Assembly: GCF_003337275.1 (NCBI RefSeq)
Contig: NZ_QPJQ01000015.1
Coordinates: 1-64,000 of the forward strand
Source of the DNA: Marinomonas foliarum
GTDB lineage: Bacteria > Pseudomonadota > Gammaproteobacteria > Pseudomonadales > Marinomonadaceae
Reading direction: 5' to 3'
DNA: 64,000 nucleotides
Position numbers and translations under genes: made by a program. The notes under the pieces were generated by a model. The model was not told the origin of the DNA and ran no database searches. It saw nothing but the letters and a program-made list of their open reading frames with translations. Position 1 is the first letter of the stretch, and every line of letters begins with the position of its first letter. Below are positions 1-64,000 of the stretch, piece by piece.

Positions 1-8
1 AGCAGTAG

Positions 9-845
9 GTGAAGCATCAACCAGATAATCCGATGAGATGCCGGTCTGTCTCACTCTCATGCAAAGGTAAGATCAACCATTTAATCCGCTTACCCATAAA
101 AACAACGGGCGACGCTGTTGTTGATGATGCTTACGTCCAATTTGGTAATAGCACTTGGGACCTTCAGGCCGGTCGTTTTGAGGCAGTAAATCTGTTCCCA
201 AAAGGCAAAGACACCCTTATTGAACACGTAGAAGCAGTAGATGTTTATGAAGCGAACATGACTCGCGGCCGTGAAGGTGATGATACTGGTCAGTTTGCTT
301 TACACTTCAATGCTAGCGAAAGTGTTAAATTTGAACTTGCTACTCTTTATGGCGATCCAAATATCGATGAAACCACAGAAGATAAAGCGACGGCTATCTC
401 TGGTATTAGACCTTCTGTAACCTTTGCTGCGGGCGCCGCGACTATTACAGCGGGCTATGAAAGTGTTAAGTATGATTTGGCAGCAGGCGGTGAAGTTAAA
501 AAATCTGGTTATGCAGTCTCTGCTAATTTTGATGTGGCCGCTGCGAACGTTAATCTTGCCGCAACGTTCGGTAAAGATCATGAAACCGATGAAAAAGTGA
601 CTTCTATGATGGCAAATATGACATACGGTAACTTTGGTCTAGGTCTTATTGCTTCTTCTGTCGATGAAGGAACGAGTGATGATCCTTCTTTGTTAACCAC
701 TTATATTGCTTACACAGTGCCAGTGTTGGATATTGAGAATGCAACGGTGACCTTTGCTGGTTCATATTCAACGGCTGATAAAGTGGCTGCGGGTACAAAT
801 GATAAAGTAACTGCAGCACGAGTTCGATTTAACTATGGCTTCTAG
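9..845 (+). CDS. Outer-membrane porin, 5' part missing or replaced
   Basis: From about residue 35 (near position 110) the product reads as a beta-barrel porin: short alternating hydrophobic strands, the stretch VVDDAYVQFG, acidic loops, and a C-terminal Phe (NYGF) typical of barrels assembled by the BAM machinery. The first 34 residues are basic, have no signal peptide and do not look like porin, so the real N-terminus (signal peptide plus roughly a hundred residues) is absent or out of frame here. The gene is either cut by the window edge with a frameshift or is a 5'-truncated pseudogene. It converges on a sugar symporter and glucosidase cluster, which suggests a sugar-uptake role, but substrate is inferred only. 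Confidence 0.6.
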   Translation: MKHQPDNPMRCRSVSLSCKGKINHLIRLPIKTTGDAVVDDAYVQFGNSTWDLQAGRFEAVNLFPKGKDTLIEHVEAVDVYEANMTRGREGDDTGQFALHFNASESVKFELATLYGDPNIDETTEDKATAISGIRPSVTFAAGAATITAGYESVKYDLAAGGEVKKSGYAVSANFDVAAANVNLAATFGKDHETDEKVTSMMANMTYGNFGLGLIASSVDEGTSDDPSLLTTYIAYTVPVLDIENATVTFAGSYSTADKVAAGTNDKVTAARVRFNYGF

Positions 846-860
846 CGTTTAGTTAAAGGT

Positions 861-906
861 AAGAGCAATATTATTGGTTATTCCCTTTTCTGGTGATATT
901 GCTCTT
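861..906 (+). terminator. Hairpin downstream of the porin
   Basis: Perfect 11-bp inverted repeat (861-871 and 896-906) begins 15 bp after the porin stop. There is no clear U-tract, so it is a weak terminator or an mRNA 3' stabilising hairpin. Confidence 0.5.
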
Positions 907-1077
907 CATCGTGGTTATTTTCCTGTCCCACTTTTCTTCTAGTACACTTTACTTATTCGAGTGTAGATATCTTTTATCGAATAAAATGGCTTCCCATACA
1001 GATTTACGTTATTAAATATCTCACTCTGACACCATGGTGAAAATAAATGAGCCAAAGTGCCTGTGTGAGAGAATGAA

Positions 1078-2463
1078 TTACTTAGCCGTTTCAAATGGGT
1101 TTTGATACTGGCTGTTGTCTTCTTCTGGGGTGTCATGTTTTAAATCAGCCAGTAGCTTATCAGTTAATTTATAGCTGTATAAAAAGATGACTAAACCAAT
1201 GCTCGCACCTATTGCGTTACCTAAGTTGAGTGCATCCCACATGCCTTGAATGACTGCTGGAGTTTGCTGTACAGCGTTTCCTGCAGTGGTTTCAATAAAC
1301 CCAACCATAGCGAGATAACCCATTGCAATTGCCCCTCCAACCGCTGTTGTCGCTTTATTCGCAAAGGTTTGAGTTGCAAAGGTGACGGCTTCAAGGCGTT
1401 TACCTGAGCGTATATAGCCATACTCAATACAATCGGCAATGAAAATACTTGGCATAATCAGAGTGACACCAAGAGCAACAGCTTTGATCATGGTTAAAGC
1501 AACGAATGCTTCGATATGTTCATAGCCAATTACCCATGTAATCAAAGACAGAATGCATAGGGCGGCAGAAGCCCAAGCGAAGGTGGCAATTTTTCCAACT
1601 TTACGAATACCAATCGGCACTAATGGTGATGCCAGCATAGCTGGGCCAATCATGGCGAAAAGGAATAAGCCGGAAAGAGAGGGATCATTAAATACATCCC
1701 GTGCGATATAAGGCATTAAGGTAAAGGCAACGTTAGATCCACCAATAAAAACAAAGGCAAGGATAAACATCAGCAAGTATTTATTACCAGTGACCGTGCC
1801 TAATATTTGCTTAAGCGAGGGTATCTCTTGTTTTACTACGTGGCGTTCTTTTACTTTGCGAATGGTTAACATCAGAAGCATGGCAGTGAAGCACATAATG
1901 ACAGCCGCCAGCGTCCATTTCCCACCGAGTTTTTCGACCAACCAAGGTGCGCTAATCATAGCGATGACCATGCCCACAAAGCCGCCAAAACGCACAAAAG
2001 AATAGATTACATTACGTTCGTCTTTGTTGTTGGTCATGATAGTGCCAATAGCGTAAGCGGGGGCATCAGAAACGGTATAGAGCATGCCCCAGCCTACATA
2101 AGTAATGAAGGCATAGACTATACGAAGCCACATTGGCTGCTCCGCTAGGTAATCACCGAAGGCAAAGACTAATACGGTAGCAAGAGGAACGGCCCAAGCA
2201 ATTGCGTTCACCCAAGGTTTGAATTTACCGCCTTTAAAACGACTTCGCTCGACAAGAACAGAAAGAATTGGGTCATTAACCGCGTCCCATACTCTGGCTA
2301 AAAGAAAAATAATGCCCACTGTGCCAGCGGATAAACCGAGTACAGAAGTGTAGTAAATGCTGATAAAGATAGTCACAAACATAAAAATAATGTTTTGACC
2401 GGTGAAAAAGGTGTAATAGCTTACGCGTTCACGAAAACTGGTTTCATAGTTCGAGTTCGACAT
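1078..2463 (-). CDS. GPH-family sugar:cation symporter
   Basis: 461-residue inner-membrane protein with about 12 hydrophobic segments. The N-terminal pattern FRERVSYYTFFTGQNIIF and the segment RVWDAVNDPILSVLVERSR are characteristic of the glycoside-pentoside-hexuronide (MelB/XylP-like) subgroup of MFS transporters. These import mono- or disaccharides with Na+ or H+. It lies downstream of, and on the same strand as, a GH3 beta-glucosidase-like gene and a TetR regulator, so its substrate is probably a beta-glucoside or the released sugar (inference). A strong hairpin lies in the 103-bp gap between glucosidase and symporter and may make symporter expression unequal to that of the glucosidase. 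Confidence 0.85.
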   Translation of the reverse strand: MSNSNYETSFRERVSYYTFFTGQNIIFMFVTIFISIYYTSVLGLSAGTVGIIFLLARVWDAVNDPILSVLVERSRFKGGKFKPWVNAIAWAVPLATVLVFAFGDYLAEQPMWLRIVYAFITYVGWGMLYTVSDAPAYAIGTIMTNNKDERNVIYSFVRFGGFVGMVIAMISAPWLVEKLGGKWTLAAVIMCFTAMLLMLTIRKVKERHVVKQEIPSLKQILGTVTGNKYLLMFILAFVFIGGSNVAFTLMPYIARDVFNDPSLSGLFLFAMIGPAMLASPLVPIGIRKVGKIATFAWASAALCILSLITWVIGYEHIEAFVALTMIKAVALGVTLIMPSIFIADCIEYGYIRSGKRLEAVTFATQTFANKATTAVGGAIAMGYLAMVGFIETTAGNAVQQTPAVIQGMWDALNLGNAIGASIGLVIFLYSYKLTDKLLADLKHDTPEEDNSQYQNPFETAK

Positions 2464-2499
2464 AATGGTCTCGTTGTTGTTTTTATTGTTTATTAACTA

Positions 2500-2545
2500 A
2501 GCCCTTCATTACGCATCAGTGATTCGTTGTAATGAAGGGCTTTTT
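2500..2545. terminator. 13-bp stem-loop between symporter and glucosidase genes
   Basis: Perfect 13-bp inverted repeat (2500-2512 and 2529-2541) with a 16-nt loop. A T-run follows on the + strand, but both flanking genes are on the - strand. On the transcribed strand it is a hairpin without a U-tract, so intercistronic RNA stabilisation or partial attenuation is more likely than full termination. Confidence 0.55.
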
Positions 2546-2566
2546 AACAGAGTTAAACGATAATGT

Positions 2567-4972
2567 TTAAGCTCTTGTTTCCTTGTTATTTAACGAGGCA
2601 ATAAGTTGCAAAATCTGATCTTCAGAATATTGCTGGCTATTGAATACTGGCAAATTACGTAATGGCATATCCGCCACCATGGACTCCGCCATCAGGCGAT
2701 CGGCTTGTGCCGCAGAGTCATTCTGATCGCCGCCCATCATTTGGGTAAATACAGAAAGCATGCTTTCAAACAGAGGCTTGCCTAATGGTTCGTTGGCAAT
2801 GTCACCCAAGGTTGAGTTCACCGTGTAAGGCTTAGTAGGAGTGGGGGCGGGAATGTCGTAACCTAATAACGCAGTGAATGCCGCGTCATTAAAATCACGT
2901 TTTGCAGGCTCGAAGTAGGTTTTTAATGCAGCAATGGGCTGTTTCTTTGCCACTTCCGTGTCTAAGGTAATATTGGCGGTATCGCGAATATCTTCTATAG
3001 AAGAGCCAATATGAATCTGATATTCATCGCTCTCAGCTATCCAAGATGATTGAGCTTCATCCCAATAGGCAAAGGCACGATAATCCAGCTCAAGCGCGAT
3101 TTCTTTGCTTTCACCTGGTTCTAAGAAAACCTTTTCGAAGGCTTTTAACTCTTTGGCTGGGCGAGGTAGAGAAGGGGATTTTTGCCCAACGTAACACTGT
3201 ACAACTTCCGCGCCGGCTGTATCGCCGGTGTTGGTGATAGTGATTTGTAGCCTAATAGCGTCATTTTCTTTAAATGGTGAGTGATCGCCACTTAGTAAGG
3301 TTAAATGGTAATAAGTGAAGCTCGTGTAAGACAAACCATGACCGAAAGGAAAAAGTGCTTTCGTGCTGGTGGTATCAAAATAGCGATAACCGACCCAAAT
3401 AGCCTCGCGGTATTGCACTTGTTTTGTGGTGCCTGGGAAATAAGGTTGGCTTGGTACATCGTCTAAATTTGCTGGGAAGGTTTCAGCCAATTTACCACTG
3501 GGGTTTACCTCGCCAGAAAGCACTTTAGCCACCGCTGAAGCACCGGCTTGTCCGCCTAGATAAGCTTCCAGTATGGCGGGTACCTTGTCGACAAATGGTA
3601 GAATCACAGGTGCGCCATTTTGCAGCACAACAAGGGTTTTATTGAGCTGTTCGCCAAGCTCAGCGATTAGGTCTAGTTGCACCTGTGGCAGATTTAAATG
3701 CTGACGATCAAAGCCTTCTGATTCGTATTTTGGCGTCAGTCCTGCAAACAAAAACACCACGTCTGCTTGTTTTGCTAATTCAATAGCTTTGGCGATTTCT
3801 GCCGCGTCTTCTTTATCATTGAGATGGTAGCCAGCAGTGTAACTGACATTATCGGCACCAAACTGTTTTTTGATTTCGTCGAGAGGTTGCTCTAGCTTGA
3901 ATGGATTAATCTTGGAGCTGCCCGCACCTTGGTAGCGAGTGTTGTTAGCTAATGCGCCAATAACAGCGATTTTCTTTCCTGCGGCAACTGGCAATAAACC
4001 ATCATTTTTTAACAGCACACAGGCTTCTCCCGCGATTCGCGCAGCGAGATCATGGTGAGCATTTAGGTCAGCTTTGACCTTATCGCTTTCTAAAGACGCT
4101 TGTGATTTCAGGATCAGTTCCAGCACGCGAGAAACAGATTTATCCAATGCTTCCATCGTTAGTTGACCGCTTTTAACGGCAGCAATGATCTTCTTGGTAT
4201 TCATATCGCCAGAGCTTGGCATTTCTAAATGCTGGCCATTCTTGACGCCTTCAACGCGGTCGTTATTGGCGCCCCAGTCAGTAACAATAATGCCTTCAAA
4301 GCCCCATTCTTTGACAAGAATGTCGTTGAGCAATTGCTTGTGCTCGGCAGCGTAGGTGCCGTTTACCTTGTTGTAAGAGCACATGACTGTCCAAGGTTGT
4401 GTCTGTTTAACGGCTCTTTCAAAGGCTGGTAGATAGATCTCGCGTAGGGTTCTTTGATCGACAATGGCATCGACCGTCATGCGGCAATGTTCATGATTGT
4501 TCACTGCGTAATGTTTTAAGCTGGTTCCCACGCCTTGGCTTTGTACGCCTTTGATCCAAGCGGCTGACATGTCGCCAGAGAGTAATGGGTCTTCAGAAAA
4601 GTATTCGAAATTGCGCCCGCCCAATGGGTTGCGTTTGATATTGGTTCCAGGGCCAAGTAATACAGAGACATCTTCAGCGCGACATTCTTTGCCTAGCGCG
4701 ACGCCCATTTCTTCAATCAGCTTGGTATTCCAAGATGCCGCAAGCCCCGATGCGGTAGGGAAACAGGTGGCTTTTACCGCTGCATTTAGACCGACATGAT
4801 CGCCTTCCCCGGATTGTTTACGCAGGCCATGTGGGCCATCTGTCACCATGATGGAGGGTAAATTTAAGCGTTCAATCCCATGTAGGTTCCAAAAATCCTT
4901 GCCGGTACAGAGCATGGCTTTTTCTTCTAGGGTTAGTTCGTCTAAGAGTTGTTTTATTTTTGTATCACTCAT
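2567..4972 (-). CDS. Glycoside hydrolase family 3 beta-glucosidase
   Basis: 801 residues without signal peptide, so probably cytoplasmic. The GH3 N-terminal barrel shows MVTDGPHGLRKQ near 42-53, KHYAVNNHE near 153-161 and the catalytic nucleophile motif IIVTDWGANND (Asp about 232). The second alpha/beta domain contains YESEGFDRQHLNLP, with a likely acid/base Glu. A fibronectin-III-like domain follows near 590-670 (CYVGQKSPSLPRPAKELK). About 110 extra residues at the C-terminus are unassigned. GH3 enzymes of this architecture hydrolyse beta-glucosides, sometimes xylosides. It is downstream of the TetR gene with a short gap and upstream of a GPH symporter, giving an import-then-cleave route. 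The exact sugar cannot be read from sequence. Confidence 0.9.
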   Translation of the reverse strand: MSDTKIKQLLDELTLEEKAMLCTGKDFWNLHGIERLNLPSIMVTDGPHGLRKQSGEGDHVGLNAAVKATCFPTASGLAASWNTKLIEEMGVALGKECRAEDVSVLLGPGTNIKRNPLGGRNFEYFSEDPLLSGDMSAAWIKGVQSQGVGTSLKHYAVNNHEHCRMTVDAIVDQRTLREIYLPAFERAVKQTQPWTVMCSYNKVNGTYAAEHKQLLNDILVKEWGFEGIIVTDWGANNDRVEGVKNGQHLEMPSSGDMNTKKIIAAVKSGQLTMEALDKSVSRVLELILKSQASLESDKVKADLNAHHDLAARIAGEACVLLKNDGLLPVAAGKKIAVIGALANNTRYQGAGSSKINPFKLEQPLDEIKKQFGADNVSYTAGYHLNDKEDAAEIAKAIELAKQADVVFLFAGLTPKYESEGFDRQHLNLPQVQLDLIAELGEQLNKTLVVLQNGAPVILPFVDKVPAILEAYLGGQAGASAVAKVLSGEVNPSGKLAETFPANLDDVPSQPYFPGTTKQVQYREAIWVGYRYFDTTSTKALFPFGHGLSYTSFTYYHLTLLSGDHSPFKENDAIRLQITITNTGDTAGAEVVQCYVGQKSPSLPRPAKELKAFEKVFLEPGESKEIALELDYRAFAYWDEAQSSWIAESDEYQIHIGSSIEDIRDTANITLDTEVAKKQPIAALKTYFEPAKRDFNDAAFTALLGYDIPAPTPTKPYTVNSTLGDIANEPLGKPLFESMLSVFTQMMGGDQNDSAAQADRLMAESMVADMPLRNLPVFNSQQYSEDQILQLIASLNNKETRA

Positions 4973-4985
4973 CGTTTCATCCTTA

Positions 4986-5639
4986 TTAGATTTGTGGCGA
5001 TGGCTTCAGACCATCGAGTAGTAGCTGGATTAACACAGGGGTAAGTTGTGGAATGGCCTCTTGTTCAATTTCCATCAAGGCGTCTCGGCGTAGCAGCATA
5101 CGACGGAAAAAAGTTGGGACGCTGTTAAATAGTGTGACCGCCAAATAGGACGCGGGGACGTCAGCGCGAATGCTGCCTTCTGCTTGCCCTAGGGAGACAA
5201 TGTCTGTGAGAGATTTGCTGACTGTATCGGGTAATAGTTGGGTCAGTTTATCTCGAAACTCGGTGGGGATACGTGATCCAGCGTAGTAACCATCAAATTC
5301 CGCGATGAAGCGGTCATCGTCTGCATATTGGACATCAGAATACGCTTGCATTAGGACACCAAGCCCTTCGAGAACATTGGAAAAATGACGCGCTTTAATT
5401 TTGTCTATGATGCCTTCATATACACCGATTTTGCGGGTAAGAACCACCACTAGAATAGAAAAGCCCAAATCGTATTTGTCTTGGTAATAGCGATATAAGG
5501 TATTACGGCTCATGCCAGTGGCCGCCGCAATGTCTTTCATTTGAGTATCGGCAAAGCCATTTTCGATAAAAAGAGCTTCCGCAATAGTGATAATTTTGTT
5601 CCGAGTGGCCTCGGTTTGGTGAACCATTCTCGTCGTCAT
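4986..5639 (-). CDS. TetR/AcrR-family transcriptional regulator
   Basis: The N-terminal helix-turn-helix is clear: IITIAEALFIENGF followed by MKDIAAATGMSRNTLYRYYQDK. The C-terminal ligand-binding part is diverged, as is normal in this family. The frame extends upstream to 5699, but those 20 residues precede the usual N-terminus; ATG at 5639 (MTTRMVHQT) fits better, though no strong Shine-Dalgarno is seen and ATG 5627 is an alternative. It is 13 bp upstream of the glucosidase gene and probably co-transcribed with it and the symporter, so it likely controls this sugar cluster. It is separated from the upstream gss gene by a good terminator. Confidence 0.85.
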   Translation of the reverse strand: MTTRMVHQTEATRNKIITIAEALFIENGFADTQMKDIAAATGMSRNTLYRYYQDKYDLGFSILVVVLTRKIGVYEGIIDKIKARHFSNVLEGLGVLMQAYSDVQYADDDRFIAEFDGYYAGSRIPTEFRDKLTQLLPDTVSKSLTDIVSLGQAEGSIRADVPASYLAVTLFNSVPTFFRRMLLRRDALMEIEQEAIPQLTPVLIQLLLDGLKPSPQI

Positions 5640-5711
5640 AATAAATGTTACACGTGTTATATTTTTTATTAATCTAAGAGGTGGTGGGTTTTTAGTCAAT
5701 CATTAGTTACC

Positions 5712-5750
5712 AAAAAAAAGCCTTTGCTCCATCGTCTGAGGCAAAGGCTT
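5712..5750 (-). terminator. Rho-independent terminator of gss
   Basis: 10-bp perfect stem (5718-5727 and 5741-5750) followed, on the - strand, by a run of eight U residues. It ends the gss transcript before the TetR gene. Confidence 0.85.
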
Positions 5751-5796
5751 CTATATAAAAACAATTAAAATCAATAGTTTGAGATGGAACTAATGG

Positions 5797-7674
5797 TCAT
5801 TCAATGACTCGCAAAGCCATTAAATCACTGTCTTTGGTGATGACCAAGGTCGGATCAACGCGCAAGCAGCTGCCAGCGTAGTGCCCCGCTACCGAAAAAG
5901 TACACACCTGTGAGCGATAACCTTCAATATCAGGTAGCTTCCATAAGGCTTGGAAAATTTGATCTTGATGGGCAAAACGCCCAGCGGTCTCTTCCATTAA
6001 GTCGTCTTCACCGTCGTACAGGCTAATGTTAAAACCACAACGCCCAGCGATAGGTTTACTCACGTAACCGTTGGTTTTTAATGCATCGCTTAATTCAAAT
6101 GACGATTCCAATAAATAGGGATGGTCTGGAAAAAGCAGCCATAAAACCGGTAAAATCGCTTTATTACTGGGAATAAGCGTCCAAAGTGGTTCATAGACCA
6201 TTACGTCTTTACGCAATAAAACGTCGACTAAACGTGGTGCCTCACTACGAGGTGCATCGGTTTTGTAGTCGCGAAGGCGTTGTTCATCGTCATCGCATTC
6301 GGTACGGATTTGATCCAGTGCCGTTTCCCACGCCCAGGTTTTCCATACCCAACGGATTTTGACACCGTCAGCATCGACTACATCACCGTCTTCGTCCCAA
6401 CGCAGGCTACTGACACCCTTGATGACTTTGCAATCGAGCCTTGCTTTTTCCATGGTACGTTTCATGAAAAGCGCGTGGTAATTCTCTTCTAAGTCTGTAT
6501 CCTGCATGATGTGAATCACGCCTTTTACCGCACTGTTTTTCCACGCTTCGATCAATTCATCGACTAATTCTGTCGCAGAACCTTCACCTTCCGCTACGCC
6601 ATAATGCGTGGCCCATTTGTCTTGAATGATGCCCGCTTCCATGTAGCAAGAGGCTGAGTCGCAGTTGTATTCGTATACCTTGATTCCATTAGCTGACAGA
6701 CTGAAATCAAAGCGTCCGGTGATCATCTGGTTACGACGGTTATCCCAAGATTGGTGAATCTTCGGCCATAAAGCTGGAGGAATATTAAAGCTAGAAAGCA
6801 GGTCATCGTTTTGCAGCACATAATCCGTAGCGTGCATAAACAAGGCGTGCAACTCATTGGTGGCGCGCTTTAGTTCTCGTTCAGCGGTTTCTGTCATCAC
6901 CATGTATTTGTAGTCGTCTTCCGGTCGGCTGGCGAGTTTGTGTCCGCCCATCATGTCGACAAAGGCTTCTTCCGCTGGATTCGCGACATTTAACCAAGCG
7001 CGAGAAGCTTGGCCTTTGTTTGGTACATGGCGAATTTGTAAATCAAACAACGCTGGGTCGTCTGGTTCAATATTTTCTGCGTGCAGGTCATCTTCAGTTT
7101 GGATGACCCAACCCATAATGGACGCATCGCCATAGGAGCAACGCAGCCAATAACCACCATCTTTGCTGATACGCGCATCAAGCACGCGAGAGTAATCTTG
7201 GCCTTCTTCCCACACTTGATGGCCGACGTTTTGTTCGACCAAGTACAAGCGATCTGGCAACACTTTAGTGACAATAGCCACATGCCCTGTTACTTCAAAT
7301 TCACCGCCTTCGTTCCAAATTAAAAGAGCACCGACTTCAGGATGACGTAACGAGCCATTGCGAAAGGATTTCAGTGGCAAGCGGCTCTCATCTGTAATGA
7401 GCCGAGCTGACGTTAGACGAAAAATATCATAGGCCATAGCAACATCATCAAAGATATAGCCTTTATTTAGATACAACCAACGACGGGCAAACTCCACGCA
7501 TTGCCACTTGTACCCCATGAAAATTCCATCGACATAGCTGCGATAAGCATGGCGGTTAGGTAACTCATTATCATCGGCGGAATCATAGTCGGAAGAGTAA
7601 ACTGGCACATTGCCTGGCGCTATACCTAACAGGGTGCCAAAAGGCGCGATTGGCCTGCTGGAGTCAGATGTCAT
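5797..7674 (-). CDS. gss: Bifunctional glutathionylspermidine synthetase/amidase
   Basis: The N-terminal CHAP amidase domain has the catalytic cysteine in GYKWQCVEFARRW. With ATG 7674 as start this is Cys59, exactly the number in the E. coli enzyme as I recall it. That start also has a GAGGGAA ribosome site, so the 36 upstream in-frame residues are excluded. The C-terminal ATP-grasp-like synthetase domain carries MITGRFDFS, VYEYNCDSASC, VHIMQD-like (IHIMQDTDLEENYHA), VWKTWAWETA, EPLWTLIPSNKAILP and KPIAGRCGFNI. The enzyme joins glutathione to spermidine with ATP and also hydrolyses the product. It is cytosolic and linked to thiol redox and polyamine homeostasis. Length 625 residues is close to the E. 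coli protein. Monocistronic, with its own terminator. Confidence 0.96.
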   Translation of the reverse strand: MTSDSSRPIAPFGTLLGIAPGNVPVYSSDYDSADDNELPNRHAYRSYVDGIFMGYKWQCVEFARRWLYLNKGYIFDDVAMAYDIFRLTSARLITDESRLPLKSFRNGSLRHPEVGALLIWNEGGEFEVTGHVAIVTKVLPDRLYLVEQNVGHQVWEEGQDYSRVLDARISKDGGYWLRCSYGDASIMGWVIQTEDDLHAENIEPDDPALFDLQIRHVPNKGQASRAWLNVANPAEEAFVDMMGGHKLASRPEDDYKYMVMTETAERELKRATNELHALFMHATDYVLQNDDLLSSFNIPPALWPKIHQSWDNRRNQMITGRFDFSLSANGIKVYEYNCDSASCYMEAGIIQDKWATHYGVAEGEGSATELVDELIEAWKNSAVKGVIHIMQDTDLEENYHALFMKRTMEKARLDCKVIKGVSSLRWDEDGDVVDADGVKIRWVWKTWAWETALDQIRTECDDDEQRLRDYKTDAPRSEAPRLVDVLLRKDVMVYEPLWTLIPSNKAILPVLWLLFPDHPYLLESSFELSDALKTNGYVSKPIAGRCGFNISLYDGEDDLMEETAGRFAHQDQIFQALWKLPDIEGYRSQVCTFSVAGHYAGSCLRVDPTLVITKDSDLMALRVIE

Positions 7675-7928
7675 GAGCTTGAATTCCCTCACACGAAATG
7701 TGTTCAAACGGGTAAAAGAAAGACGACATACATGCCGTCTGATGCTCGCAATATAGTCCTTGAGAAGGTGACCTGCAAGCACTCTTGGCGCTTATTTTTT
7801 GATCTGTATTTGAGAGAAGTTTGACCGACTATTCAGGAAAGAAAGTGCACGAGATTGTTTTTTAAAATAACTGCCCTATGTAGTCTTTATCCTTTCTATA
7901 AAGATTGAAAATTATTCTGGAGTTCATA

Positions 7929-9005
7929 ATGAAAAGCACAGAAAAAAACCTATTTAGCCCATTAAAAATGGGAAACCTAGAGTTACCTAATCGTTTTATC
8001 ATGGCGCCTTTGACTCGCACACGTGCTCCTGGTCATCAGCCAAATGCCTTGATGGCAGAATATTATGCTCAACGTGCCAGCACAGGTTTGTTGATCACCG
8101 AATGTACTATGGTGACTGAGGGAACATCAGCCTTTGGCGATGATCCAGGTATATATTCCGCTGAACAGATCGAAGGTTGGAAGCTAACGACAAACGCCGT
8201 CCATGAAAAAGGCGGCCGTATATTTATGCAAATTTGGCATGGTGGTCGTGCTTGTCATCCGTTATTAAATGGTGGCAAAGAAGCCGTTTCTGCCAGCGCG
8301 ATTGAAATCGATGGTGAAACTCATACTCCTGAAGGCAAAAAGCCCTACACGGTACCTCGTGCATTAACCGTGGCCGAAATCAAAGACATTGTGGGAGATT
8401 TTCGTCAGGCGGCAATCAATGCAAAAGAAGCAGGATTTGATGGTGTTGAAATTCACGGTGCCAATGGTTATTTAATTGATCAATTTTTGCGTGAAAGCTC
8501 TAACCAGCGCACTGATGAATATGGTGGCTCCTTGGAAAATCGTGCCCGCTTCCTAACGGAAGTGATCGAAGCGGTAACAGAGGTATTTGGCAGTGATCGA
8601 GTTGGCTTGCGTCTATCTCCGCTCAATAGTTTCCAAAGCATGAAAGAAGGCGACCCACTGGCTTGGACTCGATTTTTGAGTGAGCACTTAAATCGCTTTA
8701 ACTTGGCGTATTTGCATTTAATGCGTGCGGACTTCTTTGGCGAGCAGCAAGCCGATGTTGTCAGTGTCGCGCGTGACGCTTACAAGGGGCATTTGATGGT
8801 CAATATGGGCTACTCGCCAGAAGAAGCCAACCAAGTGCTAGCAGATAATCAAGCGGACAGCGTGGCGTTTGGTAAAGATATTCTTGCCAACCCAGACTTT
8901 GTTGAACGCGTTCAGGCGGGCGCTGAATTAAACGAGCCTAACCCAAATACCTTCTATACATCTGGTGCCGTAGGTTATACCGATTATCCATTTATGACTG
9001 CGTAG
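7929..9005 (+). CDS. nemA: Old-yellow-enzyme family alkene reductase (NemA-like)
   Basis: 358-residue FMN flavoprotein, TIM-barrel fold. Visible landmarks are FSPLKMGNLELPNRFIMAPLTR at the N-terminus (longer than needed; core is NRFIMAPLTR), IWHGGRACHP, DGVEIHGANGYLIDQFLR and EYGGSLENRARF, which hold the FMN and substrate-binding His/Asn pair (HGAN). Known members reduce N-ethylmaleimide, nitro-esters and other activated alkenes with NADPH. ATG 7929 is preferred over the upstream ATG 7905 because TGGAG lies 6 nt before it. Monocistronic: a strong terminator follows. Physiological substrate is unknown. Confidence 0.9.
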   Translation: MKSTEKNLFSPLKMGNLELPNRFIMAPLTRTRAPGHQPNALMAEYYAQRASTGLLITECTMVTEGTSAFGDDPGIYSAEQIEGWKLTTNAVHEKGGRIFMQIWHGGRACHPLLNGGKEAVSASAIEIDGETHTPEGKKPYTVPRALTVAEIKDIVGDFRQAAINAKEAGFDGVEIHGANGYLIDQFLRESSNQRTDEYGGSLENRARFLTEVIEAVTEVFGSDRVGLRLSPLNSFQSMKEGDPLAWTRFLSEHLNRFNLAYLHLMRADFFGEQQADVVSVARDAYKGHLMVNMGYSPEEANQVLADNQADSVAFGKDILANPDFVERVQAGAELNEPNPNTFYTSGAVGYTDYPFMTA

Positions 9006-9030
9006 TCTCAGTTAATACAAGCTCAATCTG

Positions 9031-9064
9031 AAAACGCCAAGGTGAATGCCTTGGCGTTTTTTTT
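9031..9064 (+). terminator. Rho-independent terminator after nemA
   Basis: 12-bp stem (9031-9042 with 9049-9060) and 6-nt loop followed by eight Ts. Confidence 0.9.
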
Positions 9065-9190
9065 GTTGAAATTGTTAGATAAATTAAATGATTATCTCAT
9101 CATAAAATTATTCTCATTCAAAGAGGATTGACGAAGGATCCTTAAGTCTTTTAACTTAGTTAAATTTACTTTCGCTTAAGGCAACATATT

Positions 9191-10348
9191 GTGACCATCT
9201 CTTCTACTCTTACTTCCAAATTGCCATCCGTCGGCACCACTATTTTTACCAGAATGTCAGCATTGGCGGCGGAAAAGGGAGCGATCAATTTGTCGCAAGG
9301 CTTTCCAGATTTTCCGCCTGATGCGCGATTATTGGCGCGTGCCTCGCAGGCGATTTTAACTGGTAATAATCAATACTCGCCCATGACTGGCTTGCCAATA
9401 TTGCGAGGTGCGATTGCCAGCTTGGTAGAGCGTCATTATGGTCGAAAAGTTAACGCACTTAGTGAGATTACAGTGACGAGCGGTGCGTCGGAAGCCATTT
9501 TCGATACGATTGCCGCCTTAGTTCATAACGGCGATGAAGTGATTTTGTTCGATCCCGCTTATGACTTATACGAGCCAGCGGTGACGTTGGCGGGCGGTGT
9601 TTGTAAACGAGTGACGTTAACGGCACCGAATTTTCGCCCTGATTGGCAGGCGTTTGCTGAATTGCTAACGGATAAAACACGCTTGATATTAATCAATACG
9701 CCACACAACCCAACAGGAAGCTGTTGGTTGGCTGAGGATTTAGAATCTTTATGGCGAGCGATTGCGAGCCGAGACATCTATGTACTGTCTGATGAAGTGT
9801 ATGAGTTTATTCATTTTGGTGAATCCGCAGTAAGTGTTCACAAACATGCGGAGCTTTCAAAGCGTAGCCTAGTGGTCTCGTCTTTTGGCAAAAATTTTCA
9901 TTTAACAGGCTGGAAGGTGGGTTATGTTGTGGCGCCAGCGGAATTAACTGTGGAGCTTCGCAAAGTACATCAGTTTGTTTCTTTCTGCACAGCAACGCCT
10001 TTACAACAGGCCTTGGGAGAACACCTAACCGCTGAACCCGAAGCAAGCACTGGCTTGGCCAGCTTTTATCGCCAAAAGCGTGATGTATTGAGAGGCGCAT
10101 TAGCTAGCAGCCGTTTTAAGCTATTGCCTTGTGAAGGCACCTATTTCCAATTATTGGACTATAGCGCGATCAGTGATTTGGACGACGTAGCGTTTTGCGA
10201 ATGGCTTATTGATCAAGTCGGCGTAGCCGCGATTCCAGTGAGCGTTTTTTACCAGCAAGCGCCAAGAGATCAGCGCATAATTCGTCTGTGTTTCGCTAAA
10301 GAAGAAATTACTCTATTAGAAGCCGCTCGTCGTTTAAGTGAGCTTTAA
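9191..10348 (+). CDS. ybdL: PLP-dependent methionine/aromatic aminotransferase (YbdL-like)
   Basis: 385-residue class I/II aminotransferase. Motifs in order: INLSQGFPDFPPD (substrate end), QYSPMTGLPILRGAIA, TVTSGASEAIF, INTPHNPTGS, YVLSDEVYEF (the Asp that pairs with PLP) and SSFGKNFHLTGWKVGY with the Schiff-base lysine. The SSFGK plus HLTGWKVGY form is that of YbdL-type methionine aminotransferases and related kynurenine aminotransferases. Start is a GTG at 9191 with a weak AAGG upstream. Cytosolic; converts methionine or aromatic amino acids to 2-oxo acids. Monocistronic, bounded by terminators on both sides. Confidence 0.88.
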   Translation: MTISSTLTSKLPSVGTTIFTRMSALAAEKGAINLSQGFPDFPPDARLLARASQAILTGNNQYSPMTGLPILRGAIASLVERHYGRKVNALSEITVTSGASEAIFDTIAALVHNGDEVILFDPAYDLYEPAVTLAGGVCKRVTLTAPNFRPDWQAFAELLTDKTRLILINTPHNPTGSCWLAEDLESLWRAIASRDIYVLSDEVYEFIHFGESAVSVHKHAELSKRSLVVSSFGKNFHLTGWKVGYVVAPAELTVELRKVHQFVSFCTATPLQQALGEHLTAEPEASTGLASFYRQKRDVLRGALASSRFKLLPCEGTYFQLLDYSAISDLDDVAFCEWLIDQVGVAAIPVSVFYQQAPRDQRIIRLCFAKEEITLLEAARRLSEL

Positions 10349-10358
10349 TTAAATAAAA

Positions 10359-10392
10359 AAGCCAACATCGGTGTTTGTCACCTAGTTGGCTT
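10359..10392. terminator. Bidirectional terminator between convergent genes
   Basis: Outer stem AAGCCAAC (10359-10366) with GTTGGCTT (10385-10392), inner GGTG/CACC pairing, A-run before and T-run after. It can serve both the aminotransferase gene and the convergent GFA gene. Confidence 0.75.
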
Positions 10393-10419
10393 TTATTGAC
10401 CGCTTATTTTAGTAGTTAT

Positions 10420-10827
10420 TTAGCTTGGCATGGTTTCGAACGCAGCCACATCGCTTAAGTGATCATCCCAGTTGCCTTTGCTATCCATGAATATATGCGC
10501 TTGCGGCGTTATATCGACATCTGTATCTAAGCAGCCTGCCGGTACCACAACCAAACCACGACTTTTCGCATCGGTAGGGACATTGGAGCCACAAACAGAG
10601 CAAAATGTACGAGCAAAGTTTGTGTCTTCTAATCGATAAAAGCTGAGTTTGTCTTCGCCGCTTAACCAATTTAAGGTCGCGCCTGGCGCAAAAAGGTTAG
10701 CACAATGCGCTGTACCAGAGGTTTTTCTACAACGGCTACAGTGACAAAGGAAAAACTTCTTAAATTCACCTTCCAGTTCAAATTTAACCGCACCACATAA
10801 GCAAGATCCAGTATGAAGATGGCTCAT
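10420..10827 (-). CDS. GFA/CENP-V family zinc protein
   Basis: 135 residues of the glutathione-dependent formaldehyde-activating (GFA) fold. Zinc-ligand cysteines are seen in GSCLCGAVKFE, CHCSRCRKTSG and FCSVCGSN, the standard arrangement. Members are small cytosolic carbon-sulfur lyase-like proteins; most have no proven reaction, so a role in S-hydroxymethylglutathione chemistry is not assured. ATG 10827 is chosen because GGAG lies 9 nt upstream; the longer frame would need a TTG at 10842. The stop-side terminator is shared with the aminotransferase gene. Confidence 0.85.
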   Translation of the reverse strand: MSHLHTGSCLCGAVKFELEGEFKKFFLCHCSRCRKTSGTAHCANLFAPGATLNWLSGEDKLSFYRLEDTNFARTFCSVCGSNVPTDAKSRGLVVVPAGCLDTDVDITPQAHIFMDSKGNWDDHLSDVAAFETMPS

Positions 10828-10858
10828 TATTGCATGCTCCAAACAAAGAGTTTTTTAA

Positions 10859-11134
10859 TTATACGCCGACTGAAAACATGCCTTCTAAGTCATGTTTTGA
10901 ATAAGCACGAAACGCCAACATAGTTTCTGTTTTTAAAATGTTATCGATCTGTGCAAGGTGCTGTGTCACCAATTCAGATAGTTGATCATTTGTCTGCACA
11001 CGAGCAATGGCGGTAATGTCGTATGAACCGCTTACAGAATACACTTCAGATAAACCTTCAATAGAAGCCAATTTTTCAGCGACTTGGTTGATGTACTTTT
11101 TCTCAACAGAAAGCATGATAATCGCGGTAACCAT
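10859..11134 (-). CDS. Stand-alone Lrp/AsnC ligand-binding (RAM) domain protein
   Basis: 91 residues matching only the C-terminal half of Lrp/AsnC regulators: MVTAIIMLSVE, VAEKLASIEGLSEVYSVSGSYDI and the final LAFRAYSKHDLEGMF. There is no DNA-binding domain, so it cannot bind DNA alone. Such SraA-like proteins form (alpha-beta sandwich) oligomers that bind amino acids and may pair with full-length Lrp proteins. It lies upstream of the GFA gene on the same strand with a 31-bp gap. Lrp/AsnC full-length protein is encoded 4.5 kb away at 15665. Confidence 0.88.
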   Translation of the reverse strand: MVTAIIMLSVEKKYINQVAEKLASIEGLSEVYSVSGSYDITAIARVQTNDQLSELVTQHLAQIDNILKTETMLAFRAYSKHDLEGMFSVGV

Positions 11135-11594
11135 AGAATGTCCTTTTTGGATTGTTAATGTACGCTGAGGCTTGAATGAAAAGAGACGTCAGCGAATAGA
11201 GGGAATTAAAGCACCTTAAGTGTCTATTTACAAAGGCGCAAAGAGGGAAGTTAAGTGGATAAATGGGAAAGTTAGAACGGCGAAAAAAGTGGTTCTAAGG
11301 AGGAAAACGACATGTTTGAGTCATATAGTTTGAAAGGTGAGAAATATTTAGCCATAAAGTTCTATAAGAAAACTTTATAGCAATCGCGAAAGTTATATTT
11401 TCTTTGATCTGCTTACTTAACTATTCATTTGTTTACGCAATAGTTTTGAAAAAAAACGCTAGACTCATTTGATTACATATTGGCACGGAAAAAAAACGGT
11501 AAGAGATTTAGTGCTTTTGGTATGCTTTATCTACGTCTTGGGGTGAGCATTCATAATGCCTAATACATATAAAATCATTTCTTAGAGGTAGAAA
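11135..11594. other. 460-bp intergenic region with one candidate small ORF
   Basis: Separates the divergent RAM-domain gene and the GAF-EAL gene. It holds their promoters, not precisely locatable, and the candidate small ORF at 11312-11380. The rest, mainly AT-rich sequence from 11380 to 11594, shows no other feature that I can support. Confidence 0.6.
11312..11380 (+). CDS. Candidate 22-residue small protein or leader peptide
   Basis: ATG at 11312 is preceded by the full consensus TAAGGAGG (11296-11303) with ideal 8-nt spacing, the best Shine-Dalgarno in the region. It encodes 22 residues (MFESYSLKGEKYLAIKFYKK then TL) and stops at 11378-11380. The last codons form an 8-bp inverted repeat (11354-11361 with 11371-11378), so translation would disrupt a hairpin. 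It could be a leader peptide for the GAF-EAL gene 215 bp downstream, or a basic small protein. No homologue is recognised. Confidence 0.4.
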   Translation: MFESYSLKGEKYLAIKFYKKTL

Positions 11595-12875
11595 GTGTTC
11601 GAGACAAGTACAGCAGAAATAAATAGTAGCGTCGATTTAATGATGTCTATTTTGGGTGTTCAGAATCAAAGCAGAATGGATGCGGAACTCTTAGCAGGTT
11701 CCTTTAATTATGATTTGGAGCATCTAGTACAAGCTATTCGACAGCATTTAGGGATGGACGTCGCGTTTTTGTCTCGTTTTCATAACGGTCATCGTGAAAT
11801 GTTGTATGTCGATAAAAAAGACATTTGTAATGGTTCACTTAATAAAGGTCATAAGGATAAAAACGAAGAAACTTATTGCCAGCTAATTGCCGAAGAAAAA
11901 CTGCCGAGAATTATTCCTGATACGTCGCAGAATGAAATAACCAAAGCGTTAGCGGTAACAAAAATTTTAAATATAGGCAGTTATATTGGAGTGCCTATCT
12001 ATCTCTCAGATGGTTATCTTTATGGTACTTTGTGTTGCTTCAGTGAGAAGGCTGATGAGTCATTGACGAATAAAGACCTTTCAATGTTAACGCTGTTTGC
12101 AAAAATTTCGGCTCGTAATATCGAAAAAGAACTGACCGCATCAAGATTACGAGAAGCTGCATGTGACAATATTTTTGACATTATAAATAACTGTAAGCTA
12201 TCCATTGTATTGCAGCCAATCTATGATTTTAAAGCCAAATCTATTAAGGGCTTCGAATGTTTGTCTCGCTTTCAAGTCGAGCCATATCGTTCCCCTGATT
12301 ATTGGTTCAATCAGGCAAACATATCAGGTGTTGGTGAAGCACTAGAGCTATTTGCTATTGAAGAATCATTAAGTTTATTACCGCTTATTCCTGAACAATA
12401 TTATATAACACTGAATGTTTCTCCTAAGCACCTTACATCACTTTACTTACAATCTATGTTAGACAAAGCGCCTCTGCATCGTATTGTTTTAGAAGTAACC
12501 GAGCGAGAATCTATTCCAGACTATAAGGCGTTTAGAAATGCCATTCAGCACTTTCGAGACAGAGGCATGCGCCTTGCTGTTGACGATGCAGGGGCCGGCT
12601 TTGCCAGCTTCCAGCATATATTGGAGCTGGAGGCCGATATCATTAAATTAGATAGAAGCTTAATCGCTAATATCAATTCAGATCATAGAAAGAGAGCCTT
12701 GGTTGCCGCACTCATTGGCTTCGCGAAAGAAACCAAAAGCACAGTTTTAGGCGAGGGAGTGGAGACCTTAGCGGAGCTAGAAGTGCTGCAAGAATTGGGC
12801 GCACAAAAAATTCAGGGTTATTTCTTCTGTCATCCTCTACCGCTTAAAGACGTGCTGGCTTTTTGTGAGGCTTGA
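11595..12875 (+). CDS. GAF-EAL domain c-di-GMP phosphodiesterase
   Basis: 426 residues, no membrane segment. A GAF-like sensory domain covers about 30-180 (SYIGVPIYLSDGYLYGTLCC) and an EAL domain about 195-420. The signature is ECLSR rather than EALLR, keeping the metal-binding Glu. Other catalytic residues are present: NVSP, EVTERE, DDAGAGFAS (in place of DDFGTG), IKLDRS, GEGVE and QGYFF. Likely an active cytosolic phosphodiesterase lowering c-di-GMP in response to a small ligand. Start is GTG at 11595 after AGAGGTAG. The stop codon is part of its terminator hairpin. Confidence 0.9.
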   Translation: MFETSTAEINSSVDLMMSILGVQNQSRMDAELLAGSFNYDLEHLVQAIRQHLGMDVAFLSRFHNGHREMLYVDKKDICNGSLNKGHKDKNEETYCQLIAEEKLPRIIPDTSQNEITKALAVTKILNIGSYIGVPIYLSDGYLYGTLCCFSEKADESLTNKDLSMLTLFAKISARNIEKELTASRLREAACDNIFDIINNCKLSIVLQPIYDFKAKSIKGFECLSRFQVEPYRSPDYWFNQANISGVGEALELFAIEESLSLLPLIPEQYYITLNVSPKHLTSLYLQSMLDKAPLHRIVLEVTERESIPDYKAFRNAIQHFRDRGMRLAVDDAGAGFASFQHILELEADIIKLDRSLIANINSDHRKRALVAALIGFAKETKSTVLGEGVETLAELEVLQELGAQKIQGYFFCHPLPLKDVLAFCEA

Positions 12876-12897
12876 AGGCTTGTTTTAAGCCTTTTTC
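12875..12897 (+). terminator. Terminator overlapping the GAF-EAL stop codon
   Basis: 7-bp stem AAGGCTT/AAGCCTT (12875-12881 and 12887-12893) with U-tract immediately after; the last base of the stop codon is in the stem. Confidence 0.7.
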
Positions 12898-13090
12898 TGG
12901 TACCTATTAAGTGTCACTAATGTACATTTCTTGCTCTTATCTCCCTGTAAAGTAACGTAGTCTTTTCCTATCAAACCAAAGAAAATGGTTTTTATGCACT
13001 ATAATGGCATGTACTATGCGTGACTTTTATTTTAGCGCTGTGATGATTTGCGGGTTAAAACAACGATGACAAATGGAATGAGAGAGTCTT

Positions 13091-14380
13091 ATGAATACAA
13101 CGTTTAAAGTGTTACTTGGGATGGGGCTCGGCATCATTGTTGGCTTGATCCTCAATTTAACGGGGCTAAATGCCGATGGGACATGGGCGAACAGTTACTT
13201 AACGGATGGCTTGTTTAAAGTCGTTGGTACAATGTTCGTTAACGCCCTGAAAATGCTTGTTGTACCTTTGGTTTTCTTCTCATTGGTCTGTGGTGTGTGT
13301 GGCATTGGTGACATCAAGTTACTGGGAAGGATTGGGTCTAAATCGTTCGTTCTTTACCTTCTGACAACGGCCATTGCCATTGCCGCAGCGCTGACTATTG
13401 CCACCGCTTTTGGTATTGGTGAAGGCATGAATGCCGAGTCCTCTGTGACCTTCACAGGGAAAGACTCTCCACCATTATCGACGGTATTGATTAATATCGT
13501 TCCTTCAAATCCTATTAGCGCCATGGCGCAAGGTGACATGCTTCCGGTGATCTTTTTCTCGATCATGTTTGGTGTAAGCATCTTAATGGTAGGACAAAAA
13601 GCTAAGGTTGTTAGCGATTTCATTGAGTCATTAAACGACATAATGATGAAGATGGTCACCATTATTATGGAAGTGGCGCCGTATGCCGTGTTCTGTCTTA
13701 TCGCTAGAGCCATAGCGGATTTGGGGATGGATTTACTCGCTCAGTTGTTGGGTTATGTATTGGTGCTGATTGGCGTCTTGTTCTTCCATTTATTTGTGAC
13801 TTTGCAAGTGATCCTGAAAGTCTTGTCTGGCTTGAGCCCAATTACTTTCATGAAGAAAATGCGTAACACGCAAGTGTTTGCTTTTAGTACATCCAGTTCA
13901 AACGCGACGATTCCTGTTACCTTGCGTGCGGTGACAAAACGCCTTGGCGTGAAAAACTCGGTAGCGTCTTTTACTGTACCGTTTGGTGCGACCATCAACA
14001 TGGATGGTACTGCCATTATGCAGGGTGTCGCGACGGTCTTTATTGCCAATATTTATAATGTAGAGCTTGGTATGATGGGTTACCTAACGGTGATCTTAAT
14101 GTCTGTACTGGCATCGATTGGTACCGCAGGCGTTCCTGGTGTTGGCTTGATTATGCTATCTATGGTGTTTGCTCAAGTAGGCTTACCAATCGAAGGTATT
14201 GGCTTGATTTTGGGTGTGGACCGCTTGTTAGACATGATTCGTACTGCGGTTAACGTGTCTGGTGATGCTGTAGTGTCTACTGTGGTTGCTAAGAGCGAAG
14301 GACAGTTAGACGAAAGTGTCTACAATGATCCTAATGCGGGTAATCAGTCTGAAATGCATTTAGAAACCAAACAGAGCTAA
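13091..14380 (+). CDS. Sodium/proton dicarboxylate (or glutamate) symporter, DAACS family
   Basis: 429-residue inner-membrane carrier of the GltP/DctA/SstT fold. Signatures are the serine-rich hairpin AFSTSSSNATIPVT and GATINMDGTAIMQGVATVF, with GTAGVPGVG in HP2 and DMIRTAVNVSGDA in TM8 (substrate-binding Asp/Arg/Asn region). It imports dicarboxylates or acidic amino acids with Na+ or H+. The arginine in TM8 favours acidic substrates. Start ATG has GAGAGAG upstream. Monocistronic, with a terminator after it. Exact substrate not deducible. Confidence 0.9.
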   Translation: MNTTFKVLLGMGLGIIVGLILNLTGLNADGTWANSYLTDGLFKVVGTMFVNALKMLVVPLVFFSLVCGVCGIGDIKLLGRIGSKSFVLYLLTTAIAIAAALTIATAFGIGEGMNAESSVTFTGKDSPPLSTVLINIVPSNPISAMAQGDMLPVIFFSIMFGVSILMVGQKAKVVSDFIESLNDIMMKMVTIIMEVAPYAVFCLIARAIADLGMDLLAQLLGYVLVLIGVLFFHLFVTLQVILKVLSGLSPITFMKKMRNTQVFAFSTSSSNATIPVTLRAVTKRLGVKNSVASFTVPFGATINMDGTAIMQGVATVFIANIYNVELGMMGYLTVILMSVLASIGTAGVPGVGLIMLSMVFAQVGLPIEGIGLILGVDRLLDMIRTAVNVSGDAVVSTVVAKSEGQLDESVYNDPNAGNQSEMHLETKQS

Positions 14381-14431
14381 TAACGGTTAGTATCAGAGGA
14401 TTCTCTGAACAAACGAATCGTCTAAATAGAG

Positions 14432-14467
14432 AAGAGCGCAGCCCTCAAGGGTAAGCGCTCTTTTTTT
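14432..14467 (+). terminator. Rho-independent terminator after the symporter
   Basis: Stem AAGAGCGC/GCGCTCTT (14432-14439 and 14455-14462) with extra internal pairing, then a run of Ts. On the other strand it can also end the convergent alcohol dehydrogenase transcript. Confidence 0.85.
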
Positions 14468-14483
14468 ACATGCGATACAGAGG

Positions 14484-15524
14484 TTAAAAACGTGTAACGA
14501 CAGTCACGCCCGGTGGGTTGATCTTGTCTATGTTGGTTAGCGCTGCAATGGATTCTTCTAGGCTGATGGTGCGGCCAAGTAGTTTTTCTGGGCTGAGTTT
14601 TCCTGACTTAATCATCGACAACATGGCATCGTAACGGAACGCCTGCATGCCGTGACTGCCAATAATTTCTAATTCATGAGCGATAACCAGATTCATTGGA
14701 ATCGGTGGAGTTGCTTGATCTGCTAACAGCAAGCCGACCTGAACGTGCTTGCCTAGCTTTTTTAAACTCTTAATGGAGTTTATGCAGGTTGTTGGGTGGC
14801 CTAAAGCATCGATTGATACATGAGCTCCGCCACGGGTGATCTCTTTAATTGCTTCTGTTACATCAGCCACGCTGGTGGCATTAATGGTCGCGTAAGCGCC
14901 TAGGGCTTTTGCTAATTCAAGTTTGTCGTCTGTCACGTCCACCGCAATCACATTGGCACCAATGCTGTTGGCAATCATGATGGCTGACAAGCCAACACCG
15001 CCACAACCATGCACAGCCACCCATTGTCCTGCACTGACTTTACCCTGATCGACAACCGCTCTAAACGAGGTCACAAAGCGACAGCCAAGGCTAGCCGCTG
15101 TGGTGAAGTCTATGCTTTCTGGCAAGGTAACAAGGTTCACATCCGCATTGTGAATAGAGACGTATTCGGCAAAAGAGCCCCAGTGAGTGAATCCTGGTTG
15201 TGTTTGATTACCACAGACTTGATGATTGCCACCGTGACATTCAGGACAAGAGCCACAGCCGCTAACAAAGGGCACAGTAACTCGGTCACCGACTTTAAAA
15301 CGCTGAACATCTTTGCCTACGGCTTCAATAACACCTGCAAACTCATGACCTGGAACGTGTGGCAGCACAATGTCTGGATCGTGTCCCATCCAGCCATGCC
15401 AATCACTGCGGCAAACACCTGTCGCTTCAACTTTGATCACCACGCCATGATTTTCTGGCGTTGGATCTTCGACATTCATAATTTTAGGTGTGGCTGAAAA
15501 GCTTTCGTAGACAACGGCTTTCAT
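14484..15524 (-). CDS. Zinc-dependent medium-chain alcohol dehydrogenase
   Basis: 346 residues of the MDR superfamily. Catalytic zinc ligands: Cys in [10 protein letters not shown] and His/Glu in [10 protein letters not shown]. Structural zinc cysteines: [19 protein letters not shown](P)-binding glycine motif: GCGGVGLSA. The [12 protein letters not shown] segment is found in a subgroup annotated as zinc alcohol dehydrogenases with unknown alcohol. Divergent from an Lrp/AsnC regulator 141 bp away, which probably controls it. Cytosolic oxidation or reduction of an alcohol/aldehyde pair; substrate unknown. Confidence 0.88.
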
Positions 15525-15664
15525 GGTGTTCTCCTTTGGTGATCAATACGTCAGCCTAATAGACTACTGAATATAGAAGAAATTACCTTGCTCTTTTCCT
15601 TGTATATCAGCGAACTTAAGAAATACTATTTCAGATATGAGGTTAATAAGAGGGGAATCTTTCA

Positions 15665-16126
15665 ATGGTGGCTTTGGATAAGGTAGACACTGATATTGTT
15701 CGACGTATGCAGCAAGATGGTAAGCTGACTAACGCAAAATTAGCCAGCGAACTTTCATTAAGTGAAACACCCTGTTGGCGCCGGCTAAAACGCCTCGAGG
15801 AAGAGGGTATTATTACCGATTATCAGGCGAACCTTGACCGACGTAAGTTAGGCTTTGGGGTGATGGCGTTTGTGCAGTTGACCTGTAATCAGCACGATGC
15901 AGAAATCACTCAAACTTTCGAACAGATGATCCAGCAGTGTGACAATGTTTTGTCTTGTCATAACACCACAGGTGCGGCGGATTTTTTACTGCAAGTGGTT
16001 GCTAAAGATTTAGACGATTACAGCCGCTTTGTGGATCAAGTTCTGAGAAAATTACCGGGTGTGTCTGCAATCGCTTCGAATATCTCTTTGCGAGAACTAA
16101 AAGCATCAACGCGGTTGCCAGTATAA
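15665..16126 (+). CDS. Lrp/AsnC-family transcriptional regulator
   Basis: 153 residues. N-terminal winged HTH: LDKVDTDIVRRMQQDG, LTNAKLASELSLSETPCWRRLKRLEEEGII. C-terminal RAM domain: GFGVMAFVQLTC through LPGVSAIASNISLRELK. Family members are dimers or octamers that bind amino acids and regulate adjacent genes. Here the target is probably the divergent alcohol dehydrogenase gene. The start is ATG 15665 with AGGGGAAT upstream. Confidence 0.93.
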   Translation: MVALDKVDTDIVRRMQQDGKLTNAKLASELSLSETPCWRRLKRLEEEGIITDYQANLDRRKLGFGVMAFVQLTCNQHDAEITQTFEQMIQQCDNVLSCHNTTGAADFLLQVVAKDLDDYSRFVDQVLRKLPGVSAIASNISLRELKASTRLPV

Positions 16127-16156
16127 TGACTGTATTTTAGAGAAGATGCAGATAAT

Positions 16157-16186
16157 ACAAAGCCAACTGGTAAGGGTTGGCTTTGT
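16157..16186. terminator. Hairpin between convergent Lrp and adhP genes
   Basis: Perfect 11-bp stem (16157-16167 and 16176-16186) with 8-nt loop; only a short, mixed T-tract follows, so termination efficiency is uncertain. Confidence 0.65.
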
Positions 16187-16212
16187 GCTTCACACGCCAG
16201 AAAAACAAACAA

Positions 16213-17223
16213 TCACAAGGTCATTACAATACGGCCTGTGATTTCACCTTTTTCCATATCGGCAAAAATCTCATTAATATCATCCAGTGTTTTTTCTGCA
16301 ATAATGGCTTTGACCTTACCTCGTGCGGCAAATTCCAAGCACTCTTCTAGATCTTTACGAGTACCAACGATGGAACCAACTACGCTGACACCATTAAGCA
16401 CCGTGTTAAAAATTGGCAACGGCATGTCTTCTGGCGGCAAACCTACCAAGACACATTTACCGCCACGTCGAATGACGTCATAGCTCTGTCTGAAGCCCGC
16501 TTTGCTGACAGCAGTACAAACGGTGGCATGAACACCTGAGGTTGTGTCTAGAATTTCTTTTACGACATCGTCGGTTTTGAAATCGAAGAAATATTCTGCA
16601 CCTAATGACATCGCCAAGTCACGTTTGGCTGCGCCCGTATCAACCGCAACGACTCGAAATCCCATGGCAACAGCGTATTGCACGGCTAAATGGCCTAGAC
16701 CGCCAATACCAAATAGAGCGACCCAATCGCCAGGTTTTGCGCCAGAGACTTTGAGCGCTTTATAGGTCGTCACACCGGCACAGAATAACGGCGCTGCTTC
16801 AACATAACCTAAGCCTTCCGGTACTTTAACCACATATTCAGCATGAGCCGCGCAGTATTCAGCGTAACCACCATCGACGGAATAACCAGCATTTTGCTGC
16901 GAAAGGCATAAGTTTTCGTTGCCTGTTAAGCAATATTCACAATGTCCGCAGGCGCTGTACAACCAAGGAATGCCGACTCGATCTCCCAAGACCAAATGCT
17001 TTACCGCACTGCCGACTTCAACAATCTCACCTACGCCTTCGTGACCAGGGATAAAGGGCAGGGTAGGTTTTACAGGCCAATCTCCATGACAAGCATGTAA
17101 ATCCGTATGGCAAACGCCACAAGCATGAATCTTGACGAGTACTTGATGTGGTTCAACATTAGGTTTAGCCACATCCTCAATGTTTAGAATGGCACCAAAT
17201 TTACTGGCTACAGCTGCTTTCAT
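16213..17223 (-). CDS. adhP: Zinc alcohol dehydrogenase, AdhP type
   Basis: 336 residues. Catalytic zinc: [16 protein letters not shown] and [13 protein letters not shown]. Structural zinc: [15 protein letters not shown]. Cofactor fold: [13 protein letters not shown]. The sequence [16 protein letters not shown] and [12 protein letters not shown] closely follow E. coli AdhP, a propanol-preferring ethanol dehydrogenase. ATG 17223 ([11 protein letters not shown]) is chosen because TGGAG lies 7 nt upstream; the longer frame starts inside that Shine-Dalgarno. Monocistronic and unrelated in sequence detail to the other alcohol dehydrogenase at 14484. Confidence 0.92.
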
Positions 17224-17483
17224 AACAAACTCCATCTTTTTATTTAATTAGACGCAATGCTATGTAGTCATAGTGGCACAGAGGAGGAGCGCAAGAGCTG
17301 CTTTAGATCAAGGGTTAGGCCTAATTTTTATAAAGAAAAGAGGCTTTGTAAGGCCGTCTCTACTTTCTGCAGCAAACATGCAGTCTAAGTGCATCTACAG
17401 AAATACGGTTGTTTTTAATCAAGCCATCGCCAAGTATGTATGTAGCAACACGGAATAAAAGTAACGCTAATTAGGAGGAACAT

Positions 17484-17936
17484 ATGCAAAATCAAACTGC
17501 ACAAGCCCACCACATTACAGACATTATTAAAGTGATGAACGGCGGTATTGAATTCTACCAAGAAGCGAAAACTAAACTTGATAACAGTACTTACCAAGCT
17601 TTCTTTGATCGTATGATTGGCGCTAAAGCAGAAGCGGTGCAAGAGCTACAACCCTTCGCTATTGATCAACAAGGCGAAGTCGAAAATGACACTAGCAACA
17701 TGGTGAAAGCGCGCCAATCGTACACGAAGCTGTTGGCTAAGATCTCTGGTGATTCGACTACGTTTACTTATATTGATCAGCTTGAGGAAGTGGAAGATAA
17801 GGTTCTAGAAGAACTTGATTTGGCGCTAGAGCGAAAGCAAGCTCAAGACTGTGATGTTACCTTGCGTCGCGTTAAAGTCAGAATGAAAGAGTGCCATGAT
17901 GAGATGAAGGCACTACAAGTCGCAGCTCAACATTAA
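17484..17936 (+). CDS. DUF2383 four-helix-bundle protein (PA2169-like)
   Basis: 150 residues, all helical and highly charged, with ferritin-like spacing: INDVIKVMNGGIEFYQEAK-like start (here ITDIIKVMNGGIEFYQ), then EVEDKVLEELDLALE and MKECHDEMKALQ. It matches the PA2169/DUF2383 family of small four-helix proteins seen in stress or biofilm regulons of gammaproteobacteria; biochemical function is unknown. A consensus AGGAGG sits 5 nt before ATG, which suggests high expression. Monocistronic with a strong terminator. Confidence 0.82.
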   Translation: MQNQTAQAHHITDIIKVMNGGIEFYQEAKTKLDNSTYQAFFDRMIGAKAEAVQELQPFAIDQQGEVENDTSNMVKARQSYTKLLAKISGDSTTFTYIDQLEEVEDKVLEELDLALERKQAQDCDVTLRRVKVRMKECHDEMKALQVAAQH

Positions 17937-18030
17937 TGATATAGGGTGAGAAGCCGCGTTTTAGCCTTTGATTTGCTTTTACCTAAGGCAAAAACTTAGG
18001 GTAAGCGTTGCGGAACATTATTAGTATTGT

Positions 18031-18073
18031 AAAGCCAGCATGGGTAGATTAGGGGTCCATGCTGGCTTTTTTC
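18031..18073 (+). terminator. Rho-independent terminator after DUF2383 gene
   Basis: 13-bp perfect stem (18031-18043 and 18057-18069) followed by a T-run. Confidence 0.9.
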
Positions 18074-18177
18074 ATTTCTAATCATAGAGTTAGTGTGTAA
18101 ATCACAGAAGTCACGTCAGGTCATGCAGGTTGCTATTCTTATCAGCTTTTGTCAGGGTGTAAGAAGAGGAGGCTTTT

Positions 18178-20166
18178 ATGACCAATTCACAAAAGACAGT
18201 AACGGGTGCAATACTGTTACCAGTATTCATCCCAACCGTTATCGTTACCCTATTTCTTATCGTAGGAACCCTAAGTAATCCAGAGTTTGCAGGAGAGGTA
18301 TTTCAAAGCGCATTGGCTTGGGTTACTCAGACTTTTGGCTGGTTCTATATGCTGGCTACCGCAATTTTTCTCGTATTTCTTGTTTGTATCGGATTCAGTA
18401 GCTGGGGCAATATTCGTTTAGGTCCAGATCATGGAGACCCTGAATACAGTTTTCCGGCTTGGTTTGCGATGCTTTTTTCCGCAGGCTACGGGATTGCCTT
18501 GTTGTTTTTTGGTGTTGCTGAGCCTGTCTTACACTTTTCCCAACCACCGAATGCTACTGCCGAAACCATTGGTGCAGCTCGAGAAGCGATGCAAATTGCC
18601 TATTTTCATTGGGGCCTACATATCTGGGGGATTTACGGCCTGATGGGGCTGGTTCTGGCTTACTTTGCCTTTCGCCATGGTTTGCCATTGTCGGTGCGGT
18701 CGGCACTTTATCCCCTGATTGGTGATCGTATTTACGGACCTATTGGTCATATTGTCGATGTGTTTGCCATTCTTGGTACTTTGTTTGGTTTGGCGACCAC
18801 GCTGGGTTTATCAGTTACGCAAATCAACGCGGGTTTACATTACCTTTGGGAAGGCATACCGATTAACACCATGGTGCAAATCACCGCCATTGGGTTAATT
18901 ACGTTAGCTGCAATAGGTTCTGTGGTTGCTGGTATGGATAAAGGGGTAAAAAATCTTTCGATTTTAAATATGTGCTTGGCTGTCTTTATCATGGTGATTG
19001 TGTTTTTCGTTGGCCCAAGTATTCATATTCTTGATGCCTTCGTACAAAACACAGGCTCTTATCTCAGCAACATTGTAGAGCGGACGTTTAATCTACAGGC
19101 TTATACGCAAAGTGATTGGATTGGTAACTGGACGCTGTTTATCTTTGCGTGGACTATCGCTTGGGCGCCATTCGTCGGCTTGTTTATTGCAAAAATTAGC
19201 CGAGGTCGTACTATCCGCCAGTTTATCTTTGGTGTGCTTGCGGTACCGACGCTGTTTACTTTCCTATGGTTTGCTATCTTTGGCGATACCGCCCTGTATT
19301 TGATTATGGAGCAAGGTAAAGATGTCTTGATTGGCGAAGTTCAGGCAGACCATTCGGTAGCATTATTCCAGTTCTATGATTTATTGCCTTGGTCTACTTT
19401 CCTATCGGTGATTACCGTCTTTCTAATCATTACCTTCTTTGTTACCTCCTCGGATTCTGGGTCCTTAGTCGTTGATTCATTGGCTTCTGGTGGTGCGCTG
19501 GAAACACCTGTGTGGCAGCGAGTCTTTTGGGCGTCTCTAGAAGGTATTATTGCAGCAACCTTATTACTGGCGGGTGGCTTAGGGGCCTTGCAAACCATGA
19601 GCATCTTAGCCGCACTGCCTTTTGCCATCATCATGTTGATTGCGGCACTTGGCTTATGGCGAGCCTTGGTGATCGAAGGGCATCGTGGTGCAGCAGTGGA
19701 AGCCGCTGCAACACCAGGTCGAGCATTCAGTAATGAAGGCAGCTGGCGCAAACGCTTAAGTACTTTGTTTAAATTTCCTGGTGAAGCCAAGGTGACTCAC
19801 TTCATTAAAGAAGTGGTTGAGCCTGCGATGGAAGAAGTACAAAAAGAGCTCGCGATTCATGGCTGGAAAGCCAATATCACTAGAGAAGAAAACGGTGTTA
19901 CTTTTCAGCTAGAAAGGGACGAAAAGTTAGATTTCTATTACCAAGTAGTGGCCACGGAACATGAAATACCAGAAGCCCACAGTGAGAATTCGAAATACGA
20001 TACTCATTGGCAGGCCGATGTGTATATTCGTAATGGCGCGCTGGGTTATGAGCTCTATGGCTGTAGTCAGGATGAGGTGATACGTGATCTGATTGACCAG
20101 CTAGAACAGTACTTCAACTTTGTTGATGCCGCTCCAGGGCAATTACCTTGGAATACGGTGTCGTAG
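18178..20166 (+). CDS. BCCT-family betaine/choline/carnitine transporter
   Basis: 662 residues with about 12 membrane helices and a roughly 150-residue hydrophilic C-terminal tail, as in BetT-type choline transporters that use the tail for osmosensing. Family motifs: FSSWGNIRLG, SAGYGIALLFFGVAEPVLHF, HWGLHIWGIYGLMGL, WTIAWAPFVGLFIAKISRGR and FFVTSSDSG. The G-M-G-I-G type sodium motif reads GYGIA here, which argues for proton coupling (inference from family knowledge). Likely imports choline or glycine betaine for osmoprotection. Start ATG has AAGAGGAGG upstream. Confidence 0.92.
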   Translation: MTNSQKTVTGAILLPVFIPTVIVTLFLIVGTLSNPEFAGEVFQSALAWVTQTFGWFYMLATAIFLVFLVCIGFSSWGNIRLGPDHGDPEYSFPAWFAMLFSAGYGIALLFFGVAEPVLHFSQPPNATAETIGAAREAMQIAYFHWGLHIWGIYGLMGLVLAYFAFRHGLPLSVRSALYPLIGDRIYGPIGHIVDVFAILGTLFGLATTLGLSVTQINAGLHYLWEGIPINTMVQITAIGLITLAAIGSVVAGMDKGVKNLSILNMCLAVFIMVIVFFVGPSIHILDAFVQNTGSYLSNIVERTFNLQAYTQSDWIGNWTLFIFAWTIAWAPFVGLFIAKISRGRTIRQFIFGVLAVPTLFTFLWFAIFGDTALYLIMEQGKDVLIGEVQADHSVALFQFYDLLPWSTFLSVITVFLIITFFVTSSDSGSLVVDSLASGGALETPVWQRVFWASLEGIIAATLLLAGGLGALQTMSILAALPFAIIMLIAALGLWRALVIEGHRGAAVEAAATPGRAFSNEGSWRKRLSTLFKFPGEAKVTHFIKEVVEPAMEEVQKELAIHGWKANITREENGVTFQLERDEKLDFYYQVVATEHEIPEAHSENSKYDTHWQADVYIRNGALGYELYGCSQDEVIRDLIDQLEQYFNFVDAAPGQLPWNTVS

Positions 20167-20210
20167 CTTAAATCTTGTTTAAAAGAGCAAAAGTCTATTA
20201 AAGCGTAAGC

Positions 20211-20252
20211 AAAAAAAGCCCGCATTGGCTCAATGAGTGAATGCGGGTTGTT
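20211..20252. terminator. Bidirectional terminator between BCCT gene and the phosphatase/kinase fusion
   Basis: 8-bp stem CCCGCATT/AATGCGGG (20219-20226 and 20240-20247), preceded by seven As (a U-run on the - strand) and followed by a short T-tract. Confidence 0.75.
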
Positions 20253-20262
20253 ATTAAATTGC

Positions 20263-21924
20263 TTATGCGTAATTTGCTTTTTTATCGCTAATTACTGACT
20301 CAGGGACGATGACACTCAAAGATTGAGGTCTGACGACGACTTCTAGCTTTTCAGCTTCACGCTCTTCGCCATCGATCACATAGTGACCTACTTGACTGAT
20401 ATCTACCGTTACACGCGATGCAGAACGATGGAATACGCCATTGTTCCCTTCAGGGGCTTCGCTGTCTTCATTTTGGTCGCCCAATCCAAGCATAGCCAAT
20501 TCAGCCAAATTCAATATTTGCATGCGCTCAGGGTCTAACCAAGTTAAATCCAACTCGCCATCCATAATATTCGGTACGCCTTTACCTTGTGCTAAAAGCG
20601 TCGTTATAGGAGCGGCATTAGCAATGGTTAGGCTTGGTGTTGTGATGGTGAAAGGTTCATCGTCATTCAGTTGAATAGTAAATTCATGGACCTCGTTTTG
20701 GCCGATGGCTTCCCATAGACCTTTCAAGTAAGCAAGCTGACCACTGGTGTTCTTTTTACTACGGTCGGCTTTTTCAATCATCTGTTGCTCAAAACCAACG
20801 CCCGCCAGTAATAGCATTAATTCGCCGTTACAGGTTGCGGTGTCGATGCGTTGTTCGCAGCCATCAATTAGGTTTAAGCAAATGGTTTCCAAAGGTGCGA
20901 CTTTTGACATGGTGCCGCAGAGCACATGGCTTAGCGCATTGGCGGTGCCAAATGGGATAATACCCAGCTTAATGTTGGTGCCTACCATGGCCGCTGCAAC
21001 CTCAGTGACTGTGCCATCGCCACCACAGGCAATGATCATATCTGGCGAAGCTTTAACCGCTTCTTTGGCTAATGCAGTGCCATTTTTTTCTGGTGTGGTT
21101 GTTTTCACCGTGACATCAAAATAGGCTGATAGATAACGCAAAATAACGTCTTGTTGTGCTTCCCATTGGCGTGTTCCAGACACCGGATTGGCAATGAGCC
21201 AAGCGGAGTTATGCACCACCAAAAGCTTACTTTCTAAGGCGCTTTTTAGATGTTTAAACTGGCGTTTGTTTAAGCGAACAGTCTGGCGAATATCACGTAT
21301 TTTTTCCATCACCTCTCTGGGAGTGGACTTAGGGTTCTGGCTCAGTAAATACGCTGCCATCATGAAGGCTGAGCGGCCTCGACCTAAAGCACAATGAATG
21401 ACCACAGAGCGGCCCGTTTTACGGTGTGTGTGTATCCAGTTAAGAGCTTTTTGTATTTGCGTATCGGAAGGGACTGAGTGATCAAGAATTGGAATATTTA
21501 AGTAGTCCACATCGGCTTGATAAGACATCCAATTTAAAGAACTAAATTCAGCGGTTACGTCTAATACAGCGCTAATGTTCTCGCTTTTTATTTCATGAAT
21601 ATCCGAAGGGAATAAGCGTCGAGCCAAGAATAAGCCGTCATCAATTTTCTGTAACGCAGGAACAGAATCTGTGCTTCTCGCCCAACTGTTATAAAGCTGT
21701 GTGCTCCACAAAAAAGGCAGAAATACCCAGCGCACATAAATGGGTACTGTGCCATCGGAACGTTTGCGAAATATTGTTGGTTTATTAAGAAGATAGGCCA
21801 GACTGACAGTGAAAAAAGACAGGGCAAACCATGCCCAAGCGAGCTGGAAATAGACATTGCTGGTCATGATAACCAACAACACAAAAACAGCAGACACTAA
21901 TAAATAATAGTTTGGTTTAAACAA
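20263..21924 (-). CDS. Membrane dual-specificity phosphatase fused to diacylglycerol kinase-like domain
   Basis: Residue numbers count from the first possible codon (GTG 21969). Two to three hydrophobic segments lie at about 20-65. A dual-specificity phosphatase domain follows, with P-loop HCALGRGRS (Cys193, Arg199, the CX5R signature) and a likely general acid in ILDHSVP. A lipid kinase domain starts near 255 with NPVSGTRQ and ACGGDGTVTEV (316-323), then IPFGTANALSH. The two domains together suggest a membrane enzyme acting on phospholipid headgroups or lipid-linked phosphates; the true substrates are unknown. TTG 21924 is preferred because AGGGAGA precedes it; GTG 21969 has no ribosome site. 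Monocistronic. Confidence 0.82.
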   Translation of the reverse strand: MFKPNYYLLVSAVFVLLVIMTSNVYFQLAWAWFALSFFTVSLAYLLNKPTIFRKRSDGTVPIYVRWVFLPFLWSTQLYNSWARSTDSVPALQKIDDGLFLARRLFPSDIHEIKSENISAVLDVTAEFSSLNWMSYQADVDYLNIPILDHSVPSDTQIQKALNWIHTHRKTGRSVVIHCALGRGRSAFMMAAYLLSQNPKSTPREVMEKIRDIRQTVRLNKRQFKHLKSALESKLLVVHNSAWLIANPVSGTRQWEAQQDVILRYLSAYFDVTVKTTTPEKNGTALAKEAVKASPDMIIACGGDGTVTEVAAAMVGTNIKLGIIPFGTANALSHVLCGTMSKVAPLETICLNLIDGCEQRIDTATCNGELMLLLAGVGFEQQMIEKADRSKKNTSGQLAYLKGLWEAIGQNEVHEFTIQLNDDEPFTITTPSLTIANAAPITTLLAQGKGVPNIMDGELDLTWLDPERMQILNLAELAMLGLGDQNEDSEAPEGNNGVFHRSASRVTVDISQVGHYVIDGEEREAEKLEVVVRPQSLSVIVPESVISDKKANYA

Positions 21925-22059
21925 TACAACTCTCCCTAGAGTCCAGCCATAGTTCAAACAGAGTAACACACTGTTTTTTAAAAGTAAGACAGTAGCTCGT
22001 AAAGGTACAGATAGAAAAAAGAATCTCGCAATAAAAGTCAGATTTAGGACAGAATCGTC

Positions 22060-22932
22060 TTAGTATCTGACTCCTACCATTTGTGGGTTAAAGATCGGAT
22101 TTTCGACCATGATTTTTTCTAAGCGTCGAGTTGCCTCGTTGGCTTTTGGCGATGTGAAAAGCGTCACTTCCATGTCTGGAAGAGAGGGCAAATCCTGATA
22201 AATAGCCAAATCCTCTTCTTCTAAGGTGTGGTAAGGAACAATACCAACCCCTACGCCAGCGCGAACCGCTGCTAGAACGCCTGAACGGCTTTGGCTGGTA
22301 AAGGCGATGCGATAAGGAATTTTGGCATTGTCGAGTGCTTCACAGGCAAATTGACGGTGTTTACAACCCTCAGCAAATACCACTAAGGGCAGTACGCTTT
22401 GGGTATGAACAAAATGATTTTTTGGACCAATCCAAACCAGTTCATCACGGCGTAACCGAATGCCGCCTTCGGTATCAGCCAGCATTTCAACTAGAGCAAT
22501 ATCAAGCTTGCCTTTGTCCAAAAGGTCCAGCAAATAATCTGGACGATAATCACAAATCGCCTCTAGTTCAGCTTCGGGGTAGCTCAAAATGAAGTCCTGT
22601 AAAAGCGGAGCAAGCGTGCGGCTAGCGTACTGATCATGCGTTCCCAGCCGAACCACACCACTAATGTCCATATTCTGAAACGAACCAACAATTTGATCAT
22701 GAAGGTTTAAAAGCTGTTGCGCATGCGCTTTTAATTGCTCTCCGACAGCAGTTAATCGCACACCATGTTGACCACGTTCCATCAGTGGGTTGGCGATTAA
22801 ATCTTCCAAGCGATTGAGCTGCATGCTGATTGTCGATGGCGCCTTGTGCAGTTGTTTGGCGGCCTCAGTCAGGTTTAGCGTCTCAGCCACGACCATAAAA
22901 GTGCGAAGTAAATTTATCGGTAAATCACGCAT
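22060..22932 (-). CDS. LysR-family transcriptional regulator
   Basis: 290 residues. N-terminal HTH: LLRTFMVVAETLNLTEAAKQLHKAPSTISMQLNRLEDLI. C-terminal periplasmic-binding-like effector domain from about 90, with SRSGVLAAVRAGVGVGIVPYHTL. It is divergent from an MFS transporter, and the 135-bp space has a T-N11-A palindrome, so it probably regulates that transporter and itself. The inducer is unknown. Confidence 0.93.
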   Translation of the reverse strand: MRDLPINLLRTFMVVAETLNLTEAAKQLHKAPSTISMQLNRLEDLIANPLMERGQHGVRLTAVGEQLKAHAQQLLNLHDQIVGSFQNMDISGVVRLGTHDQYASRTLAPLLQDFILSYPEAELEAICDYRPDYLLDLLDKGKLDIALVEMLADTEGGIRLRRDELVWIGPKNHFVHTQSVLPLVVFAEGCKHRQFACEALDNAKIPYRIAFTSQSRSGVLAAVRAGVGVGIVPYHTLEEEDLAIYQDLPSLPDMEVTLFTSPKANEATRRLEKIMVENPIFNPQMVGVRY

Positions 22933-22941
22933 TGTTTAGTT

Positions 22942-22956
22942 TTCAATATAGTTGAA
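22942..22956. promoter_or_regulatory. Candidate LysR-type operator
   Basis: TTCAATATAGTTGAA is a perfect 5-bp inverted repeat with a 5-nt centre and contains the LysR T-N11-A pattern. It lies 10 bp upstream of the lysR start codon, between the divergent genes. A second TTGAA follows at 22963-22967. Confidence 0.5.
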
Positions 22957-23067
22957 CGTAGAGTTGAATATTTATCGATTTACCGAATAAAAGCAAGCTC
23001 CTAATATGGCGCCATTGATTGTTTTTTATACATGTCTTTCAAGGGTGTTTTTAGCAAGGAGTTTTTG

Positions 23068-24279
23068 ATGCGTATTCCAATAACATTTGGCTTTAATCAG
23101 GTTATCAGTCACGGCTTTGGTATTTTCTTGTTTGCGGCATTAGTGCCAACCATGCAAGGCTCGCTTGATATTACCAGTTGGCATCTCGCCCTAGCTGGGG
23201 CGCTAACACAAGTGTCTTATCTTATCGGTGCTATGTTATTGGGCGTAATTGGTCCGCGCCTAGACTCCGGTCGCTTGTTGCTGATCACAGGCATACTCAC
23301 TACGTCTTTGCTGTTTACCATGGCATGGCTAGATAATACGACTGTCATGATTTTTGTTCTCACCGTGATGGCGGCGAGTGCGGCCATTAGTTGGGGGTCC
23401 ATTGTGGAGCTAGTTACTCGGTACGGTCGTGCTGACCGCACAGCGACTAACTTGTCTATTGCTTCAAGCGGTACTGCTTGGGGTTACAGTGTTAATGGTT
23501 TGATCATTTTACTGATTGTTCCACTATTGGGATGGCGAAGCGGTTGGATGGCTGCATCGGTACTTGGACTGATTACCTTGGTAGTCACTTTTAGGTTACT
23601 TAAAAGCGTTCGATCTCAGTCACAGGATCAAGACATTGATGTTACTTTCGCAATGGGCACACGGCAGTTGTTTAAAACCGTATTGCGTGAACGCACCGCT
23701 TTTCTTGCTTGCTTGATTTTGCTACTAGTGGGCGCTTCAACCATTACTTTTACGACTTGGCTGAATACCTATTTGGCGGAGTTATCACTACCGCCAGCAT
23801 TGGGCGGATATACTTGGGGGATTATTGGCGTAACAGGCATGATCGCGGGCTTTTTTGTTGGCAAATTGGCAGATAACAAAGGTCCTAGTGTTACGCTTTT
23901 GGTTATTTTTGGCATTTTTGCTTTAGGCTTGTTGGCTTTCACTTATCGTCCTGAGCAGTTTGTTATGCTTGCAGGCTTTGGCTACGGCATGATGTATTTC
24001 CCTATTTGGGGCATTATTGCAGGCTGGATAAGCAAACAATATTCTTCCAAAGCGACCATGCAGATCAACGGTATTGGCATGGTGACGTTTGGACTTGGTG
24101 GTGCTCTAGGCAATGTCTTGGCAGGGATGATTTACGATGCGACTGGTAGCCTGTCCAATGTGTATTTACTTATCTGTGGGCTGGCTGTCGTGTTGTTTGT
24201 ATTGGCAATGTATATATTCTTGCATGAGCGCCAATCCAACAAACCACGCTCTGACAGCTTCTTACAGCCAGAAATTTGA
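23068..24279 (+). CDS. MFS transporter (YbfB/YjiJ-like)
   Basis: 403 residues with about 12 membrane helices: two six-helix halves separated by a hydrophilic loop near 190-205. GRLLLITG and LGGYTWGIIGVTGMIAGFFVGKLADNKGP fit MFS loop motifs, and the general layout is of the YbfB/YjiJ group, whose substrates are mostly unknown. ATG 23068 is chosen because AAGGAG sits 7 nt upstream; the upstream ATG 23032 lacks one. Divergent LysR gene suggests effector-induced expression. Followed by a strong terminator. Confidence 0.85.
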   Translation: MRIPITFGFNQVISHGFGIFLFAALVPTMQGSLDITSWHLALAGALTQVSYLIGAMLLGVIGPRLDSGRLLLITGILTTSLLFTMAWLDNTTVMIFVLTVMAASAAISWGSIVELVTRYGRADRTATNLSIASSGTAWGYSVNGLIILLIVPLLGWRSGWMAASVLGLITLVVTFRLLKSVRSQSQDQDIDVTFAMGTRQLFKTVLRERTAFLACLILLLVGASTITFTTWLNTYLAELSLPPALGGYTWGIIGVTGMIAGFFVGKLADNKGPSVTLLVIFGIFALGLLAFTYRPEQFVMLAGFGYGMMYFPIWGIIAGWISKQYSSKATMQINGIGMVTFGLGGALGNVLAGMIYDATGSLSNVYLLICGLAVVLFVLAMYIFLHERQSNKPRSDSFLQPEI

Positions 24280-24298
24280 TCTGGTGTTTAATGGTATT

Positions 24299-24340
24299 GA
24301 CCGTCAGCCTTCATGGCTGACGGTCACATTTTTCATTTTT
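24299..24340 (+). terminator. Terminator between convergent MFS and chemoreceptor genes
   Basis: 11-bp perfect stem (24299-24309 and 24315-24325), 5-nt loop, then two T-runs. Confidence 0.88.
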
Positions 24341-24353
24341 ACCCAAGCCGCAC

Positions 24354-26456
24354 TTATACTTTTAACTTCGACAAAATGTTGGTTAATTGATTCACTGCTT
24401 CCACACTATTCTTATGGCCGGACGATAAGCTGGAGACCACGTCGCGTAATTCCTGTGCAGCATCACTGATGATTACAAGGTTACGATTAATCTCTTCTGC
24501 TACGTTAGACTGCTCTGTGGCGGCAGAAGCTACTTGTGAGGAATTCTCGGAAATAGTCACTACGCGATCGTTAACAAAACCTAATTTCTCTGCGCTGTTG
24601 TTGGCCACGGTTACTGTTTCGCTGATGTTAGATTGACTGTTGTTTATCAAGTTTACTGCGGAGCCGACGTCTTCTTGTAGAGCTTTTATAAGGGTGTCGA
24701 CTTCCTCTGTGGAGTCTTGTGTACGTGCCGCGAGACTACGCACTTCGTCCGCTACGACAGCGAATCCTCTGCCTTGCTCACCTGCGCGGGCGGCTTCTAT
24801 TGCAGCATTCAAGGCCAACAAATTGGTTTGCTCTGCGATAGCACGAATGGTGTCTAAAATGCTGTAAATTGCGTCGCTGCGTTCAGAGACTTTAGCTACT
24901 TGAGTGCTGGCTTCGTTCAGTTCAGAGGCAAAATGTTCTACTTGGCTGCGGTTGTGCTGTACTAAGTCTAATGATTCTTTAAGATAACCGCTCATTTCAT
25001 TAGTGGCATTGCCATTTTCTTGAGCTAAGTTTGCCACATCAAAAGCAGAGCTCGACATCTCTGTTACAGCGGTCACAACGGACTGAATTTGATCAGTTTG
25101 CGATGAAATAGACGAGTCGACTTGTATGGTGGTATCAACAAAGCTTTCATTGGAATGTGCCACGACATGGCGCTGTTCATTGAGTTGTTGAACCATTTTT
25201 TGCAATTTTTCAGTAAACAGATTAAAACCATCGGCAAGCTGTACCAATTCGAGATGTTTTTGTTGCCCCAGGCGTTGCGTTAAATCGCCTTCTTCAGAAG
25301 CCAGCTCCTTCATACGTGACGCGATATCACCCAATGGTGCGGTTACAGAACGTACTATTAGATAAATAACCCCTAACCCAATGAATACCAAAATCAATGA
25401 AAGTCCGAGTAAAATCGTTACGGCATTGTTGGTTTTAGCATTTAGTCCAGCGTTTAACTTTATGGATGGCGCAAGTAAAACGCTAGTCGGAACAGACAAG
25501 AATACAGTCCAGTTTTGAGCCGCGTGTCCAATGGCAAAATCACTGGTAAATGTCCACTCTAACTCTCCTTCAACCAATCCTTTTTTCGTAAGATCCACAC
25601 CAGATAACGGAGTCGATTTTATGTTATTGCCTACCGCTTTGGGGAATGCACTGGAACCCACGATAATGCCACGTTGGCTAACAATAGTAATCTGCCCTTG
25701 ACCATCGAATAGGTTTTGAGCCAAAGAAGTGACTTCGGTTTGAATCTTCGGCAAATTGACATCCGCACCGACCAAGCCGACAGACTTTTTGTTGACCAAG
25801 ACGGGTTCGGTGTAACTGGTCATAAGAACACTATTGCCCTCTGATATTTCATATAGATAAGGATCGAGTAAGCAGGCATTAGCAGATTCTAGAGAGCATA
25901 AATACCATTCAGATTCACGAATACCATTGTCGTCTACTTCGGTGCCGTACTTCTCTGCAGACTCTGTTTCGTAAGAAACAAATTGCCCTTCTTCTTTCAC
26001 CCAATATACATCTAAGGTTCCAACATCTGATGTCGTGAGCGTGTTCTTTGGCGACGTGCTGTCTAATTGGTCGTAACCGTTTTTTTCAAATTGAGCATAC
26101 AAAGCACTCATGGTTGGCGTGCTTTTTACAAAGCCTTTTGTCATCGCGTGAACACGCTCACGGCTGAATGGTTCGCCGCTGTTTCCTATGGCTGTTTGAG
26201 TGAGCAGTGAGGCGAAGTTGGTCACCGTCGAAGCGGTGGATTCGAGGAACACTCGAACCTTAGTTTGTGCTTCATTAGCCGTGGACATTAGTAAGGTTTC
26301 TGCTTGGTCTTTTTGAACTTGACTTAGTTCATCTGATGCGAATTCATTGATTGAACGGATGGATTGAGTAGAGGCCAAAATCACAATACCTACTAGACAC
26401 ATGGCAAAAAAGCCAACGAGGAAAACAAGCTTTACTCTTATACTAAGATTCGACAT
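24354..26456 (-). CDS. Methyl-accepting chemotaxis protein with periplasmic dCache sensor
   Basis: 700 residues. One membrane helix near 10-30; a large periplasmic domain of about 300 residues of the double-Cache type ([38 protein letters not shown]); second membrane helix near 345-370; HAMP; and a cytoplasmic signalling tip with [21 protein letters not shown]-type hairpin (seen as [20 protein letters not shown]). Two periplasmic cysteines in [17 protein letters not shown] could form a disulfide. No C-terminal CheR-tether pentapeptide is seen. dCache receptors commonly sense amino acids or other small ligands; ligand unknown. Monocistronic. Confidence 0.93.
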
Positions 26457-26762
26457 CTGGAGCCTTTTTTTGGTTAGTCAATTGGATTGGATTCAGCGAG
26501 CGAATACGTTTTATTGGCTATTAGTGTAGACAATACGGCAATAAAAGATAAAAAAAAAAGCGTCAGGACTCTATATGCCTTTGGAGGTAGTTGCGCATTT
26601 TTGTACTTCAGGAGAAAGAGATAGCACTAAAAAAGTATTAGACTATGGTTTGGGCCCGCTATGGTATTGTTCTTGAGAATGATGGGAAGAACTCGACATA
26701 TTGTTTCGCTGTTGCGAATAAAATAATGGATCAACATAAACCTAGCAAAAACGAGCTGTTAT
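26457..26762. other. 306-bp intergenic region upstream of the chemoreceptor
   Basis: Must hold the chemoreceptor promoter (leftward). GCCAATAA on the - strand (26511-26518) is one base from the flagellar sigma-28 -10 element, but no matching -35 is seen. At the right end is the radical SAM gene's terminator. No gene seen. Confidence 0.5.
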
Positions 26763-26773
26763 TTAATGGCTCG
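26747..26773 (-). terminator. Weak terminator at the end of the radical SAM gene
   Basis: 5-bp stem CGAGC/GCTCG spans the stop codon and is followed on the - strand by five Us. Confidence 0.45.
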
Positions 26774-28691
26774 CAATGACATTGTTAATAGCTTTTGAAA
26801 TTAGGTCTTTTTTCACCAATGTGCTTTTCACTGGTTTATCAAACCAGAAGTCCATTGGCTGATCAAAGCCGATGCCGTGCATGTAATTGTAGAGTGCTTT
26901 ACGCAGTCCGTCGCCTAACATGTCGTGATCGGTTCCCGTTGGATCGGTGAAGTCCACATCGTTTTCTGCGAACAAAATATCAGGGCGCTCTACGAGAGTG
27001 ATGCCATATTCATCCGGGTTAATACCAATTGGGCTGTGTGCTGTGGCGGCGAATCTATGCCAGAAAGCCGATTGAAAACAGCCTTGCGCCATCATCTGAC
27101 GCACCATGTCTAAAGCGTCTATGGTTTCTTGCTCAGTTTGTGTCGGGAAGCCATACATCAAATAAGAATGCACCAGAATATCCGCATCACTGAAGGCTTT
27201 GGTTACGCGAGCGACTTGTTCGACGCTCACGCCTTTTTTCATTAGTTTTAGCAATCGATCAGATGCTACTTCAAGCCCGCCACTTACCGCGATACAACCA
27301 GAATCCGCCAATAACTGACAGCGCTCTGGTGTGAAGGTTTTTTCAAAACGAATATTGCCCCACCAACTGATCACCACGCCGCGTTCGATTAGGCGTCTTG
27401 CTAAGGCAAACAAGGCTTTTGGCGGAGCGGCTTCGTCGACAAAATGGAAACCTGTTTGTCCGGTTTCTGCGATCAATTCTTCAATACGGTCCACCAATAT
27501 ATCGGCACCTGCCGCATCGTAGCGATCGATGTAATCCAGTGTCACGTCACAGAAACTGCATTTGCGCCAGTAACAGCCGTGGGCAATGGTGAGCTTGTTC
27601 CAGCGGCCATCACTCCAGATTCGGTGCATCGGATTGAGCATTTCACACAGGGACAAGTATTCGGTTAACGGCAAACCGTCGTAAATCGGTGTGCCGACAT
27701 CAGTTTGCGGGATATCGTAAAGCTCGGCGTTTTCATTGTAGTGAACGAATGGCTCGCCATTTTCGTCTTCAGCGAGGAAGTAAGTACGCACTAACTCGTC
27801 GATTTCACGCTTTCCGTCAAAGAATTCCAGCAAGGTCATAAAAGGACGTTCGCCATCATCAAGGCAGAGGAAATCGACAAACTCAAACACGCGAGGGTCT
27901 TTCAGTGCACGTAGCTCGGTGTTAATAAAACCACCGCCCAATACCACAGGAAGATCGGGATTAATGCTTTTACAAGTTTGCGCAATACGCAGTGCGCCGA
28001 GCATATTACCGGGGAAAGGCACGGTTAATGCCACGACGCTGGGTTGCGTTTCTTCCAGATATTGCTCGACCAATTGCTCGAGGATTTCTGAACTGAAGCT
28101 CGGTTCGCCCATCAGCGTATTGTAGAGATCGTCAAAACTTGGGTTAGCTGCCGCTAGACGCTCGCCATAGCGACTGACTTCAAAGTACGGATCGACGCCT
28201 TGAGTAATCACAGCCGACAAGTCATTAATAAACAAAGTGGCCAGATATTTGGCTTTGTCTTGCACGCCAAGCTGGCCAAAGGCGGTTTTTAAAATGTCGC
28301 CTGACACGGCTTCCATCTGTTCTATAGCATCAAACGCAGGGCCTTCAGGTAAAAAACGGCGGGATGTAATACGCAGTGCAAGGCTAGAATCTTTACCTTG
28401 TAAAAAACGAATCACAGGTTCAACGCAAAGGCGATAACGATCAAACTCCGCTAAGAAGCTAAATACGGCATCAGGCAGCTCGTCGTCTTCAAATGACTCG
28501 AAGTTGTCTTCCACATGCTGGCGGATAATATCCAGCGCAGGGGCTGTCATCATCTCTAAGAATAACTCAATGGCAGGGTCTCGCTGCACCGCCTCATAGC
28601 CCCGAGAGCGCAAAAAGCCCGTCAAATACGCCGTTGCTGGGTAGGGCGTATTTAATTGCGTCATGGGTGGAGTCATCAGAAGAACGGTCAT
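26763..28691 (-). CDS. B12-binding-type radical SAM protein
   Basis: 642 residues. The N-terminal half includes a cobalamin-binding-like Rossmann domain (QPSVVALTVPFPGNMLGALRIA..., PVVLGGGF, VDFLCLDDGERP). The radical SAM domain starts near 370 with cluster cysteines in HGCYWRKCSFC. Their spacing is CX4CX2C rather than the canonical CX3CX2C. FVDEAAPP, WWGNIRFEK and SGGLEVASDRLLKLMKKGV are further SAM-barrel elements. The reaction is unknown; relatives methylate or rearrange unreactive carbons or act in natural-product pathways. No candidate partner gene is adjacent. Ribosome site AAAGG precedes ATG. A partial copy of its 5' end is at 30364-30689. Confidence 0.85.
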   Translation of the reverse strand: MTVLLMTPPMTQLNTPYPATAYLTGFLRSRGYEAVQRDPAIELFLEMMTAPALDIIRQHVEDNFESFEDDELPDAVFSFLAEFDRYRLCVEPVIRFLQGKDSSLALRITSRRFLPEGPAFDAIEQMEAVSGDILKTAFGQLGVQDKAKYLATLFINDLSAVITQGVDPYFEVSRYGERLAAANPSFDDLYNTLMGEPSFSSEILEQLVEQYLEETQPSVVALTVPFPGNMLGALRIAQTCKSINPDLPVVLGGGFINTELRALKDPRVFEFVDFLCLDDGERPFMTLLEFFDGKREIDELVRTYFLAEDENGEPFVHYNENAELYDIPQTDVGTPIYDGLPLTEYLSLCEMLNPMHRIWSDGRWNKLTIAHGCYWRKCSFCDVTLDYIDRYDAAGADILVDRIEELIAETGQTGFHFVDEAAPPKALFALARRLIERGVVISWWGNIRFEKTFTPERCQLLADSGCIAVSGGLEVASDRLLKLMKKGVSVEQVARVTKAFSDADILVHSYLMYGFPTQTEQETIDALDMVRQMMAQGCFQSAFWHRFAATAHSPIGINPDEYGITLVERPDILFAENDVDFTDPTGTDHDMLGDGLRKALYNYMHGIGFDQPMDFWFDKPVKSTLVKKDLISKAINNVIASH

Positions 28692-28738
28692 AGCCTGCCT
28701 TTAAAGTAAAACCTAATCGGAATAGGCGGATTCTAGCA
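28314..28738 (-). repeat. Direct repeat A: native 5' end and leader of the radical SAM gene
   Basis: Matches 30364-30689 in the same orientation. In copy A the segment is intact: codons 1 to about 126 of the radical SAM gene plus 47 bp of leader. It ends exactly at the T of an extended -10 element (TGCTAGAAT). See copy B for differences. Confidence 0.9.
28730..28738 (-). promoter_or_regulatory. Extended -10 promoter element of the radical SAM gene
   Basis: On the - strand TGCTAGAAT matches the TGnTATAAT extended -10 pattern 39 bp upstream of the ATG. The same element is retained at 30681-30689 in the repeat copy. Confidence 0.45.
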
Positions 28739-28840
28739 TTTAAAAAGAGTTCCAACCTTTTTTAAATGCTGTTTTTCTAGCTGTTCTTTAGTTCAAGGAT
28801 TATGAATTAAGACGTTTTCTAATGAAGGTAGAATTGGGGC

Positions 28841-28876
28841 TGCCCATAGCGGCATGTTGATACTATGGGCATTTTT
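28841..28876 (+). terminator. Terminator facing the + strand, with no + strand gene upstream
   Basis: 9-bp perfect stem TGCCCATAG/CTATGGGCA (28841-28849 and 28863-28871) followed by five Ts. Both neighbouring genes are on the - strand, so it may be a leftover of a lost + strand gene, or just a 3' hairpin of the hydrolase mRNA. Confidence 0.55.
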
Positions 28877-28892
28877 CAGAAACTATTTTTTT

Positions 28893-29813
28893 TTAATTTT
28901 TATTCATTGTGTTGTTAATAAAATTAATTATATCGTTGTTAAATCGAGTGCTTTCTTCAAAAAATGGAGAGTGTCCTGAGTTTTCATATATTTTGCTCTG
29001 ACTAGTAGAATTAAGCTCTTTAACTCTCTTTAGAGATGCGTTGGGGTTAACCAAAGCATCATGAGCGCCATAAATTAAAAGAAAAGGTTTGGTTAGCTTG
29101 CCTAGGCCATTCACAACATCCACATTCATACTTGGAACGGTTTTTTGCATGTTAAAAGATGCTGTCGCAGCATTGGCCAATAAAAGCTCAAAAGTCTCGG
29201 TATCAGGTTGTGTATTAAAGCATAAGCGTATGAAGTGACGTTCAGCTTCAAGATGTGTTTTTAGGTCTTCATCTGCCATACCACTATAAGTCTTTGGATG
29301 AGGTGTGATTTGTCCAGCCGCTAACTCAATCACTCCACCAACATACATAACACCCGCGATATGAGAGTCGCCATAGGTTGCTAAATAGCTACTGATGACA
29401 GATCCCCCTAGAGACCAGCCAACTAATATTGGCTTTTGTGGTGATGTGGTTTTAACCGACTCAATCACTGCGGCTAAATCATCGCCCCATAAACGACCAT
29501 TTTGATATGATTCGATTGCCTCAGGTTGATCAGATAATCCATGACCACGAAGATCAAATGTAATTAAACGGTTTTTTGCCAGCTGAGGGTCATTAATTTG
29601 CGAACTCCAGCTTAAATGGCTGCCAAGCAGACCGTGAACAAAAATGATAGGTATTCCTTCTGGAGCCCCAGATTCTTGTACAGCAAGAGATACGCCATCG
29701 GCAGAAACCACTTTATAATTCTGATCACTAGCGAAAGCCAATGGAGTAAAAAACATTAAGAAAAACGAGTAGAGTAAGCTACTCAAAGCGAGCTTACGTG
29801 CGATTTTTATCAT
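28893..29813 (-). CDS. Secreted alpha/beta hydrolase
   Basis: 306 residues with a clear signal peptide (hydrophobic core about 9-27, cleavage near FASDQ), so probably periplasmic. Alpha/beta-hydrolase landmarks: oxyanion HGLLGSHLSW, LRGHGLSDQP, nucleophile elbow VGWSLGGS, acid in YGAHDALV, and catalytic His in NSGHSPFFE. Substrate unknown; the family includes esterases, lactonases and haloperoxidases. Ribosome site AAGGA is 8 nt before ATG. Divergent from a MerR gene with a MerR-type promoter between them, so expression is probably induced through that regulator. The 3' part is AT-rich. The pair lies between direct repeats, a sign of acquisition. Confidence 0.85.
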   Translation of the reverse strand: MIKIARKLALSSLLYSFFLMFFTPLAFASDQNYKVVSADGVSLAVQESGAPEGIPIIFVHGLLGSHLSWSSQINDPQLAKNRLITFDLRGHGLSDQPEAIESYQNGRLWGDDLAAVIESVKTTSPQKPILVGWSLGGSVISSYLATYGDSHIAGVMYVGGVIELAAGQITPHPKTYSGMADEDLKTHLEAERHFIRLCFNTQPDTETFELLLANAATASFNMQKTVPSMNVDVVNGLGKLTKPFLLIYGAHDALVNPNASLKRVKELNSTSQSKIYENSGHSPFFEESTRFNNDIINFINNTMNKN

Positions 29814-29845
29814 AAGATATATCCTTAGTTTAAGATTAAAAACGC

Positions 29846-29877
29846 AGTCTAAACCCTAACACTAATGTGAGAGTCAA
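29846..29877 (-). promoter_or_regulatory. MerR-type promoter driving the hydrolase gene
   Basis: On the - strand, -35 TTGACT (29872-29877) and -10 TAGACT (29846-29851) are separated by 20 bp. This over-long spacer is the hallmark of MerR-activated promoters. The dyad CTAACAC-TAAT-GTGAGAG (29856-29873, 5 of 7 pairs matched) is nearly centred in the spacer. The -10 is 33 bp from the hydrolase ATG. Confidence 0.7.
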
Positions 29878-29896
29878 CGTAAAATTTGAGTATTCT

Positions 29897-30298
29897 ATGC
29901 AAAACAGAAAACCAACAGGAACGATCACTATTGGCAATTTAGCTAAGCGATCAGGTGTCAGTGTGAGATCTATTCGACACTATGAAGAAGAGGGCGTATT
30001 AACATGCTATCGTGGAGATAATGGCTATCGTTTTTTTTCGATAGAAGCGATTACTCAGGTAAGGCAAATTCAGCGTTTGATTTCTTTTGGTTTCAATCTC
30101 AAAGATATACGTACTTTCCCCGAATGCATGAGACTAGTAGAAGGCGCTGAATTTTGTGAAGAAACACTCAGCGCTCAACAGTCACTGCTACAATCTATCG
30201 ATCATCAAATAGAGACATTAGAAGAGCGTAAATATCAGCTACTGAAAACGATGTCAGAGAACATTTCCCAAGCATCATCGGTTATAGATGAAAGGTAA
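29897..30298 (+). CDS. MerR-family transcriptional activator
   Basis: 133 residues from ATG 29897 (MQNRKPTGTITIGNLAKRSG). Winged HTH: TIGNLAKRSGVSVRSIRHYEEEGVL then RGDNGYRFFS. The linker helix is IRQ-type (QIQRLISFGFNLKDI), followed by a dimerisation coiled coil near 95-125. A single Cys (GAEFCEE) makes metal sensing unlikely but not excluded. Related small regulators sense drugs, oxidants or organic ligands. It is divergent from the hydrolase, whose promoter has the MerR architecture. An alternative GTG/TTG start upstream to 29867 would overlap the promoter and is not favoured. Confidence 0.88.
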   Translation: MQNRKPTGTITIGNLAKRSGVSVRSIRHYEEEGVLTCYRGDNGYRFFSIEAITQVRQIQRLISFGFNLKDIRTFPECMRLVEGAEFCEETLSAQQSLLQSIDHQIETLEERKYQLLKTMSENISQASSVIDER

Positions 30299-30363
30299 TA
30301 GTTGTATAGATTAGGATTTACAGTGTTGTCGAACGGAAAGCATAATAGTCAACAAGTAGCTCG

Positions 30364-30689
30364 CATCTGTTCTATAGCATCAAACGCAGGGCCTTCAGGT
30401 AAAAAACGGCGGGATGTAATACGCAGTGCAAGGCTGGAATCTTTACCTTGTAAAAAACGAATAACCGGTTCAACGCAAAGGCGATAACGATCAAACTCCG
30501 CTAAGAAGCTAAATACGGCATCAGGCAGCTCGTCGTCTTCAAATGATTCAAAATTGTCTTCTACGTGCTGGCGGATAATATCCAGCGCAGGGGCTGTCAT
30601 CATCTCTAAGAATAACTCAATGGCCTCGCTGCACCGCCTCATAGCCTGCCTTTAAAGTAAAACCTAATCGGAATAGGCGGATTCTAGCA
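30364..30689 (-). pseudogene. Direct repeat B: truncated copy of the radical SAM 5' end
   Basis: Aligns to 28314-28738. It has eight substitutions, all synonymous, so 87 encoded residues are identical (AIELFLEMM to FDAIEQM). Two deletions are present: 5 bp, and 94 bp between two TCATAGCC repeats that join just inside the start codon. Together they remove 99 bp, restoring frame. The original start codon, ribosome site and extended -10 are retained, so a 97-residue peptide could still be made (30349-30642), ending a few residues past the repeat junction. It lacks the radical SAM domain. Most likely an inert recombination scar. Confidence 0.88.
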
Positions 30690-30700
30690 AATGACCTGCA

Positions 30701-30724
30701 CAAAAGCCCCGTGAATTCGGGGCT
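30701..30724 (-). terminator. Terminator of the glycerate kinase gene
   Basis: 7-bp stem AGCCCCG/CGGGGCT (30705-30711 and 30718-30724), four Us follow on the - strand. Confidence 0.7.
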
Positions 30725-30748
30725 GGTGCCCGTTTATATTAGATAATA

Positions 30749-31879
30749 CTAGCGAATAATGGCAATTATCACATCCATGACATTGGTATTTGTTGGGCCA
30801 GTAATAAAGATCGCATCCTGTTCACGCAAGTAGGTCCCTGCGTCAGCGCGTTTCAATGCATCTCGAACCGCGTGCATATCTTTTGCTGTTGAGCCATCTA
30901 CAATACCGCCAGCTGCGTCGGTTGGACCATCACTGCCGTCAGTGCCGGCAACCAGCACCAATATGTTATCGCGACCAACGATGTTTTCTGCAATGCCTAG
31001 TGCTAGCGCTTGGTTACGGCCACCGTTGCCGGGGTTTTCGGGTAGCTTAACCGTTGGCTCTCCGCCAAAAATGTACACACCCGGTTCGGCATCCATTAGT
31101 TGCTGACCAATATAAGAAGACAGTATTTCAACATCGTCATACAGGTTTTCTGTATTTTCGATAACGTGATAGCCAAGCTCTGTTGCTTTGTTGGCCGCTG
31201 CTTCTCGGGCGACTTGGTTGGTACCAATTAAGGCAACGCTGGCAGCCGATGGACAGCGTTTAATTGACCCAGTGCCAGAGCCAATGGTACCAATGTCATC
31301 GCCTTCCACGTCGGAAATAGCCAGTACGCGGACGTCAGCACCTTTAAATTTTTCGAGTAACTTACCGTCTTTGACCAAAGAGGTTTCTTTGCGGCGGGTA
31401 TTGATCTGACCAATATTATAGCCAGCTGCAAGCATTTGATCTGTTAGCTTTTGCCAGTCTTCCAAGCTGACATCGTCAGGCAGAGCTTCAGATAAAGCCG
31501 ATGCGCCACCAGAGACTAAAAGAAGTAATTTACTACCTGCTTGCATGTCTGTGACCGTAGAGAGTATTTGCTTGCCAGCGTCCAATGAGTGTTGATCTGG
31601 AACAGGATGAGCTGACTCAAGAACCGTTACGTTGGTTGCATTCCACATAGTTTGGTCTGTGTGATCGTACTTTGTGACTAATAACGCAGGGCAATCGTTA
31701 CCTAGTGCCGCTAAGGCACCTGCACACATGCCACTGGCTGCTTTACCGACGGCTATGATTTGATCTGGCGTGAAGTCAGTAAAGCTTTCTACTGCACGGT
31801 ACGTTGCATTGTAGCCAGCCACCGCATTGATCGCAGCGTCAAAAATAGACACAGCAGAGTTTTTATCATGTGAATGCAA
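30749..31879 (-). CDS. Glycerate 2-kinase (GckA/TtuD, MOFRL family)
   Basis: 376 residues. The N-terminal DUF4147 domain has IAVGKAASGM, ESAHPVPDQHS and LLVSGGASALSEALP. The C-terminal MOFRL domain has GGEPTVKLPENPGNGGRNQALAL and AGTDGSDGPTDAAGGIVDG. These enzymes phosphorylate D-glycerate to 2-phosphoglycerate, feeding glycolysis. It lies downstream of a hydroxyacid dehydrogenase fusion gene that could make or use hydroxypyruvate/glycerate, but a bidirectional terminator separates them, so it has its own promoter. Slightly short compared with the family's usual 400-440 residues. Confidence 0.9.
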   Translation of the reverse strand: MHSHDKNSAVSIFDAAINAVAGYNATYRAVESFTDFTPDQIIAVGKAASGMCAGALAALGNDCPALLVTKYDHTDQTMWNATNVTVLESAHPVPDQHSLDAGKQILSTVTDMQAGSKLLLLVSGGASALSEALPDDVSLEDWQKLTDQMLAAGYNIGQINTRRKETSLVKDGKLLEKFKGADVRVLAISDVEGDDIGTIGSGTGSIKRCPSAASVALIGTNQVAREAAANKATELGYHVIENTENLYDDVEILSSYIGQQLMDAEPGVYIFGGEPTVKLPENPGNGGRNQALALGIAENIVGRDNILVLVAGTDGSDGPTDAAGGIVDGSTAKDMHAVRDALKRADAGTYLREQDAIFITGPTNTNVMDVIIAIIR

Positions 31880-31915
31880 ACCTGTTCTCCCTTACTTGCC
31901 TCAGAGGCATAAACT

Positions 31916-31964
31916 AAAAAACCGCATCAACAGGACAGAGTCACGCCCTTAGATGCGGTTTTTT
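31916..31964. terminator. Bidirectional terminator between fusion gene and glycerate kinase
   Basis: 12-bp stem (31917-31928 and 31952-31963) with A/T runs on both sides; ends the fusion gene transcript on the - strand. Confidence 0.88.
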
Positions 31965-31986
31965 GAATGTCTAACGACAGTATTAC

Positions 31987-34962
31987 TTAATTACCAAGTG
32001 GCCCTTGCAGACCATTTTGAGCAAGTAACGTCGTGTAGATATTCGAGTTCAATACCATCATCTCCGAGTATTCAGCAACAAGTGCCGCGCGTTTGTCTGT
32101 GTCTTCGGTTGCGTTAATTGCTCCCCAGTATGCCGCAATTTGTGTTGCGCTGTCAGCTAGTTGCTTGATTTGCTCAGCTGATAACGCTTTAACAGAACTC
32201 GCGTTTACTTTGCCCACGCCGTTGACCGTCTTAGTACCACCGTTGGTGAAACCTTTAGGCAAATCGCCTTTTAGGTTAATCACTTTATCGTGTTGAATCA
32301 CACTTAGGATTTGATCAACCGCTTGCTTAGCGCCTTCGACACGAGAAACGTGTTCTGTGTCTGCCGCCGCATGTGGTAGAAGTTCCATTTTGCCTACGTG
32401 CTTTTCGTAGATGTTGCGGTAAGGAACCATTGGGCCAGATAATTCGCCAGTAGCTGGGTCTTTAAACAAATCCGCATCGATTGCTGCGTAACGGATTTGG
32501 CCGCTTGCTAAGGCAGCGTCTAACGCTTCGATGTCAACTACTTCGCCACGGTCGTAGTTAACTAGCACGGCACCTTGTTTCATTGCAGAGAAAACGTCTG
32601 CATTGATGATGTCAGAGTTGCTGAACTTGCCAGTATCAGCATTGAATGCACCTAGGCCAGTGTGTGGGCTAAGTACGTCAGCGTCTTGTGCTGCTTCAAC
32701 GATGCTAGAGGCGTAAGTGAAGCCTTCAGACTCGATCCATTTCTGGTGCGCAGGACGAGCGTATACAGATACCTTCATACCAAATGCAGCGCCTAGTTTC
32801 GCTACTTCACGACCGATGTTGCCGTAACCAACAACAGCAAGCTTCTTACCTTCAAGCTTAGTCGTTGGGAACTCTGCAAGGTTCTTACCTGTGTCGAAGT
32901 CACCCGCCACAACGCGATCGTGCATGGCAGAAACTTGTAGATCAGGAAGCACTTTAAGCAGCGCTTTCATTGCCGCTTGTGCGGTTGCACGAGAGTTGAA
33001 GCTTGGTGTGTTCATCAGTGGTGCAACACCACCTTCACCGTTACCGCCGCCCCAGCTAGCAGAGCCCATGTTGCCAGTGCCCGCACCGATACGTACGCCA
33101 CCTAACTCGAACTTAGATTCCGCTGGGAAGAATGTCGCTGCAGCGATCACAGCGTCGTATTGACCTTCGCCCGTTTCAGCTAATAGCTCGTCTTCACGGC
33201 TTAGGCTTGGCTGGTAGAAGAAATGTACTTTACCTTTCGCAAGGTCACCGGCTTCAGCAACAGAACCGAAGTGGAACTCACCGCCTTTAGACTTGATGTA
33301 AGCTGCAACTTCGCTGCAATCAGCGTTGCCGTCAGCATCGAATACCATGCCGACTAGGTCAGCGATTAATACTTTGTAAGCACGGTTTGCATCGTCTACA
33401 CGTACGTCGCCTTCAGCTGACGCTGATACAGCGCTTTCGAAAGACTCGCCTTGTTCAGCTAGCAATTCTTCAAGAACCGCGTTTTTCGCACGTAGGTAGC
33501 AGTACTGAATGTTTTCTAGTAGCGCCGTGATGTCTTGTGAAGGACGGATACCGCCGATCCATGCACGGTAGTCGCCTGGCGTACCTGGGAATGCGTTTAC
33601 GTAACGAGCAACGTCTAGACCTTTCTCGTGCGCACCGTCAGTATGAGTGATACCTTCGTAGCCTAACATTTGCTTCGACTTAGCAATGATGCGAGCGTGA
33701 ACGTCTGCGTCTGTGATGTCACCATCCGTCACTTTGAGAAGCGTTACGGCTGCACCACGAGAATCTGCATTAGATACACCAAGTTCGAACAAGTCGCTGC
33801 TTGCTATCCAGCTGTCTACAGACTGGCGGTTTGCTGCAGAACGCGCATTCAGTGCGTAAACATCACCTATCATGCGTTCGTTGCGAAGGATCGCAAAGGT
33901 GGTTTCGGCAAACGCTAAGGTGCTGAAGGTATTAATGATACCGCCAAGCATTTGGTCTTTTTCTGCATCGTAGATTGGGCCAAGATCAGTGGTTTTTTCA
34001 CTGGTCAGTGGTTCTTTTGCGTCACGTGGCACTGCAATTTTAAGCTGACGAGGAATCGCCCAAGAAGGGTCTTTCTGGTTCGCATTGATCAGTGCTAAGG
34101 CAGGTTTAGTTAAAGAAACGATGAAGTAACCAGAAATACCGCCGATGGCTTTTTGGAACGGCATGAATAGGTTGCATTTTGTTAGTACGCCATCCACCAA
34201 CTCTTTCGCCCAAGGCATAGCACCAAGTAGGGACGTTGCATCGATTACGGCGTGGTGTTCTTCTGGGTTAGCGTCAATCCAAGCCAATAAGTTGGCAATT
34301 TCTTGCTCTGTGTAAGTGGTCGCGCCTGTTGTTTCATGGCCCACACCGAAGAACAATTTAACGCCTTTTTCGATTAGGAAGTCAGCACTTGGAATCGCGC
34401 CTTCGCCTTCAGCAAAGATAATCCGGTTTTCGTCACCGTTAGTCGCATAACGCTGTAATTCTGTTAGCTGAGTGCCCCAAGATTGACGAAAGAAACCGCC
34501 AGCCTTGCCTTCAGCCGATTCAGGCTTAGGCGTATCAACGTACACAATTTGAGAGGCATCGTTTGCAGTCATTAAATGCAGAGCTGCTGCGGTAAAGCCA
34601 CTGTGACCACCACCAAGACCAACCGCCATACGGTTGGCTTTAGGAAAACCAAAGTAGCGGTGAATTTCACGCATCATGTCATTTAGGACTTTGTCTGCAG
34701 GGTAGCCACGGTGCATGCCACGACCGATTTCCGCAGTAGTGAAACTACCAATGCGATTACCTTTGTCGTCTAGTTTTGGGTAGTTTTCTTCTATCCAAGC
34801 GTCAAATTCAAAACGAAGTTGACGAGCATCCACTTCGTTTAATGTCATGTCTGTAATAGGACCAACGCCGAAGAACTGGTTGCTAGTAGCCTGAGGAGCG
34901 CCTTTTTGTGTCAGAGAAAGCGCACTCGCGCGAGCGGCTTTAAGTTGCTCAATTGAAGTCAT
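31987..34962 (-). CDS. Class V aminotransferase fused to 2-hydroxyacid dehydrogenase
   Basis: About 990 residues; numbers from the longest frame (34980). The N-terminal 500 residues are a class V, phosphoserine-transaminase-like PLP enzyme: GLGGGHSGFTAAALH, VIDATSLLGAMPW and the likely Schiff-base lysine in MPFQKAIGGISG (Lys277). The C-terminal half is a D-3-phosphoglycerate-dehydrogenase-like protein: GGNGEGGVAPLMNTPSFNSR, NAD fold VVGYGNIGREVAKLG (717 on), NYDRGEVVDIEAL, and the catalytic His in LLPHAAADTEHV. Both halves keep key residues. The pair could do successive steps of serine synthesis or hydroxypyruvate reduction. No ACT domain is seen. Start: ATG 34962 has AGG at 11 nt; ATG 34971 and TTG 34980 are possible. 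Confidence 0.85.
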   Translation of the reverse strand: MTSIEQLKAARASALSLTQKGAPQATSNQFFGVGPITDMTLNEVDARQLRFEFDAWIEENYPKLDDKGNRIGSFTTAEIGRGMHRGYPADKVLNDMMREIHRYFGFPKANRMAVGLGGGHSGFTAAALHLMTANDASQIVYVDTPKPESAEGKAGGFFRQSWGTQLTELQRYATNGDENRIIFAEGEGAIPSADFLIEKGVKLFFGVGHETTGATTYTEQEIANLLAWIDANPEEHHAVIDATSLLGAMPWAKELVDGVLTKCNLFMPFQKAIGGISGYFIVSLTKPALALINANQKDPSWAIPRQLKIAVPRDAKEPLTSEKTTDLGPIYDAEKDQMLGGIINTFSTLAFAETTFAILRNERMIGDVYALNARSAANRQSVDSWIASSDLFELGVSNADSRGAAVTLLKVTDGDITDADVHARIIAKSKQMLGYEGITHTDGAHEKGLDVARYVNAFPGTPGDYRAWIGGIRPSQDITALLENIQYCYLRAKNAVLEELLAEQGESFESAVSASAEGDVRVDDANRAYKVLIADLVGMVFDADGNADCSEVAAYIKSKGGEFHFGSVAEAGDLAKGKVHFFYQPSLSREDELLAETGEGQYDAVIAAATFFPAESKFELGGVRIGAGTGNMGSASWGGGNGEGGVAPLMNTPSFNSRATAQAAMKALLKVLPDLQVSAMHDRVVAGDFDTGKNLAEFPTTKLEGKKLAVVGYGNIGREVAKLGAAFGMKVSVYARPAHQKWIESEGFTYASSIVEAAQDADVLSPHTGLGAFNADTGKFSNSDIINADVFSAMKQGAVLVNYDRGEVVDIEALDAALASGQIRYAAIDADLFKDPATGELSGPMVPYRNIYEKHVGKMELLPHAAADTEHVSRVEGAKQAVDQILSVIQHDKVINLKGDLPKGFTNGGTKTVNGVGKVNASSVKALSAEQIKQLADSATQIAAYWGAINATEDTDKRAALVAEYSEMMVLNSNIYTTLLAQNGLQGPLGN

Positions 34963-35122
34963 CGTTTTCATTACCTGCAAGATAGTTTATACGTTCGCTC
35001 TGGCTTTAATGGCTATTCTAAGACCAGGCAGAGAAGAGTCCCTGTCCTTCCCCACAGATAAGAATGTTTACCCATGGACATTATCCAAACAGAGCATGGT
35101 TTTATTTTTTAAACACAAAACG

Positions 35123-35141
35123 ATAAATGAGAATCTTTATT
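35123..35141. promoter_or_regulatory. Fur-box-like sequence
   Basis: ATAAATGAGAATCTTTATT matches the 19-bp E. coli Fur consensus at 13 positions, including the AATGAnAATC core. It is about 160 bp upstream of the fusion gene, rather far for repression of it. Weak evidence. Confidence 0.3.
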
Positions 35142-35300
35142 ACGTTGTGCTAGTGCAGCAGTGTAATCTTGTTCAACGACATGAAAGTGTTCTGAAAACG
35201 CCAAAATAATGCGTGTCCCCTACAAATGGACGCAATTAATCGACTTAAAAGTGAAAAAGCGCACTTTATGGCACTAGGGGAAGGAGAAAGTGGGTGGCAT

Positions 35301-35328
35301 GCTCGTATTAGAATGGTGAAATACGAGC
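35301..35328. terminator. Hairpin after mtgA
   Basis: Perfect 9-bp stem (35301-35309 and 35320-35328), starting 9 bp past the mtgA stop on the - strand, without a U-run. Probable but weak terminator. Confidence 0.45.
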
Positions 35329-35336
35329 TTTAAAGA

Positions 35337-36014
35337 TTATTCAAGAATGGGCTTCAAATAGTCTAGGCCAAGTTGCTGCATTTGCTGTTCAACCCAATCG
35401 ACTCTTTGACGAAGATAATAGGTTAGCTCGTTAGGGTTTCGAGTACGGGGACTTGGTAGCATGATGGCCAAGCGAGCTGCTTGGTTCATGGTGAGCTTGC
35501 TGGCGGATCTGCCAAAATAATGCTGGCTTGCGGCTTCGACACCATAAATGCCTTGGCCAAACTCAGCGATATTCAAATACACTTCAAGAATACGCTTCTT
35601 GCCCCATAGTGTTTCAAGGCCAATGGCAAAGCCTGCTTCTAATCCTTTGCGAATAAAACTTCGACCAGACCAAAGGAAAAGATTTTTTGCCGTTTGCTGG
35701 GTAATAGTGCTCGCACCACGAAGACCTTGTCCATCATCGTATTGGTCAAGCGCCTTACTTATCGCGGTAAAATCAACGCCGAAGTGATTGGGAAAGCGTT
35801 GGTCTTCGGAAGCAACCACGGCGAGTGGCATATAGGGCGGTAGCTTATCAATGCTGATCCAATCTTGAGTGGCCGGATAAGGACTTTGCAACATAAACGC
35901 TGTGGTTGGCGGTGGTATAAAGCGAAACACCAATAAAACAAGAATCAGCAATAGCAAAGCGCGCCAAAGAATGGTCCAAGTCTTTTTGAAAATACCCTGT
36001 TTACGCTTTGCCAT
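35337..36014 (-). CDS. mtgA: Monofunctional peptidoglycan glycosyltransferase
   Basis: 225 residues: one N-terminal membrane anchor (about 12-28), then a GT51 domain. Motifs: VASEDQRFPNHFGVD (catalytic Glu), GASTITQQTAKNLFL, RSFIRKGLEAG, KKRILEVYLNIAEFGQGIYG and AARLAIMLPSPRTRNP. It polymerises lipid II into glycan strands at the periplasmic face of the inner membrane. There is no transpeptidase domain, as expected for MtgA, and the length is normal for the family. Confidence 0.96.
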   Translation of the reverse strand: MAKRKQGIFKKTWTILWRALLLLILVLLVFRFIPPPTTAFMLQSPYPATQDWISIDKLPPYMPLAVVASEDQRFPNHFGVDFTAISKALDQYDDGQGLRGASTITQQTAKNLFLWSGRSFIRKGLEAGFAIGLETLWGKKRILEVYLNIAEFGQGIYGVEAASQHYFGRSASKLTMNQAARLAIMLPSPRTRNPNELTYYLRQRVDWVEQQMQQLGLDYLKPILE

Positions 36015-36217
36015 TTATTCTCTCTTAATGATTCGAACGAGGCTTTCTAGCCCGCGACAACCAAGAGTATAAACAATAACAGTGGTAAATCTTTAATGAA
36101 TCTTTAGTTTTTGCTGCGCAGACTCTATACCTCGATTCCTGTAGCATTCGTCCACCAAAATTTTACCGTCCGCAACATCGGATTTCACCTTACATTATAG
36201 CAATAGGACATTGCCAA

Positions 36218-36940
36218 ATGGCCGACTTTAAAACCCATTTTACGGTGGCAGCCATACTCAGCGCACCATTGGCAGCCAGCACCTTTATTATGGGCTTTGC
36301 CAATATGAACGAGGCCATTTTTTACGCCTTGGCTGGCACCCTTGGTGGATTATTGCCTGATATCGATGCCGATGATTCTGCCGCTATTCGTCTGATATTT
36401 CGGCTCTTTGGCGCCTTGGCTGGTGGTCTGGCAATTGCGTTTGGCATGGAGAAACTGATTCATTGGCAGGTACTCGCCTTAGCGATTGTCAGTTATTTAG
36501 TGGTACGTTTCCCTATCCAATGGGTGTTTGAGCAATTTACTATACATAGGGGGACGTTGCACAGTCTGCTGGCCAATATGATGTTTGCCATGCTTGCCGT
36601 TCCTATTACTTATCACTTGTTCGCTCTTGAAGCGAAAACCGCTTGGGGGATTGGTGGTTTTATATTCTTGGGTGCGACCATCCATCTCATACTTGATGAG
36701 TTATACAGTATTGAACTGTCTGGCATGCGTATCAAACGCTCGTTTGGCACCGCGATGAAGCTCACCGATTGGGGTGAGCCGCTGGCGTCGCTGGTGTTGG
36801 TGCTCTGCTGCGTAGTGGGTTATTGGTTAAGCCCAAGCGCAGAAGCTTGGATAACAGCCTTTACTTGGTGGCCGGAGAACGTACAGTTATCAGACTGGTT
36901 TATACAAGAGCTAAACGAGTTACGTCAGCTCTGGGGTTAG
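36218..36940 (+). CDS. YdjM-like inner-membrane metal-dependent hydrolase
   Basis: 240 residues, about five to six membrane helices. Metal-ligand motifs of the YdjM/DUF457 family: early His in FKTHF, LLPDIDADDS, HRGTLHSLLA and HLILDELYS. The E. coli homologue YdjM is LexA-controlled; no SOS box was located here. Enzymatic substrate unknown, possibly a lipid or phosphate ester. Single gene divergent from mtgA by 204 bp. Confidence 0.85.
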   Translation: MADFKTHFTVAAILSAPLAASTFIMGFANMNEAIFYALAGTLGGLLPDIDADDSAAIRLIFRLFGALAGGLAIAFGMEKLIHWQVLALAIVSYLVVRFPIQWVFEQFTIHRGTLHSLLANMMFAMLAVPITYHLFALEAKTAWGIGGFIFLGATIHLILDELYSIELSGMRIKRSFGTAMKLTDWGEPLASLVLVLCCVVGYWLSPSAEAWITAFTWWPENVQLSDWFIQELNELRQLWG

Positions 36941-36972
36941 GGGATAAATGGGTTCAGCGGATCAAGACTGGC

Positions 36973-37356
36973 TTATGAAGACATAACCCAGTCTGTCGCT
37001 TCTTTCTTACGCTTGAACACCTTAATGTCTGCAGAGATAAACCAGCTAATTACACGAATTAGTCTGTTCTGCCAACGGCTTTTGCCGTAGATGGCAATGC
37101 GATTGAACTCACCGCCAAGTCGCTGACTTAATAAAAATTCCGACCAAGCGCTTTTAATGCTCCAGCCTTCAAACTCACTAATATCCACCAACAAACCCGC
37201 ATAAGGGGAATGGATAGTGTACAGCGCCGCCTCTAGCTTAGGCGTGATGCTTTCGAAATCCATGTCGCTTGGGTGACCTGAGGTTTTCACATTGAGTAAC
37301 AGCTTGTCGTTATAACGCTTTGCATTCAGTGAAACACCATTTGTGTAAGTAGACAT
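36973..37356 (-). CDS. SpoIIAA-like/STAS-fold protein
   Basis: 127 residues, cytosolic. The pattern LLVDISEFEGW in the centre and AIYGKSRWQNRLIRVISWF...ADIKVFKRKKEATDWV at the end (given in parts) is that of SpoIIAA-like (PF11964-type) proteins with a STAS/CRAL-TRIO-like alpha/beta fold. Such proteins bind hydrophobic or nucleotide ligands; function is unknown. TAGGAGCT ribosome site upstream. Convergent with the YdjM-like gene. Confidence 0.75.
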   Translation of the reverse strand: MSTYTNGVSLNAKRYNDKLLLNVKTSGHPSDMDFESITPKLEAALYTIHSPYAGLLVDISEFEGWSIKSAWSEFLLSQRLGGEFNRIAIYGKSRWQNRLIRVISWFISADIKVFKRKKEATDWVMSS

Positions 37357-37560
37357 AATTAGCTCCTAAAAAGCGCTTATCAATAGTGTTACTTTAGAAC
37401 AAAATTGCCAGTAGGAAAGTTGATTAACTCAGCATAGATAGTCAGCAAGCAGCTTGTAATTTGCGCTTTTTGCTAAAAGTGTCAGTAAAAGCAATAGAAA
37501 AAGGGAGAATCTCTATAATGTAGCCACCTAACGTGGATACATTTGCTTGAGTGTTATTAT

Positions 37561-37587
37561 GCCTAGGCACATATTATTGGCCTAGGC
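37561..37587. repeat. Twin palindromes GCCTAGGC
   Basis: The 8-bp palindrome GCCTAGGC occurs at 37561-37568 and 37580-37587, 19 bp centre to centre (about two helical turns), in the space between two - strand genes. The two can also pair to form a hairpin. Either a regulator site pair, or the 3' hairpin of the gene ending at 37641. Confidence 0.4.
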
Positions 37588-37640
37588 GTTTGCAAAGTAA
37601 TGATGATTAGTTTGATCTTAATCAATAACAGTTGGCGAAT

Positions 37641-38237
37641 TTAAACTGTTTGTTGGGACAGCACACTGCGGCGGAATTGCAGGATAACCAATATAATCAA
37701 AAACCCTACCGCCAAGCAGAACGGAAACAGCACTGTCGTCACAGAGTAGGCTTCCAGCGCCACCACAGAGCACACATTACGTAAAATCATAATAATGAAG
37801 AAAACACGGCTGTCTTCAAAGGGGCGGTGATAAACTTTTCGAAAGGTGGGGCCAAAGCCTATCATATCGATCGTGGTCAGAATCAACACAGCCCACAGGG
37901 GATCATTTGTTACGTACCACAGAGGCAATGATGCCAAGGCAAGAGCCAAACATCCCCAGTCTAATTTAGTGATAGTGGCATCACCGCGCTTAATATACGC
38001 TAAGAAGGCAATGAAAATCGTAATAAAGCCTGATAACCCAATGGGCCATGCTCCTACGCCGCCCTCGGCTTCTAGCTGAGCAAAGAATACAATGGTAGTG
38101 GTAATGCCCCAAATGACCCATGAAAATACATGAGGTTTCACCTTGCCTCGCAGGATCAGCGCAATATAAGGCACAAAACCAACCATCGCTAACGCAATCG
38201 CAATGCCGCTAAAAACAAGTTTTATATTAAAATCCAT
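37641..38237 (-). CDS. Unrecognised polytopic membrane protein
   Basis: 198 residues from ATG 38237, chosen because AGGAAAG lies 5-6 nt upstream. Six or seven hydrophobic segments span nearly the entire protein. There are conserved-looking polar residues in FVPYIALILRGKVKPHVFSW and TTIDMIGFGPTFRKV. The helix pattern with a proline near the first membrane helix recalls PQ-loop/SWEET-type small transporters, but I do not recognise the family with confidence. No neighbour points to a role. Confidence 0.7.
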   Translation of the reverse strand: MDFNIKLVFSGIAIALAMVGFVPYIALILRGKVKPHVFSWVIWGITTTIVFFAQLEAEGGVGAWPIGLSGFITIFIAFLAYIKRGDATITKLDWGCLALALASLPLWYVTNDPLWAVLILTTIDMIGFGPTFRKVYHRPFEDSRVFFIIMILRNVCSVVALEAYSVTTVLFPFCLAVGFLIILVILQFRRSVLSQQTV

Positions 38238-38493
38238 CTGTCTTTCCTGCCTCATCCATCATAGTAACACTCGATTCTACAGACTTCATTGTTAAACAGA
38301 CGGACAAAATACGTCAAATTTGCACCAAAATAGGTCGTTTAAAGTGAGTTATGGATTGTCTATTAAGTGATAGCCAAAATGGCTTCTAGCGCCCAATTTT
38401 TAAACACATCTAAATTGCCCAATTGTTCTTTGAGATGTTTTACAATCCAGAGACCATCCAAGACTCAGCACACCATAGAAGGGCAATGGCCAA

Positions 38494-39381
38494 ATGAATC
38501 CATCGAACAAGGAAGTGGGCTCCAACTTAGTGGGAAAAGGCGTATTGTTATGCCTAGCCGCGATGTTGGTATTCGCGTCACAAGATGCCGTGACGAAAAT
38601 CCTCGTGCAGGATATGTCCGTAGCGCAAGTGGTATTAGTGCGCTATTGGGTATTTGCCCTGTTTGCCATCGTTTGGGTATCACGCACCAGCACTATTCGC
38701 CATGCATTACGTTCAGTTCGTCCTAAGTTACAAGTATTGCGCTCCATATTATCCATCGCAGAGATTGCGATTTTTAATTTGGCTCTGCGTTATCTTGGCT
38801 TGGCAGAATCCCATTCGTTGATGGCGGCATTCCCATTGATGGCGATTGCCTTGGCGGCCCCCATCCTAGGAGAACGGGTAAGCATGAAATCGTGGTTAGC
38901 GGTTTGTGTCGGCTTTGCCGGAACGCTTATTATTCTTCGGCCTGGGTTGGACGTCTTTAAACCTGAGTCATTGATACCATTAACTGCAGCCCTGTGCTTT
39001 GCCTGTTACCATATCGTGACTCGTCAGGTGAGTTCAGCGGGTGATGGTTTTCATACCAACATACTGTATATGGCGTTGATCGGCTTCGTGTGTGCAACCC
39101 TCTTTGGTGTGACGGCATGGCGTGCACCAAGCATGCAGGAATGGATGCTATTGGCCGTGATCTCTATTATGAGTGTCGCCGCACAGCTTTTGTTAGTAAA
39201 AGCGCTAGAGTATGCACCAGCCTCGGTATTACAACCGTTCAACTACAGCTTATTGGTGTTTGCCACCATTATTGGCTTCTTAGTATTTAGCGAACTACCA
39301 GACAGGTGGACCATAGTAGGAGCGGGCATTGTCATTGCCAGTGGACTGTACGTGATCTACCTACAGCGTACTCGTGAATAG
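38494..39381 (+). CDS. DMT-superfamily (EamA) transporter
   Basis: 295 residues with ten hydrophobic segments in two EamA repeats. The first repeat reads MLVFASQDAVTKILVQDMSVAQVVLVRYW (cited in part), with FPLMAIALAAPILGERVS, and the second ends with LVFSELPDRWTIVGAGIVIASGLYV. Drug/metabolite transporters of this group export amino acids or other metabolites; substrate unknown. It is divergent from the membrane-protein gene at 37641. Confidence 0.88.
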   Translation: MNPSNKEVGSNLVGKGVLLCLAAMLVFASQDAVTKILVQDMSVAQVVLVRYWVFALFAIVWVSRTSTIRHALRSVRPKLQVLRSILSIAEIAIFNLALRYLGLAESHSLMAAFPLMAIALAAPILGERVSMKSWLAVCVGFAGTLIILRPGLDVFKPESLIPLTAALCFACYHIVTRQVSSAGDGFHTNILYMALIGFVCATLFGVTAWRAPSMQEWMLLAVISIMSVAAQLLLVKALEYAPASVLQPFNYSLLVFATIIGFLVFSELPDRWTIVGAGIVIASGLYVIYLQRTRE

Positions 39382-39396
39382 TTTTTTATATGCACC

Positions 39397-39535
39397 CGAA
39401 TCCCTACAGCCCGATATGGCAGTGGGGAATGACAGTTTTAAAGAAAATATTAAACGCTGACTGGCAGGCGAGTCTCGCCTATGAAGCGCGGTAGGGAACC
39501 GAGTCAGACGGATTAAATTTCCATCTGCCCAATTG
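39397..39535 (+). pseudogene. Decayed RAYT transposase 3' end (copy 1)
   Basis: Aligns with 40797-40941: GATATGGCAsTGGGGAATGA, then the lysine/arginine-rich C-terminal codons, and the trailing ATCTGCCCAATTG. In-frame stops break it. It is the tail of a REP-associated transposase that has lost its catalytic part. Confidence 0.65.
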
Positions 39536-39559
39536 ACCCTAATTGTTAGACCTCAGCGA

Positions 39560-40582
39560 TCAATATTGTTGAACTTGATTTCTACCTAACGCTTTTGCTT
39601 TATACAAAGCAAAGTCTGATTTGGTGTAAAGCTGCTCAAAAGAGGCGTTGCTATCTTCGGTTACGAGGCCGACAGATATGCTTAAAAAGACAGTGTGTCC
39701 ATTTATCTTAAGAGGTGTCGCGGCGATCTGTTCTCGAATTCGATTGATAATGTTGAAGGCTATTTCCTGATCAGTATTGCGAAGAAAGATAGCGAATTCC
39801 TCGCCGCCAACTCTGCCAAATATATCGTATTGTCTCAGTTGTGTTGTTGCCAGCTTAGTAACATGCTGCAACGCTGCATCTCCAATTTGGTGACCAAATT
39901 CATCATTAACTTTTTTGAAAAGGTCTAAATCAATTAACGCCATTGTCGAGTAGGTTCCAGCGTGTCGATTGCGTATTAGCTCATTTTCGACTGAATTGAC
40001 AAAGCCTCGACGATTGGCACACCCAGTCAGCTCATCGACGAGAGCAAGCTCGCTGAGCTTTTCTAATGTATTTTCCAGCCCACCCTGAAGGATTTTTTGT
40101 TTGGTGATTTCTTTCATCTGAACTAAAAGAAAGCGGGACTCATTGACTTGCTCAGAAAATAAATACCAACGACCATCCATGAAATCGACTTCAAAAATTC
40201 GAAACGGGCGCGATCTTCTCATTTTATGGGCATAGTGTAAAAAGGCATTAACATCCTTAGAATCAATTTTCGCTCCACGGCCATTCGAGTAGTTTAGTCG
40301 AACAATTTCCTCAAACGATCTGCCTATGAGTTGTTCTTTAGGGTGGTAATTTAGCTCAGCGAAGGCTGAATTACAGAATATAAGTATGTCGTCTTGATCA
40401 TATATACCGTAGCCGTCTTGGCTAAGCTCGATAAACTCGTTAATCATTTGAGCGCGTACTCCAAGTAATGACTCACAAAACTCAATCACTGTATAAAACA
40501 TAAGGTGTTCATTGGCATAACTATAGCAGGGGTTAAGCAAGGCAACCCAAAATGCTATTCTGATTTTTAAATCTTGTGTCAT
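39560..40582 (-). CDS. PAS-GGDEF diguanylate cyclase
   Basis: Up to 340 residues. A PAS domain lies at about 48-155 (SQDGYGIYDQDDILIFCNSAFAEL is its start, cited in part) and a GGDEF domain at about 175-340. The GGDEF has LVDELTGCANRRGF, DLDLFKKVNDEFGHQIGD, active-site GRVGGEEFAIFL and YKAKALGRN. It is probably an active c-di-GMP synthase in the cytosol. No RxxD inhibitory site is seen before GGEEF. The start is uncertain: ATG 40582 abuts a transposase remnant; ATG 40447 has GGAG upstream and begins just before PAS. The gene sits between two same-orientation RAYT remnants. Confidence 0.88.
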   Translation of the reverse strand: MTQDLKIRIAFWVALLNPCYSYANEHLMFYTVIEFCESLLGVRAQMINEFIELSQDGYGIYDQDDILIFCNSAFAELNYHPKEQLIGRSFEEIVRLNYSNGRGAKIDSKDVNAFLHYAHKMRRSRPFRIFEVDFMDGRWYLFSEQVNESRFLLVQMKEITKQKILQGGLENTLEKLSELALVDELTGCANRRGFVNSVENELIRNRHAGTYSTMALIDLDLFKKVNDEFGHQIGDAALQHVTKLATTQLRQYDIFGRVGGEEFAIFLRNTDQEIAFNIINRIREQIAATPLKINGHTVFLSISVGLVTEDSNASFEQLYTKSDFALYKAKALGRNQVQQY

Positions 40583-40584
40583 CA

Positions 40585-40921
40585 GTGCAGAGGAAGACTT
40601 TTTTATCTGCCAGCGATATATCGAACTGAATCCTGTTAGAGCAGATATGGTATCCCATCCCGCTCACTACAAGTGGTCGAGCCATCGCTTTAATACTCAG
40701 GCGTCACTGGACCTACAAAGTGAGCTTTGGCAGCCACATGAGCTTTATCTCAAGCTTTATTCAAATACCACATCCCAGAAGAAGAACTCGGACGGATTCG
40801 ATCCGCTACGCATTCAGATATGGCACTGGGGAATGACAGGTTTAAAGAAGAGATTGAAAAGCTAACGGGCAGGAGAGTTTCGCCTGTAAAGCGAGGGCGG
40901 AAGCCAAGTAAGAAGGTTTAA
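40585..40921 (+). pseudogene. Decayed RAYT transposase (copy 2)
   Basis: Reads EEDFFICQRYIELNPVRADM then HPAHYKWSSHRFN, the tyrosine (Y) block and following region of Y1 transposases. A frameshift near 40815 then leads to MALGNDRFKEEIEKLTGRR and KRGRKPSKKV, the family C-terminus, ending at 40919-40921. The N-terminal half with the HUH histidines is missing and the middle is shortened, so it cannot be active. Orientation is the same as copy 1 and opposite to the intact RAYT at 43846. Confidence 0.85.
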
Positions 40922-40966
40922 TTTTTATCTGGCCCCAATTGTTGAATTTTCATCTGCCCCCAATTG
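40921..40966. repeat. Two REP-like half-sites after RAYT copy 2
   Basis: Tandem near-copies: ATTTTTATCTGGCCCCAATTG (40921-40941, 21 nt; core ATCTGGCCCCAATTG) and the core CATCTGCCCCCAATTG (40951-40966). A related half-site follows copy 1 (39515-39535), and an inverted one lies at 43762-43781. Confidence 0.55.
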
Positions 40967-41020
40967 CTCCTCTCATAGCCCGAAAAATCATCACAAATGA
41001 AATAAATGGACGTCAGATTA

Positions 41021-41042
41021 ATTTTGCACCTATGTGCAAAAT
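41021..41042. promoter_or_regulatory. 22-bp palindrome upstream of the phytase-like gene
   Basis: Perfect 9-bp arms ATTTTGCAC and GTGCAAAAT around CTAT, 102 bp before the ATG. Operator-like; the binding regulator is unknown. Confidence 0.5.
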
Positions 41043-41143
41043 TCATTTTTATGCAATCAGGTTGTCATATTGACAGGTTACTGTTCCGCTTGTTTTTTGG
41101 AAATCGCATCATACCTGTTTCACTGTCACTTTTAGGAAAACTC

Positions 41144-42670
41144 ATGAATCGTTATTCTCTCATCGCCTCAGCAACTATCGCCTTGTTGAGTGCGTCTAGT
41201 AGCCTCGCTCAGTCTGTTGAATATCAATACAGCAGCAAGGCAACTTATGTACCTAAACAAGATTTAAACAGCTACGAAGCCGTACCTAATGGTTATGAAA
41301 TTGCTTATACGCAATTGGTTGAACGCCATGGAGCACGTGCATTATCAAGTCCAAAATACGATATATTGACTAAGCAAGTATGGACGTTGGCGAAACAACG
41401 CGGTCAATTAACAGAGCTAGGTGAAAAACTTGGGCCGATCACCGACCAAGTAACCGCCGCAAACAAAACTCTAGGCTACGGCTTACTCACAAAAATTGGT
41501 GAAGAAGAGCCTTCAGGTATTGCCACACGTATGGCTGAGCGTTTGCCACTGCTCATGCGGAATACATCTCAACAGCCAGTCTGCATCCAGGTGCAAACAT
41601 CAGGTAAAGCGCGGGCCAATCAAACGGCCCACTTCTTCATGCAGTCGCTTGCAAAAGACGTTAATTATGTAAGTGATGATGCGGCGCAGTGTTATCAAGC
41701 CCAAACACAAGCCAATAAAATTGATAAGAAGATGGTCAATAAATACGAGCTTTACTCCCACAAAACCAATCCAGCAAAAAACGCCAATTATCAAGAGTAC
41801 AAAGGCAATTATGAAGCGTATAAAGCGTTTAAAAAATCAGACAAGCTAGAGGCGGTCTTTGATGAACTAGCAAGACTGCCGCAAACCAAATTATTGGCTC
41901 GTGAGATGCTAGAACGCATTTATAGCAAGGAGTTTGTCGACTTCCTTGAGCACCAAATTTCTGATGACAAAAACTGCGATGTGGCGGCTGGAGATTGCTT
42001 TAAAACCAATACTCGTAAACCAGATGAAACAGAAGACGATTGGAAGTACGTGCAAAACGAAGTCGATGCGGCATCCAAGCTTTACAACATGTTTATTATC
42101 GCGCCTGGGATGTTGCGAGAGGCCCAAGCACAAGGTGGTGAATGGGATCTGAAACAGTTTATTACGCCAGAAGAGTCCGCTTGGTTCGCTTACCAGTCTG
42201 ATGCGGAAGATTTCTATGAAAAAGGGCCAAGCTTTGCGGATGGCCATGGCGTGACTTACAACATTGCGAAGCCCCTGCTAAAAGACATGTTCAATGAAAT
42301 GGACGCCGTTGCAAACGACCGCCAAGCGGTTAAGCATGTCGCCAAACTTCGTTTTGCCCACGCGGAGCAAATTATGCCCTTGGCGGCGCTTCTGCATGTC
42401 GAAGGCAGCCAGAAATCCGCGTCCCCTGATGAACTTTATAGCCAAGCAAATAATACATGGCGTGGCGGTTGGGTGACGCCTTACTCTGCGAACATTCAAT
42501 GGGATTTGTTTAAAAGCAAAAAACCGAATAGTGCCACTTTGGTGAAGATGCTCTACAACGAAAAAGAAATCGCCTTTAAAGACGATTGTAACGTATTTCC
42601 AGGCACTCAATATTTCTACAGTTTAAACGAACTAGAACGTTGTTACCGTGATGAATTAAGCCTTCACTAG
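41144..42670 (+). CDS. Secreted histidine phosphatase (phytase/MINPP-like)
   Basis: 508 residues from ATG 41144, supported by TTAGGAAAA and by a following signal peptide (LIASATIALLSASSSLAQ, cleaved near AQS). Clade-2 histidine phosphatase: RHG motif in QLVERHGARAL holds the phospho-accepting His. The proton-donor motif is HAE (RFAHAEQIMPLAALL), typical of multiple-inositol-polyphosphate phosphatases rather than HD of AppA. Several cysteine pairs (near the C-terminus DDCNVF and ELERCY) fit periplasmic disulfides. It likely releases phosphate from phytate or sugar phosphates. A porin gene follows 116 bp downstream on the same strand, suggesting a phosphate-scavenging pair. Confidence 0.87.
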   Translation: MNRYSLIASATIALLSASSSLAQSVEYQYSSKATYVPKQDLNSYEAVPNGYEIAYTQLVERHGARALSSPKYDILTKQVWTLAKQRGQLTELGEKLGPITDQVTAANKTLGYGLLTKIGEEEPSGIATRMAERLPLLMRNTSQQPVCIQVQTSGKARANQTAHFFMQSLAKDVNYVSDDAAQCYQAQTQANKIDKKMVNKYELYSHKTNPAKNANYQEYKGNYEAYKAFKKSDKLEAVFDELARLPQTKLLAREMLERIYSKEFVDFLEHQISDDKNCDVAAGDCFKTNTRKPDETEDDWKYVQNEVDAASKLYNMFIIAPGMLREAQAQGGEWDLKQFITPEESAWFAYQSDAEDFYEKGPSFADGHGVTYNIAKPLLKDMFNEMDAVANDRQAVKHVAKLRFAHAEQIMPLAALLHVEGSQKSASPDELYSQANNTWRGGWVTPYSANIQWDLFKSKKPNSATLVKMLYNEKEIAFKDDCNVFPGTQYFYSLNELERCYRDELSLH

Positions 42671-42786
42671 CGGTACATCACCACTTTCAGTACTTAATGA
42701 ACTCTTAAATAAATTATAAACACTTTTCAATAAGGTGGGGTTGCTGTTGTCTAGCGACACGGACAAGCCTCATCGAGGAACTTAAA

Positions 42787-43716
42787 ATGAAACAGACAAT
42801 TCTAGTAACCGCGATGCTTTCTTCTCTCATGACTACTTCCGTTATGGCGGCCACCATTGTTGATCAAGACGGCTTTAAATATAAACTGAATGGAGACATC
42901 CAAATCCAATTGCAAAAAGACAATGGTGAAGATAAAAATCTCTACGTGAATTTTGATTCTTTGAAACTTGATAACAAAATTTCTTATCAACTCACCAAGG
43001 ACCTGAGTGCTTTTGGTCGAATTAAGTTTGATTTTGATGACGCGGCTAACGATGACGAAGATCAAAATAGCGCGGCACTCAAAGACGCTTATGTCGGTTT
43101 TGCTTACCGTGATACTGCGCTGTCGGTTGGTAAGCAAGATTACGCCACGGATGAGTTTGGTGTGGCGGAGGACTATGAGATGGACTCGGACGATGTGGCT
43201 TTTGATGAAACGGGTGGCGACGACGTGATCTTAGTAAACTTCGACCTAGACAAAGTTAACCTTATGCTTTCGACGGAATTACGAGCAGAAGGTGAAGACA
43301 GTGAAGGCGAGCAGTCATTTGATGCGTTTGCATCGTTTAATGTTTCAAACGTGGAATTCGCCGTCGCCTATCAAAATCGTGAGGAAGCAATTCATGGCGA
43401 TAAGATGGACTCGTATGGTGTGAGTGCCAAATACGATGCCGGCTTTGCGACCTTCGCAGCAGACTACTCGGAAGCGAAAGACACGTTAAAAGTCTATAAC
43501 CTAGTGGCCATGTTTGACGTAACCGACTCGACCACCATGGTGCTTGGTTATGTGAATAATAAGCCTGAATCGGATGAAGAAGTTCGTGAGTGGTATACCA
43601 ACGTGACGTATGCGTTTCCTGAATTTAAAGACGTAAAAGTCTTTGCAGAGCTTTCTAACACCAACAAAGAAGGCGCGGAAATGGCCTACGTTGCAGGCAC
43701 AGAAATCGAATTTTAA
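42787..43716 (+). CDS. Outer-membrane porin (Gram-negative porin type)
   Basis: 309 residues with signal peptide (MKQTILVTAMLSSLMTTSVM, cleaved after AA). The mature part is a beta-barrel rich in Asp/Glu loops: KLNGDIQIQLQKD, AFGRIKFDFDD, ALKDAYVGFAYRDTALSVG (eyelet region), ending in EIEF with terminal Phe. Shorter than classical 16-strand porins. It follows the phytase-like gene, so it may let its products in (inference). No U-tract terminator, only a hairpin after the stop. Confidence 0.85.
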   Translation: MKQTILVTAMLSSLMTTSVMAATIVDQDGFKYKLNGDIQIQLQKDNGEDKNLYVNFDSLKLDNKISYQLTKDLSAFGRIKFDFDDAANDDEDQNSAALKDAYVGFAYRDTALSVGKQDYATDEFGVAEDYEMDSDDVAFDETGGDDVILVNFDLDKVNLMLSTELRAEGEDSEGEQSFDAFASFNVSNVEFAVAYQNREEAIHGDKMDSYGVSAKYDAGFATFAADYSEAKDTLKVYNLVAMFDVTDSTTMVLGYVNNKPESDEEVREWYTNVTYAFPEFKDVKVFAELSNTNKEGAEMAYVAGTEIEF

Positions 43717-43728
43717 ACTTGGACTCAT

Positions 43729-43748
43729 GCCCTACTTTCCGGTAGGGC
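43729..43748 (+). terminator. Hairpin after the porin gene
   Basis: 7-bp stem GCCCTAC/GTAGGGC with 6-nt loop 13 bp past the stop; no T-run. Confidence 0.45.
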
Positions 43749-43761
43749 GCTGAAATTGTGA

Positions 43762-43781
43762 AATTGTGGTCAGATGAAAAT
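43762..43781. repeat. Inverted REP-like half-site
   Basis: AATTGTGGTCAGATGAAAAT is close to the reverse complement of 40946-40965 (differing at two or three positions). The two thus bracket the phosphatase-porin pair. Confidence 0.5.
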
Positions 43782-43787
43782 AGTAAT

Positions 43788-43866
43788 AAAAGGGGTCAGA
43801 TCCCTTAAAAATAAAGCCAATGTTAGTTGCAGCTTGATTTGGTGTTTAAGGGATCTGACCCCTTTT
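43788..43866. repeat. RAYT-associated palindrome, copy 1
   Basis: 22-bp perfect arms (43788-43809 and 43845-43866) around a 35-nt loop; arms contain GGGGTCAGATCCC and its complement. The last codons and stop of the RAYT gene lie inside the right arm. Near-identical to the copy at 44577-44654. Confidence 0.92.
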
Positions 43867-44544
43867 AGAGGGGCGGCCTCGATGGTCTTGACCGACTCTT
43901 TGTCTTAGTTGAGTTTCGACCTTCTCTTTAAAGTGGTTGTCGCCAAGAGGCGTGCCTGTTTGCCAAGCTGACTGTATTTTTGATAATTCTCTAGTATCAA
44001 GGTGCTGTTCAAACAGTCGTATGTAGTTTTGTATTCTTTCTTCGATATTACGGCCAAGGGCATTATAGACAGAATGAGCGGTGATAAACGAAAGCTGTTT
44101 AAATCCGCCGTTGTGATGAAAGCTAGACCACCGATACAAACCTGGGTAATCGACCATATTAGCTCTAACGGGGTTAAGTTCAATGTAGCGCATGACAGCC
44201 AAGAAATAACGGTCTGATTGGACTAAACTACTTTTAAACCTTCCCTCCCAAAGGGAGCCACTACGTCCATATTTATGATTTATAAAAGGGACATAACGTC
44301 GACCAATATGTTGCATAAACTGACTGACACCAGCTCCAGATTGAGCAGTCAACAGGATATGAACATGATTAGTCATTAAAACAAAAGCATGAATAGCCAC
44401 ATCGTGTTTGATGGCGGCTTCTTTCATCCAGAAAGCATAGGCTTTGTAATCTTCATCCTCAAAGAAAACGGGATCGCGAGAAGCGCCGCGCTGAACGATA
44501 TGTACCGGAACATTTGGTAAAAAGAAACGAGGCTTTCTTGGCAT
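43846..44544 (-). CDS. REP-associated tyrosine transposase (RAYT), apparently intact
   Basis: 232 residues, Y1/HUH family as in IS200/IS605 TnpA. N-terminal start PRKPRFFLPNVPVHIVQRG; metal-binding HUH in MTNHVHILLTA; catalytic tyrosine block RYIELNPVRANM; then YRWSSFHHN and a basic C-terminus. A consensus AGGAGG lies 5 nt before ATG. It is flanked on both sides by copies of a long palindrome, the presumed substrate. The C-terminal KRGQIP is encoded by the palindrome itself. RAYTs are single-copy domesticated transposases that mobilise or maintain REP sequences. Inserted between the porin and polA. Confidence 0.93.
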   Translation of the reverse strand: MPRKPRFFLPNVPVHIVQRGASRDPVFFEDEDYKAYAFWMKEAAIKHDVAIHAFVLMTNHVHILLTAQSGAGVSQFMQHIGRRYVPFINHKYGRSGSLWEGRFKSSLVQSDRYFLAVMRYIELNPVRANMVDYPGLYRWSSFHHNGGFKQLSFITAHSVYNALGRNIEERIQNYIRLFEQHLDTRELSKIQSAWQTGTPLGDNHFKEKVETQLRQRVGQDHRGRPSKRGQIP

Positions 44545-44576
44545 CTTTTCCTCCTTGAAGAGAGACCAATTTTCTT

Positions 44577-44654
44577 AAAGGGGTCAGATCCCTTAAAAAT
44601 AATGCCAACATTAGTTATAACCTGATTTGGCGTTTAAGGGATCTGACCCCTTTT
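44577..44654. repeat. RAYT-associated palindrome, copy 2
   Basis: 21-bp perfect arms (44577-44597 and 44633-44653), loop of 35 nt with an inner GCCAA/TTGGC pairing. Same orientation as copy 1, about 790 bp away. Its right edge touches the U-tract of the polA terminator. Confidence 0.92.
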
Positions 44655-44675
44655 AAAAAGGCGCTTAATGCGCCT
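44655..44675 (-). terminator. polA terminator overlapping the stop codon
   Basis: On the - strand AGGCGC-ATTAA-GCGCCT followed by Us; the polA stop codon is in the loop. RAYT palindrome copy 2 begins directly after the U-tract. Confidence 0.75.
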
Positions 44676-47430
44676 CGTCCCAGTTGTCTCCAACTCCCGC
44701 CTCTACCAACAGCGGTACATCAATCTGACTACTATTCTGCATGATGTCGACGATTTTTGCTTGGGCTTTTTCTAGGTCTTTTTCGGCGACTTCGAAGATG
44801 AGTTCATCGTGTACTTGCATGATCATTTTTACGTCTAGGTCGGTGTCGGCTAGCCAGTCGTGCATTTTGATCATGGCGCGTTTGATGATGTCGGCGGCGG
44901 AGCCTTGCATCGGGGCGTTGATCGCGGTGCGTTCGGCGGCTTGGCGCATCATGGCGTTTTTCGCTTTGATGTCTGGCAGGTACAAGCGGCGGCCGTAGAT
45001 GGTTTCCACGTAGCCTTTTTCTTTCGCGCCTTCGCGGGTGTTTTCCATGTATTGTTGCACGCCTGGGTAACGTTCGAAGTAGCGTTTGATGTATTTTCCT
45101 GCTTCTGGGCGACCAATGCCAAGCTGTTTCGCTAGACCAAAGGCCGACATGCCGTAGATCAAGCCGAAGTTGATGGCTTTGGCGCGGCGGCGCTGTTCTG
45201 TGGTGACTTCGTCTAGGCTGACCTCGAAGACTTCTGCTGCGGTGGCTTTGTGTACGTCGGCGTCTTTTGTGAAAGCGTCTAATAAGCCCGGATCTTGGGA
45301 CAGGTGAGCCATGATGCGTAATTCGACTTGCGAGTAATCGGCCGCGACTAACTTGTAGCCTTTAGGCGCGACAAAAGCTTGGCGAATACGACGACCTTCG
45401 GTAGAGCGAATCGGGATGTTCTGCAAGTTCGGATCCGTCGACGACAAACGGCCTGTCGCGGTAATCGCTTGATGGTACGAGGTATGAATACGGCCTGTTT
45501 TCTGGATCATTTCTGGCAGTTTGTCGGTGTATGTGGATTTCAATTTCGACAGGCTGCGGTGTTCCATGATCAAACGTGGCAGTTCGTAGTCTTGCGCCAG
45601 TTCTTGCAAGATTGGCTCGGCAGTAGAAGGCTGACCTTTGGGTGTTTTCTTGATAACCGGCAAGCCTTGTTTTTCGAACAAGATGACTTGTAGCTGTTTT
45701 GGCGAGCTTAGGTTGAAGCTTTCGCCCGCTTGTTCGTGGGCTTTGATTTCCAGTTCTTGCAGTTTGCCTGCAATTTCGCTGCTTTGCAGGTGCAGGAGTT
45801 CTGGGTCGATCAAGGCGCCAGTTTGTTCCATTTTCGCCAATACTGGAATCAATGGGCATTCGATGTCTTTAAAAATGCTGACGAGTTCTGGCGTGGTTTC
45901 GATTTTCGGCCAAATCGCTTGGTGCAAACGTAAGGTGATGTCGGCGTCTTCCGCGGCGTAGAAAGCGGCCACTTCTAGACCGATTTGGTTAAAGGTTTTT
46001 TGTTTCGCGCCTTTGCCAGCAATGTCTTCAAAGCTCACGTTGGTGTGACCAAGGAATTTGCTCGCCAAGGTGTCCATGTCGTGACGTGAACTTACGGAGT
46101 TGTAAACGTAAGATTCCAACATGGTGTCGTAAGCGATGCCGCGCAAGGTGATGTCGTAGTTGTTGAGCACGTTGGCGTCGTATTTTAGGTGTTGGCCGAC
46201 TTTGGCTTTGCTGTCGTCTTCGAGCCAAGGTTTTAGCTGTTCCAGCACCCAATCGCGGTCCAGTTGTTCTGGTGCGCCTTCGTAATCGTGAGCCACTGGA
46301 ACGTAAGCCGCTTCGCCCACTTCTACCGAGAAGGACAAGCCAACCAGTTCCGCAGCCATGTAGTTGAGGGAAGTGGTTTCTGTATCGAAGGCAACCAGTT
46401 CAGCGGCTTGGATTTTTTCCAACCATTTGTTGAAGCTTGCTTTGTCTAAGACGGTGTCGTAGTTGGCTTCGATGTTGGATTTAACCGGTGTTTCCACTTG
46501 GCCGTCATTACCAACGGTATCGCTGGCGGTTTCTACGCTTGGCGCTTTGTCTAGGTCAGACAACCAAGTTTTGAATTCCAGCTTGGTGAACCATTCACGC
46601 AGCTTTTCTTTGTCGGCTTCGCCGTTTTTCAATTCTTGTGGTTCGAAAGGCAGTTCTACGTCGCATTTGATGGTCGCCAAGGTGTAAGACAACTCTGCCA
46701 TTTCTTTGTTGTCTTCCATTTTTTGCTTCATGGTTTTGGAACCACGGAAGCCCAACGCAGCGATCTCGTCTAAGCGGGTGTAGATGTCTTTGATGCTGCC
46801 CAAACCTTGCAGCAAGGCAAGGGCGGTTTTTTCGCCCACGCCCGGTACGCCTGGAATGTTATCGACTTTGTCGCCCATGAGTGCGAGGTAATCGATGATC
46901 AGTTCAGGCGGAATGCCGAACTTGTCTTTCACCCCTTGGATGTCCATAACCGTGTTGTTCATGGTGTTCACTAGAGTGACTTTGTCATTGACCAACTGCG
47001 CCATGTCTTTATCGCCCGTGGAAACAACGACTTCGCGGCCGGCTTCGCCCACTTGTTTGGCGATGGTGCCGATGACGTCGTCGGCTTCTACGTTATCTAT
47101 GATCACCAGCGGCAAGCCCATGGCTTCCACCACACGGTGAATGGGTTCGATTTGCGGGCGTAGGTCGTCAGGCATGGGCGGGCGTTGCGCTTTGTATTCG
47201 CTGTAGATCTCGTCGCGGAAGGTTTTGCCCTTGGCGTCGAAGATGATGACCATGGGGGAATCTGGGTAGGTTTTAATGAGGCTGCGGATCATGCTGATCA
47301 CACCGCGCGTGGCGTTGGTCGGTTGGCCATCGCTGGTGTGCATAGGTGGAATCGCGTGGAATGCTCGGTAAAGGTAAGACGAGCCGTCTACCAAGATCAT
47401 CGGTGTTTGTGTCGTAGAATCCGTAGCCAA
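44665..47430 (-). CDS. polA: DNA polymerase I
   Basis: 921 residues, all three domains. 5'-3' exonuclease (1 to about 290): MILVDGSSYLYRAFHAIPP, VEADDVIGT, GDKVDNIPGVPGVGEKTA. Proofreading exonuclease: AFDTETTSL, KYDANVL and YAAEDADI keep the metal-binding acids, so it should be active. Polymerase: motif A AADYSQVELRIMAHLS, motif B RRAKAINFGLIYGMS, motif C QVHDELIFEV. Start is TTG 47430 with GAGG 7 nt upstream; the next Met is at the core strand MILVDGSS and would trim the normal N-terminus. It fills Okazaki gaps and acts in repair. Confidence 0.97.
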   Translation of the reverse strand: MATDSTTQTPMILVDGSSYLYRAFHAIPPMHTSDGQPTNATRGVISMIRSLIKTYPDSPMVIIFDAKGKTFRDEIYSEYKAQRPPMPDDLRPQIEPIHRVVEAMGLPLVIIDNVEADDVIGTIAKQVGEAGREVVVSTGDKDMAQLVNDKVTLVNTMNNTVMDIQGVKDKFGIPPELIIDYLALMGDKVDNIPGVPGVGEKTALALLQGLGSIKDIYTRLDEIAALGFRGSKTMKQKMEDNKEMAELSYTLATIKCDVELPFEPQELKNGEADKEKLREWFTKLEFKTWLSDLDKAPSVETASDTVGNDGQVETPVKSNIEANYDTVLDKASFNKWLEKIQAAELVAFDTETTSLNYMAAELVGLSFSVEVGEAAYVPVAHDYEGAPEQLDRDWVLEQLKPWLEDDSKAKVGQHLKYDANVLNNYDITLRGIAYDTMLESYVYNSVSSRHDMDTLASKFLGHTNVSFEDIAGKGAKQKTFNQIGLEVAAFYAAEDADITLRLHQAIWPKIETTPELVSIFKDIECPLIPVLAKMEQTGALIDPELLHLQSSEIAGKLQELEIKAHEQAGESFNLSSPKQLQVILFEKQGLPVIKKTPKGQPSTAEPILQELAQDYELPRLIMEHRSLSKLKSTYTDKLPEMIQKTGRIHTSYHQAITATGRLSSTDPNLQNIPIRSTEGRRIRQAFVAPKGYKLVAADYSQVELRIMAHLSQDPGLLDAFTKDADVHKATAAEVFEVSLDEVTTEQRRRAKAINFGLIYGMSAFGLAKQLGIGRPEAGKYIKRYFERYPGVQQYMENTREGAKEKGYVETIYGRRLYLPDIKAKNAMMRQAAERTAINAPMQGSAADIIKRAMIKMHDWLADTDLDVKMIMQVHDELIFEVAEKDLEKAQAKIVDIMQNSSQIDVPLLVEAGVGDNWDEAH

Positions 47431-47531
47431 AATAGAACCTCTTTGTGAATCGGCAAATATGAGGTCTATTCTAAGCGGTTATGATGATTTTTACAGTCTA
47501 AACCCAGATAAAGTTTCGAATGCTCTGTGTG

Positions 47532-48617
47532 CTAGTCAACTATGAGTAATTGTCGCATTTTCATAGTTAATGACTGCTGAATGTCACTGAATGCGATGAT
47601 TTTGTCTCGGCCACTTTCTTTAGCATGATACAAGGCTTGATCGGCTTCTTCGATTACGTGGTCAAACGCAGTGATCGAAGCAATGCGAGATACGCCAATA
47701 CTTGTGGTAACTTTTCCCACAGTGCGAAAAGGAACCTGTCCAAAAACAAGATGGCAATCATTGGCTAGCTTATTCAATGTAGCGGCCGACGGGTTGGTAA
47801 TCACCAAAAGAAATTCTTCTCCACCCCAGCGTACAAGGCAATGGTTGTCTCGGTATACGGTGCGCAAGCGTGAAGCAATTTCAACTAATACCTGATCACC
47901 TGTGGCGTGGCCAAAGCGGTCGTTGATGTTTTTGAAATAATCCACATCGAGTAGTACTAAACCTATAGTGTCGGTTTGATTGTTGCGGTTTAGCCAGCTG
48001 TGTAAGCCGCGTCGATTATAGATGTCTGTTAGGAAATCTCTGTCAGCGTGCATTTTATAGCGCATCAGGTCGTAGAAAATGTCGTCTAGTTGCTGCTTGA
48101 TATTTTGTTGGTAAGGAATAATTGCCACAATAAACAAGCTGGCAGTGCCAAATAAAAATAACAAGTCGTAACCGCGCGATGTGTGTAATTCAGCTGGGTG
48201 CAGCAGTAAATAATGCAGTACAGGTAAGACGTTTAGCGCCCAGAATAAAGCCCCGAATTTGGTGTGCCTTTTCGGCAGCACCAACATAATAAGCATAGAT
48301 GTCATTATGATCATGCCAGAAATGGGCGGATAGCTTTCGATAAATACGAGTCTTCCTTGCCACCCGTTATAGATAAACATAAAGGTGACTGGTGTGAAGG
48401 TAAGCAAGGTGATGGCCGCATACCAATTGAGGGTTTTGCTTGATCTAATCAAAGGGTTCTTATGGAAATACAGCAATAAGACCAAGCAAGCCGCGCATGT
48501 TACAAGGGGGAACACATTGAAAAATAACCCGCATAACCCATAGCTGAGCGCAGAAATAATCAGAAGTCTATAGATAGCATCTTTCAAGATGTTCTTTTGG
48601 TAGTTTGCTGAGTTCAT
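47532..48617 (-). CDS. Membrane-bound GGDEF diguanylate cyclase
   Basis: 361 residues: five to six membrane helices in the first 175 residues, then a GGDEF domain. Motifs are RDFLTDIYNRRGL, LLDVDYFKNINDRFGHATGD, active-site VRWGGEEFLLVI and YHAKESGRDKI. Probably an active c-di-GMP synthase. The N-terminal membrane part has no recognised ligand domain. About 100 bp upstream of polA on the same strand but no evidence of co-transcription. Confidence 0.9.
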   Translation of the reverse strand: MNSANYQKNILKDAIYRLLIISALSYGLCGLFFNVFPLVTCAACLVLLLYFHKNPLIRSSKTLNWYAAITLLTFTPVTFMFIYNGWQGRLVFIESYPPISGMIIMTSMLIMLVLPKRHTKFGALFWALNVLPVLHYLLLHPAELHTSRGYDLLFLFGTASLFIVAIIPYQQNIKQQLDDIFYDLMRYKMHADRDFLTDIYNRRGLHSWLNRNNQTDTIGLVLLDVDYFKNINDRFGHATGDQVLVEIASRLRTVYRDNHCLVRWGGEEFLLVITNPSAATLNKLANDCHLVFGQVPFRTVGKVTTSIGVSRIASITAFDHVIEEADQALYHAKESGRDKIIAFSDIQQSLTMKMRQLLIVD

Positions 48618-48871
48618 TGCATCGTTTTGATCAGTTTGTTAAATACTTGGTTAAATAATATACGATGCGGCTTTTTTAATATGTTGCTACTTGGTGAATA
48701 TATGTCGACTAAGTTATCTGAGTTGTAACCAGTGGCTTCGCATAGAATATAAAGTGTGCGCAGAAAAACAGGGGATTTGCGCTACTTAGAATTGACCTTT
48801 CTGCACTTATTGTGGAGCATAGGCGTTTTCATATTATCGTCATCCTTTGATAACAAATTAGGTAACACAAC

Positions 48872-49834
48872 TTGGCTGTTTACACTTCCCTTTCGGACTC
48901 TGACATGCGCGCCTTAGTGGCGGATTATTATTTAGGTGAGCTGGTTTCGTTTCAAGGCATTTCCGGTGGGGTAGAAAACACCAACTACTTTTTGACAACG
49001 ACAACGGGTAAGTACGTTGTGACTCTGTTTGAAGAGTTTGATTTAGACGAAGTTCCGTATTTCTTGGACGTTGTCGCTCATTTGAAACACAAAGGCTTTA
49101 ATGTTCCTGCGGCTTTGATTGATATTCATGGTGAACGCCTACGTGAAGTAAATGGTCGACCGACTATCATTGTTGACTGCTTCCCCGGTGGTGAGCTGAA
49201 AGGCACGGACGAAACTTCTTGTCGATTAATGGGCGAAGCCTTAGCGAAGCTGCATATTGCGGGTGAGGACTTCCCTGTTCACCGTGATAGCCATCGTGGC
49301 GTGGCGTGGTGGCATAAAACCAGCCAAGCCATCGCAGATCAATTAGAGCCAGAACAAGCGGAATTATTGTTGTCGCAAATTGCTGAATTTGATGCCTTTA
49401 TTACAGAACATCCAGATTTACCGAAAACCACTATTCATGGGGATTTGTTCTACAACAACACTTTGTTTGAAGGCAACAAGTTGTCTGCCATTATCGATTT
49501 CTACAATGCGTGCCATTCTTGGGTGATGTACGACTTAGCCATTGTGGTAAACGATTGGTGTTCGGACATGGCAACGGGGGAATTAGATAAAGGCAAATAT
49601 AAGGCATTGATAAAAGCCTATTTGCATGAGCGTGAAGCGAGCCCAGAAGAGATTCTTGCTTGGCCGCATATGTTGAAAATCGCAGCGTTGCGTTTTTGGC
49701 TGTCTCGTTTGGAAGCGTGGCATGGGGCGAAGCATGACCCTGAACGTTTGGCGCAGCAGCATGATCCGCTTGAGTTTCAGCGTATTTTAGAGTCTCGTGT
49801 GCAATATTCCCCGAGCTTAGTTGAGTTCCTATAG
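48872..49834 (+). CDS. thrB: Homoserine kinase, APH/ChoK-type
   Basis: 320 residues, aminoglycoside-phosphotransferase fold as in Pseudomonas ThrB. Landmarks: MAVYTSLSDSD start, ISGGVENTNYF, GKYVVTLFEEF, TTIHGDLFYNNTLF (Brenner-type catalytic Asp), and AIIDFYNACHSWVMYDLA (metal-binding Asp). It phosphorylates homoserine with ATP in threonine synthesis. Start is a TTG at 48872 preceded by TTAGGTAA; no ATG fits the family N-terminus. Not related to GHMP-type ThrB of enterics. Confidence 0.93.
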   Translation: MAVYTSLSDSDMRALVADYYLGELVSFQGISGGVENTNYFLTTTTGKYVVTLFEEFDLDEVPYFLDVVAHLKHKGFNVPAALIDIHGERLREVNGRPTIIVDCFPGGELKGTDETSCRLMGEALAKLHIAGEDFPVHRDSHRGVAWWHKTSQAIADQLEPEQAELLLSQIAEFDAFITEHPDLPKTTIHGDLFYNNTLFEGNKLSAIIDFYNACHSWVMYDLAIVVNDWCSDMATGELDKGKYKALIKAYLHEREASPEEILAWPHMLKIAALRFWLSRLEAWHGAKHDPERLAQQHDPLEFQRILESRVQYSPSLVEFL

Positions 49835-49892
49835 GTCAGTTTTCGAGCTTTTAAGACTCTGTTCTTATGAAACTATTTTTTAAGGTGAAGTG

Positions 49893-50456
49893 ATGCGTCT
49901 TTGGTTGTGTTTGTGCGTTACGGCTCTGTTTACGGGCTCTGCTATGGCACACCCTCATGTTTGGGTGGATTCTCAGTATCGTGTCAATGTCGACCAAGCC
50001 AATGTGTCTAGCCTTGCAGCGACATGGGAGTTGGATCTTTTTACGTCGACAAGCTTGATTGCTGAATACGACGTAGACGGTGATGGTGAGCTCACAGGTC
50101 AAGAAAAACTCGATATGATTGAGGTGTTGAAGAGCTTTGAGAATTACGGCTTTTTTATCAAAATGAAACAAGACGGCGCAGATTTGGTGCCAGAACAAGT
50201 GCGCGTTGCGGATGTTCGTATTCGGGACCAAATGTTGTGGATTCGTCTAGGTATTGATTTGCCTACTCCCGTTAATCTAGAAACTTCGACCTTGAGTCTG
50301 GCCTTTGGTGACGATGAATTGTATTTCGCCATGGAGCCATTGGAAGAAGGTTTAGTGCGTTTGTCCGGTGCCTTATCTGAAATATGTACGCCAGTAGAAC
50401 GTGACGCTACAGAAACCTCCGTCGCCGTTTGGGTTGATCTGACTTGTCAGCCTTAA
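49893..50456 (+). CDS. DUF1007 periplasmic protein
   Basis: 187 residues from ATG 49893 (AAGGTG upstream; GTG 49890 is one codon earlier). Signal peptide cleaved at AMA-HPHVWVD, the family hallmark. A canonical EF-hand-like loop DVDGDGELTGQE lies near residue 65. DUF1007 genes are usually next to NicO-type metal transporters; here that transporter is 7 kb away at 57222 with unrelated genes between. A metal-linked role is inferred. Confidence 0.85.
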   Translation: MRLWLCLCVTALFTGSAMAHPHVWVDSQYRVNVDQANVSSLAATWELDLFTSTSLIAEYDVDGDGELTGQEKLDMIEVLKSFENYGFFIKMKQDGADLVPEQVRVADVRIRDQMLWIRLGIDLPTPVNLETSTLSLAFGDDELYFAMEPLEEGLVRLSGALSEICTPVERDATETSVAVWVDLTCQP

Positions 50457-50513
50457 TCTAATTATTTTCTAGCGATTTTTCGTTTTCAATGTTTCATATA
50501 AAGGTCTAAGCGC

Positions 50514-51149
50514 ATGTTAGAACATTTCCAATGGTTGCCTTTCTTAGCCGCTATTACGGTACTTACTATGAGCCCAGGTGTGGACACTATTTTGGTGATG
50601 CGCAACGCGGCATCAGGTGGTTGGCGGTTGGGTTTTTTGACTAGCTTAGGCATTTGCATGGGGTTATTTGCTCATGCGACCGTGTCGGCGTTAGGCCTGT
50701 CAGTTATCCTGCTAGGTTCTGCAGGTTTGTTTACTGCCTTTAAATTAGCGGGTGCGGCGTATCTTGTGTACTTGGGTGTGCAAGCGATTCGAAGTGCGAT
50801 GAAGCCGGTTGGCATGACCTTTAAAGATGCGAAAAATCCTAAGTCATTGACGGCATGGGGCAGCTTTCGTCAAGGGATCTTGTCTAACGTATTGAACCCT
50901 AAGCCGATTATTTTCTACATGGCATTTTTGCCACAGTTTATTGACCCTAGCCATTCGGCATTGGCTCAATCACTTTTTATGGCCTCACTTCATTTTATCA
51001 TAGCGATGTTGTGGCAAACGTTTCTTGCGCTTATGGTTCATAAAGCGCGCGTTTGGTTGGCGCGACCAAAAGTGGCGTTGGTCTTGGATGGCTTAACTGG
51101 CGTATTGCTGTTGGGCTTTGGTGCAAAACTCGCATTGAGCCAGCGCTGA
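50514..51149 (+). CDS. LysE/RhtB-family amino acid exporter
   Basis: 211 residues, about six membrane helices. Family motif near the N-terminus: TVLTMSPGVDTILVMRNAASGG; then GAAYLVYLGVQAIRSA and NPKPIIFYMAFLPQFI. Exports amino acids such as homoserine or lysine in relatives; substrate unknown. It lies 3 bp from the convergent TetR gene end. No terminator visible between them. Confidence 0.9.
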   Translation: MLEHFQWLPFLAAITVLTMSPGVDTILVMRNAASGGWRLGFLTSLGICMGLFAHATVSALGLSVILLGSAGLFTAFKLAGAAYLVYLGVQAIRSAMKPVGMTFKDAKNPKSLTAWGSFRQGILSNVLNPKPIIFYMAFLPQFIDPSHSALAQSLFMASLHFIIAMLWQTFLALMVHKARVWLARPKVALVLDGLTGVLLLGFGAKLALSQR

Positions 51150-51152
51150 GTG

Positions 51153-51710
51153 TTAGGGGGTCTTGTATGACTGAGTACAAACGCCTTCTAGCAACATGGT
51201 TTCTATGATGTCGATGACTTTTATTCTGGGTACTCGACCTCTTAATTCCGCATCAATAAGCGCAGAGAATAAGCCGTGGCAGCATTCTGTCATGGCGACT
51301 GAGCTTATATCAATTCGAAAAACACCTTCTTGCTGACCTCGTAAAAAGAACTTGTCTAGAATGCCTTGTGTTTCGACACAAGCGCCACTTTCGGCTAACG
51401 CAGGCTGCCAATATTGTATGATGAAAATGGTTAGCTCTTTATTGGCATAGTAGTTTTCTAGCAGCTTGCGAATCCCTTCTCTTGGCTCTGCTGTATCGAG
51501 ATCGGCGTCTCGAATAGCTTCTTGATAAGACTCAATACTGCGTTGTAACAGCCTTTCAATTAGGTTTTCTCGCGTTCGACAGAAACGATACAAGGTAGCC
51601 TTGCTCACACCGACAGCACAGGACAGCTCTTGCAATGATGCTCGTGGGTATTCAACCAAAGCAAGCGCAAGTGAATTCAGCAATGTGTTGTTCGTTTCTT
51701 CTTCAGCCAT
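51153..51710 (-). CDS. TetR-family repressor of the RND efflux operon
   Basis: 185 residues. HTH: LALALVEYPRASLQELSCAVGVSKATLYRFCRTRENLI. C-terminal effector domain diverged. It is divergent from an RND efflux operon with two perfect palindromes in the 200-bp gap, so it likely represses that operon and itself until an effector binds. Confidence 0.9.
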   Translation of the reverse strand: MAEEETNNTLLNSLALALVEYPRASLQELSCAVGVSKATLYRFCRTRENLIERLLQRSIESYQEAIRDADLDTAEPREGIRKLLENYYANKELTIFIIQYWQPALAESGACVETQGILDKFFLRGQQEGVFRIDISSVAMTECCHGLFSALIDAELRGRVPRIKVIDIIETMLLEGVCTQSYKTP

Positions 51711-51759
51711 GATCTTTTTCCAAAATTTTTGACAGTTGACTTTTATTTCGACTTAAGCT

Positions 51760-51776
51760 CAACATCCTCGATGTTG
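51760..51776. promoter_or_regulatory. Candidate operator 1 in the tetR-RND gap
   Basis: CAACATC-CTC-GATGTTG, perfect 7-bp arms. It lies about 50 bp from the tetR start codon and near TTGACA at 51729. Confidence 0.45.
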
Positions 51777-51825
51777 GCATTTTACTTGGAATGTCGACGA
51801 GATGAAATAAAAAACTATAAAGAAT

Positions 51826-51851
51826 CAAATGAATCTAAGTTGATTCATTTG
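51826..51851. promoter_or_regulatory. Candidate operator 2 in the tetR-RND gap
   Basis: Perfect 10-bp arms CAAATGAATC and GATTCATTTG around 6 nt, 60 bp before the RND adaptor ATG. Size and position fit a TetR-type operator. Confidence 0.6.
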
Positions 51852-51910
51852 GAGTTGTTTAGTATCTTACCTGTCTTTCTCAGTCAGATAAAATTTTAAG
51901 GTACAAAACA

Positions 51911-53047
51911 ATGATACGAATTTTAAAAAATGGACGGACGCTGCTAATGCTGGCTGCGTTATTTGTTGTGTCTGGCTGCTATTCTAGTGAGCCAGAAGCT
52001 CAAGCGAGCCCTCCACCTAGTGCAAAAGCGGCGACCGTGACTACCGTGCAACCTATTGAGTTTGAAGAAAATGCCATTTTACCAGGAAGAATCGAACCTA
52101 TCCGTGAGGCAGAAGTACGAGCTCGTGTTCCAGGTATCGTTTTACATAGAACTTTTGTAGAAGGCTCTGATGTTAGTGCGGGAGACGTCTTGTTCGAAAT
52201 CGATCCAGCGTCTTTAAAAATAGCGCTTGATAGTGCTAAGGGTAAATTGGCCATGGCGGAAGCAACTCTGTTCGATGCCAAGATGCTGGTGGACCGTTAT
52301 GCCCCGTTATTAAAATCTCAGGCTGTTAGTAAGCAAACATTTGATGCCGCTCAAGCGGCTTATTTGAGTGCTAGCGCGTCGGTTGCTTCAGCGAAAGCGG
52401 ATGTGGCAAACGCTGAACTAAGCCTTGAATATGCAACGGTGCGTGCGCCTATTTCGGGTCGTATTGGCCGAGCAAATGTCAGCGAAGGCATGTTGGTTGG
52501 ACAAGGTGATGCGACGCTGATGGCTACTATTCAGCAGCTTGACTCTGTTTATATCGATTTTACTCAATCTGTAACCGATACCTTGAAATACAAGCAATCA
52601 GTAAAAGGTGAGTCTACTCATAGCACCAAATTGATAGCTAGATTAGACGGTTACGACAAGCGCTTTGAAGGCAAGCTGTTGTTCTCTGATAGCCAAGTTG
52701 ACGAAAAAACTGGCAATGTTGTGTTGCGTGGTTTGTTCCCAAATCCAGAGAAAGTGCTATTGCCAGGTATGTATGTCCGAGTGGAAGCCGTTCAGTCTTA
52801 TTCTTCAACGGCTATTTTGATCCCTCAACGTGCCGTGATGCGTGGCAACAGTGGTGCGTTTGTTTATGTTGTGGATGACCAAAACACAGTGGAATCTCGC
52901 TCAATTACAACGGGGTCTATGTCGCAAAATTTGTGGCGTATTACTGACGGCTTAAAGAGTGGCGATAAAGTAATTATTGATAATGCTGCCATGTATCAAG
53001 CAGGAGAGAAGGTAACGCCTTCCGTTAAATTGGCCTCTAACATTTAG
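51911..53047 (+). CDS. RND efflux periplasmic adaptor (MFP) lipoprotein
   Basis: 378 residues. Lipoprotein signal peptide with lipobox VVSGC (lipidated Cys near 23). Barrel-sandwich and hairpin: ILPGRIEPIREAEVRARVPGI (in part), FVEGSDVSAGDVLFEIDP, coiled-coil hairpin about 95-165, RAPISGRIGRANVSEG, then ILIPQRAVMRG. AcrA/MexA-like adaptor joining the pump to an outer-membrane channel. First gene of a two-gene operon; 51 bp before the pump gene. Confidence 0.94.
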   Translation: MIRILKNGRTLLMLAALFVVSGCYSSEPEAQASPPPSAKAATVTTVQPIEFEENAILPGRIEPIREAEVRARVPGIVLHRTFVEGSDVSAGDVLFEIDPASLKIALDSAKGKLAMAEATLFDAKMLVDRYAPLLKSQAVSKQTFDAAQAAYLSASASVASAKADVANAELSLEYATVRAPISGRIGRANVSEGMLVGQGDATLMATIQQLDSVYIDFTQSVTDTLKYKQSVKGESTHSTKLIARLDGYDKRFEGKLLFSDSQVDEKTGNVVLRGLFPNPEKVLLPGMYVRVEAVQSYSSTAILIPQRAVMRGNSGAFVYVVDDQNTVESRSITTGSMSQNLWRITDGLKSGDKVIIDNAAMYQAGEKVTPSVKLASNI

Positions 53048-53098
53048 TCCATTGCTCCTTTCATCTCATTTATTAAGACGTTTTTAGAGGCTTAATGC

Positions 53099-56000
53099 AT
53101 GTCTAATTTCTTTATTGCGCGGCCCAACTTTGCTTGGGTAATTGCAATCTTTATTTTGTTGGCAGGGTTGCTTGCTTTGCCAACGCTACCGGTATCGCAA
53201 TTTCCGGTCGTCGCGCCACCGCAGATTACGGTAAGTGCTACGTACCCTGGAGCATCTGCTCAGGTGTTGGTGGACTCGGTGACTAGTGTTATCGAAGAAG
53301 AGCTAAATGGCGCGAAAGGTTTGCTCTATTTTGATTCGTCTAGTAACGCCAATGGTATTGCTCAGATTACTGCGTCTTTTGAACCGGGTACTGACCCAGA
53401 TTTGGCTCAGGTCGATATACAAAACCGACTCAAAAAAGCCGAAGCCCGTTTACCAAGTAGTGTTATTGCACAAGGTGTACAAGTAGACCAAGCGAGCTCT
53501 GGCTTCTTGATGATTTATGCGCTGACTTTCAAAGGGGATGATTCGTCTAAAAGTATCGTTGCCTTGGCCGATTACGCAGCACGTAATATTAACAATAATA
53601 TTCGTCGTGTAGAGGGTGTTGGTAAGCTGCAATATTTCGGTACCGAAGCGGCTATGCGAGTTTGGGTTTCTCCTGAGAAGCTGTTGAGTTACGGATTATC
53701 CATTGGTGATGTTAATAACGCGATTAGAAACCAAAACGTACAGGTTCCAGCGGGTAGCTTTGGTGGTCGCCCAGCGGATAATGAACAAGAGCTAACAGCC
53801 AGTTTGGTGGTGAAAGGCTTTTTAGAAGATCCTGAAGAGTTTCGTAATATCGTATTACGCAGTAGCTCCGATGGCTCTGCCGTGTATCTTAAAGACGTTG
53901 CTCGCGTTGAACTAGGCAAGCAAGACTATAACTTTGAGACCCGTTTGAATGGTCGAAAAGCCGTGATGGGGGCCGTGCAATTATCGCCTGGTGCAAATGC
54001 CATAGAAACAGTGAAAGCGGTTAAAGCCCGTGCTGCAGAATTGGAAGAAACTTTCCCCGATGATATTCAAATCAGTTTCCCTTATGACACGTCTAAATTC
54101 GTTAGCGCTGCGATTGAAAAAGTAATTTACACCTTGCTTGAAGCTATTTTGTTGGTTTTCTTAGTGATGTTGCTGTTCTTGCAGAATTTACGCTATACCT
54201 TGATTCCGACTATCGTAGTGCCAGTGTGTATTTTAGGTACCTTTGCGGTGATGTCTTTCATAGGCTTTTCAGTCAATATGATGACCATGTTTGGTATGGT
54301 GTTGGCGATTGGTATCTTGGTGGATGACGCCATTGTCGTGGTGGAAAACGTCGAGCGAATTATGGCGGAAGAAGGGCTTCCTCCGAAAGAAGCAACGATT
54401 AAAGCAATGGGACAAGTGTCTGGTGCCATTGTTGGTATCACTTTGGTGTTGTCTGCGGTGTTTGTTCCTCTGGCATTTATGAGCGGTTCCGTTGGTATTA
54501 TTTATCAACAGTTCTCTATGTCGCTTGCCGTTTCTATTATGTTGTCTGGTATTTTGGCACTGACATTTACACCAGCGTTATGTGCCACCATATTGAAGCC
54601 GATCAACACAGAAGAACATCATGAAAAAGGTGGTTTCTTTGGCTGGTTTAACCGTAAGTTTGCCACTTTAACAAGCCGTTATTCGACATTAAATAGTAAG
54701 TTGGTTAGCCGTTCTGGACGTTTCATGTTGGTGTATCTTGTGCTGATTGCTGGCCTTGGTTATACCTATGTGCATTTGCCTGAATCTTTTGTTCCAACGG
54801 AAGACCAAGGCTATATGATTGTAGATGTGCAGCTTCCGGCTGGTGCTACTTTTTCTCGAACCAATGAGACAATGAAAAATGTTGAAGCGTTTTTAGGTCA
54901 GCGTGATGCGGTAGAGAATGTTGTTTCCGTTATGGGCTTTAGTTTCTCTGGTATGGGGGCGAATGCCGGCTTGCTATTCCCGACTTTTACCGATTGGTCT
55001 GCCCGCGAGCAATCATTGACGGATGAAACGACGGCCTTTAACCAGTTTGCCGGTAGCATTTCTGACGGCCGATCTATGGCGGTTGCGCCACCGGCTATTG
55101 AAGGTATGGGTAACTCTGGTGGTTTCTCACTACGATTACAGGACCGAAGCAACTTAGGACGAGAAGCGTTAACCAACGCGCGTAATGTGGTTCTAGGTCA
55201 AGCAAATGCATCTCCAATCATCGCTTACGCCATGATGGAAGGTTTAGAAGACGCACCTCAGCTTAGGATCGATATCGATCGTAAAAAAGCCACAGCTTTG
55301 GGCGTGGGTTTTGAATCGATTAATAATGCGGTATCAACGGCATATGGTTCTGCTTCTGTTAACGACTTCACCAATGCTGGTCGTTTGCAACGAGTAGTCG
55401 TTCAGGCGGATGTTGCTGACCGTATGACGCCTGAGCGCGTGTTAGAGCTGCAAGTGATGAATGATGAAGGCAACCTAGTTCCTATGCGTTCATTCGCAAG
55501 TAGCTTGTGGGAAATAGGGCCGGTTCAGGTGTCTCGTTACAATGGTTATCCAGCTTATAAAATTTCTGGGAGCCCTATGCCAGGTTATAGTTCGGGTGAT
55601 GCCATGCTTGAAATTGAGCGCATAGTAGACACTTTGCCAAAAGGCATTGGCTTTGAGTGGACGGGACTGTCTTACCAAGAGAAATCGGCGGGTTCTCAAG
55701 CACCTATGTTGTTGGCTATTTCAATATTAGTGGTCTTCTTGTTGTTAGTTGCATTGTACGAAAGCTGGTCTATTCCGTTTTCGGTTATTTTGATTATTCC
55801 AATTGGTGCTTTGGGTGCGGTTGCGGCTGTGTATCTAACGGGAATGTCTAATGACGTCTACTTTAAGGTTGGCTTGATTACTATTATTGGTTTGTCAGCG
55901 AAGAATGCGATCTTGATTGTTGAGTTTGCTAAAGACCTTTATAAGCAAGGATATTCCTTGAGAGACTCTGCAATCGAAGCTGCCAAACTGCGCTTCCGTC

Positions 56001-56200
56001 CAATTATTATGACGTCTATGGCCTTTATTTTAGGGGTTGTGCCGTTAACATTAGCTTCCGGAGCTGGGGCTGCTAGTCAGCACTCTTTGGGTGTGAGTGT
56101 TATCGGTGGCATGATCTCTGCGACATTATTAGGTGTGTTGTTTGTCCCTGTGTTCTTTACATGGGTGCTTGGACGCTTTCAAAAAAAAGCAGTGTCATAA
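53099..56200 (+). CDS. RND multidrug efflux pump, AcrB/MexB (HAE1) type
   Basis: 1033 residues, 12 membrane helices in two repeats. NFFIARPNFAWVIAIFILLAG start; porter-domain text FPVVAPPQITVSATYPGASA; proton-relay helix GILVDDAIVVVENVERIM with paired Asp; partner Lys in the helix near SAKNAILIVEFAKDL; and FVPTEDQGY. Drug/proton antiport trimer. No outer-membrane channel gene is adjacent, so a TolC-type protein elsewhere must complete it. A terminator follows the stop. Confidence 0.96.
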   Translation: MSNFFIARPNFAWVIAIFILLAGLLALPTLPVSQFPVVAPPQITVSATYPGASAQVLVDSVTSVIEEELNGAKGLLYFDSSSNANGIAQITASFEPGTDPDLAQVDIQNRLKKAEARLPSSVIAQGVQVDQASSGFLMIYALTFKGDDSSKSIVALADYAARNINNNIRRVEGVGKLQYFGTEAAMRVWVSPEKLLSYGLSIGDVNNAIRNQNVQVPAGSFGGRPADNEQELTASLVVKGFLEDPEEFRNIVLRSSSDGSAVYLKDVARVELGKQDYNFETRLNGRKAVMGAVQLSPGANAIETVKAVKARAAELEETFPDDIQISFPYDTSKFVSAAIEKVIYTLLEAILLVFLVMLLFLQNLRYTLIPTIVVPVCILGTFAVMSFIGFSVNMMTMFGMVLAIGILVDDAIVVVENVERIMAEEGLPPKEATIKAMGQVSGAIVGITLVLSAVFVPLAFMSGSVGIIYQQFSMSLAVSIMLSGILALTFTPALCATILKPINTEEHHEKGGFFGWFNRKFATLTSRYSTLNSKLVSRSGRFMLVYLVLIAGLGYTYVHLPESFVPTEDQGYMIVDVQLPAGATFSRTNETMKNVEAFLGQRDAVENVVSVMGFSFSGMGANAGLLFPTFTDWSAREQSLTDETTAFNQFAGSISDGRSMAVAPPAIEGMGNSGGFSLRLQDRSNLGREALTNARNVVLGQANASPIIAYAMMEGLEDAPQLRIDIDRKKATALGVGFESINNAVSTAYGSASVNDFTNAGRLQRVVVQADVADRMTPERVLELQVMNDEGNLVPMRSFASSLWEIGPVQVSRYNGYPAYKISGSPMPGYSSGDAMLEIERIVDTLPKGIGFEWTGLSYQEKSAGSQAPMLLAISILVVFLLLVALYESWSIPFSVILIIPIGALGAVAAVYLTGMSNDVYFKVGLITIIGLSAKNAILIVEFAKDLYKQGYSLRDSAIEAAKLRFRPIIMTSMAFILGVVPLTLASGAGAASQHSLGVSVIGGMISATLLGVLFVPVFFTWVLGRFQKKAVS

Positions 56201-56239
56201 GACGCATTCATTTGCGTTTGAAAAATGAGTGAGCGTTCG

Positions 56240-56269
56240 AAAAGCCGACTTTATGTCGGCTTTTCTTTT
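56240..56269 (+). terminator. Terminator of the RND operon
   Basis: 10-bp stem AAAAGCCGAC/GTCGGCTTTT, 5-nt loop, then a T-run. Confidence 0.88.
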
Positions 56270-56486
56270 TGTCATTCATTGTTATTTACTCCTCTTTCTT
56301 TCAGATTCTTTGCTAGAATTCTCTCGTCTGTGTTCTCTTAGAAGCGCTTTTTTAATAGAGACGGCTTTCAGATAGATATTTGCCGCGCCACAAGCGCTGC
56401 AAATTGGGTGTGTCCTAGCAATATATGGTAGGGCTTTAGATAATAAGCATGCGGCTTTGCTGCCTGTTTCTTTGGTGATTCTTTTA

Positions 56487-57107
56487 ATGAGTTTATTGAT
56501 CTCGACTTGGATTAAGTTCTTCTTTCTCTTCGCGCCGTTTTTTGTGTTGTCTATGTTTCTTGCGTTAACGCGCGGGGAGTCTTCAACTTCTCGTCGACAG
56601 GTGGCGAATAAAGCGATTATTGCCTCTGTGGCGATATCGATTGTGTTGTTGTTTTTTGGTGGCAGTTTGTTTGCCGTATTAGGCATCACATTGGATTCTT
56701 TCCGTATTGGCTCTGGTATCTTGCTGTTTATGTCTGCCTTGAGCTTGGTTCGTGATGGGACACGTAATCATGCTGTGGGTATGCCAAGCGAAGAACGTGA
56801 CGATGTGTCAGTTGTACCTCTGGCAGTGCCAACCATTATTGGGCCTGCGACTATTGGTACGATTCTGGTTTATGGCGCTGAATTGCAAGGTTGGGATTTA
56901 ATTATCGGCTTATGCGGTTTGTTGTTGGCGTTGGGTACCTTAGCGATGATTTTGTATTCTGGTTCCTTGATCGAGAAAATGCTGGGTCGAACCGGCTTGA
57001 ATGTCTTGTCTAAAATTACAGGTTTGATTTTGGCGGCTATGGCTGCGCAAATCTTTATGAGCGGTGTGATGGGATTTATAGAACCTGTTACAACAGCTGT
57101 TAGCTAG
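56487..57107 (+). CDS. MarC-family membrane protein
   Basis: 206 residues from ATG 56487; an upstream TTG 56457 has no ribosome site. Six membrane helices with APFFVLSMFLALTRG, FRIGSGILLFMSALSLV and PLAVPTIIGPATIGTILVYG, the two repeats of the MarC/UPF0056 (NAAT) family. Function is unresolved; the old link to multiple antibiotic resistance is not supported in E. coli. Independent unit between RND and zinc operons. Confidence 0.85.
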   Translation: MSLLISTWIKFFFLFAPFFVLSMFLALTRGESSTSRRQVANKAIIASVAISIVLLFFGGSLFAVLGITLDSFRIGSGILLFMSALSLVRDGTRNHAVGMPSEERDDVSVVPLAVPTIIGPATIGTILVYGAELQGWDLIIGLCGLLLALGTLAMILYSGSLIEKMLGRTGLNVLSKITGLILAAMAAQIFMSGVMGFIEPVTTAVS

Positions 57108-57174
57108 GCGGTAATAAGTTAAATCTTGTACAAATTGCGGCGTTTCTAGGCTTTGGCTTCTCCTTGACTTTGAG

Positions 57175-57191
57175 TTGTTATATCATAACAA
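57175..57191. promoter_or_regulatory. Zur box in front of the zinc operon
   Basis: TTGTTAT-ATC-ATAACAA is a perfect 7-bp inverted repeat matching the core of the enterobacterial Zur site (TGTTATAnTATAACA type). It overlaps the likely -10 of a promoter with -35 TTGACT at 57164-57169, and lies 31 bp before the first ATG. zur is the second gene of the operon. Confidence 0.75.
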
Positions 57192-57221
57192 AATTCTGTC
57201 CAGTCTCGGTGATAACCCATT

Positions 57222-58208
57222 ATGGCAAAGAACGTCGCTTTTTTATTTTTCTCTTTCTTTTGTTTGAGCTCGCCTCTCTATGCCGCGATGGATTTTGCGG
57301 TGTATCAAGACTTTATTCAGTGGATTCTTGCTCAGCAGGCCACCTTTCATCGTGAGCTTGTGACTTTGGTGCGCTCTATTAGCAAGGGCGGCAGCCCTGT
57401 TTTATTGTGGGGATTAATCTCTACCAGTTTCTTTTATGGCGTGTTTCACGCGGCAGGTCCTGGGCATGGGAAGGCGGTAATTTCGGCTTATATGCTGGCG
57501 AGCAAAGCACCATTACGTCGCGGAGTTAGCTTGGCTTTTTTATGTGCTGGCGTTCAAGCAGTGATGGCGGTATTAGTCATTTTGGTGTTGAGCCAAGTAT
57601 TTTCCTTGGCGGGAAAAGCCATGCAAATCAGTCGTTTCTTTGAAGTGGCGAGTTTTGCTGCGGTTGGTTTGATTGGTGTGTGGATTCTTGTGCGCTTATT
57701 ACGCGGCCAGTCTGGTTGTGGTCATGATCACTCGCAAGATCATTTAGAAGAGCACCATAACCATTCTCATGAGGGTCACACACATGAAGGTCATTCCCAT
57801 GGAAGTCATGGTCACTCGCACAGCCACTCTCATGATCATACTTGCTGTGCACACCATGAAGACGAGGCAAAAACCGCCCGTCGGAGTATTTGGGCCATGG
57901 TGGCTGCGGTTGGTATTCGTCCTTGTACTGGGGCCATTTTGGTTTTGTTATTTTCTTTGAGCACGGGTATTTTTGTTTGGGGCCTGGTGGCGACTTTTGC
58001 CATGGCGTTAGGCACAGCAATTACGGTTGCCTCTTTGGCGGGTGTCAGTGTGTTTGTGCGCGATACCGGCTTTGCGTTAAGCAGTGAGCATCGCGTTTGG
58101 CGACAACGAGTGTCGCGCGCGTTTGGTTTTATTGCCGCTTTCGCTTTGATCATCATCAGTACTTCAATGATTTGGAGCTACTTAAGTAATGCAGGAAGGG
58201 CTTTCTAA
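57222..58208 (+). CDS. NicO/RcnA-like metal transporter with His-rich loop
   Basis: 328 residues. Signal-like first helix, then about six membrane helices. Family motifs: FFYGVFHAAGPGHGKAVISAY and VGIRPCTGAILVLLFSL. A cytosolic or periplasmic loop (about 165-210) has over 20 His residues. NicO members move Ni2+ or Co2+, but the Zur box and downstream zur-znuCB indicate zinc here (inference). Last base overlaps the zur start (TAATG), so translation is coupled. Confidence 0.87.
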   Translation: MAKNVAFLFFSFFCLSSPLYAAMDFAVYQDFIQWILAQQATFHRELVTLVRSISKGGSPVLLWGLISTSFFYGVFHAAGPGHGKAVISAYMLASKAPLRRGVSLAFLCAGVQAVMAVLVILVLSQVFSLAGKAMQISRFFEVASFAAVGLIGVWILVRLLRGQSGCGHDHSQDHLEEHHNHSHEGHTHEGHSHGSHGHSHSHSHDHTCCAHHEDEAKTARRSIWAMVAAVGIRPCTGAILVLLFSLSTGIFVWGLVATFAMALGTAITVASLAGVSVFVRDTGFALSSEHRVWRQRVSRAFGFIAAFALIIISTSMIWSYLSNAGRAF

Positions 58209-58708
58209 TGAAACATGAAGACTCGCATCAGCACGTCCATCACAACCATAATGACTGTATTGAGAGTGCGTTGAGCACGGCGGAAGCGCTGTGTGTCCAG
58301 CAGGGGCAGCGACTAACGAAAGTACGCCGTCGCGCATTGGAATTAATCTGGGAAAGTCATCGACCGCTTGGTGCTTATCAGCTATTGGCGAAGTTGGCCG
58401 AAGAAGGGTTTAACTCTGCACCACCAACGGTTTATCGTGCATTGGATTTTCTTTTAGGCGCAGGCTTGATTCACAAAGTTGAATCGATGAACGCTTACCT
58501 TGGTTGTGCCCATGCAGACAAAGCTCACAAAGGCTATTTCTTGATTTGCGACGAATGTCACAATGTTATGGAATTTGATTACCAAGATATTCATGCGGCG
58601 TTGGTTGAAAAGGCTGCACATCAAGGTTTTGAACTGCGAGCTGAAACCATTGAGTTAACGGGGTTGTGCGCGAAATGTAAGGAACAATCAGCAGGAGCAA
58701 GCGCGTGA
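58208..58708 (+). CDS. zur: Zinc uptake regulator, Fur family
   Basis: 166 residues. His-rich N-terminus (HQHVHHNHN), winged [20 protein letters not shown] and [23 protein letters not shown]. Structural zinc cysteines CDECHNV and CAKCKEQ. Represses zinc-uptake genes when zinc-bound; the site at 57175 makes the operon autoregulated. Overlaps the neighbours on both sides (TAATG with nicO, GTGA with znuC). Confidence 0.93.
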
Positions 58709-59481
58709 GTAAACGATTGGTTGCTTTTGACAAAATTGGTATAGCGTTTGATGGCCGAGTGTTGCTCGAAAATATAGATATGACGATCAGCGAAGGGGAA
58801 ATTGTCACCCTGATTGGCCCAAACGGTAGCGGTAAAAGTACGCTGATTCGTACCCTGTTAGGCTTGCAAGAAGCCACGTCAGGCGAAGTGGTAAGACACA
58901 AAACCTTGCGTATCGGTTATATGCCGCAAAAGCTGCATATCGATCCGACCCTGCCATTAACGGTAAAGCATTTCTTGGCCTTGGTGCGTGGTGTCGATAA
59001 GCAACAGATTCTTCCAACACTCGAAAAACTTGGCATTGGTCATTTGCTCCAATCCCAAGTACATGTGTTGTCTGGTGGCGAAACGCAGCGCGTATTATTG
59101 GCTCGCGCTTTGTTGAATCGACCGAATTTATTGGTACTTGATGAGCCTGTTCAAGGCGTGGATGTGAATGGGCAAGTGGAACTTTATAACCTGATTGAAG
59201 GCATTCGTAATGAGCTAAATTGCGGTGTTTTGATGGTGTCTCATGATTTGCATTTGGTGATGGCGAAAACCGATACCGTGGTCTGTATTAATCAGCATGT
59301 GTGCTGTTCAGGTAGTCCGCAACACGTTACAGGTCATCCAGCCTATCAAGCTTTGTTTGGCGTACCAGGAGCAGACGAATCCATCGCGATTTATGCCCAT
59401 CAGCATGATCATGTGCATGATGAACACGGTAGTATTTTGTCGGACGATGGCGATGCCCATGCCCATTGTAAACATCATTAA
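58705..59481 (+). CDS. znuC: Zinc ABC transporter ATPase
   Basis: 258 residues, GTG start overlapping the zur stop. Walker [11 protein letters not shown]-loop MPQKLHID, signature LSGGETQRV, Walker [12 protein letters not shown]-loop VSHDLHLV. The C-terminal extension is His-rich ([18 protein letters not shown]), typical of ZnuC. Energises zinc import with ZnuB and a separate ZnuA. Confidence 0.95.
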
Positions 59482-59519
59482 TCACACCTAAGTTAGCCGA
59501 TATTGGAGTTAGTTAAACC

Positions 59520-60311
59520 ATGTTAGATCTTTTACTGAGAGCCTTGTTTGGTGGGTTAGGTGTGGCGGCGGTCGCTGGGCCGCTAGGGGCCTTTGTTGTG
59601 TGGCGACGCATGGCGTATTTTGGTGATACCTTGGCGCATTCTGCCTTGTTAGGCGTGGCGTTAGGCTTTTTATTCGACATCAACTTGAATCTTGCCATTA
59701 TTGTGTTGTGTGTGGGCTTGGCCTTGGTGCTGGTGACGTTGCAGAAGAAGCACATTATTGCCACGGATACTTTGTTGGGGATTTTGGCGCATTCCGCTTT
59801 GTCGCTTGGTCTAGTGGCGGTGAGTTTCCTCGATAACATTCGCATCGATTTGATGGCGTATTTATTTGGTGATTTGCTGGCGATTAACCAAGCCGATGTG
59901 TATTGGATTTATGGCGGTGGTTTGGCGGTTATCGCGCTATTGGTGACTTTCTGGAAGCCATTGCTCGCCGTTACCGTAAACGAAGAATTGGCAAAAGTAG
60001 AAGGTTATCCGGTAGAGGCGATTCGTTTATTGTTGATGTTGCTGGTGGCTTTGGTGATTGCCGTGGCGATGAAAATCGTCGGTGTGCTGCTGATTACCTC
60101 TTTGATGATCATTCCCGCAGCAACCGCACGGAAGCTGTCGAAGACGCCGATTCAAATGGCGTCGTTCGCTAGCTTGATTGGCTGCTTGTCGGTGTGTGGT
60201 GGCTTGTGGGCGTCTTATCGTTGGGACACACCAACAGGCCCAAGTGTTGTCGTCTGCGCGGCCTTGTTGTTCCTAGTGGCTTACACTCTGCCATTTAAAC
60301 GCTTACGTTAG
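59520..60311 (+). CDS. znuB: Zinc ABC transporter permease
   Basis: 263 residues, about eight to nine membrane helices, ABC-3 family: GPLGAFVVWRRMAYFGDTLAHSALLG, DTLLGILAHSALSLG, VKIVGVLL-type (AMKIVGVLLITSLMIIPAATAR). Last gene of the operon; znuA is not present in this window. Confidence 0.94.
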   Translation: MLDLLLRALFGGLGVAAVAGPLGAFVVWRRMAYFGDTLAHSALLGVALGFLFDINLNLAIIVLCVGLALVLVTLQKKHIIATDTLLGILAHSALSLGLVAVSFLDNIRIDLMAYLFGDLLAINQADVYWIYGGGLAVIALLVTFWKPLLAVTVNEELAKVEGYPVEAIRLLLMLLVALVIAVAMKIVGVLLITSLMIIPAATARKLSKTPIQMASFASLIGCLSVCGGLWASYRWDTPTGPSVVVCAALLFLVAYTLPFKRLR

Positions 60312-60337
60312 TTTATTCGGTGTTTTTATAGGCAGGC

Positions 60338-60529
60338 TTATTTATCGTCCGATTCCTTTGCTTTGGAGTAGGACTTTGATAAGCCGCGGATCATTTCCAT
60401 TTGTTTGCCAAATTGACGACACGGTCCACAGATTGCCGTGTGCATGGCTAGGTTGATTTTTTCTTTAGCGGATAAAGGGCGGTCCAGTTTCTCCGAGAGC
60501 ATCTGGGTCGCTTGTTTGCATTTCATCAT
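60338..60529 (-). CDS. Short zf-HC2 putative anti-sigma factor
   Basis: 63 residues, starting at ATG 60529 that overlaps the sigma-factor stop codon; AAGGAG lies 8 nt upstream. Zinc motif HTAICGPCRQ (HX3CX2C) near the centre, with an early Cys (MMKCKQA). No membrane segment. ZAS-type zinc proteins bind and inhibit ECF sigma factors, often redox-sensitive. Translational coupling supports a sigma/anti-sigma pair. Confidence 0.8.
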   Translation of the reverse strand: MMKCKQATQMLSEKLDRPLSAKEKINLAMHTAICGPCRQFGKQMEMIRGLSKSYSKAKESDDK

Positions 60530-61158
60530 TACGATGTCTCCTTCTGAAACCAGTGATCTTCTAGACATTCTCGTAAGCGCAGCCGAGCGCGATACAAGGT
60601 GACGTTTAGGCTGCTGACGGTTACTTCTTCGTTATGGCAGATTTCAGGTGTGTCCATTTCGAGGAATTCGCGCATCATAAATAATCGGCCGTACTTGGCT
60701 GGTAGCGCATCTAAACAAGCATCGAAGATTCGCCAGAAGTGTGTGTTTTCAACGCCATGTTCTGGTTGATCCCATTTTTTGGGCCGCTCATCTTTTTGCC
60801 AGTGACCATTTTCTTCGAACAAGTGCTCTATTAACGCGTCGCCATTTAGGTTCGGCCCATCTTCGAGCTGACTGGCTGCCGTGTGGCGTTTTTCTTTGCG
60901 CAATAAGTCGATGATTTTGTTCTTTAAAATGGAAAACACCCAAGTCTTAAACGCGGCTTGTCGCGCAAAACGATCAATATTTTGATACGCAGAGATCATC
61001 GCTTCTTGTACTGCGTCTTCGGCAATCTGATTGTCTCGAACTTGAAGCCTTGCGAACTTCAGCATCTGTGTACGTAAATCTTCAATAAAAACAGTATCCT
61101 GAAAGATATTTACTGCTGCTGAAGAATCTATTTCAACAGAAACATTCGCATTAGTCAT
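60529..61158 (-). CDS. ECF-type RNA polymerase sigma factor
   Basis: 209 residues. Region 2: LRTQMLKFARLQVRDNQIAEDAVQEAMISAY and FKTWVFSILKNKIIDLLRKEKR. A linker of about 60 residues is longer than usual. Region 4: LDALPAKYGRLFMMREFLEMDTPEIC then SSLNVTLYRARLRLRECLE. Paired with a cytosolic zf-HC2 protein. Target regulon is not deducible; no promoter preference can be read. Confidence 0.92.
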   Translation of the reverse strand: MTNANVSVEIDSSAAVNIFQDTVFIEDLRTQMLKFARLQVRDNQIAEDAVQEAMISAYQNIDRFARQAAFKTWVFSILKNKIIDLLRKEKRHTAASQLEDGPNLNGDALIEHLFEENGHWQKDERPKKWDQPEHGVENTHFWRIFDACLDALPAKYGRLFMMREFLEMDTPEICHNEEVTVSSLNVTLYRARLRLRECLEDHWFQKETS

Positions 61159-61235
61159 TTAAGCCTCGGAGTGTGTGTGGTCATTAGACGATCTTGGTCT
61201 GGCTTTTATTACTATTTTAACCGTAATTTTTCTAT

Positions 61236-61793
61236 CTATCGGCTTATTTCGGATTCAGCTTTTGCTTCAGCCAAGTACTCGTCTTTCAATTTAACGTAAT
61301 TAAGTCCGGCATATTGAAAGTATTCGATTTCTTTGGCGTTAAGTGGACGGATTTGCTTAACAGGGGAGCCCATGTACATAAAACCGGTTTCTAAACGCTT
61401 ACCTGGTGGCACCAAAGAGCCAGCGCCTATGATAACTTCGTCTTCAATCACGGCACCGTCTAGGATTGTCGTTCCCATACCGACTAGGACTCGGTTGCCA
61501 ATGGTACAGCCATGTAACATCGCCATGTGACCCACTGTCACATCGTCGCCAATGTCCAAAGGGTGGCCTTCAGGTTTGTAGGTACTCGCATGAGTAATGT
61601 GCAAGCAGGAGTTGTCTTGAATACTGGTGCGAGCACCAATACGGATGCGATGCATGTCGCCACGGATCGCCACCAAAGGCCAAACCGAGCTGTCTTCGCC
61701 AATGGTGACATCGCCAATGATCACGGCATTGTCATCGACCCATACACGGTCGCCTAGTTGTGGTGTTTTGCCACGGAAAGATTTCATCACCAT
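61236..61793 (-). CDS. Gamma-class carbonic anhydrase-like protein
   Basis: 185 residues; left-handed beta-helix hexapeptides throughout (VIIGDVTIGEDSSVWPLVAIRGD cited in part). Zinc-site His: HITHAS, then GHMAMLHGCTIG. YrdA/CaiE/gamma-CA family trimer. Bicarbonate activity is unproven for many members, and some transfer acyl groups. Divergent from prlC, which is a frequent arrangement in related genomes (recollection, not checked). Confidence 0.9.
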   Translation of the reverse strand: MVMKSFRGKTPQLGDRVWVDDNAVIIGDVTIGEDSSVWPLVAIRGDMHRIRIGARTSIQDNSCLHITHASTYKPEGHPLDIGDDVTVGHMAMLHGCTIGNRVLVGMGTTILDGAVIEDEVIIGAGSLVPPGKRLETGFMYMGSPVKQIRPLNAKEIEYFQYAGLNYVKLKDEYLAEAKAESEISR

Positions 61794-61959
61794 ATACTGC
61801 TCTCTTACAGGATTTGATTAATAGAAAGTGTTAATAAACGAAGGAACTATTAACACAATAGCGTTTTATGCATTGAAAAAGTGTTAAGACAACCTATCTT
61901 ATTAAGCATAGTATTGACCAATGCATTACAGCGTTCAATTTTTAAAAGGATATCATGAT

Positions 61960-63990
61960 ATGTCACAGTCTGTATGGGACGCGACCAGCTTACCGAGCTT
62001 TACCGACGTCGATGTTGCGAACATCGAAGCGGATCTAGAGAAACTACTGAAGCATAACCAAGCCGCGATTGATGCTTGTGTGAGCGAAAACACCAATCCA
62101 ACATGGGAAAGTCTTGTTTTGCCGTTGGATCAACTTCACGACGACCTAAATAACTTTTGGTCGCCAATCAGCCATTTGAATTCCGTTAAAAATACGCCTG
62201 AGTTACGTGCCGCTTACAACGCTTGCTTACCAAAATTGACTCAGTTTTATACGGATCTTGGGCAAAACAAAGCCTTGTATCAAGCTTACAAGAGTCTTGC
62301 TGAAAGTGAGGCGGCGAAAACGCTAAGCCAAGCTCAAAGTGAAGCCTTGGCGCAAACGATTCGTGATTTCGAATTGTCTGGTGTCGGCCTAGAAGGCGAC
62401 GCCAAGAAACGCTATGGCGAGATTAGCCAGCGTTTGTCTGAGTTGGGCAGTCAGTTTGGTGAAAACGTATTAGACGCGACACAAGCGTGGAGCAAACTAA
62501 TCACCGACGAAAGTGAGCTGTCTGGTTTGCCAGAATCCGCTTTGGCACAAGCCAAACAAATGGCCGAAGCCAAAGAAAAGGACGGCTGGTTGTTCACCCT
62601 AGATTTCCCATCTTACATTCCAGTGATGAGTTACGCCGACAATGCAGAACTGCGCGAAGAAATGTACCGTGCCTTTGCGACGCGCGCGTCAGATCAAGGT
62701 GGTGATATCAAATTCAACAATGCGCCTCTGGTTGACGAAATTTTAGAGCTACGTCATGAGATGGCTCATATTCTTGGTTTTGATAATTACGCAGAATTGT
62801 CTGTTGCCACTAAGATGGCGGACAATGGCCAGCAGGTTATCGATTTCTTAGGTGATCTAGCGAAAAAGTCAAAAAGCTCGGCAGAACAAGACCTTGCGCA
62901 ACTAACAGCGTTCGCGAAAGACGAAAACGGCGTGGAAAAATTGAACGCTTGGGACATGACCTATTATGCGGAAAAACTACGCCAACATAAGTTCAGTATT
63001 TCTCAAGAAGAACTGCGTCCTTACTTTCCGATGAATAAAGTTTTATCCGGATTGTTTCACGTGGCACAAACTTTATTCGGTGTGGATATTCGCGAAGAAA
63101 AAGAATTTGATAGCTATAACAAGGACTTGCAGTTATTTACGATCAGCAAGGGTGGCGAAGACGTGTCTCGTTTCTATCTAGATCCGTATGCGCGTGAAGC
63201 AAAACGCGGTGGTGCATGGATGGATTCTTGCCGTACTCGCCGTCGTTTAAGCGATGACCGCTTGCAGCTACCGATTGCCTATCTTGTGTGTAACTTCACA
63301 CCACCAATTGGTGATAAACCTGCCTTGTTGACGCACGACGAAGTGACGACCTTGTTCCACGAATTTGGTCATGGCTTGCACCACATGTTGACCCAAGTGG
63401 ATGTATCTTCTGTATCGGGCATTAACGGTGTGGCGTGGGATGCGGTCGAGTTGCCAAGCCAATTCATGGAAAACTGGTGTTACGAGCCAGAAGCATTGGC
63501 TCATATTGCGGGCCATTACGAAACAGGTGAGCCGTTGCCACAAGACTTGCTGGATAAGATGTTGGCAGCAAAGAACTTCCAGTCTGGCATGCAGATGATG
63601 CGTCAATTGGAGTTTTCTTTGTTCGATTTCCGTCTACACATGGAATATCAAAAAGACATTTCTGTTCAATCAGTGCTTGATGATGTTCGTAGTAAAGTGG
63701 CGGTGGTCACACCGCCTGAGTTTAATCGTTTCCAAAATAGCTTCTCGCATATTTTTGCGGGTGGTTACGCGGCCGGTTACTACAGCTACAAATGGGCAGA
63801 AGTGTTATCGGCAGATGCTTTCTCGAAATTCGAAGAAGACGGCATATTCAATAAAGATACTGGCGCTCGCTTCCGTGATACCATATTGGCCAATGGTGGC
63901 TCTCGTCCAGCAGCAGAATTATTTGCTGAGTTCCGCGGTCGTGAGCCAAGCACCGATGCCTTATTGAGACACAGCGGCATCGCGGCTTAA
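61960..63990 (+). CDS. prlC: Oligopeptidase A, M3 family
   Basis: 676 residues from ATG 61960, chosen because AAAGGA lies 9 nt upstream; the frame opens at 61921. Zinc protease motif TLFHEFGHGLHHML with the third ligand Glu in NGVAWDAVELPSQFMENW. GGYAAGYYSYKWAEVLSADAF near the C-terminus is the conserved M3 substrate loop. Cytosolic degradation of signal peptides and short peptides. Complete in the window. Confidence 0.96.
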   Translation: MSQSVWDATSLPSFTDVDVANIEADLEKLLKHNQAAIDACVSENTNPTWESLVLPLDQLHDDLNNFWSPISHLNSVKNTPELRAAYNACLPKLTQFYTDLGQNKALYQAYKSLAESEAAKTLSQAQSEALAQTIRDFELSGVGLEGDAKKRYGEISQRLSELGSQFGENVLDATQAWSKLITDESELSGLPESALAQAKQMAEAKEKDGWLFTLDFPSYIPVMSYADNAELREEMYRAFATRASDQGGDIKFNNAPLVDEILELRHEMAHILGFDNYAELSVATKMADNGQQVIDFLGDLAKKSKSSAEQDLAQLTAFAKDENGVEKLNAWDMTYYAEKLRQHKFSISQEELRPYFPMNKVLSGLFHVAQTLFGVDIREEKEFDSYNKDLQLFTISKGGEDVSRFYLDPYAREAKRGGAWMDSCRTRRRLSDDRLQLPIAYLVCNFTPPIGDKPALLTHDEVTTLFHEFGHGLHHMLTQVDVSSVSGINGVAWDAVELPSQFMENWCYEPEALAHIAGHYETGEPLPQDLLDKMLAAKNFQSGMQMMRQLEFSLFDFRLHMEYQKDISVQSVLDDVRSKVAVVTPPEFNRFQNSFSHIFAGGYAAGYYSYKWAEVLSADAFSKFEEDGIFNKDTGARFRDTILANGGSRPAAELFAEFRGREPSTDALLRHSGIAA

Positions 63991-64000
63991 CTTTTTGTAC

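Follow-up and report, generated by a model that had tools for sequence, protein, structure and literature searches.

Insertion with long target duplication (Nobusato et al. 2000) is often tied to restriction–modification genes in the sections of the literature drawn on here (PMC3031569, PMC1643837). In Escherichia coli, the relevant part of one report describes linear DNA that circularises by ligation and then integrates through a single crossover (PMC3240628). Here we describe a locus of Marinomonas foliarum at which a single recombination with DNA of a close relative, inside a shared gene, seems to have brought this marine bacterium a small regulated enzyme gene pair and to have left a decaying second copy of the start of that gene as a scar. 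The locus lies in a window of 64,000 nt (the whole stretch of DNA analysed; contig NZ_QPJQ01000015.1, positions 1–64,000). What is new here is that the outer flanks of the two repeat copies, A and B, resemble two different Marinomonas flank types. Most gene gains leave no trace of their entry route; at this locus two upstream haplotypes, a single joint and a relic survive, which makes the event readable. One exchange in a shared gene would have delivered a self-contained regulated cassette, with no recognisable mobile element.

Direct copies of a radical SAM gene start around a hydrolase–merR pair

The features of the locus are listed below; genes are from the open reading frame (ORF) list and Pfam matches.

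26763–28691, minus strand: intact radical SAM gene, 642 aa, whose 5′ end is copy A
28314–28738, minus strand: copy A, 425 nt, with 378 nt of radical SAM 5′ coding sequence and 47 nt upstream, ending in TTCTAGCA
28739–28778: flank outside copy A (A type), resembling one of two Marinomonas upstream flank types (p ≤ 0.01 in 11/34)
28739–30363: unique insert, 1,625 nt, A+T-rich, with the hydrolase gene and divergent merR
28893–29813, minus strand: alpha/beta hydrolase gene, 306 aa
29846–29877, minus strand: conserved element before the hydrolase gene, with TTGACT, a 20-nt spacer holding ACATTAGTGT and a weak second hexamer, TAGACT
29867–30298, plus strand: MerR-family regulator gene, divergent from the hydrolase gene (ORF from GTG 29867)
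30363/30364: sole new joint, at which sequence 3′ of merR is fused to radical SAM coding position 378
30364–30689, minus strand: copy B, 326 nt, a partial direct copy that forms a radical SAM 5′ relic with two internal deletions
30690–30730, minus strand: flank outside copy B (B type) with a terminator hairpin; in G032 and G001 it adjoins radical SAM without a break
30749–31879, minus strand: glycerate kinase type gene (DUF4147/MOFRL), taken as the resident neighbour

The radical SAM protein has a Pfam Radical_SAM match, with B12-binding slightly under the curated cut-off; its top NCBIfam matches, TIGR04479 and TIGR03975, are each far under theirs. Eight substitutions separate copies A and B, and in the radical SAM frame every one of them is synonymous. 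Random changes in the repeat stretch would be synonymous at a fraction of 0.217 (0.283 with transitions weighted fourfold), giving eight of eight by chance at about 5e-6 (about 4e-5). Both states of all eight differences occur across the genus, each B state in 3 to 25 of 39 relatives. The eight fall inside 130 nt (p = 0.015 among third positions; 0.0008 including the noncoding part), a clustering that a plain merger of haplotypes does not predict. The length difference of 99 nt corresponds to deletions of 5 nt and 94 nt within copy B, neither of which was found in any of 39 aligned relative loci. The 94-nt deletion is flanked by two TCATAGCC octamers and has cost copy B its start codon together with the first codons. 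An earlier note, made from the letters of the window, had placed the direct repeat at these coordinates and called its eight differences synonymous, and both statements hold. Its further claim that copy B had not diverged as a pseudogene stands for the substitutions, which are synonymous only, and fails for the two deletions, through which B has decayed.

A scan of the window (limits 40 nt, 80% identity, E 1e-6, 15 kb) returned one other direct repeat only, of 87 nt at 43789/44577. In 400 kb from other stretches of the same genome, two direct repeats (84 and 79 nt) and none above 100 nt were found, at limits of 60 nt and 85% in 20-kb stretches, so that repeats crossing a border are missed. An assembly artefact has next to no probability: the copies differ by the eight substitutions and two deletions, and both lie inside one 85.6-kb contig. 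The genome is rated 100% complete and 0.05% contaminated. A longer tandem duplication may have come first, with a deletion afterwards shortening the second radical SAM copy and so creating the joint at 30364. As B already carries two other deletions, a third at its end would come easily; this course is nevertheless very unlikely, because it takes an extra step and the lost part left no trace.

The insert has a G+C content of 38.3%, against a median of 45.0% for 1,625-nt windows. No close homologue of the hydrolase–merR pair was present in 47 other genomes of the genus, and positions 28735–28900 had no DNA match among them; the integration proposed in the earlier note agrees with this composition and absence. 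The hydrolase carries a putative GWSLG motif and a signal-like N terminus, and ATG 29897 seems a likelier merR start than GTG 29867. The pair is a recurrent divergent module. The pattern TTGAC(T/C)CT(C/G)ACA..nGTGT recurs before the hydrolase gene in all six loci compared, and a promoter scan ranked the element first in four of the six. We read the element as a putative MerR-type promoter/operator. Among the papers listed, judged by title and abstract start, none was on point for a described MerR–hydrolase pair.

Flank types, the empty site and the joint

Among 34 scored relatives, 11 matched the A-type flank at p ≤ 0.01 and eight the B type, none matched both and 15 matched neither. The flanks outside A and B thus each resemble a different Marinomonas flank type, which points to two merged haplotypes, and the outer end of the repeat is the point at which these cease to be alike. 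Comparing the flanks outside each copy in this way tells merged alleles from plain duplication. Within-strain duplication followed by insertion is accordingly extremely improbable, since other species share the type of the outer flank of A, and in a dead copy the eight differences would not all be synonymous.

An empty site is present in two of 39 relative loci (G032 and G001), in which radical SAM runs through TTCTAGCA directly to the glycerate kinase terminator, as outside copy B. The earlier note had proposed looking for such a site and had taken the outer side of B as the native glycerate kinase junction; the layout of these two genomes bears it out on both counts. Flank type and glycerate kinase are imperfectly associated: five of the eight B-type relatives lack the gene in the fetched stretch, and among the 11 A-type relatives one, G038, carries it.

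A single new joint, 30363/30364, is enough to explain the arrangement, with one homologous exchange and one end-joining. The marks of a transposon, integron cassette or site-specific element are absent: no transposase or integrase was found in the insert, whose two Pfam-matched proteins are the hydrolase and MerR. Nor is there a short target duplication at its ends, where the repeats are hundreds of bases long. With both a recombinase gene and a short target duplication absent, site-specific or transposon insertion has a negligible probability.

We consider it reasonably probable that one homologous exchange merged two versions of one chromosomal region. On the resident chromosome, radical SAM would have followed directly after glycerate kinase. 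The donor fragment, from a conspecific or near-sister Marinomonas, would have carried the radical SAM 5′ end with a different upstream flank and the hydrolase–merR pair beyond. Its ends, in mid radical SAM and just past merR, would have become linked, ligation to a circle being the simplest way, and one crossover within the radical SAM 5′ region would have inserted the fragment into the chromosome. In this way copy A, the intact gene, would have acquired the donor upstream side with hydrolase–merR, and the resident 5′ piece left beside glycerate kinase would be copy B, later decaying by deletions.

Homology-facilitated illegitimate recombination, which has a short microhomology at the joint, offers a course with no circle. 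The radical SAM end of a linear fragment would pair, and its merR-side end would join illegitimately to a sister chromosome in radical SAM. The anatomy would be identical, with one homologous side and one illegitimate joint. The process is documented in competent bacteria and E. coli in the relevant portion of PMC3240628, and that of PMC5361080 proposes it for effector–immunity modules of Vibrio cholerae, with displaced pieces kept; a mirror-image relic in G017 (below) fits equally. Against it, retaining the duplicate requires a join to the sister copy, an extra step, and the joint has zero shared bases immediately to its left. We regard it as unlikely. The topology is the one expected of the single-crossover integration claimed earlier; one-sided linear integration yields the same structure. 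A circular donor is plausible; we infer both its circularity and its identity.

Donor and direction of the exchange

A tree of the shared 261-nt stretch places A and B together (split support 85). They are identical at 253 of 261 positions, and the next best match for either is 230 of 261 (B with G032). Being mutually nearest, they point to a conspecific or near-sister donor. By the test that the earlier note had set, with trees of the two copies, this grouping speaks against any of the sampled species as the source of the donor. The note's allele from a related lineage survives in that A and B, with unlike outer flank types and synonymous-only differences, look like two alleles.

No genome was found in which radical SAM adjoins the hydrolase–merR pair, and a protein search of genome contigs gave no donor. 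Among 390 genomes of the order, with at most five candidates scored per genome, three besides its own gave protein matches at E ≤ 1e-40, the best at 51% identity; among 369 genomes of the class, none besides its own did so at E ≤ 1e-60. Neither the 65 nt that follow merR nor the 3′ flank of the hydrolase gene was matched in any of the 39 relative loci (E 0.01). In plasmids the hydrolase has no close relative, all 240 records lying below 60% identity. Phage cargo was rejected, as neither phage records nor viral contigs held a close relative (the latter in a pattern-based search sensitive to near relatives only).

That the B side is the resident one is likely. A glycerate kinase gene on the right was found in four of five relatives whose left side has an MFS gene at a distance of up to about 2.3 kb, versus 0 of 34 others, by a criterion picked after viewing the data and with relatedness ignored. 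The window itself has MFS on the left, which with this association points to B's side as the resident; G017 has MFS on the left yet no glycerate kinase. The reverse direction would start from a resident with radical SAM followed by hydrolase–merR and no glycerate kinase. The newcomer would then be copy B with the glycerate kinase/dehydrogenase block, brought in by exchange at mtgA or further out and by end-joining at 30364. The A flank type is common in the genus, and in several distant species the block sits apart from radical SAM, both in keeping with this course. It is nonetheless quite improbable: the pair, missing from the 47 other genomes and A+T-rich, looks like the newcomer, the MFS association favours glycerate kinase as resident, and no sampled species exceeds 88% overall identity to the block, so that a recent import from these is not visible. 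Sliding identity along the region gives a mosaic that favours neither direction.

Gene-end relics and comparison with known systems

Other gene-end relics were seen in the relatives. G017 has a mirror-image relic at the radical SAM 3′ end. Copies of the polA 3′ end lie downstream of polA in 20 of 46 relatives, beside mostly phage-defence-type cargo. In three genomes one such cargo is joined at the identical point to a 201-nt stub, and the sequence beyond differs, which is what would result if one circular cassette had integrated. Divergence at the polA 3′ end is above that of the gene body in close pairs and not in distant ones. Among the matches listed, judged by title and abstract start, no literature on polA as an integration site was on point. 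We tentatively suggest that Marinomonas cassettes might travel with a core-gene stub as a homologous landing pad, each integration leaving a gene-end relic; hydrolase–merR with its radical SAM 5′ stub would be the case at a second gene and the G017 3′ relic a third. Should gene-end relics prove to be signs of a recurrent route, which the polA observations suggest, this form of gene gain, that of defence genes included, would become countable and testable.

The locus fits insertion with long target duplication and integration of the Campbell or homology-facilitated illegitimate kind, events already known in kind. As in insertion with long target duplication, so far as the sections drawn on describe it, a module lies between long direct target copies (here 425 and 326 nt) and relatives have a single-copy empty site (here G032 and G001). 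Unlike in those descriptions, the module holds a hydrolase and a MerR regulator instead of restriction–modification genes, and the copies have differing outer flank types, which makes them alleles rather than one duplicated target. Campbell-type integration is matched by the same-orientation repeats with the insert between them, the intact copy on the insert and the truncated copy on the resident flank. Relative to the ligation-circularised DNA in the relevant part of PMC3240628, the repeat here is short, B has decayed and no circular donor was seen. The merodiploids of homology-facilitated illegitimate recombination and transformation, as the portions of PMC5361080 and PMC3784515 at hand present them, share one homologous anchor, one illegitimate or alternative join and a displaced native piece that is kept. 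The duplications in that portion of PMC3784515 are repeat-driven and long (107.4 kb in the quoted case), whereas the one described here spans a few hundred bases.

The repeat, the empty site and the outer flanks

The direct repeat described in the earlier note is real, and both copies were located where it had placed them, in the following arrangement:

26763–28691, leftward (−): intact radical SAM gene, 642 aa
28314–28738: copy A, 378 nt of 5′ coding sequence and 47 nt upstream of the radical SAM gene
30364–30689, same orientation as copy A: copy B

The copies differ by eight substitutions, all eight synonymous, and copy B has two deletions relative to A, of 5 nt and 94 nt, the longer being bounded by two TCATAGCC octamers and removing the start codon. 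Both deletions are assigned to B because relatives retain those stretches (39 aligned loci). With 99 nt removed in total, a 97-codon open frame with a new ATG remains (30349–30642); we do not regard it as a gene. Copy B still has the region upstream of radical SAM (30643–30689), and any promoter there would read through relic B, antisense to merR.

Among 48 genomes of the genus, a DNA search located the radical SAM gene in 40 (the window's own and 39 relatives), and the neighbourhoods of these relatives were compared (up to 20 kb each). The empty site that had been predicted is present in two of them, G032 and G001, in which, upstream of radical SAM, TTCTAGCA is followed by AATGACCT and by the terminator hairpin of glycerate kinase; past TTCTAGCA, their sequence is that found outside copy B. 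Two further relatives, G038 and G039, have glycerate kinase on the right of radical SAM with other ORFs intervening.

We compared the 40 nt outside each copy with the 40 nt past TTCTAGCA, or a close variant of this anchor, in each relative (1,000 mononucleotide shuffles; cut-off p ≤ 0.01). The anchor is missing in 5 of 39 loci; among the 34 scored, 11 match the A flank, 8 the B flank, none both and 15 neither (the relatives are non-independent and p is uncorrected). In 5 of the 11 A-type relatives, mtgA is the next gene found (of the 11, G030 extends only 155 nt on that side). The flank types are real, yet not strictly tied to glycerate kinase, because one A-type relative, G038, has this gene further right, and the B-type relatives have it on the right in three of eight cases and lack it within the fetched stretch in five. 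A and B bear two different inherited flanks. This accounts for the end of the repeat at TTCTAGCA in the absence of a breakpoint and leaves 30363/30364 as the sole new joint. The same difference speaks against duplication inside one strain, a candidate that we rejected on this count.

The hydrolase–merR insert

The 1,625 nt between the copies (28739–30363) have a G+C content of 38.3%, equally low in 6 of 312 sliding windows of that size, some overlapping the insert. They encode an alpha/beta hydrolase (Pfam Abhydrolase_1, E 1.7e-26) together with a protein of the MerR family (MerR_1, E 5.7e-16); the best matches of these in the 47 other genus genomes have E values of 2.8e-9 and 7.6e-14, respectively. 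Hydrolase matches occur in 240 plasmid records, all below 60% identity (54.9–58.5% for the best 20 of 240); 10 of these best 20 are also among the 20 listed MerR records, with merR adjacent and divergent each time. A divergent merR adjoins three of four hydrolase hits chosen regardless of merR (L131, L134, L135 and L136), the fourth (33% identity) being without it; loci L132 and L133 were chosen via merR and are left out of this count. The element TTGAC(T/C)CT(C/G)ACA, whose 20-nt spacer contains GTGT, is present in the window and in L131–L135 (6/6). It has a weak second hexamer and comes first in 4 of 6 when ranked by a plain promoter scan. An operator inside a long spacer is typical of MerR-activated promoters. 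Hydrolase and merR together resemble a self-contained regulated cassette.

Another scar at radical SAM and a lead at polA

Self-comparison of the 39 neighbourhoods yielded no second radical SAM piece (at least 40 nt, 80%). Outside the stretch compared, genome G017 keeps a relic from the 3′ end of radical SAM (G017:C1:414844–414926; 3845–3927 in locus L237), matching the window's gene over 85 nt (83.5%) and its own over 76 nt (86.8%). It lies on the left, ~4.5 kb from the intact gene and separated from it by a LysR-family gene, the MFS gene and a 632-aa ORF; the sequence left of the relic adjoins the intact gene end in G034 (55-nt match). With the G017 relic, the radical SAM gene has a further scar, the mirror image of the window's. 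Besides these copies, the window's radical SAM gene has one 36-nt match, in G037, among the whole-genome matches listed.

A separate lead comes from polA. Searching the genus with 44665–47430 gave, among the matches listed, extra matches to the 3′ coding end of polA in 20 of 46 polA-bearing relatives, two of only 41 nt. All 20 places (loci L242–L261) are downstream of polA, within 7.4 kb, in most with at least one ORF between, as in these examples:

L245, 2210–3224: stretch with a polA 3′-end copy
L243, 4877–5892: stretch with a polA 3′-end copy
L244 (reverse complement), 4113–6516: stretch with a polA 3′-end copy

One 216-aa cargo recurs in G039, G034 and G047 (second slot), each time joined to a stub that starts at the identical base, 201 nt from the stop; past the stub, the three sequences differ. 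In G038, polA directly precedes the sequence that follows the stub in G034; this is the state before insertion. Thirteen of 22 stubs counted start at or near ATGCACGACTGG: in 10 the start is 200–215 nt from the stop, and in 3 the motif precedes an internally shortened stub by ~24 nt. The other nine start elsewhere. A start point that stays fixed while the cargo changes may reflect a site-specific enzyme or shared descent. Members of the 216-aa family at 74% or more occur in five genomes, all downstream of polA, with five weaker matches elsewhere. In an AbiD-like 328-aa family, members at 45% or more adjoin polA in 8 of 9 genomes, those at 36% or below in 0 of 8; three of the eight genomes with the family next to polA (G026, G033 and G019, the last two by genus search only) have no stub, which counts against a stub for every polA cargo. 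PADLOC models (AbiD, SIR2/Argonaute-linked, PDC-S15, methylase, PDC-M55, dGTPase) were matched by 8 of 10 cargo or neighbouring proteins scanned and none by two; the genes that adjoin the polA copies are mostly of predicted phage-defence type. For the window's own polA, no stub of this kind is among the matches listed in the genus search. Directly downstream of this polA, 87-nt direct repeats (87%; 43789–43875 and 44577–44663) flank an IS200-like Y1 transposase gene (43846–44544).

Donor, direction and mechanism

A and B are identical at 253 of 261 positions of their shared coding stretch, the best match of either to a relative being 230/261 (B with G032), and a tree of this stretch groups them together (split support 85); some genome pairs are nearly as close there (G016–G034, 249/261). 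Since A and B are nearest to each other, the donor was thus probably a conspecific or near sister. The earlier view of B as an allele from a related lineage agrees with the different flank types and the synonymous-only changes; it is qualified by the decay of B through deletions, and this tree speaks against any sampled species as donor. For each of the eight sites, between 3 and 25 of the 39 relatives share B's state. The differences are clustered, which hints at patchy exchange and is left unexplained by the simplest model, our best explanation. Along 20001–47600, identity to the nearest species varies from ~75% to ~97%, and this mosaic pattern is suggestive of frequent recombination among members of the genus.

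Of 5 relatives with an MFS gene (Pfam MFS_1) no more than ~2.3 kb to the left of radical SAM, 4 have glycerate kinase on its right, compared with 0 of the other 34 (Fisher p 6e-5, with relatedness ignored, the criterion chosen afterwards and only 1–3 kb fetched on the left). Since the window carries MFS on the left, we treat glycerate kinase and copy B as the resident side. G017 is the exception to this association. We consider the reverse direction, with the copy B and glycerate kinase side as the newcomer, improbable. In the window, MFS and radical SAM are separated by a chemotaxis receptor gene (Pfam MCPsignal, 24354–26456), at a position that is empty in G032 and G001; in G019, a 74% relative adjoins radical SAM in opposite orientation.

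For this structure, a single homologous exchange within the 5′ region of radical SAM and one end-joining are enough. Most economically, a linear fragment would have been ligated into a circle before a single crossover, for which an excerpt of PMC3240628 offers a comparison. One-sided linear integration, which a passage of PMC5361080 proposes for V. cholerae modules and calls rare, gives the same final structure. The Campbell-type integration first put forward is upheld in part and sharpened; its circle is plausible. The scar is ordinary in kind and unusually well preserved, and a wider pattern of such scars is worth testing. Its anatomy agrees with that of 'insertion with long target duplication', as cited in portions of PMC3031569 and PMC1643837.
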